From: Pyrinomonadaceae bacterium
Lineage (GTDB): Bacteria > Acidobacteriota > Blastocatellia > Pyrinomonadales > Pyrinomonadaceae
Reading direction: 5' to 3'
DNA: 34,568 nt
NCBI GenBank assembly: GCA_023717565.1
Contig: JAMQPI010000700.1
Span: forward strand, 1-34,568
Position 1 is the stretch's first letter. The number at the start of each line of letters is the position of its first letter. The position numbers and the translations under genes were made by a program. The notes beneath the pieces were generated by a model, which worked only from the letters and a program-made list of their open reading frames with translations, did no database searches and was not told the DNA's origin. Shown one piece after another: positions 1-34,568 of the stretch.

Positions 1-1
1 C

Positions 2-2248
<2,247 letters not shown>

Positions 2249-2348
2249 GTGGACTAACCTGGTAGCCCGCCTAGCTTGTCCAATCTGGCACTTAACACCA
2301 GTCAGCTTCAGTATGTTTCTGTGGGACGAGCCTAATCCTCACGGTTCG

Positions 2349-3668
2349 TTAACTCTCTCCCACGCAAACTGCCGATCCTGAACTTCCCGCATTAAAGAGA
2401 TGCTGGTTCTTAACTTCAGTTACCCAAGGGACAGTGCCGAACTTCTTTATTGCGGCTCTTTCAAGGAAATCAAAGTAAAGTTTGAGATGTGCTTCTCGCG
2501 ACCAATTGGTGACAAAAGCCTCGTAACCTTTCTTGCCTAGTTGGTCGCGAAGATCAGGTGATGTGCCAATCTTTTCGATAGCGGTCAGCAATTCATCATC
2601 GTCGCGATAGATAAATCCGCCCCCGCTGTCGTTTACCACTTCCGGCAGCGCACCGAGATCGCGAACAATAACGGGCGTTCTTCGAGCAAAGGCTTCGATG
2701 ATGATGATCCCAAATGTCTCGTATGTTACCGACGGCACGATACACGCGAGAGCATGCTGATAAAAACCTCCAAGCTGAAGCTGCGATAATGGGCCCAAGA
2801 ATTTGATTCTTGGGTTGCCTGCCGCCTGCGCCCGCAGAATCTCTCCTTCTGCCCCGGCACCTGCCACGAGTAGATCGTAGTCATTCACCTTACTCCACAG
2901 GTCAATTAGCGTTTGTAAGCCCTTGATCCTCTCCAGCCTTCCGACGAAAAGAAAATAGGGTTTGTTGTGAGGCTGGGGCCCAGGATTACGCCAGTCGCTA
3001 TCAACCCGATCAATGAAATAAGGGAGGTGCTCCACAGGCTCCGGAAAGCCACGATCGGCATGCATCTTTGCAGTGAAACGGCTGGGCGAAACGAACTGAT
3101 CTACATGTGCACTGGCTTCGGCCAGATAGTTTGTATGACGCCAGAGCTGAGGCGGACGTTTGGCTTTGATCTCGCAACGGAAACAATCAGGCTTTTCGCA
3201 CGGTCGATTGCCGAACTTCCAGAGGACATGCGTTGGGCAAACGAGCCAGTGCTCGTGCGTCATGTACATTTTGACTGCGGCCCCTAAGTCTGGCTCCATC
3301 GTCAGCACCTGAGGACCTAGCAGCGAAATGTTGTGGTAGTGAATTACGTCATAAGGCTTACTGTTCAGCAGTTCGCGAATCTGCCTTTGCTTGAGAAAGG
3401 CACGTCCCGTCTGCTGGGTTAAGAGCGGTGAGAGCCAGGAATAGCCGCTCCGCAACTCGTGCCGTTTGACGTTGGGATGTTCGGCAAATTCGATCCCAGG
3501 TTCGCCCGGATGCAGTAGATGGTAGGAGTCGACGCAGTGTGCGACATCTACCTGATGTCCCGCGTCGCCCAGAGCGTGCGACAGCCGATAGATGTACATC
3601 GCGTCGCCGCCGAAACTATACGGCGGATAAAATGTTGTCAGATGTAAGAAGTTGAGCGGACGATCCAT
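2349..3668 (-). CDS. Glycosyltransferase family 4 (GT-B fold)
   Basis: The 439-residue protein has the two-domain GT4 layout. The N-terminus (LNFLHLTTFYPPYSFGG) is the usual first strand and glycine-rich loop of the acceptor domain. The C-terminal half has FVGRLERIKG and the EX7E nucleotide-sugar motif ETFGIIIIE near residue 320. A run of cysteines (around residues 145-170, C-x5-C-x2-C spacing) lies in a VCPTHVLW-type segment seen in some GT4 proteins. It probably transfers a sugar from an NDP-sugar to a lipid-linked glycan at the cytoplasmic face. It is the last gene of the minus-strand block and converges on the glycosidase gene with a 100-base gap, in which I see no convincing terminator. 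The Shine-Dalgarno site is weak. Donor and acceptor cannot be inferred. Confidence 0.88.
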   Translation of the reverse strand: MDRPLNFLHLTTFYPPYSFGGDAMYIYRLSHALGDAGHQVDVAHCVDSYHLLHPGEPGIEFAEHPNVKRHELRSGYSWLSPLLTQQTGRAFLKQRQIRELLNSKPYDVIHYHNISLLGPQVLTMEPDLGAAVKMYMTHEHWLVCPTHVLWKFGNRPCEKPDCFRCEIKAKRPPQLWRHTNYLAEASAHVDQFVSPSRFTAKMHADRGFPEPVEHLPYFIDRVDSDWRNPGPQPHNKPYFLFVGRLERIKGLQTLIDLWSKVNDYDLLVAGAGAEGEILRAQAAGNPRIKFLGPLSQLQLGGFYQHALACIVPSVTYETFGIIIIEAFARRTPVIVRDLGALPEVVNDSGGGFIYRDDDELLTAIEKIGTSPDLRDQLGKKGYEAFVTNWSREAHLKLYFDFLERAAIKKFGTVPWVTEVKNQHLFNAGSSGSAVCVGES

Positions 3669-3749
3669 TAACTTACCAATTGTCCGTCGAGGGCTTAGGT
3701 AGTGTTGAATAGGTCAAGCTGCCTTGGGATGACGTTGCGTAAGAGATGC

Positions 3750-4922
3750 TCATGACGAAGCCACTTCCCCGATAAGACTTGCCATCTGTTGCGCGGCAGC
3801 ATCCCAAGTGAGATGGCTCGCGGCCTTAATTCCCCCCTCGCTCATCTTTGAGCGCAGAATCTCAGAGCCAAGCACACGAGTTAAGGCGTCTTCTAACTGT
3901 TCCTGCCGCATCGGATCGAAATACAAGCTAGTTGCTCCAAGCAAATCCGGTAGCGGACTCTCCTTGGTGGCGATCACTGGGCAGCCGCAGGCGGCAGCCT
4001 CAACCGCTGGCAACCCAAACCCTTCAATTAGCGAAGGCAGCACCGAGACGGTAGCCCGATTGAGCAACACAACGAGTTCGTCGTCAGGGAGGTAGCCCGT
4101 GAAGATCGTCTTATTCTGGACACCCATTTCTACTAATTGCTGCCGGACATTGTCCGCATAACTGTGAAAGACTTCCTTCTTGTCTTCGCCTACGAGCACC
4201 AATCTCAAATCCGAAAGGGGGGCCTGGCGAGAGAGCTTCGCGAAAACGGACACTAGCATTGTCAGATTCTTATGTGGACTAAAGCCGCCGACATATACGA
4301 TGGTGCGGTGCTCGTCGGTCAGGCCCAGGGACTTCAGGCGCGGGGTTAACTGCGGGGAATTCAGCACGCGAAATACAGAATCGCTTGCTTCCCCAACGAC
4401 ATGGACACGGTCAGCCTTCATTCCAAAATGTTCCACGAGCCCACGACGCGAGTACTCCGAAACAGTAGCAACCGCATCAGCCTGCCATCGTCCGAGCGCA
4501 ACCTTCGTTTTCCAAAATAGGCGACCGCGCCGTCCGGGCATCGTCAGATCTGGATATTTTTCGGCAATCACGTCATGAATCATCACAATCTTTTTCGCGC
4601 GACTGACGACTGGCACGTAACTGTAGATCGTCGGAAAAAACAAGAGGTCAAGGTCTGCGCCCGACATGGCGCGGGCCATCCGCCACATGTCTCGCGGAGA
4701 GCGATTACCATTCGCTGAAGCAGCAATAGCTGTCGGCGCGGTGGCATGAATCGTCTTTCTTTCGACTGCTGGCGCCAAATCCTCCGAGTTCTCACTTGAA
4801 TCCATGAAGAACGTGTAATGATTCTCTTTGTCGATCGTAACTAGCGCGCCGAGCAGGGCTCGCGCATGTCGGCCATAGCCGCGCGTGTTCTGCCAGCATG
4901 TTGCGTCAACGCCAATGTGCAT
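3750..4922 (-). CDS. Glycosyltransferase family 4 (mannosyltransferase-like)
   Basis: This GT4 enzyme is about 390 residues long. I place the start at 4922 because MHIGVDATCW matches the usual GT4 N-terminus. An ATG at 4946 is also possible, adding eight residues, and each start has only a distant purine-rich site (AAGGA or GGGAAG about 12 bases upstream). Family features are the mid-protein HDVI, VGGFSPHKN at the start of the donor domain, and EX7E as EGFGLPAVE near residue 295. The C-terminal LTWDAAAQQM segment is also typical. It is probably a cytoplasmic sugar transferase of the same glycan pathway. It lies 81 bases upstream of the next GT4 gene and follows the epimerase gene closely. Confidence 0.87.
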   Translation of the reverse strand: MHIGVDATCWQNTRGYGRHARALLGALVTIDKENHYTFFMDSSENSEDLAPAVERKTIHATAPTAIAASANGNRSPRDMWRMARAMSGADLDLLFFPTIYSYVPVVSRAKKIVMIHDVIAEKYPDLTMPGRRGRLFWKTKVALGRWQADAVATVSEYSRRGLVEHFGMKADRVHVVGEASDSVFRVLNSPQLTPRLKSLGLTDEHRTIVYVGGFSPHKNLTMLVSVFAKLSRQAPLSDLRLVLVGEDKKEVFHSYADNVRQQLVEMGVQNKTIFTGYLPDDELVVLLNRATVSVLPSLIEGFGLPAVEAAACGCPVIATKESPLPDLLGATSLYFDPMRQEQLEDALTRVLGSEILRSKMSEGGIKAASHLTWDAAAQQMASLIGEVASS

Positions 4923-4980
4923 TCGTGCCAACGTTCCTTTGAGCATTGTCCAAAAACTTCCCGCGATCGCCTTGGGCGAA

Positions 4981-6024
4981 TCAAAAGACTATTTTTGCCA
5001 AGCGCAACGCCCCTTGACTCCACGGCACTGTATGAGATGTGCCGGACTTATTCCTAAACCGCGAGAGGTTTTCGCAGTACCACCTGTAGTTTCTTAGCAG
5101 GGCATCCTTGTTCGAATACTTAGGAGCAAAATGCAACGCCTTTTCGGCCTTCTCAATCGAGACAAAAGATTCTTTGGAAACCGTCTCATAAATCCACTCG
5201 TACAAGGGCGACAAGTGCAGTTGTTCCAGAATTTTTAAAACAAAAATCACGGGCCATGCCGGAAGGTTGCGGATTCGCTTGCCATAGCCGGCATGATCCA
5301 ACACCTCCTGAAAATCTTGCGCTAGAGTTCTGAATTCTTTCGCTCCGATGTTGAACGTATCATTCACTTTCGGCCTCTCACCTGTGGCAGCGAGAAAAAT
5401 TGCTTGGCACAAATCTTCTACATCCAGCAGTTGATACTTGTTCTTCCCAGCGCCCAGCATAGGAAAGTTTTTTCCCTCGTTAGCCCATTCGTAAAGCAGT
5501 CCGAAGACCCCTAGTCGCTCCGGGCCAACAAAAGTCTTCGGCCTAAGAATGGGGATGCACATCCCCTTTTGTCTAAACTGCAAGCAGACCTCCTCAGCCA
5601 TGATTTTGGCCTGCCCGTAAGCACCCACACCCTGCATTCGGTCGCTTTCAAGTAGCGGATGATGATCAGGGATACCATACACGGCGGTTGAAGAGATGTG
5701 GATGACTCTATCAATCTGATGTTTCCACGAGGTCTCTAGTACATTTCTGGTACCGTCAACCTCTGTTGAAAAGATGTCACTCTTCTTCGCGAGCGGGAGA
5801 GCTGCGGCTGCATGAACGACGACGTCCATCCCATCGATTGCTCGACCAACAAAGTCCTTGTCGCGCACGTCCCCTCTGAGCGTTCTGATGTCTCCAATAA
5901 CATCACGAAAAGGAAACTCCGCAAGGTCAAGAGAGGTCACGGTCCAGTCTTCCTTGAGCAAATATCTGATCAAGTTGATGCCCAAGAACCCGGCTCCCCC
6001 TGTTATCAAACACTTTTTTCTCAT
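4981..6024 (-). CDS. NAD-dependent epimerase/dehydratase (extended SDR)
   Basis: The 347-residue protein is an extended short-chain dehydrogenase. It has the Rossmann motif TGGAGFLG at residues 8-15, a conserved ISSTAVYG strand near 110, and the catalytic YGQAK (Tyr136, Lys140). This family makes or reshapes nucleotide sugars or reduces sugar-like ketones. The substrate cannot be read from sequence, and some close families act on sterols or NDP-hexoses. I chose the ATG at 6024 because GAGGGG sits seven bases upstream and [10 protein letters not shown] is the expected N-terminus; an in-frame TTG at 6051 would add nine residues. Its place among glycosyltransferases favours nucleotide-sugar supply. 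Confidence 0.85.
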
Positions 6025-6064
6025 CGATCTACCCCTCTCTTGGTGTGACAAACACTATAGCCAA

Positions 6065-7054
6065 TCAAGATTGCTGCTCCTGGACGAGTTCTACACCGTC
6101 ACTGTTCTCCTGAGCTGGGAGTGGACGTAGCACAGCGAATAATGTCGCGGGAATCAAAATAATCGAGAGATCGAGGAAAAGCCTGGTTTCTTCAACTTTG
6201 CCAAAGAGAAAGTTCGCTAGAATCAAAGGAGGCATGAACAGGAACATTGCGCGTCGCAGAAACGGTGGAAGGTGCCTGTAGTACAGAATCGGGATCACCC
6301 AAAAGAGCGAGAACAGGAAAATGGGCCAGAGAAGAAAGTACAAATTTAGTATTTGCGGGCGTGGTGGAAACGAAGGTCTAAAACCGAACACGAGCCGTAA
6401 GAGAAGTTGAACTGCTAGCCAAATCAGAAACAAAGCCACGCTGTGGATTAGTGATTTCCGATTAAAACCAAACTGCGCAACATGGAGCGGCACAATTAAG
6501 CCGAATGTCTCGCGCGCCAAACTGCCTAATATAGTCAGCGGATAGAGCCAACCGTTAACCTTCCCTCGACGGATGAGATAGACCCCTATTGTTAGAAAAA
6601 GGAGATTCAGTGGCGAGCAGGGCTGATAGAAATAATGGATATATGTGAACAGATGTAAACCAGCAAGAATGAGGGTCCCGCTAAAGGCAATTTCTGAACT
6701 AAACCAAGACTTGAGGTACAAATGAAAAAAAATAAATAATGCCCAGGTTGCGAGGAGACGCTGCAGAATATAGAAAACCTCTCGTGCCAGTGCCGAGGGT
6801 TTGCCCGGTGGCAATCGTAGTGCTTTCTCAAGAATCCAACCCCCGGCTTCAGCCAACCAGGTAGCGACAATGCGGTATTGGTAGGGGGACTTGAAGTCTC
6901 CTCGGATGATTCCGCTGTGAAATTCGTTCCTCTCTGGCCAGAAGCGACGTTCAATGGTTGCGGCGTGATAAAAGGTGAGCGTCAAAGCCAACGACAAATA
7001 GATCAGGCTAGCTCGCTTTAACGACAAGCTTGTGTGCGGTGCGGTCTCACTCAT
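6065..7054 (-). CDS. Polytopic membrane protein, possibly GT-C-like
   Basis: The ~329-residue protein is mostly hydrophobic, with perhaps eight to ten membrane segments. One loop reads FKSPYQYRIVATWL, and a middle segment reads GSLARETFGLIVP. This layout (an early polar loop, then a conserved Arg-Glu before a helix) is seen in uncharacterised membrane proteins of polysaccharide clusters that may be GT-C-like or polymerase-like. I cannot name the family. The ATG at 7054 is preferred to a TTG at 7060, but neither has a good Shine-Dalgarno site. A Wzy-type polymerase is a possibility, since the locus has a flippase but no other obvious polymerase. Confidence 0.6.
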   Translation of the reverse strand: MSETAPHTSLSLKRASLIYLSLALTLTFYHAATIERRFWPERNEFHSGIIRGDFKSPYQYRIVATWLAEAGGWILEKALRLPPGKPSALAREVFYILQRLLATWALFIFFHLYLKSWFSSEIAFSGTLILAGLHLFTYIHYFYQPCSPLNLLFLTIGVYLIRRGKVNGWLYPLTILGSLARETFGLIVPLHVAQFGFNRKSLIHSVALFLIWLAVQLLLRLVFGFRPSFPPRPQILNLYFLLWPIFLFSLFWVIPILYYRHLPPFLRRAMFLFMPPLILANFLFGKVEETRLFLDLSIILIPATLFAVLRPLPAQENSDGVELVQEQQS

Positions 7055-7116
7055 AAACAATTACCGGGATGAAGACTGACTCTCGTCGCAATAGGGTAGT
7101 AAAGGAACAGTTCAGT

Positions 7117-10100
7117 CTATAGAGTCGCAGCCTGTAAAGTGACATTGCTCCAACTATTAAACGTCCCGGCCACGGTCCACTTCACCGTGAGAATCTGCCC
7201 CGCCGAGCCCGCCCGATAGTTCAGGGTGTAAAACCGGTTACTCGTTGAGGTGGAATTGATTAGAGACGTGTCGATGTAAACAGGAGCACTGCCATCGCTG
7301 AGACTTACTTCCAGCCGCCCTTGGGCCGCCCATAGACCGACATATAAGCGCAACACCCTGGTCGTTGTCTCCGCAGGAAGTGTCACCTGAAAACCATTTC
7401 CCAACCCGATGATGTAGATCCCGGTTGTGGTGTTGTTCGTGGAGGCCGTTGGCGTGCCACCGGTCCAACTGAAGGAATTCGTGTTGTTTGTGTAACGTTG
7501 CACAGTACCGCTACCGATACTGGTGTAGTTACTGATTTGTTGAACTGCTCCGTTCTTGTGATTGAGGCTGCTCGCCGTGGTCAATCCCCAATGCGCCCAG
7601 TCGGTTGTACCTTCCGTTGACAGGTTCTTGCTGACAGGCGTACTGGCAAAGGTGACGGATAACAACCCCGCAGCGGCAGAATTGACTGTGACAATCACGT
7701 CATCGCTGTTTGATGACACACTGTCATTTGCGGTTAGTCGAAGAGTGTAAACCCCGGCAACTGAGAAGCTGGCGGTGGTGGATAAAGAGTTGGCGTTGCC
7801 GAAGGTTACAGTGCCTGGGCCGCTGGCGTTGGACCAGGTGACGGTCGTCACACCCGGTGGATTTGGCAGACCATCATCCGAGGCGGCGCCGCTTAAGGTA
7901 GCAGTCGCCGCTAAGGTAATAGTCTGATCCACACCCGCATTGACTGTCGGGGCCTGATTGGTCTGTGCCACGTTAACTGTGACGACCATCTCATCACTCG
8001 TGTTGAGAACGCTGTCGTTGGCTGTCAGTCGCAAGGTGTAATTCCCGGCGATAGAGAAGCTTGCGGTGGTAGAGAGCGCGTTGGCATTAGTGAATGTGAC
8101 GATGCCGGGACCACTGACCTTAGACCAGGTCGGTGTTAACACGCCGGGCGGATTAGGCAGACCATCATCAGAGGCCGTGCCATTCAAGGAAGCTGTGGCC
8201 GGCAGGGTAATCGTTTGATCCGCACCTGCATTTACGCTGGGCGCCGTGTTGGAATTGACCGTCACAAGCAGATCGTCGTCACTTACAAGAGCGCTGTCAT
8301 TAGCGCTCAGTCGAAGGCTGTAAACGCCGGCGGCTGAGAAGGTCGCGGTAGTGGAAAGCGCGTTGGCATTAGTGAATGTAACGGTGCCGGGGCCACTGAC
8401 TTTGGACCAAGTCGGTGTTAGCACGGCGGGCGGATTCGGCAGACCATCGTCAGAGGCCGTGCCATTCAAGGACGCCGTGGCCGGCAATGTAATCGTTTGA
8501 TCGCTACCCGCATTAACTGTTGGCGCTTGATTGGGCGGTGGCCCTCCACTTGTTGCAAGGGTCGCGGCCTGCAATGTGACATTGCTCCAGTTGTTGAACG
8601 TCGAAGTGATTGTCCACCTCACGATAAGAGTTTGGCCGCTTGTGCCCGCCTGATAGTTCAGCGTATAGACGCGGTTCGTCGTAGCCGTCGCGTTCACAAT
8701 AGAAGTGTCAACGTAAGCAGCCGCGCTGCCATCGCTCAAGGTTGCATTTAGTCTGCCTCGAGCCGCCCAGAGCCCGAGGTAGAGCTTCAACACCCTCGTG
8801 GTTGTGTCTGCTGGAACATTGATCTCAAAACCGTTATTTAGACCTATGACGTACAGACCCGTTGTCGTATTGGTTGCGGAAGCGGTCGGTGTTCCTGCGG
8901 TCCAGGTGTACGCGTTAGGATTATTGCTATAACGCTGGACCACGCCGCCGCCGATGTTTGTATAGTTGCTGATCTGCTGAGTAATACTGCTCTTGTGATT
9001 GAAACTGGCCGCGGTTGTTAATCCCCAGTGGGCCCAATCGCTAGCACCCTCAGTTGTGAGATTCTGACTCGCAGGAGGATTGTCACTACTGACTGTCAGC
9101 GAGCCTGGCACAGCGCTGGGATTGACGGTCACAATCATATCGTCAGTAGTAAGTAGCGAGCCGTCATCACCCGTTAGTCTCAAAGTGTAAACGCCAGGGA
9201 TCGAGAAGCTGGCAGTGGTCGACAGCGAGTTGGCGTTGGCGAACGCGACCATACCAGGCCCACTTACCTGCGACCATATCGTTGTCAAGGCTCCCGGTGG
9301 AGTCGGCAACCCGTCATCGGCTCCGCTTCCATTCAAGGCAGCAGTTGCCGGAAACGTAATTGTCTGATCGATGCCCGCGTTGATTGCTGGTGCCTCATTG
9401 GGCGGCGTCAACCTACTAGTTGCGAGAGTCGCCGCCTGCAGAGTGACGTTTCCGAGAGGATTCGAATTGGTCAGCACCGTCCATCTTATCGTCAGGGTCT
9501 GTCCATTACTTCCCGCGTGGTAGTTGAGGGTATAGACAAGGTTACTGACGCCTGAGGAGTTCACCAACGAGGTATCAACGTAAGGAGAGGCGCTGCCATC
9601 GCTAAGGGTCACTTCCAGCTTACCCTGGGCTGCCCAGACACCAACGTACAACTTCAACACTCTAGTCGTGATATCTGCCGGAACTGTCACTTGAAAACCG
9701 TCGCCCAACCCATATGTATAAACACCAGTAGTGGTGCTTGCCGAGCCTGTCGGCGTCCCATCCGTCCAACTGTATGCATTTGCGTTGTTCGTGTATCTAA
9801 GAATGCTGGTGGCGCCGATTTGACTATAGTTACTGATCTGTTGAGCAACGCCACTCTTATGATTGAAGCTGGTCGCCGTTGTTAATCCCCAGTGCGACCA
9901 GTCCGATGTGCCTTCGGTGGTTAGACTTTGATTCGCCGGAGGATTACTTGTGCTGACCGAAAGCAAACCGGTCGCAATGCTGGGATTGACTGCGACTACA
10001 AGGTCGTCGCTGGTCTGCAGAACATTGTCGTTGGCAGTTAGTCGCAAAGTATAGATTCCGGCGATTGAGAAAGTGGCCGTGGTTGATAATGATTCGACAT

Positions 10101-12126
10101 TGCCAAAGGAGACTGTGCCTGGCCCGCTAACCAGCGACCATGTTGAGATAAGCGCGGCGGGCGGGTTAGGAAGGCCGTCGTCAGAGGCGGCGCCATTCAA
10201 GACGGCGGCGGCCGGCAAAATGGCAGTTTGATCGTTGCCCGCATTCACAATCGGTGCTTGATTTGTGATGCCACCACCTGTCTGCGAGACCGTGAAGACG
10301 TGTCCGCCGATAGTCACTGTTCCGGTACGGAGACCACTGGCAGAATTGTCGGACACCGAGTAAGCAACAGTTCCACTGCCGCTGCCACTGGCGGCAGACG
10401 TAATAGTAATCCAGCTATCATTGCTAACTGCTTCCCAGGTGCAGCCCGTCGAAGTAACGTTGACGGATCCGCTACCGCCGGGAATGCCAAAGCTCTGGCT
10501 CGACGGAGAAATCGAGTGAGACACTTCCGTGCTGGAGGAGACATAGTTTGTACCGCAAGAAAGCGGGTTTGAGGGAACGTCCGAAAAGTCAACGGCTACT
10601 GCTTGACCAAAAATGTCGGGCGATGACTGTCGTTGGAAATGAAGATGATCTCCGCAACTGTTGAGTGCACCATTAGTGGAACCCGTGTGGCCTTGCCTGC
10701 CAACATACAGTCCCTGACAGACGTTTGAACCAACCTCAACCTGCACTGAACCAGTTTCCATGTGGGCATATTTCGTATAAGTTCCATCGGCATGTTGAAT
10801 GACTACGACATTGCCAAAAAACGTTCCCGGGCAGCCAGTAGGACTATAATCCGTGCAGTTCGTATCAATCGTGTTGCAAGTAACATTCGAAACTGCAAGA
10901 ACAACCAATCCATCCGCTGCTGCCAGAGCATGGGCGCCGACGGTGCTTTCAAAATCGTAAGCAAAACTCATTGTGCCGGAATGCGACGTGATCGAGCAGC
11001 TACCTGGTGGAGAATAACCATCTCCTCCCTGAATAACGTGTGAATCTGTTAAGGGAAGGTTGTAGGTGACTGCTGAGGCTGTAAGGGAGACTGACCTTCC
11101 TGTCCAGTCAACATATATCAACTTCGAACCGGTCGGCGCGAGTTGGCGAATCATTACACCTCCGGGCAAGACTTTTAGCAAAGTACCAGTGCCAAGCGCT
11201 CTACCAGTTTCAGAGCCCTTTGCGCGCACATACAGAGCGCTGGTTCCTAGAAGACTATCGCCAGTAATTTCATAATTGCCATCGGGCGACATCGTGCGGA
11301 AGGCCCCGCTGTCCTGCGAAGAATCCTGAGAAAACAGGAAGCTTTTCCCTGGCGTGGTGGTTTTGGACAACAAGGGGAACCCGGCGGGGACTCGCGGAAT
11401 GGTAACGGATCGCTTTTCCGGTGTCTCGACCGAAATGAACGCCGGCTTGAGTTCTAAGCGAGCGTCATCCCCTATCGATGTCAGATAATGAACTCCGCTT
11501 CCTGAGTCGTCCCATTGTAAGATCTCTGCGTAGACGTTTTCTGAGACCAGAGTCTTAGTGTTCCCGGAGCCAAGCTCCGCCAATTCGATCCCAAACGAAT
11601 TGCCATTCGAGAAAGTACATGCGACCGCGTCTCCGTTTGCGGGCGACCAGGCGGCTTCAAGAACGATGCGAGAAGACACTCGTCGATGCTTACCGGTTGC
11701 CAGATCTTCGACGTAAAGCTTTCCAGTCGGAATGCCATTCTCTAGTGAAGTGTACAGAAGCAACTTTCCGTCCGGTGATAGACCAAAGCTCTTAAATACT
11801 GGAAGCGAAGTCTTGACTTGAACAAATTCGTATCCGTTGGAACCCTCATTCAATTGGACGGCCTTGCCGTTTGCAGCGACGACATAGGGTGGCAGCGGGT
11901 TCTCGTCTGCTCGGACCAGCGAAAAAATCGCCGATCGAGAATCCTCGCGTCTGTTGTCTACAGGCTGGTTCGATCCTTTGACGATGGCATTTGCGATGTC
12001 CACTCGCTCTGGCTCGTTTGATAGGTAGCCCGAAAGAAGCGCGAAACTTACTACTAGTCCAGAGGCCAGAAGCCATTCCGTATTTGGAAGCAAACGTCGA
12101 AGAGATGGCAATTGATTTTTCAACAT
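7117..12126 (-). CDS. Exported mosaic protein: propeller, M23-like, BACON, PKD-like and domain X repeats
   Basis: The 1669-residue protein starts with a hydrophobic segment (about residues 17-36), probably a signal anchor. Residues ~45-360 show repeated blade-like strands (LSPDGKLLLYTS, SPDGNYEITG) typical of TolB/WD40-like propellers. Residues ~370-500 resemble an M23 (LytM) peptidase, with AYDF, YTKYAHM and DHLHF. The His expected four residues before the Asp of AYDF is Ser, so activity is uncertain. Residues ~535-617 are a BACON domain (CTWEAVSNDSWITI). Then follow five PKD/Ig-like repeats (~622-717, 910-1003, 1199-1292, 1293-1389, 1390-1484) and three domain X copies (~719-899, 1008-1188, 1487-1669). 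No Shine-Dalgarno site is visible before the ATG, which lies 12 bases after the methyltransferase gene. It is probably a surface protein that binds glycan or peptidoglycan. Confidence 0.8.
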   Translation of the reverse strand: MLKNQLPSLRRLLPNTEWLLASGLVVSFALLSGYLSNEPERVDIANAIVKGSNQPVDNRREDSRSAIFSLVRADENPLPPYVVAANGKAVQLNEGSNGYEFVQVKTSLPVFKSFGLSPDGKLLLYTSLENGIPTGKLYVEDLATGKHRRVSSRIVLEAAWSPANGDAVACTFSNGNSFGIELAELGSGNTKTLVSENVYAEILQWDDSGSGVHYLTSIGDDARLELKPAFISVETPEKRSVTIPRVPAGFPLLSKTTTPGKSFLFSQDSSQDSGAFRTMSPDGNYEITGDSLLGTSALYVRAKGSETGRALGTGTLLKVLPGGVMIRQLAPTGSKLIYVDWTGRSVSLTASAVTYNLPLTDSHVIQGGDGYSPPGSCSITSHSGTMSFAYDFESTVGAHALAAADGLVVLAVSNVTCNTIDTNCTDYSPTGCPGTFFGNVVVIQHADGTYTKYAHMETGSVQVEVGSNVCQGLYVGRQGHTGSTNGALNSCGDHLHFQRQSSPDIFGQAVAVDFSDVPSNPLSCGTNYVSSSTEVSHSISPSSQSFGIPGGSGSVNVTSTGCTWEAVSNDSWITITSAASGSGSGTVAYSVSDNSASGLRTGTVTIGGHVFTVSQTGGGITNQAPIVNAGNDQTAILPAAAVLNGAASDDGLPNPPAALISTWSLVSGPGTVSFGNVESLSTTATFSIAGIYTLRLTANDNVLQTSDDLVVAVNPSIATGLLSVSTSNPPANQSLTTEGTSDWSHWGLTTATSFNHKSGVAQQISNYSQIGATSILRYTNNANAYSWTDGTPTGSASTTTGVYTYGLGDGFQVTVPADITTRVLKLYVGVWAAQGKLEVTLSDGSASPYVDTSLVNSSGVSNLVYTLNYHAGSNGQTLTIRWTVLTNSNPLGNVTLQAATLATSRLTPPNEAPAINAGIDQTITFPATAALNGSGADDGLPTPPGALTTIWSQVSGPGMVAFANANSLSTTASFSIPGVYTLRLTGDDGSLLTTDDMIVTVNPSAVPGSLTVSSDNPPASQNLTTEGASDWAHWGLTTAASFNHKSSITQQISNYTNIGGGVVQRYSNNPNAYTWTAGTPTASATNTTTGLYVIGLNNGFEINVPADTTTRVLKLYLGLWAARGRLNATLSDGSAAAYVDTSIVNATATTNRVYTLNYQAGTSGQTLIVRWTITSTFNNWSNVTLQAATLATSGGPPPNQAPTVNAGSDQTITLPATASLNGTASDDGLPNPPAVLTPTWSKVSGPGTVTFTNANALSTTATFSAAGVYSLRLSANDSALVSDDDLLVTVNSNTAPSVNAGADQTITLPATASLNGTASDDGLPNPPGVLTPTWSKVSGPGIVTFTNANALSTTASFSIAGNYTLRLTANDSVLNTSDEMVVTVNVAQTNQAPTVNAGVDQTITLAATATLSGAASDDGLPNPPGVTTVTWSNASGPGTVTFGNANSLSTTASFSVAGVYTLRLTANDSVSSNSDDVIVTVNSAAAGLLSVTFASTPVSKNLSTEGTTDWAHWGLTTASSLNHKNGAVQQISNYTSIGSGTVQRYTNNTNSFSWTGGTPTASTNNTTTGIYIIGLGNGFQVTLPAETTTRVLRLYVGLWAAQGRLEVSLSDGSAPVYIDTSLINSTSTSNRFYTLNYRAGSAGQILTVKWTVAGTFNSWSNVTLQAATL
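7120..7668 (-). repeat. Domain X repeat, copy 3 (C-terminal)
   Basis: This is the last module of the mosaic protein. It runs from GLLSVTF to NVTLQAATL and ends at the stop codon. It matches the copies at 8560-9105 and 9430-9970 along its whole length. Confidence 0.85.
7960..8532 (-). repeat. Adjacent PKD-like repeats 3 and 4, near-identical tandem duplication
   Basis: Two adjacent modules (8251-8532 and 7960-8250) are much more alike than the other PKD-like copies. Both contain DQTITLPATASLNGTASDD followed by GLPNPP, and TPTWSKVSGPG. Long nucleotide stretches also match, for example around GCGCGTTGGCATTAGTGAAT in each. This suggests a recent internal duplication. Confidence 0.85.
8560..9105 (-). 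repeat. Domain X repeat, copy 2
   Basis: The module runs from GSLTVSSDNPP to [14 protein letters not shown]. It lies between PKD-like repeats 2 and 3 and carries the shared TEGASDWAHWG and LYLGLWAARG landmarks. Confidence 0.85.
9430..9970 (-). repeat. Domain X repeat, copy 1
   Basis: The module runs from GLLSVSTSNPP to [12 protein letters not shown]. It lies between PKD-like repeats 1 and 2 and carries TEGTSDWSHWG and LYVGVWAAQGKL. The last of these almost matches the copy in the glycosidase gene at 359-922. Confidence 0.85.
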
Positions 12127-12138
12127 CTAACAGGGTAA

Positions 12139-12951
12139 TTAATATCGTGGGTGGTCGTTGATCTGCAGATCCTCATTTGGAGACTCGCAAAGGTAGACGA
12201 TGTGCGGATATGGAAGCCAGTCAGTCAATGGGAAGGTGTCAACGCGTTTGAAGTAACCTGCCAACGCTTTGCGAAAGCGACGCTCACTCCAGTACCACAT
12301 TTCAAATCCGCGCGTCATAACCACATCCAACAACCAGGTGAAGGCAATCCCGATCTTCCGATCTGAAGTTACGTCTTTGATTATCAAGCGCCCATCTTTC
12401 GCGAGATGTTTCCAGCAAGTCTCTAGCAGTCGAGCCTTCGAGTCATCATCAATGTGGTGCATCAAGTCAACCATAAGTATCGCGTCGAATTGATCTTCGA
12501 TTTTCAGTTCGCGCGCGTCCCCGCAATGAAAGCTGGCGTTATTCAGCCCCATTCGAGCCGCGGCTTTTTGGGCCATGTCGATGCGCCGTGGATTCTGGTC
12601 ATAACCGGTGTATGAGATCTCTGGAAACATGGCGGAGAAATAACACCCGAAGAGTCCGAAACCGCAGCCGATGTCGAGTACCCTGGTCTTGCCACGAAGA
12701 CAGAGCGCCAGGATGTGGATGATGTTAATGTTAATGATCAGGAACCGTGCTTTGCAGTACATCCTCGACAAAAACGAGTCGTAAGTGTCAACAATCGCCG
12801 CCAACAATTCCTTGTGAGAGTACCCAGATAGAGAGTTCACCTTTCCCCTCGAGTTCATACCCTTATGGGTTTCGTGCTGATCCGCAAGCACAGCTATTTT
12901 CGGAGAATGAGCTTTGTCGTCGCGCAGGACTGCTCTGGCTGTTAGAGACAT
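12139..12951 (-). CDS. Class I SAM-dependent methyltransferase
   Basis: The protein has methyltransferase motif I as VLDIGCGFG near residue 90. An acidic residue ends the next strand (YTGYDQNP), followed by a GDARE segment and the post-motif LMVDLMHHI. The fold transfers a methyl group from S-adenosylmethionine. The acceptor could be a sugar or a lipid carrier, but the sequence does not say. The start is uncertain: ATG at 12951 (270 residues), TTG at 12969, or ATG at 12858 with AAGGG directly before it. It lies just downstream of the GT-C gene and directly upstream of the mosaic protein gene, so it is probably in the same transcript. Confidence 0.82.
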   Translation of the reverse strand: MSLTARAVLRDDKAHSPKIAVLADQHETHKGMNSRGKVNSLSGYSHKELLAAIVDTYDSFLSRMYCKARFLIININIIHILALCLRGKTRVLDIGCGFGLFGCYFSAMFPEISYTGYDQNPRRIDMAQKAAARMGLNNASFHCGDARELKIEDQFDAILMVDLMHHIDDDSKARLLETCWKHLAKDGRLIIKDVTSDRKIGIAFTWLLDVVMTRGFEMWYWSERRFRKALAGYFKRVDTFPLTDWLPYPHIVYLCESPNEDLQINDHPRY

Positions 12952-12977
12952 ATCGAATATCCAGGACAACGAGACAA

Positions 12978-15170
12978 CTAACGGCGTTCGCTTTTCGCGG
13001 CCAGAAAACCCTGAGCAGTTAGGGGGCCGTCTATGATCTCATACCCTCGGCCGGTGATTGATGGTCCATTGATGATCCAGATCGGACGATCTTTGTAGAC
13101 TTGTAGCAGTTGGGACGTTAGTGCCGGGCCTCGGTCCCAGGCGTAAACGGGTTCGTCGGCCTGCAAGCTGAGTGGATTGTAGGTAAAGGCAGACGCGTAA
13201 TCCGGATGTTCATCGCCCCGGATTAAGACCAGACTCTTGCCGAATCCATGTTCCTTTGCCAGATACCGAACATCGGGTCGCATCCTGAGAAAATGATGAT
13301 ACTTGTCGAGCGCCCTCCACGGCACGTAATTTACAAGACTAATGAGACATAAAGAGAGGACAGCGATCGCCACCCGCCTGTGGTTCTGGTTATGTGAATT
13401 AGCATCGAGGGTCGATTCGAAAAACTGAATTCCTCGGGCAGTAAGCGCAAGGCAGGGAAAGAGCATCAAGAACCAGTATCGCGCACCGAAGTCAGGTCCT
13501 CCGCTGTACCAGTAAAAGATATGCGCTGTAAAGACAACAGAAATGGCTACCAGCATTAAGTAATCTGCCCTCTTGAGCGCTCGGGAAAAGGAAAAGGCCG
13601 CGATGAGAAGTAATGACCCAATGCTCCAACCTAACAACTCGATGTTTAGCGAGAAAAGATTCAGGTTAGAGTTGACCGCAGCATCCAGGGGACTGTGACC
13701 CGGAAAGGGATCGATGGCCCAGGTGCCCAGACCCTTATTCGGTCCGAATCCGAGTCCATTCGATCCCGGCCCGAATTGCTTGTCAGAGTAAACGATGAGG
13801 GGGTTGGCCGTTGGGTCGCCAGTTAAATGTCTGTTGTAAGCGAGGGAGATCGAGCCAATTATCGCCGTTGCCAGGACCAGAGCAGCGATATGTGCGAGTT
13901 TTAGTCTCCGCCCGCCTGCGCCTATGGACCACAATCCAAGCAATCCAGCCAGCATTAACCCGTCAAGAGGCCGGATCAGGCTGGCTAGACCAATAAAAGC
14001 GCCGGCCAGTAACGCCCATTTCGTTTTTCCTGTCTTCCGAGCCCAAGCGACGCCAAGAGTAGCCACCAACGCACAAGTGAATGTCACCGTGTGCGTCATG
14101 AAATTCATGGCCATGAAAATATGCCAAGGCGAAACGCACAACAGTAGAACGATCCATCGTGCGACGCGTCGGTCAAACAGTTCGCTTGCTAACGCATATG
14201 CCAACAAAACATTCAGGCCTGCGAGTAGAGGGTTTACTAACCACGGCACTCCAAGCCAGACTCCCACAGATAGCACCGCAGGCCAACCAAACGGAGGCAC
14301 TGCATACCACCTACCACCCTCTAAGGACATCAGGAAGATATTGAAGGCGGCTGGAACTGGTGGAGCTGGCATCGTGAGCATTCGCGCAGCCAGATATCGA
14401 GCGTGCTCGACATATATTACTTCATCCGGGATGTGTGGATGTCGTTCATAAAAGAAATATGCCAGGAAGGCTGACAACAACGTGACCCATATGGCAGAGA
14501 GTATTAGAAAGAGGTTAGTTCTTGTTTCACCCGTCTCAAACACCTGCAGCTTCTGCCTGAACCACTCCAACCAGCTCTCTGGAAAAGCCCAGGCTAACAA
14601 TACAAGATTGCAAACATTCACAGTTTGCACGAAGGAGGCAAAGATTACTTCACCGACATAAATGGAAACATCGCGCGATAAAGCGGCACTGGTTAAGACG
14701 AAGACAGCCACTACAGCAAGAAGCTGCCAGAGCCTGAAGCTCTTCTGCAGCCAACCTCGAATAGTTGACCATCGGCGTGCAACTCCGAACAAAACGAAAA
14801 AGCTCTGACTTACCAGCAAGATCAGCAACAAGAAATGCGTTCCCGTAAGGAGATGTCGAAATGTGCGATAGTGCTGGTATCTGATCAGGTTTCCCGCTTC
14901 AATCAATTGCAGCGCCAAAGCCTGGCCCACCAGAGCTAATGAAAACCACCAGACAAAGCGCTGCCACGTAGTGCCGATCGCCAGGGCCAACAACGCCAAC
15001 GCTACTCCACCAGCCATTGGCAGACAGATTCGGCCACTCGGGAAGCCTTCGAGATTGCGAAATCTCGGATCAACCGCGGCCCAGACAGCCAGGGAAGCTG
15101 CTGAGCCGAATAGCAATGTGCGGCAGATTTTAACGAACACAAGACGTCTGCTTGTTTTGCGAGGCAACAT
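12978..15170 (-). CDS. GT-C superfamily membrane glycosyltransferase (GT39/ArnT-like)
   Basis: The 730-residue protein is strongly hydrophobic with a dozen or more membrane segments. After about four N-terminal helices comes a loop with HIPDEVIYV near residue 240, the acidic pair expected in the first outer loop of GT-C enzymes. GLASLIRPLDGL is the conserved Arg-Pro segment of the GT39/GT83 group, and the protein ends in a soluble outer domain. Such enzymes take sugars from polyprenyl-phosphate donors outside the membrane. The polyprenyl-phosphate-sugar-synthase-like GT2 at 17375-18364 could supply the donor. The N-terminal helices before the catalytic loop make it longer than usual. A 103-base gap lies upstream. 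Confidence 0.8.
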   Translation of the reverse strand: MLPRKTSRRLVFVKICRTLLFGSAASLAVWAAVDPRFRNLEGFPSGRICLPMAGGVALALLALAIGTTWQRFVWWFSLALVGQALALQLIEAGNLIRYQHYRTFRHLLTGTHFLLLILLVSQSFFVLFGVARRWSTIRGWLQKSFRLWQLLAVVAVFVLTSAALSRDVSIYVGEVIFASFVQTVNVCNLVLLAWAFPESWLEWFRQKLQVFETGETRTNLFLILSAIWVTLLSAFLAYFFYERHPHIPDEVIYVEHARYLAARMLTMPAPPVPAAFNIFLMSLEGGRWYAVPPFGWPAVLSVGVWLGVPWLVNPLLAGLNVLLAYALASELFDRRVARWIVLLLCVSPWHIFMAMNFMTHTVTFTCALVATLGVAWARKTGKTKWALLAGAFIGLASLIRPLDGLMLAGLLGLWSIGAGGRRLKLAHIAALVLATAIIGSISLAYNRHLTGDPTANPLIVYSDKQFGPGSNGLGFGPNKGLGTWAIDPFPGHSPLDAAVNSNLNLFSLNIELLGWSIGSLLLIAAFSFSRALKRADYLMLVAISVVFTAHIFYWYSGGPDFGARYWFLMLFPCLALTARGIQFFESTLDANSHNQNHRRVAIAVLSLCLISLVNYVPWRALDKYHHFLRMRPDVRYLAKEHGFGKSLVLIRGDEHPDYASAFTYNPLSLQADEPVYAWDRGPALTSQLLQVYKDRPIWIINGPSITGRGYEIIDGPLTAQGFLAAKSERR

Positions 15171-15273
15171 CCTGAAGGGACGCTCTTAGCTGTGCGAACC
15201 CGGAAGACAATGCGTTGATCCTGGTAAGCGGAACTTTGACTAAGTCTTATGGTGGAGGTCCTGCGGGGAATGA

Positions 15274-16764
15274 TTAGTCTTCCACAACGTGTTTTGTAAA
15301 CTCGGTTCGATACTCCCGCCAACTTGCATCATTGAAATGGCCGGACTCGTCGAGGCAGCCGACCGCGGCATATGCCATTGCTAAGGTGTGATGCGTATTG
15401 TCGTGCGCAAACAGCCCCTGCCTACCAATACTGAGCACCCGATCAAGGCCACTGGCCCACTCATCGAGCACATTGAAGTACTCATCGTATCCTTCCTGAT
15501 AAATGGGATAGGCGTAAGGAAGGCGTTTTGACGCAACCTGAATGATAGTAGACTTGATCGGCAAGCCACATTGCTCTACGGAGCGGCGTACGACGTCAGC
15601 CAGTTCAAGGTCTGTAGCGCTCCAGATTTCATCGTCAACTGAGCAAGGAATTTCTCCACAGAGCACAGTCTTACTTTCGGGATCCATGCGCCCGCTGTAA
15701 TTCTTAGGTTCCGACAGTCGCGTCAACTTGATCTCTTCCTCTGGAAAATAATGCGCATCAAATGGCGTCCACTGTGGTTGGTCAAGTACGAGGTAGACCA
15801 ATATCATCCCCCGGAACCTAATACGCTTGCTCGCTTCGATTACTTTCAAAGGAGGCGACGGATGTGTGATGCGAGCCAAGAGCGAGATTGGAACCGTTGA
15901 CCAGACATAGTCTGCTTCATAGTGTCTGAGCTGGCCCTCCTGCTCGACTCCAACGCAATGAGGCGTCCCCAAATTCAGGCTGCGCACTGACGCGCCCAAC
16001 TGTAAATCTGCGCCTGCCGCTGTTGCCGCCCTGGCAATCGCTCTGCTGATCTCGCCGTAGCCGCCGCGCGGGTAATAAAAACGGCCCGCCCCGGGTGCTT
16101 TGAAGCCCGGCAGCAAACCAACAACCTTACTAACCATTTTGCCCAATGAACCGGCGGAAACACGACGATGCGCCTGAATTGACGAGAGTTCAGCTGGATC
16201 GAGGCCCCAAATTTTTCGCGCATAGGGAAAATAGAAGTCGCGGCAAATGGTTTGGCCCAAGCCGCGCTCCAGGACGCTGGCAAACGTTTCTCGTTGCGCC
16301 GCTGGTCGCGTGATCGATTTGCGCGCAGAGTCAAACGCAACACCTGCCGCAAAAGAAGGCGGCAAATGAAATAGAAGATCGAACGGCTTAAGCGGAAAAT
16401 GTATCCAGTGCTCCCGCAGGCGAATCCGCCCATGACGCGGTCGATCGAGTAATTCGCTTCCCATCAACGTGCGTAAGTCCTCGAGAATCTGCGGCGCGCA
16501 CGCCGGGTGTAGACGATGACTACCGTAATCAACTGACAATCCGGCGAGGTCAAAACTGCCGGCGTTTCCTCCTACGTCTTCCCCTTGCTCAAAAACTGAG
16601 ACGTCGGCTTTTCCTTGACGCGCGAGTTGCCACGCCGCCCCTAACCCTGCCGGACCAGCTCCCAGTATCGCTACGCGTGTACGCTTCGCCTTGGATTGTT
16701 CCGGCATACTTCTGGCCCTGCCAAGTGCAAATGTTCTGCGACGAGGATTGATGTCGGTTACCAT
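15274..16764 (-). CDS. FAD-dependent oxidoreductase (HemY/UDP-galactopyranose-mutase-like)
   Basis: The 496-residue protein has the dinucleotide motif [10 protein letters not shown] at residues 34-43 and the FAD-family GGNAGSF segment. It also has [10 protein letters not shown], and a C-terminal [18 protein letters not shown] segment where the flavin sits in this family. It resembles the second FAD enzyme at 27796-29640, but without that protein's membrane tail. Such proteins in glycan clusters are often labelled protoporphyrinogen oxidase or UDP-galactopyranose mutase. A reaction on sugar or prenyl-lipid substrates is more plausible here than haem synthesis, since no other haem gene is present. 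The first 20-30 residues are poorly conserved, and the start could be ATG 16707. It lies six bases after the ICMT-like gene. Confidence 0.78.
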
Positions 16765-16770
16765 CTCTCT

Positions 16771-17373
16771 TTATATTACGAATGGAATAAAGCGCTTGGT
16801 GCTCGAGCAATAAGCTGCGTAGTCTGGCAGGGAACGAATTAATTTCTCTTCTTCTCGCACGGCTTGCATCAGTACAACCGGAATCAATAGCAAGATGCCA
16901 ATCAGAAGCCACGAGTTCAAGGCTAATTCCAATCCAACCAGCAACATCAAATCGCCCACGTAGATAGGATGTCGTATGAAGCGGTACGGACCGTTTCTCA
17001 CGATGAACTGTTGGGCGCCGATCCTGGCGGCTTCAATATCAGACCAATTGTCTCCGAGTTCTTTACGACTGCAGATAGCTATCCAGAGACCGACTGTATA
17101 GATAAGAGTGCCTGCGATTCGTAACAACAGGGGCTCCTCACTGATCGGCAAAATGTCGGGCAACAGGGTTTGGACGACAATGCCTAGGAGGATCGCGATT
17201 TTCACGACTTTGACTGCCCGCACCGACAGTTGCTGCCAGGTCAGTGGCTTCCCAGATTTCATTGAACTCGATCCAGGATCTGAGACCTGAGACTCTTGCC
17301 GCCGTCTTAAGATTTCCCAAACGGCTTTGTGTACCAGCAGGCCACTCAATAGATAGATTCGTAAAAGCAACAT
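16771..17373 (-). CDS. Isoprenylcysteine carboxyl methyltransferase (ICMT/PEMT)-family membrane protein
   Basis: The 200-residue membrane protein has about five membrane segments. The C-terminal block GPYRFIRHPIYVGDL, followed by a helix and EEEKLI, is the SAM-binding signature of the ICMT/phospholipid methyltransferase family. Bacterial members methylate lipid or isoprenoid substrates, and most have no assigned substrate. It starts one base after the stop of the GT2 gene (TGAGATG), so translation is probably coupled. In this context methylation of a prenyl-linked glycan or of lipid is conceivable, but that is inference. Confidence 0.82.
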   Translation of the reverse strand: MLLLRIYLLSGLLVHKAVWEILRRRQESQVSDPGSSSMKSGKPLTWQQLSVRAVKVVKIAILLGIVVQTLLPDILPISEEPLLLRIAGTLIYTVGLWIAICSRKELGDNWSDIEAARIGAQQFIVRNGPYRFIRHPIYVGDLMLLVGLELALNSWLLIGILLLIPVVLMQAVREEEKLIRSLPDYAAYCSSTKRFIPFVI

Positions 17374-17374
17374 C

Positions 17375-18364
17375 TCAGTTCTTACCCACCGAGTAGATTA
17401 CGGGCTTCTTCATTGCAGTTGGCCGAATTATGCTTCCATCAAGAATTTCGGGTTCTCCGTCAGATTCAAACTCCTTTGGGCGCACACCAAATGCAGTCTG
17501 CGGATTAAGTCGTCCCAGACGCGACGCGATTGCCTCCCCAAGCATACCCACGAGCGTTAGTTGCATGGCGCCCATGAGTGCCAGGATGGCGGTCGCTGAG
17601 ATATTTGGATCTCGAAACATATCAATGGTCCCCTTAGCCAAACCATACGCCAGGCAAACCAGGGCCAACGGAATAAAGACCCGTAGCGGCTTGAACAGCA
17701 TGGCAATTCGCAAGATCAGAATCGCAAAACTTCCCGCGTCCCACGGTACTATCTTCGAGCGGCCCGATCGCTTTCGATAGTCAATGGGGACGTAGGTCAC
17801 TGCATACTTGTCGCACAGCATTGCCATGGTGATGGTCGTAGTAAAACTAAACTGATCCGGTAGGATCGAAAAATATTGCATTACCACGTCCCGCCGAAAG
17901 ACCCGCAGACCGCTATTCAAGTCAGGTATGTCGCGCCCGGAAACATAATTTGCCAACCGGTTTAGCATCCATTTGGCGGGCCGCCTAACCAGCGGAATAC
18001 TCACCTTGCTTCCCGTGCGCGCACCTACAACCATGTCCGCGTGCTCCAAGTCCTGGAGCATCTGGGGAAGATAATGGGCCGGATAAGTGCCATCGGCATC
18101 GGTGATGGCGATGACATCGTTGCACGCCTGAAAAATGCCCGTCTTCAGTGACGCACCATAGCCCCGATTGCTTCGGTGTTGAATCACGCGAGCTCCTGCC
18201 GCCTTCGCTTCGTTAGCGGTCCGATCGCTCGAACCATCGTCGACAACAATAAACTCGGCGGAAATCTCATGTGCCTGAAGTAACTTGCGTAACTCCATAA
18301 TGGAGCTTCCCACGGACGCCTCTTCATTGAACGCTGGCATCACGATGCTGACTGACTTCATCAT
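17375..18364 (-). CDS. GT2 glycosyltransferase, polyprenyl-phosphate sugar synthase-like (DPM1 type)
   Basis: The 329-residue protein has a GT-A domain with PAFNEE, VDDGSSDR (Asp42, Asp43) and a DAD metal motif (Asp89, Asp91). QFSFTTTITMAML and RSGRSKI are typical of the DPM1/GtrB type. Two hydrophobic segments follow (about residues 225-275). These enzymes move a hexose from an NDP-sugar to polyprenyl phosphate, giving donors for GT-C transferases outside the membrane. I chose ATG 18364, because GGAGG sits seven bases upstream. An in-frame ATG at 18382 lies before that site. Several GT-C genes surround it, which fits a donor-making role. Confidence 0.88.
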   Translation of the reverse strand: MMKSVSIVMPAFNEEASVGSSIMELRKLLQAHEISAEFIVVDDGSSDRTANEAKAAGARVIQHRSNRGYGASLKTGIFQACNDVIAITDADGTYPAHYLPQMLQDLEHADMVVGARTGSKVSIPLVRRPAKWMLNRLANYVSGRDIPDLNSGLRVFRRDVVMQYFSILPDQFSFTTTITMAMLCDKYAVTYVPIDYRKRSGRSKIVPWDAGSFAILILRIAMLFKPLRVFIPLALVCLAYGLAKGTIDMFRDPNISATAILALMGAMQLTLVGMLGEAIASRLGRLNPQTAFGVRPKEFESDGEPEILDGSIIRPTAMKKPVIYSVGKN

Positions 18365-18370
18365 TTCACT

Positions 18371-18376
18371 TCCTCC
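18371..18376 (-). promoter_or_regulatory. Strong Shine-Dalgarno site fixing the start of the DPM1-type GT2
   Basis: On the minus strand the bases read GGAGGAAGTGAA before ATGATG. The GGAGG core is seven bases from the first ATG (18364). This places the start six residues inside the longest open frame. Confidence 0.75.
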
Positions 18377-18479
18377 AATCACCAGACTCTCGTACCGTTT
18401 GCCTCAAGGGAGAGGCGTTTCCGAAGATCTGGATGGTCCTCGAACGTACTTGTTTCTTTGCTAGCCTAACTTTGCAGTA

Positions 18480-20318
18480 TTAATTAACTGGTTGCGGAGT
18501 GAGTTCAGAACTATTGATAAGGCTGATAGCGGTTTGCGACTCATTCTTTGGCCGCTGACGACAGACGACTACCTCGCCACCGCCGAGCGTGCCGGGAAAG
18601 ACTTTGACGATAGTAAAGTCGCTCTGGATAGTCCGCCAGACTCCTGGCCGATAAGCCTTGACCTCGACCGGCAAGGTGTAAACCAACCAGGTGTTTTCAC
18701 CGGCGCGGCGCACGAACTCCAACTCAGATTCTGTTTGCGCAACAGACCAAGTGGGTGCGTAGTATCGTTCATAGGCGACACCAGCCAACCCCACGGCGAC
18801 CACCGCGTCGTTAGGCCCACGATGATTTTCGACGTAATCGCGAGCACCCGTGTAATCCTGCTTTGGGTATGCATAGTTGCGTGGAACAGTAACCGCCGAA
18901 GCGAGAATCATCAGTATAGCTAACGCCAGACCAGCGCCAGCGGCCAGACGTTGAAGTGAGGGACTTGTACTCACTTGTCGACTGACGATACTAGGCAGCG
19001 TAACAGCGCCGTGCACAGCTATAAGGATCGCGAATCCCATTGCAAAGAAGAAGAAGCGCGGCCAGAGATTGTGACCCGACGCTAACAACGCCCCTCCCGC
19101 TATAAACGCGGGCAGTACGATCAACGCTCCCGACTGCCATTCCCGGCGCATCAGATTCAACCAACCAAGGGCCACGATCACGACGCCACCTAACACCACT
19201 AATCCACCCGAAAACCCAATTCGCAAATTACGGACTGTCTCGGTGACTACCCACCACGGATTCGTCCACTCGGATTCCAGCGACACTTCATGCAAGCCCA
19301 CACGGACAAATTCAGGCAACGCTAATGCATAGAGCTGTAAGGTCAAACTCACGCACAGCGTCCAGGCGACAAATGGCCTCCAGTTGAAGGATTCCGATAC
19401 AACGTTATCTGCTCCTCTGTTCCGTGACTTTTGTCTGTTCCTGATCCAAAGCATCGCCACATATAAGACGAAGTGCGCTGACACGACAAAAACCATTGTC
19501 AGGTGACTTAACATGCCTCCGGTAACTGCGAGCGCATAAATGATCCACCAACCCCACGTCTGGCGCTGCAGTGCTTCGAGCCAGAGCCACGTTGCCAGCA
19601 TCGAGAAGAAGAGGAGCGCCATGTAGCCGCGTGCGTTCTGCGAAAACCAGATGTGATGATAAGAAAGGGTCATCAACGCGCACGCGAGCAACGCCTCGCG
19701 CGTCCCGATCACACGCCGCCCCAAGAGAAACAACGCCCAAAGGCTCATCACTCCAAACAACACAGACGGTAAGCGAACAGCCCACGCGCTCTCACCAAAC
19801 AGAGACACTGACCCGAAGGAGAGCACGGAGAAAAGCAAATGGTTGTTTTGGTCTGGCAGGCTGGTGACGATGTCGCCCAAAGGTAAACGCAAATAGTTCA
19901 ATAGCGTCAGGAGCTCGTCAAACCACAAATCCGTATTGAGTTGCCACATCCTCAAGCCAAGGGCGATCACGCTCAACACAGCTAGTGCGAGCCAGGCATG
20001 CCATGCCGTCTCTCTTTGGGTCCTCAAGGCTGATTCTGCAAAATGGGACGAGGATTTGGCGGCAATGTCTTTCCCACGCTTGCCGGCAACCATCGCGCAA
20101 AACATGAGACCAAGTCCATGCGCTGCCAAGAGGAACCGAAACAGGGTCGTCCCCCATGACAAAGAGCGTGTGGGGTCGCTCACCAGCGCTCGCTCAATTG
20201 CACGGTTTGAGATTAAGCCCGCCGCGGTTATTAGAAGCACTCCGCAAACGGTCAGGATGACCCTGCTCAGCACGACGCGTCTCGGCTTTACTGCTGAGTC
20301 AAATCTTAGAGCGACCAT
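18480..20318 (-). CDS. GT-C (GT39-like) membrane glycosyltransferase
   Basis: The protein is about 612 residues with many membrane segments. The first outer loop carries LWFDELLTLLNY, the acidic pair typical of GT39/PMT-like enzymes, followed by DQNNHLLFSVL, also typical. A conserved WFSQNARGYM segment lies between helices. It would transfer a sugar from a polyprenyl-phosphate donor at the outer membrane face. The longest frame begins at 20480, but its first 54 residues are not protein-like. ATG 20318 overlaps the end of the upstream gene by 20 bases and starts a normal N-terminus, so I prefer it. The Shine-Dalgarno site is weak (GGGAAAG), as expected for a coupled start. Confidence 0.8.
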   Translation of the reverse strand: MVALRFDSAVKPRRVVLSRVILTVCGVLLITAAGLISNRAIERALVSDPTRSLSWGTTLFRFLLAAHGLGLMFCAMVAGKRGKDIAAKSSSHFAESALRTQRETAWHAWLALAVLSVIALGLRMWQLNTDLWFDELLTLLNYLRLPLGDIVTSLPDQNNHLLFSVLSFGSVSLFGESAWAVRLPSVLFGVMSLWALFLLGRRVIGTREALLACALMTLSYHHIWFSQNARGYMALLFFSMLATWLWLEALQRQTWGWWIIYALAVTGGMLSHLTMVFVVSAHFVLYVAMLWIRNRQKSRNRGADNVVSESFNWRPFVAWTLCVSLTLQLYALALPEFVRVGLHEVSLESEWTNPWWVVTETVRNLRIGFSGGLVVLGGVVIVALGWLNLMRREWQSGALIVLPAFIAGGALLASGHNLWPRFFFFAMGFAILIAVHGAVTLPSIVSRQVSTSPSLQRLAAGAGLALAILMILASAVTVPRNYAYPKQDYTGARDYVENHRGPNDAVVAVGLAGVAYERYYAPTWSVAQTESELEFVRRAGENTWLVYTLPVEVKAYRPGVWRTIQSDFTIVKVFPGTLGGGEVVVCRQRPKNESQTAISLINSSELTPQPVN

Positions 20319-21891
20319 AATTCTTTTCTTTCCCAACACTCCAAAGCGTCCAAATGACCGCTCCGCACACGACCAACAAAGGTATCGTTGAGGTTCCGTC
20401 GGCGACATAGCCCATCTTGCCCAACGTCGTGAGCCACGGCAGACGGAAACCTTCAAGCGTGACACGCCTGACTGGTTCAAGAACGCCGAGTCCCTGCTCT
20501 ACATCGCGATACATCGCCAGGCACCAGGACCAGTAAGTCGCCACAATGCCAAATAATACGGCAATAATTTTCGGCAAACGCAGCAACACACTCGATGCCA
20601 GCAAAAAGAGAAACGGCACAACCGGCACGATGTAACGCACGCCGCTATTGAACTGCAGTCGTCCGAATTGATTAGCCGAGCAAAAAAGAAAAAAGAGAAC
20701 CGTGAAGACCACGATGCACCACGTCTCAAGGTTGCCGACCAGACGAGTGCGCTTGTTGAGCCAGCCCGGAACCCAGAGTGCTAGGAGCAACAACGGCGCT
20801 GAAGTGAACAACCCGAAGCGCATCCCGAAAGCTGTCTGCCAGAGCAAATCCACATGAGGCCGATCCATTCCGTTGTAACCGTAACCGGAAAACTCAGTAG
20901 GCGGCATATATCGCTGCGCTGGATAAAGCGGATGCCCGAAGTTGACCCACTGGTACGCCATCAGTATGGCGGCGCAAGCGGCAACGCCCGCGACGAAGTA
21001 CCAGATGTCTCGCCGCGACCTGGCTTCAGTCGGAAGTTTGGCGCGGCGCATGATTGCGTAAAGTCCCAGCACCACCGGAACGACCACACCGCTGTAATCC
21101 ACTACAACGGCCCATCCGCACAAGAGTCCGGCCAACAAATAATTTGGACGACCCGGCCGCGAAGGCTTATCCCACGGACGCCACAACAACGCGAAGGCGA
21201 ACAAGGCGCAGTGTGCGACCAGCAGGTTTTGATTCAGTTGCCCCGTCCTAAAGAATACTGGAGTAGCAAACGCATAAAGCAGTGTCAGCAACAATGCTGT
21301 GCGTGTCTGAAGGTTCAGGCCAATGAGGATGTAGAACATCACCACTGCGCTCAAAGCGGAAAGTGGCGCCATGGCAAAACCCTGTATCACGCCTGTCGCC
21401 AACCCGAATTTCACATCGTAGCCACGTTCGCGCGAACGACGGTAGAACTCGCGCGCCATCGGATACGGCGAGTCATAAACAACAGCTATCTCATCCTGAG
21501 GTGACGAAGCGCGGGCGTGCTTTGTGCGCTCGACGAGTTGATCGATCAGAGGGCGAGTGATTGTATAGGGAATCGCTCCAATGATCGATGCGCCCGGATT
21601 ATTGTTGATGAAAACCCCGTGACCCGGAATCTCAAAAAGATCAGGGTGTAGTCCGGCATATTCGGAGACATTAAAACTAAGGTGGTCGCCGAGGCTCAAT
21701 GCAGGGTAAATCTCGCGGACTGTGTTGGTGGCAAAGTGCAAGCCGTAGATAAGCCAGCACGTTATGAACAGACGAAACGCAATGCCTCGCGTTGAAAAGC
21801 GCCAGGTAAGCTTCCTGGGAAAACCGGAAGGTCCTGGAATGACCAACACTTCGCGATGCGTCATCATCGCGGTCTTGATTCCCTGCTTCAT
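20299..21891 (-). CDS. Polytopic membrane protein, GT-C-like
   Basis: The 530-residue membrane protein has a long loop after the first helix (YPALSLGDHLSFNVSEY, then GHGVFINNNPGASIIG). The region beyond it is strongly hydrophobic. The large early outer loop followed by about ten helices recalls GT-C proteins, but a clear acidic pair is hard to place. Its ATG at 21891 overlaps the stop of the flippase gene in an ATGA arrangement, so the longer frame from 21948 is rejected. The 4-base overlap suggests coupled translation. Function is probably glycan transfer or polymerisation, and a Wzy-like role cannot be excluded. Confidence 0.68.
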   Translation of the reverse strand: MKQGIKTAMMTHREVLVIPGPSGFPRKLTWRFSTRGIAFRLFITCWLIYGLHFATNTVREIYPALSLGDHLSFNVSEYAGLHPDLFEIPGHGVFINNNPGASIIGAIPYTITRPLIDQLVERTKHARASSPQDEIAVVYDSPYPMAREFYRRSRERGYDVKFGLATGVIQGFAMAPLSALSAVVMFYILIGLNLQTRTALLLTLLYAFATPVFFRTGQLNQNLLVAHCALFAFALLWRPWDKPSRPGRPNYLLAGLLCGWAVVVDYSGVVVPVVLGLYAIMRRAKLPTEARSRRDIWYFVAGVAACAAILMAYQWVNFGHPLYPAQRYMPPTEFSGYGYNGMDRPHVDLLWQTAFGMRFGLFTSAPLLLLALWVPGWLNKRTRLVGNLETWCIVVFTVLFFLFCSANQFGRLQFNSGVRYIVPVVPFLFLLASSVLLRLPKIIAVLFGIVATYWSWCLAMYRDVEQGLGVLEPVRRVTLEGFRLPWLTTLGKMGYVADGTSTIPLLVVCGAVIWTLWSVGKEKNYGRSKI

Positions 21892-23345
21892 GCCTTGATG
21901 CCGTCTTGTGCCTTGGCGAGCCCCTCTGACAATCGTCGCGCGCTCCAATTGCGACGTAGCGTCACCAACTCGCGCAACCGTTCACGGACGGTCGGGTCAA
22001 GAAACAGCGCCACCATCACCAATAACAGCAACGACAGCGCTGCTCGAGCCCTGGCTGACTCCAATGGCAGCCACCAAATGCCTGACGCCAGAAGAACAGC
22101 GATTAGCGGGCGAGCTAGCAAGTTTTCATGGCCCTTGAGCCCCAGCAGTCGGTAACAAGACAGCCATGCGCCCAGCCAGATCACAGTTTCAGTTACGACC
22201 AGTCCCAACGCTGCCCCGTTCAGTCCCCAACTGAAATATCCGATTGGAATCAGAACCAATGCGACGACGGCACCGAGAGCTGTTATCAACATCTCTGTGC
22301 TCTGATAACCCGCCGCAATCAAGCCAAAGCGATAGTGACCATTAATAAAGGCCATGACACAGACTCCGGCCATCAAAGCGAGAACACCTCCCCCCGATCC
22401 GAACTCTGGTCCATACACAAACAGCATCACATCATTAGCAAACAACACCCACGCCAGTCCTGCGGTTACGCCAACCCAAACCACACCGTGCATCGAGCGT
22501 TCAATCAAACGGCTGAAACTGCCGTCGCCCAGCTGCCAGCTTCTCGACATTGAGGGCAACAAATTGAAGTAGTAGAGCCAAACGAATGTATGCAGCGCCA
22601 CCAGGATTCGCTGTGCTCCGGCAAAAACACCAACCTCTTGGGCCGATGCGATCAGGCCTAGAATGAGCGTTCCACCAAACATTTTCACGACCCAGAACAT
22701 CTGGCTGAGCCCAATGGGCACGCCTTCACGAAACAAGCGCGCGGAAACAGCCGGACGAATTCGAGTGCTAGCTCCAAAGTGGCGCCGGTACATCCAGAAG
22801 CTGAAGAGGGCGGCGCTCGTGACGCCGGCAACTTCGGCCCACGCGACCATGAGGATCTGATCCGACCTGCGTAAAAACACAAAGACAGTCGCTGCAAAAA
22901 TCGTCTGCCGTATGACCTGGACAGCCGCTACCAGATCCATTCGTTCGTGTCCCTGGAACACCCACTGAAGCATTAGGGGCATGGCCCAAAGACTCAGGCC
23001 GTAAACCAACAACAAACGCATCATCACAGGACCGCGATCCATAAGGAGCGCAAACAACACTATGGCCAAATAGCCGGCAGCTGCGAGCACGGCGCGCACC
23101 GTAATGACCTCCGCCGCCAGCCGCCCTGTTTTCTCGGGCGTTTTTGCGATTTCCCGAGCTCCATAAGGGCTAAAACCCTGATCCACGATCAAACTGGCAC
23201 ACATCAATACTGCTCCGGCAAACTCGATGTACCCGAAGTCGCTGACGCCCAGAGTACGAGCCAGATATGCGAACGCAGCAAACGTGAGTAACTTGCTGAA
23301 GACTTCCGCGCCCGCCAGAGACAGAAAGTTCTTAAATAGTTTCAA
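21888..23345 (-). CDS. Oligosaccharide flippase (Wzx/MOP superfamily)
   Basis: The 485-residue protein has about twelve to fourteen membrane segments and the Wzx-type N-terminus: LAGAEVFSKLLTFAAFAYLA, then TLGVSDFGYIEFA. It is expected to flip a lipid-linked glycan from the inner to the outer leaflet. The start is a TTG at 23345, supported by AAGGA nine bases upstream. That Shine-Dalgarno site lies across the stop codon of the radical SAM gene. An in-frame stop just upstream excludes a longer protein. It is the only flippase in the window, and its 3' end overlaps the next gene by four bases. It marks the locus as a flippase-dependent pathway rather than an ABC-exporter one. Confidence 0.88.
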   Translation of the reverse strand: MKLFKNFLSLAGAEVFSKLLTFAAFAYLARTLGVSDFGYIEFAGAVLMCASLIVDQGFSPYGAREIAKTPEKTGRLAAEVITVRAVLAAAGYLAIVLFALLMDRGPVMMRLLLVYGLSLWAMPLMLQWVFQGHERMDLVAAVQVIRQTIFAATVFVFLRRSDQILMVAWAEVAGVTSAALFSFWMYRRHFGASTRIRPAVSARLFREGVPIGLSQMFWVVKMFGGTLILGLIASAQEVGVFAGAQRILVALHTFVWLYYFNLLPSMSRSWQLGDGSFSRLIERSMHGVVWVGVTAGLAWVLFANDVMLFVYGPEFGSGGGVLALMAGVCVMAFINGHYRFGLIAAGYQSTEMLITALGAVVALVLIPIGYFSWGLNGAALGLVVTETVIWLGAWLSCYRLLGLKGHENLLARPLIAVLLASGIWWLPLESARARAALSLLLLVMVALFLDPTVRERLRELVTLRRNWSARRLSEGLAKAQDGIKA

Positions 23346-23350
23346 TGAGG

Positions 23351-24547
23351 CTATCCTTTAACGTTGCGCTGGGGACTCAGCATGTTCGGTTCCCGGTTCA
23401 GTTGGACTATCGGTAAGGGTTGTCTTACACCAGGCTTTCTCCAGTCAACACGCTCTTCGGCGGGGAGCGTTTCTGCTTTGCGCCAGACCTTTGCCCCAAC
23501 CAATGCTTTGGTAAGTTGGCGCGGTTGAAATGTGATACTGGGCCATAGAAAAATCTCGTTAGTGCAATAACAGTCTTTGGATCGGATAGAGGCGCGCAGC
23601 TTATCCGCTTCTTCCGAATACCAGATGTCCTTAAAAGATCTCTCACGGATGTTTCCCAGTGGCTTATGAGCTTCGCAAACACTGACGTCTCCGTTGGAGT
23701 AAATTACCGCGCTTAAGACACCGGCCTTACACGGTACGACCTGTCGCTGCTCCGCTGCCGTTTTCACTTTGGCCCACTGGAGCATGGGCTCGACGACACT
23801 GCCATATCTCGCCTCCTCGCGTGGTGCCCACAAACGTCGAACATACTCCGCCAGTCCCTGGTACTCAGTTAGCTTGGGTCCTTGTAAAGAGGGATTCTTT
23901 CGATCGCCACGAATCAGCGCCAGGTTGTGGTGGGACATTTTCGGGCAACGCTCGTAAAGAAACGTCGTCAAGCGTTTGATCTCGTCCATGTTGTCTGACG
24001 TTGCGGTGGAGATCGAATGGATCTGCAGCCGCTGGTCTTCCTGCTGCAACTCAGCCAAAGCATCGTAGGTCTCCATGGCCTTGACGAATGATCCCTTCGA
24101 AACGCGAAACGTATCGTGGAACTCCTCCATACCGTCGAGGGATAGTTCGATAACGAATAACCTCAAACTCTTTTCTTTGAGTGTCTCGCGAATCTGCTCA
24201 ATAGTCCGTTCGGTGAAATAGCCATTGCTCGGAACGTAAATCTCTTTGACGCCATTGTGCTTGATGAACTGGCGACAGATTGCGCCGAAATCCTTTCGCA
24301 GAAAGGGCTCGCCTCCCGACAGATTCAAGTTTTCAATGTGTCCTAACTGCTCAGAGATACCGACCATCTCTTCGAAGGTCAGGTCGTCTCGCCGGTTCAG
24401 ATTCTGCCAGTAGAAGCAGTGTTCGCACTTCATGTTGCAGATCGAGTTGATAAACAAAATGACAAACGGCGGACTGGGAACTTGAGTAGAATCGAGACTT
24501 TGCCAGTTCAAACGGGCGTGTTTTGCAATTCGACTAATGACATTCAT
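23351..24547 (-). CDS. Radical SAM protein with SPASM-like C-terminus
   Basis: The 398-residue protein has the 4Fe-4S motif C-x3-C-x2-C as CNMKCEHC (Cys37, Cys41, Cys44) and the SAM-contacting [11 protein letters not shown]-terminal cysteines in [14 protein letters not shown] and DCYC resemble a SPASM or twitch auxiliary-cluster domain. The family does radical chemistry on peptides, sugars or small molecules. I see no precursor peptide beside it, so a glycan- or lipid-related substrate is more likely here, but unproven. ATG 24547 is chosen because AAGAGGAG lies about seven bases upstream. The longer frame to 24568 has no such site. It sits directly upstream of the flippase gene. Confidence 0.85.
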
Positions 24548-24633
24548 AGGACACTCCTCTTGTAACAACGCGCGATTGGAATCTGTTTACGAAGCTCGAG
24601 CTTGTTTCAGAATGCGTGGCTCGCGATTGGGGC

Positions 24634-25413
24634 TTATAAGGTGCCGGAATCGGAAAAGAAAACCCGGCGCGCTCGTCTGCCCAACCGGCGAAAGGCTAGA
24701 TATTGGTCGAGTTGCCCGTCCAGCAAACTGGCAAACCGCTGCCGTGATCTCAGGTAGTGCATATCCACGCGGGGCAGCACGTCGAGGGGATCAGAGTTAG
24801 CTCGTCTTAATTCAGTCGTGCAAGAAGCGCGAAAATGAGTAGCTGCCAGGCGGCGCGAGACTGGATCAATTCCACCATAAGGATAGGCAAAACTCTGCGG
24901 CTGCAATCCCAGATGCTTCTCAATCTCGGCGCGTGAAACCATCATCTCCTTCTCCACTTGGGCGGTAGAACAACGACGCAAGTCGCGATGTGTCTGCGTG
25001 TGGGATCCTATTTCGATCCCCGAACGTGCCAGCTCTGCAGCCTGCTGCCATGAAAGAATTGGCAGTACTCCTAGACCTTCTGGGCGTGGCCCCCAATCAT
25101 TGAGCCCACCCATATGGCCGCAGACCGTGAAAACCGTTGCCGTGAAACCATGCCGGCCAAGAACCGGCATGGCAGCTTCGTAAAAATTTGCGAAGCCATC
25201 ATCGAATGTCAGAACGACCACTCGTTCAGGCCATACGCCCATCCGCTCACGGAAAGTTATGGCTTCTGCTAGCGACGTCCCTCGTATCGCTCTTTCGGAC
25301 AAGCAATCCATCTGCCTTGCAAAATCCATAGGGCCAACGGAAACGACCGACCCACTGGGATCGACCGAGTGGTAAGTCAGAATTGCCAATTTGTTTGTGT
25401 TTGCCACCTTCAC
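24634..25413 (-). CDS. Polysaccharide deacetylase (NodB/CE4 family)
   Basis: The 259-residue protein has the CE4 motif TFDDGF (Asp71 as likely base, Asp72 as metal ligand), and SHTQTHRDL supplies the two metal-binding histidines (His138, His142). FAYPYGG is the third family motif. No signal peptide is evident, so it may act in the cytoplasm on a lipid-linked intermediate, or the true N-terminus may differ. The start is GTG 25413 with a GAGAAG-type site upstream. It removes an N- or O-acetyl group, which would make the glycan more charged. It starts 10 bases after the GT2 gene. Confidence 0.88.
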   Translation of the reverse strand: MKVANTNKLAILTYHSVDPSGSVVSVGPMDFARQMDCLSERAIRGTSLAEAITFRERMGVWPERVVVLTFDDGFANFYEAAMPVLGRHGFTATVFTVCGHMGGLNDWGPRPEGLGVLPILSWQQAAELARSGIEIGSHTQTHRDLRRCSTAQVEKEMMVSRAEIEKHLGLQPQSFAYPYGGIDPVSRRLAATHFRASCTTELRRANSDPLDVLPRVDMHYLRSRQRFASLLDGQLDQYLAFRRLGRRARRVFFSDSGTL

Positions 25414-25423
25414 TCTTGTCTTC

Positions 25424-26395
25424 TCAGGTCTCAGACACTGTCTCCTTCAGAGAGACTTCGGCTGGGTGCGGTCCGCCCAAATAACCAAGGAACTCTCCCA
25501 ACGCAGTTCCCACAACCAAACACGCTGCGAGCGGTAGAATTTGCGCGACCTGCCCGGGAGTGCGGTGTTGACGTAACATATTACGAAGCACACGGGCCAG
25601 AAGGAGCAGGGGTAAAACCAATGTACCGGCGCCATAGCCGATACGCACCCACGAGCTGATCTTTGCCACCCGAGTCTCGGCGAAAATGCGTCCCCATTCG
25701 ACTCTCTCGCGGAGGGCATGAAACATATTTATCTTTGGACGATGCTGGTAAACCACCATGCGCGGATCGAAAAAGAGCGAGTGCCCACGTGAACGTAGCG
25801 ACCAATGAACAGTTGTCTCGTGATAGACGCTGCGCCACACTTCACGAATCGCGTCCAATGCCTCGCGCTTGTAAGCAATGTTTACATCGGAAACATAACT
25901 CGCTTCACCAGACAGCAATGGTTTGCCGTAACGGCCGAAGTCACAATAGTAGAGTGCCCAGTTGATTGGTTCATCGACACCGTTCTCAATGGCGCCACCA
26001 ATCACGGTGTAGGGTTGCTCGTGGGCCAGGCAGATCTGCCGGCACCAGTCCGCAGCCGGAACAGCATGATCCTCTGTCATGGCGATGAGACGCCCGCGAG
26101 CGAGCGATAATCCAACGGCACGACGACGGTCATATAGACGGTGTTGATGTGAGGTGATACTCGCAGATGATGCTACCCCAGTATCATTTATGAAATGGAA
26201 ACGAGCTTGGGGATACTCTTCCGCCAAATCTCCGACTTCACCCGACCAACTGTCATAGGGAACTATGACTTCCGCCGTCGCAAAGTTTACTTGGGAACCG
26301 AGCGCGGAGAGCGACCGACGCACCAGTTCCTTGCCACCGACGACCGTCACTATAATTGACAGTTCAAGTTCAGAGGCTGGGTGGTTACTTGGCAT
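25424..26395 (-). CDS. GT2 family glycosyltransferase with C-terminal membrane segments
   Basis: The 323-residue protein starts with LSIIVTVVGGKELVRRSLSAL, a GT-A fold N-terminus. It has the acidic TEDHAVPAADW segment in place of a classic DxD, and an RRAVGLSLARG helix before it. Two hydrophobic segments near the C-terminus (about residues 250-300) would hold it at the membrane. This resembles GT2 proteins that add a sugar to a growing lipid-linked chain. ATG 26395 overlaps the upstream gene by 11 bases, and AAGGA lies five bases before it. Donor and acceptor are unknown. Confidence 0.82.
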   Translation of the reverse strand: MPSNHPASELELSIIVTVVGGKELVRRSLSALGSQVNFATAEVIVPYDSWSGEVGDLAEEYPQARFHFINDTGVASSASITSHQHRLYDRRRAVGLSLARGRLIAMTEDHAVPAADWCRQICLAHEQPYTVIGGAIENGVDEPINWALYYCDFGRYGKPLLSGEASYVSDVNIAYKREALDAIREVWRSVYHETTVHWSLRSRGHSLFFDPRMVVYQHRPKINMFHALRERVEWGRIFAETRVAKISSWVRIGYGAGTLVLPLLLLARVLRNMLRQHRTPGQVAQILPLAACLVVGTALGEFLGYLGGPHPAEVSLKETVSET

Positions 26396-27434
26396 GGGCG
26401 TCCTTGGGAAGCGGCATGGCCGGCTCGTTAGAAGTCTTTTCCAGATAGTGCAACAACGTCCCCCAGATCACACTGAAACCGCAATACCAGAAGTAAAGCC
26501 AATGAAGCGGTACGACGCGCAGAGTGAACCACACCCCCGAGCGCGCCAGAAAGAAGCGGTAGAAATCCAGATTCAGTAAAGTGACAGTCGCAGCAAGAGC
26601 CAGCGCCACGAATACAAACAATGGCCACCATAACGCTGCGGTCGCAAAAAAGAGCATCAGATAGGCCAGCGCGACGCTGAGACGCTGAGACGGCTTGACA
26701 TTGAGCGTGTTGGCAAGCGAACCGGCGCGTAACATTAGTCGCGTCCACGGAACACCGCGATCAAATATGTCGGTCTTCAAAAGGTTCCGCAGCGTCCAGC
26801 ACTTAAGGTGCTTGCCTTTGATTTGGCTGTCGAGAACGATCTTGTGTCCGGCTGCGTTCAGCCAGGTGCCCAGCTCAATGTCTTCAATGGCCGGACGACG
26901 ATAACGCTGTTCGTCAAATCCGCCGAATCCCAGGAACACCTCGCGCCGAATTGCCCCGCACCCGCTCCAGAACGTTCCAATTCTGCCGTCGGACTTTTGA
27001 TGAACGTAATGATGAAACAGATTCTTGTATTGCGAGAGGAAATTCGGCTTAGCCGGGGCATCGTCATAGGATCCGATCACGGCATCAATTGTCTGGTCGG
27101 AGGCGAAGGCCGCTGCAAAGCGCGCAAGTGTGTCCTTGTGAACGCACACGTCTGCATCAACGAAGACGACATAGCGACCATTTTGAAGGGCAACACCGCG
27201 ATTGCGCGCCCGGGCCGGTCCTCCGGGCCCTGCTATTCGGAGATAGGCGAACCCGTGTTCATCGACCAGCGGCTTCACCGGTTCCGTTGAACCATCGTCA
27301 ACCACCAGCACCTGAAAATCTCTAAACTCCGAGGCAGCCAGCGCAGCTAAACAGTGTTTGAGATCGGCCGTCGAATTGTAGACGGGCACGACAACAGCCA
27401 AAACTGGATGTTCCTGGCTCTTTTGTTTCACCAT
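26385..27434 (-). CDS. GT2 family glycosyltransferase, membrane-associated
   Basis: The 349-residue protein has the standard GT2 series: VVVPVYNS, VDDGSTEP, the metal-binding VDADV and the acceptor-loop FGGFDEQRYRRPAIEDIELG. Hydrophobic helices near residues 240-330 suggest membrane association. I chose ATG 27434, because AAGGA lies eight bases upstream. The longer frame to 27569 starts with an unlikely sequence that would overlap the small membrane protein gene. It probably adds a sugar to the lipid-linked glycan at the cytoplasmic face. It overlaps the next GT2 gene by 11 bases. Confidence 0.86.
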   Translation of the reverse strand: MVKQKSQEHPVLAVVVPVYNSTADLKHCLAALAASEFRDFQVLVVDDGSTEPVKPLVDEHGFAYLRIAGPGGPARARNRGVALQNGRYVVFVDADVCVHKDTLARFAAAFASDQTIDAVIGSYDDAPAKPNFLSQYKNLFHHYVHQKSDGRIGTFWSGCGAIRREVFLGFGGFDEQRYRRPAIEDIELGTWLNAAGHKIVLDSQIKGKHLKCWTLRNLLKTDIFDRGVPWTRLMLRAGSLANTLNVKPSQRLSVALAYLMLFFATAALWWPLFVFVALALAATVTLLNLDFYRFFLARSGVWFTLRVVPLHWLYFWYCGFSVIWGTLLHYLEKTSNEPAMPLPKDAHAK

Positions 27435-27454
27435 TGATCTATCCTTTGGATCTT

Positions 27455-27784
27455 TTACCGCTTCACATGTCGGACACCTACAACCTTGTTGTAAATGGTG
27501 CCAATGGACCAGCCAACGAGGCCGCCAACTAATGCGCCGTAAAGGAACCCGATTACGCTGCCCGGCCAAGTCACCGAATAACCCGGGAAGTAATTACCTA
27601 ATAGTTGCAAGTGCGCCCCTACGTTCGGTCCGTCTCTGAGTAGTAGCCACGCGGTCATCAGAAATAACCCGAATCCGCAGAGCAACGCGAAGACTATGGT
27701 CAACACTCCGGTCTGAATCCTCGCAATGGCTCGGCTCACTTCATCGATAGGCGGGTGATCGTTGCTCATCTCTACACTCATCAT
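27455..27784 (-). CDS. Small membrane protein homologous to the tail of the upstream FAD enzyme
   Basis: The 109-residue protein has two or three hydrophobic segments and an SVTWPGSVIGF core. Its residues 31-100 align without gaps to the C-terminal membrane tail of the protein encoded at 27796-29640, with about 24 of 44 positions identical by eye. From memory, similar short proteins are sometimes labelled bacteriophage holin, without evidence of lysis. Function is unknown; a membrane anchor or partner for the FAD enzyme is possible. AGGAGGT lies six bases before ATG 27784 and covers the stop codon of the FAD gene, so the two are likely translated together. Confidence 0.78.
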   Translation of the reverse strand: MMSVEMSNDHPPIDEVSRAIARIQTGVLTIVFALLCGFGLFLMTAWLLLRDGPNVGAHLQLLGNYFPGYSVTWPGSVIGFLYGALVGGLVGWSIGTIYNKVVGVRHVKR

Positions 27785-27787
27785 TTT

Positions 27788-27798
27788 TCCACCTCCTA
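27788..27798 (-). promoter_or_regulatory. Shine-Dalgarno site overlapping the FAD gene stop codon
   Basis: On the minus strand the bases read TAGGAGGTGG. The TAG is the stop of the FAD enzyme gene, and AGGAGGT is the ribosome site of the small membrane protein. This arrangement couples translation of the two homologous membrane segments. Confidence 0.8.
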
Positions 27799-29640
27799 AT
27801 CCAGTAGACTACGCTGCGACTCGGTCATCGCCCGACGTTGCAATAACCATGCATAGCCATCGATCCCTAGGTTTCTTAACCACGCAAACAAATAACCCAG
27901 CATGAAACCACCGATACAAGCCTCGACTAGGCCAATCAAGGCTCCGGGCAAGGTCACGCTGAAACCCAATAAGACGTTGTTCAGCAAAGAGAGAGTTGGG
28001 CCAACGACAGGTCCGCCTTTCAGGAGTAGAGCGATTGTCGCAATGAATAGACCTACTCCGGCGACAATTCCGACCGCCGCTCCCATCGCCACTGGATCCA
28101 ACTTCGCAAAGGCCGCTTCGATCAGTTCTTCCGGTGTCAATAGCCGCGGCACTAGGCGATCGCCTACCGTCGACACAGTGGCAGGTGCGGTTTCCGACAC
28201 CACAGGTTTGGCGATTGCGGTTTTCACACGAGCTTCCTCGTGATACTCCATTTCCGTGTTCACGGACCAGACATCGTGATTCTCGCCTATGATGTTGCGC
28301 GCCGCATAAACTGCCGTGAGCATCGAATGATCCTGATTGTTGTATCGATGAAGACCATTCCGTCCTACTGTCTGAAGGTTGCCTATGCTTTCAAGATAAT
28401 GGCGAATCGTGGCCAAGCTCTCTTGATAGTGCTGGTCATAGACTGGATAAGCCTTTTTCATCCGGACGACGGTTCCGTCTTCAATTTCGTCTGGTTCGAT
28501 GAGACCTATTCTGGCGCATTCTTGAATCCCCAGTTCTACTAGACGATCCTTTGACCAGTTCCATTCGTCATCCTTATCCCAAAGAAAATATTCTAAACCG
28601 AGCGAACTTCGAGCCGGGTCTGGAACCATATGTGGACTCCAGTTCTTATAGTTCTGAATGCGCCCCATTTTGACTTCCGGCGAATGGATATAAATCCAGT
28701 TATCGGGAAACACTTTTTCGCGTTTGGCGATCAACACCACGGTCAGGTAGTCGCGATAGCGTAACTTGTTGGCGGCCTCGATCACTTCGTCTGGAGGAGC
28801 CGGACTCAAAGCGCGAATGAGGCTGCGCAGGGGCATTGTCGAGACAAACTCGTCGCCGCCAAACTCTACAGACTCCCCGTCATGTGTGCGCCCAATCACG
28901 CACTCCACCCGACCACCACGGTGACGTATCTTCTCAACCTTAATGCCGCGCACTGTTGCATTTCCCTGCGCCGCCAGTAACTCCTCACACCGCTCCCACA
29001 TCATCCCTGGGCCAAAGCGAGGGTAGTTGAACTGCTCAATTAGCGTGGTAATGATTTCTCCGTTTTTTGAACTGCCATTCCCGAACAATGCATTTCGCAC
29101 CGCTTCGGGTAGCGACAGGTTCTTGATGCGCTGGGCGGCCCAGTCGGCTGAGATTTCCCTGCAGGGGATTCCCCAAACCTTCTCGGTGTAGGTCTTGAAA
29201 AAGATTTCGTAAAGACGATGTCCGAAACGGTTCGCGACCCACTGCTCGAGATTTGTTTCCTCGGCGTGAGGAAAGAGCTTCGCCTTGCCGAAGCTCATGC
29301 CGACGAGAAGAGCTTCGATGGGACCCAGTCCAGCAAGCGCGTTCGTAGCCTTTAGCGGGTAATCAAAGAAGTGTCCATCATAGTGAATCCTCGACAATCG
29401 TGGGCGTAGCAGAAAATCCTCTCCCAGGATCTCCTTCCAGAGCTCGTTAATCAGCGGCACTTTAGTGAAGAACCGGTGACCGCCAATATCAAACCGGTAG
29501 CCTTGATAGTTGACGGTGCGAGACAGCCCGCCAACCTGGCGGTCAGCTTCTAACACGGTCGAACCAATGCCGAACTTTGACAACTGGTACGCGGCGGTTA
29601 ATCCTGCGGGGCCCGCTCCCACGATTACTGCACTAGACAT
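27796..29640 (-). CDS. FAD oxidoreductase (UDP-galactopyranose-mutase/HemY-like) fused to a membrane domain
   Basis: The 614-residue protein begins with VIVGAGPAGLTAA (FAD-binding loop, residues 5-17). It has a GGLSRTVNYQGYRFDIGGHR block and a C-terminal GRNGLHRYNNQDHSMLTA flavin segment near residues 420-440. This is the group of FAD proteins common in glycan clusters and related to UDP-galactopyranose mutase. The reaction here is unproven. From about residue 517 there is a hydrophobic tail with two or three membrane segments, reading FSVTLPGALIGL in its core. The tail is homologous to the small protein encoded immediately downstream, so a fusion is likely. GGAGG lies seven bases upstream of ATG 29640. 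It is the first gene of the main block after a terminator-like hairpin. Confidence 0.8.
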   Translation of the reverse strand: MSSAVIVGAGPAGLTAAYQLSKFGIGSTVLEADRQVGGLSRTVNYQGYRFDIGGHRFFTKVPLINELWKEILGEDFLLRPRLSRIHYDGHFFDYPLKATNALAGLGPIEALLVGMSFGKAKLFPHAEETNLEQWVANRFGHRLYEIFFKTYTEKVWGIPCREISADWAAQRIKNLSLPEAVRNALFGNGSSKNGEIITTLIEQFNYPRFGPGMMWERCEELLAAQGNATVRGIKVEKIRHRGGRVECVIGRTHDGESVEFGGDEFVSTMPLRSLIRALSPAPPDEVIEAANKLRYRDYLTVVLIAKREKVFPDNWIYIHSPEVKMGRIQNYKNWSPHMVPDPARSSLGLEYFLWDKDDEWNWSKDRLVELGIQECARIGLIEPDEIEDGTVVRMKKAYPVYDQHYQESLATIRHYLESIGNLQTVGRNGLHRYNNQDHSMLTAVYAARNIIGENHDVWSVNTEMEYHEEARVKTAIAKPVVSETAPATVSTVGDRLVPRLLTPEELIEAAFAKLDPVAMGAAVGIVAGVGLFIATIALLLKGGPVVGPTLSLLNNVLLGFSVTLPGALIGLVEACIGGFMLGYLFAWLRNLGIDGYAWLLQRRAMTESQRSLLD

Positions 29641-29660
29641 CGTACGACCTCCATACTTTG

Positions 29661-29696
29661 GGTAAGAAAAAGGGCCAGCGGTTTTGCTCGGCCCTT
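29661..29696 (-). terminator. Terminator-like hairpin in the leader of the main block
   Basis: On the minus strand a stem of ten pairs with one bulged base (AAGGGCC-AGC, 29670-29679, pairing with 29686-29696) is followed by CTTTTTCTT. The U-tract ends about 14 bases before the Shine-Dalgarno site of the FAD enzyme. It could end transcripts from the GT-C gene, or act as an attenuator for the main block. Confidence 0.65.
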
Positions 29697-29753
29697 CAAA
29701 CCTATCTGCGAAACTGTTAACAGCGCTTTGTCGTGATCTGTAGGTCTTGTAAC

Positions 29754-29945
29754 TTAAATCGAATTTCCGAGGTTTCTGGATCGAGAGGACTTTTGGAGTG
29801 CTATTACTTTTCCTGTCACGTAGCCCAGGTCAGGAGGCAAAAGGTTTGCATCCGACAGGATAGATTGCTCAGGCTTTGCATTGGGTCTTTGTTTGATACG
29901 TAGCCGGCTTGGTTGCGCGGCCTGGTGGCGACGGCTCTTGAGCAT
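29754..29945 (-). CDS. Possible small protein, 63 residues
   Basis: The ORF starts one base after the stop of the GT-C gene (TGAGATG), the same junction seen at 17373-17377. Its product is basic at the N-terminus (MLKSRRHQAAQPSRLRIKQR) and has no membrane segment. I recognise no family. The upstream site is weak (GAAGTG). It may be noise in the gap; the coupled junction is the only support. Confidence 0.25.
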   Translation of the reverse strand: MLKSRRHQAAQPSRLRIKQRPNAKPEQSILSDANLLPPDLGYVTGKVIALQKSSRSRNLGNSI

Positions 29946-29946
29946 C

Positions 29947-31725
29947 TCACTTCAAGTCGTTCGATGTTTCGGGCTCAACAGTCCTCGCTGCTCGCATTAC
30001 ACGATGGGTGCGGCACGGATCAATCTCTTGGGCTGCAGGCGCATCCAGAACGTTTCGATCGCCTTCATGGCCTAGGCGGAAAATCCGGAGACCGAGCTGC
30101 TTCGGGTCACCGACGTGCTCGTAAACAAGGGTCAATTCCTGAGGAATCTTTTCCGCTAAGAGAGGTGCCAGACAGGGTGTGGAATCTAGCCATCTTTCCT
30201 CGAGCACCATGAAGTCGACGTTCTTACGTTTCGCGTACGCGAGGACCACGGTGAGATCTTCGTTAGGGATGTAAAGATGACGGCCAGCCGTGTAGAAGGC
30301 TGGCCAGGGCCCAGTTGCCATTATTAATGGCGACTTCAGCCCCTGCGACCTGATCCACTCCGCCGCCAATCTTTCGCGCCCTGGATCCTTTCGAATTCGA
30401 ACAAGAAGGTTAACCAACTGGCTCGCAACCACGATCAAAGTAACGACGGCGAGGGTTTGACTGGGGCTGATGCGAAGAACGCCCCGTGCGCGGCTACCGA
30501 ATGTTTTATAGAACCAACTCGCGACCGCGACGGCACCGGTGGCGGCCCACCCAAGAGCCAGAGGTAAGAGCGGAACCAGATACCTCTCGTTGTGGTAAGT
30601 GGCGGCGTAACCAAGAAAGGTGGCGAAGATGAAAGACCCAATATAGATTTCAAGCCGGATTTGGCTGGCATTGCGCGCGACGGCGAAGAGTCCGACGCCG
30701 CTCAGGATCAAAAAGAGTGGTGGAAGGAGCTCACTAATTATGAAGTACTCGTGATACAGCCCTTTGAGGGTGTGTTTAGCAAACCTGCCGACCCGATCGA
30801 GAAACGTCGGTGTTGGCGCTCCGGGGGCCTGCTGCTCAGACGTCGGAGGAGCCGAGGCTGGTGCACCTGGAAGCTCTGGTCGGGTACCTGCCCAGGCAAC
30901 ATCAGCCCTGGTTAGTTGACCATCGGGCAACAGCTTGCGGATGTCAACGTTGTTGGAGGGTAGATTGGTGGCGAACTTTTCCGTGATTGTCCACCGGCCA
31001 GTTTCTTGTCGCAAGTAATAGACGTAGGGCGCCGCCGCTAGCAACGCGCCGAGAACGACGAGAGCACATCGGGATAGTAGCCAGCGGCCTCCGGCCTTTC
31101 GCGCAAAGCCGACGACACTGATAATCAGACACAGAAGGAAGACATACCCCAGCGCCTCAGGCCGAGTTAAGTACGCCAATCCGAATACTAGTCCAGTCAA
31201 GAGAAAGTAGCGCCCGGTACTCCTTTCGATCGCTACCCAGCCAATGAGAATTCCGCTGGTTAGTAGCAACGTGTAGACGGATTCCGTCAGTACCCGCAAT
31301 GAGTAGTGGATTAGGAGCGGGTCAAAGATTACGAAGAGCGCGGCAACCAATGCGATCACTCTGCGGCCTGAGAATCGCCGAGTAATGAAGTAAGCCGGTA
31401 CGACGGTCATCCCACCAGCCAACGCTGAAATTATTCTCCCTGTCTGGACCGGATCGCGACGGAAAATACCGGCGAAGAGTGAGATAAGCAGCGGATAGAA
31501 TGGAGACCAGTAGGTGCTTAGGCCTCGATCCAGGTCGCCGGCCAACAGGCTTTGGGCGAGCGTCGCGTAGTACACCCCGTCTGAAGTGATAAAATCCCCA
31601 AAGGGGATCAAAACGATCCGTAGAACGCATCCCAGTATCGCTAAGCCAAGAACTGCAAGCAATTCGCGACTATTCGCCTTGGGTAGTGAACTTGAGCGGT
31701 CGTTTTTTGCTATGAAACTCTCCAT
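29947..31725 (-). CDS. GT-C (GT39-like) membrane glycosyltransferase
   Basis: The 592-residue protein has many membrane segments. The first outer loop carries FGDFITSDGVYYATLAQ, the acidic GT39-type loop, and YWSPFYPLLISL follows, typical of the same group. FGLAYLTRPEAL matches the conserved Arg-Pro segment. It would use polyprenyl-phosphate sugars to glycosylate an acceptor outside the membrane. A longer frame opens at TTG 31860, but ATG 31725 begins just before the first helix, so I prefer it; its Shine-Dalgarno site is weak. It lies between the AraC regulators and the main block, and is the fourth GT-C-like gene if the one at 20299 is counted. Confidence 0.8.
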   Translation of the reverse strand: MESFIAKNDRSSSLPKANSRELLAVLGLAILGCVLRIVLIPFGDFITSDGVYYATLAQSLLAGDLDRGLSTYWSPFYPLLISLFAGIFRRDPVQTGRIISALAGGMTVVPAYFITRRFSGRRVIALVAALFVIFDPLLIHYSLRVLTESVYTLLLTSGILIGWVAIERSTGRYFLLTGLVFGLAYLTRPEALGYVFLLCLIISVVGFARKAGGRWLLSRCALVVLGALLAAAPYVYYLRQETGRWTITEKFATNLPSNNVDIRKLLPDGQLTRADVAWAGTRPELPGAPASAPPTSEQQAPGAPTPTFLDRVGRFAKHTLKGLYHEYFIISELLPPLFLILSGVGLFAVARNASQIRLEIYIGSFIFATFLGYAATYHNERYLVPLLPLALGWAATGAVAVASWFYKTFGSRARGVLRISPSQTLAVVTLIVVASQLVNLLVRIRKDPGRERLAAEWIRSQGLKSPLIMATGPWPAFYTAGRHLYIPNEDLTVVLAYAKRKNVDFMVLEERWLDSTPCLAPLLAEKIPQELTLVYEHVGDPKQLGLRIFRLGHEGDRNVLDAPAAQEIDPCRTHRVMRAARTVEPETSNDLK

Positions 31726-31896
31726 CAACCCGCGAAAAAGAAACGGCTTATGGCTCGGAATCCCAAGCCCGTTTGGAGGTGGCCCTGTTTCAGCCTTCAC
31801 AAGCTCAATCAAGTCTCGAGGTCCAGAGCCCTTCGGGTTTCGTATACAACTACTCAGCAAGTCTTACTCTTTTCGCAGGCGATGAGAGCGCCTGTA

Positions 31897-32625
31897 TTAA
31901 CCGAACAAGGCCGTGCGCGCTTGGTAATCCACCGCCTTCAGTCCCGTCGACTCTCTGAAACTACGGGAGAAGTAGTGGCTGTCGGAGAACCCGACGCGCG
32001 CCGCTACCTCTTTCACGCTAAACTGACGCGAGGTAAGGATTCGTTTTGCTTCCTCGATACGCATATCTCGAAGCAGTTGACGGAAGCTTACCCCAACTTC
32101 CTGATTGAGAATCCGGGAGAGGCGTTTTGGCGAGATGGGCAGTTCCCTTGCGACCTGGTCCAAGTCGAGGCCAGGATCGGTATATTTCTCGGCTAGAACA
32201 CGCAGTACTTCGCGCAAGGTATCGTAGTTGCGCTCTTTGTGTAAGTGGGGGCAAGCAGCAATAGGCAGGATCTGGCGCAAAGCATGAACGATCTCTTGAT
32301 CGTTGTTGTTGCTTTGATCGCTCAGTATGAACTCGCCTCTGATGTATTCGCCGACATCACCCGGGTAGATAGTTTCTCGACGGAGGATGAGCACTGGCGT
32401 CTGCGGATAGATGCGACGCAGTTCGCTTAAGTAAAGCCGGCGCACTGGATACTGCGCAATCCCGATCACGATCAGGTTAATTGCATCGGTCCCACTCAGT
32501 CTTTCTCTATCTGCTGAGTGAACTGGGATCAGGTGTGCTTCAGGGACTCCCCCTCGTAACGCTGTGAGCGTATGCTCGCAACAGTCGACGGCCATGATAT
32601 GCAGTGCTGCTTCAGTATTAGTCAT
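31897..32625 (-). CDS. AraC-family regulator with an unrecognised N-terminal domain
   Basis: The 242-residue protein ends in an AraC/XylS DNA-binding domain (about residues 125-236), with VKEVAARVGFSDSHYFSRSF as the second helix-turn-helix. The N-terminal ~115 residues do not look like an arabinose-binding cupin. They have alternating strands such as IMAVDCCEHTL and INLIVIGIAQYPVRRL, suggesting a receiver-like or Rossmann-like fold without a clear phosphorylation Asp. It is paralogous to the regulator at 33160-33873. AGGAGG lies eight bases before ATG 32625. It may control the glycan genes downstream on the same strand. A 6-bp hairpin (31877-31895) follows its stop, without a U-tract. Confidence 0.85.
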   Translation of the reverse strand: MTNTEAALHIMAVDCCEHTLTALRGGVPEAHLIPVHSADRERLSGTDAINLIVIGIAQYPVRRLYLSELRRIYPQTPVLILRRETIYPGDVGEYIRGEFILSDQSNNNDQEIVHALRQILPIAACPHLHKERNYDTLREVLRVLAEKYTDPGLDLDQVARELPISPKRLSRILNQEVGVSFRQLLRDMRIEEAKRILTSRQFSVKEVAARVGFSDSHYFSRSFRESTGLKAVDYQARTALFG

Positions 32626-33159
32626 AGTTTGCTCCTCCTGATTGCCGTGGTTGGCAAAAGGATTTCGCCAGTTTTGATTCTGGGCCCTAATGACCCCGCA
32701 CGCTGTTCGCAGATTTTGGTTGCGCTGAGAGCGTTACAACTGAACCTCTTCAGGATTAGCTCGCCCCAACTGAACTTTTCTATTTGGCTTCTTTTAGCTT
32801 GTATTTCTTTTTGCCTGCGTTTGTAGGTTCCGCTGGTAGCTTCGTGCCGAAGCTTCAGTGTATGGCGCTGGCTTGGGCATGGAAGGTCACAAGCATTAGT
32901 GATTTAGCCTATAGAGAGAGGGACGACGGTGAGGTTGCCAACACCTGTTGCGGCCTGCCGCAGCTCAAAGGTATCCGCCCGCCGCCCCTCTTTCTTCGGG
33001 CCTCCGTCGCATCCGTAGACGGAAGCCCGAAACCCAAAGTCTTCACCTTCAAGGGCTTCTTCGCGCAAGATTCGTGGAAAAGCCAAATCACGTCAAAAAC
33101 GTTTACTCGCCAACAACTCGTTGAAATCCCCAAGGTACCGCATTGGATAGAACCGGCGG
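32626..33159. other. Gap between the two AraC-type genes
   Basis: This 534-base stretch holds the ribosome site of the downstream regulator (AGGAGG, 32634-32639, minus strand). A strong inverted repeat lies at 32997-33029: CGGGCCTCCGTC pairs with GACGGAAGCCCG around a nine-base loop, with one mismatch and no T-run on either side. Open frames here are short and unlike known proteins. One minus-strand frame ends in ATGVGNLTVVPLSIG at 32904 and might be a relic. I see no clear promoter. Confidence 0.5.
32997..33029. repeat. Perfect-but-one inverted repeat between the AraC genes
   Basis: Twelve bases pair with one mismatch around a nine-base loop. Without a T-run it is not a standard terminator. 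It could be a regulator-binding palindrome or an RNA hairpin in the leader of the downstream AraC gene. Confidence 0.6.
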
Positions 33160-33873
33160 TCACCCGTAGATTGCATCTTGAGTGTGGTACTCGCTAGCGC
33201 TCAATCCTGTGAGTTTCTTAAAGGCGCGCGAAAAATAGTGACTGTCAGAGAAGCCGACACGAGCTGCCACTTCCTTAACACTGTATTGCCGTGAGGCCAG
33301 CAGACGCTTCGCCTCTTCGATGCGTGTCGTCGTCAGAAGTTGGCGGAAGCTAATGCCAACTTGTTGATTGAGGATCTTTGAGAGGACTGGTCGCGGCATC
33401 GTGAGTTCTCGGGCCACACGGGAAATATCAAGCTCCGGATCAGAGTAGTTTTCAGCTAACACTCGCATTACGTCCCGCACAGTGTCGTAGTTGTGAGTCT
33501 GGTTAACGTGCTCACACAGGGGTAGCGGCAGGACCTTCCTCAAGGAACGAACCATCTCCAGATCCGACTTATTACTGGGTTGTTGACTAAGAATGAACTC
33601 GCCACGAATCATGGCCTTGAGTCCGAGTTCATTCTCTGCTCGGCGCAAAATCATCAACGGAACGTCCGGATAGACACGGCGCAATTGGCTGATGAAAAGC
33701 CGGCGCACGGGATACTGCGCAATACCGATAACGATCAGATCAACATCGTGATGTGCCGAATGAGCTCGCTGCCTCTCCTTCGACGCGACCGGCGTCAACC
33801 GAACAGCGGGGACGCCTTCCAGAGCCTCCAGGGTGTGCTCGCAACAATCAATTGCCATTATGGATAGTTCCAC
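33160..33873 (-). CDS. AraC-family regulator, paralogue of the neighbour
   Basis: The 237-residue protein has the same layout as the regulator at 31897-32625: an N-terminal domain with IMAIDCCEHTL and VIGIAQYPVRRL, and a C-terminal AraC domain with VKEVAARVGFSDSHYFSRAF. The two are alike over nearly their full length, pointing to a tandem duplication. The start is GTG 33873, with GGGAG about ten bases upstream. ATG 33858 would cut the first strand. A weak promoter candidate lies upstream at 33909-33937. The two could bind similar sites and cross-regulate. Confidence 0.84.
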   Translation of the reverse strand: MELSIMAIDCCEHTLEALEGVPAVRLTPVASKERQRAHSAHHDVDLIVIGIAQYPVRRLFISQLRRVYPDVPLMILRRAENELGLKAMIRGEFILSQQPSNKSDLEMVRSLRKVLPLPLCEHVNQTHNYDTVRDVMRVLAENYSDPELDISRVARELTMPRPVLSKILNQQVGISFRQLLTTTRIEEAKRLLASRQYSVKEVAARVGFSDSHYFSRAFKKLTGLSASEYHTQDAIYG

Positions 33874-33908
33874 TGCAGACGCTCTCCCACCGGTTGAATG
33901 GTTAATAA

Positions 33909-33937
33909 ATCTAAAAGTAGATCACCAAACGAACCAA
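33909..33937 (-). promoter_or_regulatory. Sigma-70-like promoter candidate for the AraC gene
   Basis: On the minus strand TTGGTT (33932-33937) and TTAGAT (33909-33914) are 17 bases apart. The hexamers match the consensus only in part, so this is a weak call supported by position and AT-rich flanks. Confidence 0.3.
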
Positions 33938-34052
33938 ACCCCAATAAAATTGCATTAAAACTAGAAGAATTCTTGACGTTTTTCCACCATTTCACATTTT
34001 TCGTCCACGCGAAAGCTCTTGTACAATCGCACTTGGCGGCCTATTCTCTTGC

Positions 34053-34254
34053 TGAAGCAACAGCTTCAACTTTCTTGCCTCAGTCCCGAAATGGGCCCCT
34101 CCTGAAGATGAGCACTGAAGTAACTACCTTGGTATTTAAGCCCAGGTAGAAGCAGTCTCTTGAAAGTCGCAGGCAAACTAAGAGGTACCGACGGAAAGAC
34201 AACTTTTCGTTGTTTGCCAGGTCAAAAAAGGCAGCTTTCAGCGGAAAGCTCATG
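34053..34254 (+). ncRNA. Hairpin-rich leader of the plus-strand gene, candidate regulatory RNA
   Basis: Several stems can form on the plus strand: TGAAGC/GCTTCA (34053-34068), CTACCT-GG/CC-AGGTAG (34124-34149, one mismatch), GGCAAAC/GTTTGCC (34172-34218) and AGCTTTC/GAAAGCT (34233-34250). A small hairpin ACAAC/GTTGT (34199-34213) shares bases with GTTTGCC, so two folds exclude each other, as in a switch. Directly after the last stem is an ATG-TAA start-stop pair (34252-34257), 20 bases before the gene. I could not match it to a known riboswitch family. Confidence 0.4.
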
Positions 34255-34277
34255 TAAGCAGGAGTCTGAAGGGTCTT

Positions 34278-34568
34278 ATGCAGAATCAACCAGCGACCGC
34301 AATTCTCACGCGCTTTTGTAGCTCGATGACACGAGTTGTCTTGGCACACCGTTCTATTTCCTTTGTCCTACTGCTTTTGTGTTCGGCTCTTATTCTCGTA
34401 TTGGTTAACGAACATCGAACCAACGCTCAAACAGCCGCTGAGTCGAGACGCCCACCGTTGGTTACGATGCCTATCTTTCAAGCAGGTCTTCCAGAGGGCT
34501 TGCGAAACCTGCTAGCCAATGCGGCCAAACCGCCTTCATCGAGCGAACCATCCGTCAACGCACCGGTC
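34278..34568 (+). CDS. Exported or membrane-anchored protein, 3' end missing
   Basis: The frame is open from ATG 34278 to the window edge (97 codons). Residues ~17-27 are basic or polar (MTRVVLAHRS) and are followed by a hydrophobic stretch, ISFVLLLLCSALILVLV. This fits a signal peptide or anchor, with a possible cleavage after TNAQTA. The remaining visible residues are rich in Pro and Ser, and no domain is identifiable. AGGAG lies 14 bases and AAGGG five bases upstream; ATG 34326 is another possible start. It is transcribed away from the AraC genes, behind a long leader. Confidence 0.6.
   Translation, partial: MQNQPATAILTRFCSSMTRVVLAHRSISFVLLLLCSALILVLVNEHRTNAQTAAESRRPPLVTMPIFQAGLPEGLRNLLANAAKPPSSSEPSVNAPV

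What the first reader, a model, noticed from the sequence alone, without database searches (positions are those of the whole stretch)
27455..29640. FAD enzyme fused to a small membrane domain, followed by a free-standing copy of that domain
The C-terminal tail of the 614-residue FAD protein and the 109-residue neighbour align without gaps (about 24 of 44 core positions identical). The neighbour's ribosome site covers the FAD gene's stop codon. This suggests a heteromeric membrane complex that holds a glycan-tailoring flavoenzyme at the membrane, which I have not seen described.
Basis: partly seen in the sequence, partly recalled or inferred. Interest (0 to 1): 0.7.

Follow-up and report, generated by a model that had tools for sequence, protein, structure and literature searches.

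The report
Membrane-tethered sugar mutase with paired hairpin
A sugar-rearranging flavin enzyme carries its own two-helix membrane anchor and is always made next to a second, related anchor protein; the trio recurs in at least eleven bacterial phyla within glycan-making gene clusters, and I found no description of it.

Summary
In detail: FAD protein 27796-29640(-), neighbour 27455-27784(-), 24/44 core identities, Shine-Dalgarno AGGAGG starting inside the FAD stop codon. The tail (A) and the neighbour (B) are homologous (profile-profile E 9.5e-34). A genome scan with the membrane domain alone gave 77 loci in at least 11 phyla, and all carry the flavoenzyme: 56 as FAD-A fused with B directly downstream, 14 as the split operon A-FAD-B, seven damaged, cut or rearranged. 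A and B are two old paralogues in the tree. On the flavoenzyme tree the A+B state changes about nine times, and A and B were found together or not at all. The flavoenzyme is not generic: its model matches UDP-galactopyranose mutase (UGM) at Z 37, and eight UGM active-site residues are conserved. Its usual partner gene is one membrane GT2 glycosyltransferase. Best reading: a UGM-like mutase tethered to the inner membrane by a heteromeric A/B hairpin unit beside that transferase. Chemistry type, tether and co-dependence are well supported; the A-B contact and the substrate are inferred. NCBI's name for the domain, 'bacteriophage holin', is not supported. New variant of a known kind.

The parts
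27796..29640 (-). FAD protein, 614 aa: UGM-like catalytic domain (res 1-462), disordered linker (463-501), membrane hairpin A (503-614)
   Evidence: NF005548 696 bits, over its cut-off; AF2 model pLDDT 82.6 with disordered 463-501; VIA Z 37.3 to T. cruzi UGM 4dsh over res 1-467
27796..28134 (-). Hairpin A (res 503-614): two hydrophobic helices and a basic C-terminal helix
   Evidence: hydropathy peaks at res 531 and about 576, K+R 4.7 after TM2 against 0.5 in the loop; NF037947 42 bits, under cut-off 70; A signature D..R-N
27455..27784 (-). Free-standing hairpin B, 109 aa
   Evidence: AF2 two long helices 13-65 and 73-108, pLDDT 78.5; 44/44 B homologues match NF037947 at E<=0.01; B signature W..H..Y-N
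27785..27798 (-). FAD stop codon TAG overlapping the Shine-Dalgarno AGGAGG of B
   Evidence: sequence; FAD-to-B median gap 10.5 nt in 56 loci, several overlaps of 4 nt
26385..27437 (-). GT2 glycosyltransferase directly downstream of B (about 350 aa, hydrophobic C-terminal part); the module's recurrent partner
   Evidence: PF00535 8.4e-25; the same GT2 cluster is in 42 of the compared loci, within 600 bp of the module in 21 of 56 fused loci, and beside tailless relatives L113, L131, L140, L141
21888..26395 (-). Rest of the glycan cluster: second GT2 (25424-26395), polysaccharide deacetylase (24634-25413), radical SAM/SPASM (23351-24568), flippase-like protein (21888-23345)
   Evidence: Pfam hits for the first three; the same gene clusters recur beside split and fused modules; flippase assigned by eye

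Best explanation
The locus encodes a UGM-like flavoenzyme fixed to the cytoplasmic face of the inner membrane. Shown by sequence and model: (1) the catalytic domain has the UGM fold and the residues that in UGM bind the substrate's diphosphate and support the flavin-N5-sugar adduct; (2) a flexible linker joins it to a two-helix hairpin A; (3) a paralogous hairpin B is co-encoded directly after it; (4) A and B were found together or not at all. Inferred: (5) A and B pair into a four-helix or larger heteromeric unit through their glycine-rich faces; (6) the enzyme isomerises a diphosphate-linked pyranose, most simply to a furanose, with reduced FAD; (7) membrane mounting places it beside the adjacent GT2 transferase, so that the rare, high-energy isomer is used for the glycan as it forms.
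For: Homology of A and B. The domain-only genome scan gave 77 loci; all carry the FAD gene nearby, 56 fused plus B, 14 split A-FAD-B; the automatic table counts 76, and the 77th (L075) shows the FAD start cut by its contig end. A (fused 61 plus split 16) forms one supported group apart from B (SH-aLRT 95). FAD tree: tail state changes about 9 times, at least 6 forced by well-supported branches; tailless L104 and L140 lie inside fused clades (99/90 and 100/93), and neither has A or B in the stretch fetched. L075 has an A-like and a B-like hairpin in one ORF. UGM residues H63, Y104, R182, Y317, R327, Y419 align with an identical residue in 76/76 and Y453, N457 in 75/76 (one gap), roles per PMC4192007. 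Fold Z 37.3. Linkers 10-43 residues. Charge bias puts N and C termini in the cytosol. GT2 partner.
Against: No direct evidence of an A-B contact; the models are of single chains. Tailless relatives at up to 69% identity over the core keep the same catalytic residues, so the anchor is not needed for chemistry. The UGM residue N207 (TcUGM Asn201) has no counterpart and Q107 is K/R, so the nucleotide or substrate may differ from UDP-Galp. The score to the UGM equivalog model TIGR00031 is 30 bits against a cut-off of 304. For most tailless relatives only about 1.5 kb per side was examined for B.
Confidence: 0.55

Rival explanations
1. The substrate is a polyprenyl-diphosphate-linked sugar in the membrane, and the A/B hairpins present this lipid substrate to the enzyme rather than just holding the enzyme near a transferase.
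For: Both diphosphate-binding arginines are conserved while the N207 contact and the flap region are not (low-confidence segment 184-199); strict membrane tether, linkers as short as 10 residues; the loop between the helices is the most conserved part of the domain. Mycobacterial Glf, acting on a soluble sugar nucleotide, is mainly cytosolic (PMC10951656).
Against: Tailless relatives share the active site and are presumably soluble; Tyr104 and Phe66, which shape the nucleotide site in UGM, are kept in 76/76 and 72/76.
Confidence: 0.2
2. A and B form a small transporter or flippase-like unit for the glycan, and the fusion only couples it to the enzyme, as GtrA works beside GtrB.
For: A plus B make four helices, like GtrA; in a tailless relative the gene after the flavoenzyme is annotated GtrA (L142); glycine-rich helices.
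Against: No GtrA match in 44 B homologues; the clusters already carry a flippase-like gene; few charged or polar residues inside the helices.
Confidence: 0.12
3. B is an independent small protein whose nearness reflects duplication only; the tail alone is the anchor and B has no role with it.
For: B is a homologue of the tail and adjacency is common for young duplicates.
Against: The duplication is old: A and B separate in one tree across phyla; they stay together through many gains or losses; no fused-A locus lacks B except one cut by a contig end, L102.
Confidence: 0.06
4. The domain is a phage holin (lysis pore), as NCBIfam NF037947 is named.
For: All B homologues match NF037947 weakly.
Against: Window scores 42 and 22 bits against a cut-off of 70; no match in 50,697 phage records, in the IMG/VR scan or in PHROGs; always beside a sugar mutase-like gene.
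Confidence: 0.02

Closest known systems
Eukaryotic UDP-galactopyranose mutase (A. fumigatus, T. cruzi)
   Same: Fold (Z 37.3 over 440 residues) and active-site His, Tyr and Arg residues
   Different: About 22% identity; no counterpart of N207; the described enzymes lack a hairpin tail and a B partner (own knowledge)
Mycobacterial Glf with GlfT1/GlfT2
   Same: UGM serving membrane GT2 transferases that build a lipid-linked glycan
   Different: Glf acts on a soluble sugar nucleotide and was found mainly in the cytosol (PMC10951656); here the mutase carries its own anchor and a paralogous partner
PRK07208 / NF005548 family ('hypothetical protein', COG1232-like)
   Same: The catalytic domain belongs here (696 bits, cut-off 389)
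   Different: The family match ends at residue 474; tail A and B are not part of it and no function is assigned
NF037947 holin_4 ('bacteriophage holin')
   Same: Same two-helix domain family at profile level
   Different: Below cut-off; solitary high-scoring members (85 aa, L017, L019) lie in unrelated contexts, and no phage association was found

Membership tests
PRK07208-type FAD proteins (NF005548) | Score over the curated cut-off (389 bits) | tested here: met
   696.5 bits over residues 3-474
UDP-galactopyranose mutase | UGM fold | tested here: met
   Foldseek 9.6e-31 and VIA Z 37.3 to 4dsh, next family (protoporphyrinogen oxidase) Z 31.7
UDP-galactopyranose mutase | Active-site His63, Tyr104, Arg182, Tyr317, Arg327, Tyr419, Tyr453, Asn457 (AfUGM numbers) | tested here: met
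   identical in 76/76, or 75/76 with one gap; also in 20 tailless relatives at the sites checked
UDP-galactopyranose mutase | Asn207 (TcUGM Asn201) and Gln107 | tested here: not met
   N207 column is a gap in 75/76; Q107 is K or R in 72/76
UDP-galactopyranose mutase | Curated family scores (TIGR00031, PF03275) | tested here: not met
   30 against 303.75 bits and 16.8 against 26.3 bits; so it is filed as UGM-like, not as a UGM
UDP-galactopyranose mutase | Interconversion of UDP-Galp and UDP-Galf by reduced FAD | not testable with these tools
   needs an assay
NF037947 bacteriophage holin | Score over cut-off (70 bits) | tested here: not met
   42.1 (tail) and 21.6 (neighbour) bits
NF037947 bacteriophage holin | Occurrence in phages beside lysis genes | tested here: not met
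   no match in phage records, IMG/VR or PHROGs
GtrA small membrane proteins | PF04138 match | tested here: not met
   absent from the families listed for 44 B homologues at E<=0.1 (25 of 27 families shown)

The most novel reading that the evidence does not exclude
A membrane-integral sugar-mutase complex: the A/B heteromer forms a platform that presents polyprenyl-diphosphate-linked sugars to a UGM-type flavin site, so ring isomerisation happens on the lipid carrier rather than on a soluble nucleotide sugar.
Probability: 0.15. Interest if true: 0.85.

Novelty: new variant of a known kind. Interest (0 to 1): 0.58.

Why it matters
UGM-type mutases are known as soluble enzymes that feed membrane transferases. 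A conserved membrane-mounted version with an obligate paralogous partner, spread over at least eleven phyla, would show that some bacteria couple formation of a rare sugar isomer to its use at the membrane. It also gives function hypotheses for two large unnamed or misnamed families: PRK07208 ('hypothetical protein') and NF037947 ('bacteriophage holin').

Tried and rejected
Chance resemblance of hydrophobic segments: rejected by shuffles that keep hydrophobic positions and by profile comparison. Holin: rejected. A solved fold for hairpin B: no Foldseek match below E 2.8, so this says nothing either way. Generic amine oxidase or protoporphyrinogen oxidase: Pfam alone suggests it, but fold ranking and active site favour UGM. 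First domain alignment A1 was too diverse for the genome scan; A2 worked. In one script a too strict domain cut-off labelled 11 fused proteins as tailless; corrected. A contact between A and B could not be modelled: the tool folds single window chains only. Literature searches gave no description; subscription papers are not held.

Full report
What is there. The FAD gene (27796-29640, minus strand, 614 aa) ends in TAG, and the same bases begin the AGGAGG of the next gene (27455-27784, 109 aa), whose ATG follows 11 nt after the stop. The last 110 residues of the first protein and the second protein align over 88 columns without gaps, 24 of 44 core columns identical, score 140 against a shuffle maximum of 78. 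With 43 and 44 homologues on either side the comparison gives E = 9.5e-34. I call the fused copy A and the free copy B.

The enzyme. The catalytic part is a PRK07208-type protein (696 bits), a family without a function name. Sequence search against solved structures ranks eukaryotic UDP-galactopyranose mutases first. The AlphaFold model has a confident core, a disordered linker at 463-501 and a helical hairpin at 503-613; the core aligns to T. cruzi UGM at Z 37.3 over 440 residues, ahead of protoporphyrinogen oxidase at 31.7. Of the UGM active-site residues, H63, Y104, R182, Y317, R327 and Y419 are identical in 76 of 76 homologues, and Y453 and N457 in 75, with one gap (window H55, Y94, R171, Y317, R327, Y398, Y433, N435). 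The roles of most of them in diphosphate binding and in the flavin-N5-sugar pathway are described for TcUGM (PMC4192007). N207 has no counterpart, Q107 is K or R, and curated UGM models are not reached, so I do not file it as a UGM; it works like one. Tailless relatives keep the same site, so the tail serves location rather than chemistry.

The pair. The NCBI model NF037947 'bacteriophage holin' sees both copies below its cut-off and 44 of 44 B homologues, but the window's B protein and a solitary relative find nothing in phage records, and there is nothing in the IMG/VR scan or PHROGs. A scan of 84,980 named genomes with the domain alone returned 77 loci in 11 named phyla plus unplaced lineages. 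The flavoenzyme, which was not part of the query, is at all of them: 56 have FAD-A fused with B directly downstream (median gap 10.5 nt), 14 have a three-gene A-FAD-B operon, three have frameshifted or damaged forms, one is cut by the contig end before B (L102), two have an A+B pair with the FAD gene about 1-2 kb away (L059, L078), and L075 has domains followed by the first 40 or so residues of the FAD protein at the contig end. Split operons are found in Acidobacteriota, including genomes of the window's own family.

A and B are not recent copies. Fused A (61) and split A (16) form one group in the domain tree (SH-aLRT 95), apart from B (few columns, so finer forks are unresolved). A carries D before helix 1 and R-N after helix 2; B carries W, H and Y-N. 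On the flavoenzyme tree the A/B state changes about nine times, at least six forced by supported branches, and A and B were found together or not at all. Two tailless proteins, L104 in Acidobacteriota and L140 in Methylomagnum, sit inside fused clades and have neither A nor B within the stretch fetched. In 247 Acidobacteriota genomes 50 carry a relative of the enzyme; of the best 30 examined, those with a tail have B next to it, and those without have no B within about 1.5 kb, with one diverged A-like gene beside L121. In L075 an A-like and a B-like hairpin are one open reading frame of 235 aa, which is the best indirect hint that they touch.

How it most likely works. Charge bias puts the termini of both hairpins in the cytosol. 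The linker is 10-43 residues in 58 homologues, so the catalytic domain stays at the membrane surface. The recurrent partner is a GT2 glycosyltransferase, present in 42 of the compared loci and in 21 of 56 fused loci within 600 bp; in the window it starts just after B. Tailless relatives also lie beside it. By analogy with mycobacterial Glf and GlfT2, where Glf acts on a soluble sugar nucleotide and was found mainly in the cytosol (PMC10951656), I infer that this mutase makes a rare isomer, probably a furanose, for that transferase, and that A plus B keep it at the membrane. The A-B contact, the substrate and the product are inferred. The main rival is that the substrate itself is lipid-linked.

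Novelty. No paper found in the held library describes the module. Parts are known kinds (UGM-like fold, two-helix anchors); their obligate combination appears new. I rate it a new variant of a known kind.

Noticed in passing
15274-18382 (-): A second, distant PRK07208-like FAD protein (496 aa, 29% identical to the first) with a small methyltransferase-like membrane protein (by eye) and a DPM1-like GT2. It keeps R171, Y317 and R327 but has F and H at Y94 and Y433; similar proteins stand directly upstream of FAD-A in L052 and L098.
   Followed up: partly
L075:6022-7162: One domain gene, then a 235-aa ORF holding an A-like and a B-like hairpin, then the start of a FAD gene at the contig end: a natural A-B fusion.
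   Followed up: partly
L017, L019, L021, L023: Solitary 85-90 aa relatives of the hairpin, the type that scores near the NF037947 cut-off, beside a gene family of 115-119 aa (by eye AtuA-like) and, in three of the four, an aminotransferase-like gene; no flavoenzyme and no visible phage genes nearby.
   Followed up: no
L121:2916-3401: A very diverged A-like gene (17.5 bits) convergent to a tailless flavoenzyme, ending in the LLDKL-type C-terminus of A.
   Followed up: no
31897-32625 and 33160-33873 (-): Two similar AraC-type regulators in tandem (both with a 'CCEHTL' N-terminal motif) upstream of the glycan cluster (HTH_18 for the first).
   Followed up: no
7117-12126 (-) and 2-2248 (+): A 1669-aa protein and a protein with a very long Pro-Thr repeat share a repeated module of about 130 residues (LTTEG..DWSHWG..FNHKS..ISNY), seen by eye.
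   Followed up: no
L142:2361-4404: In Novosphingobium a tailless flavoenzyme relative is followed directly by a gene annotated GtrA, another small membrane protein of glycan systems.
   Followed up: no
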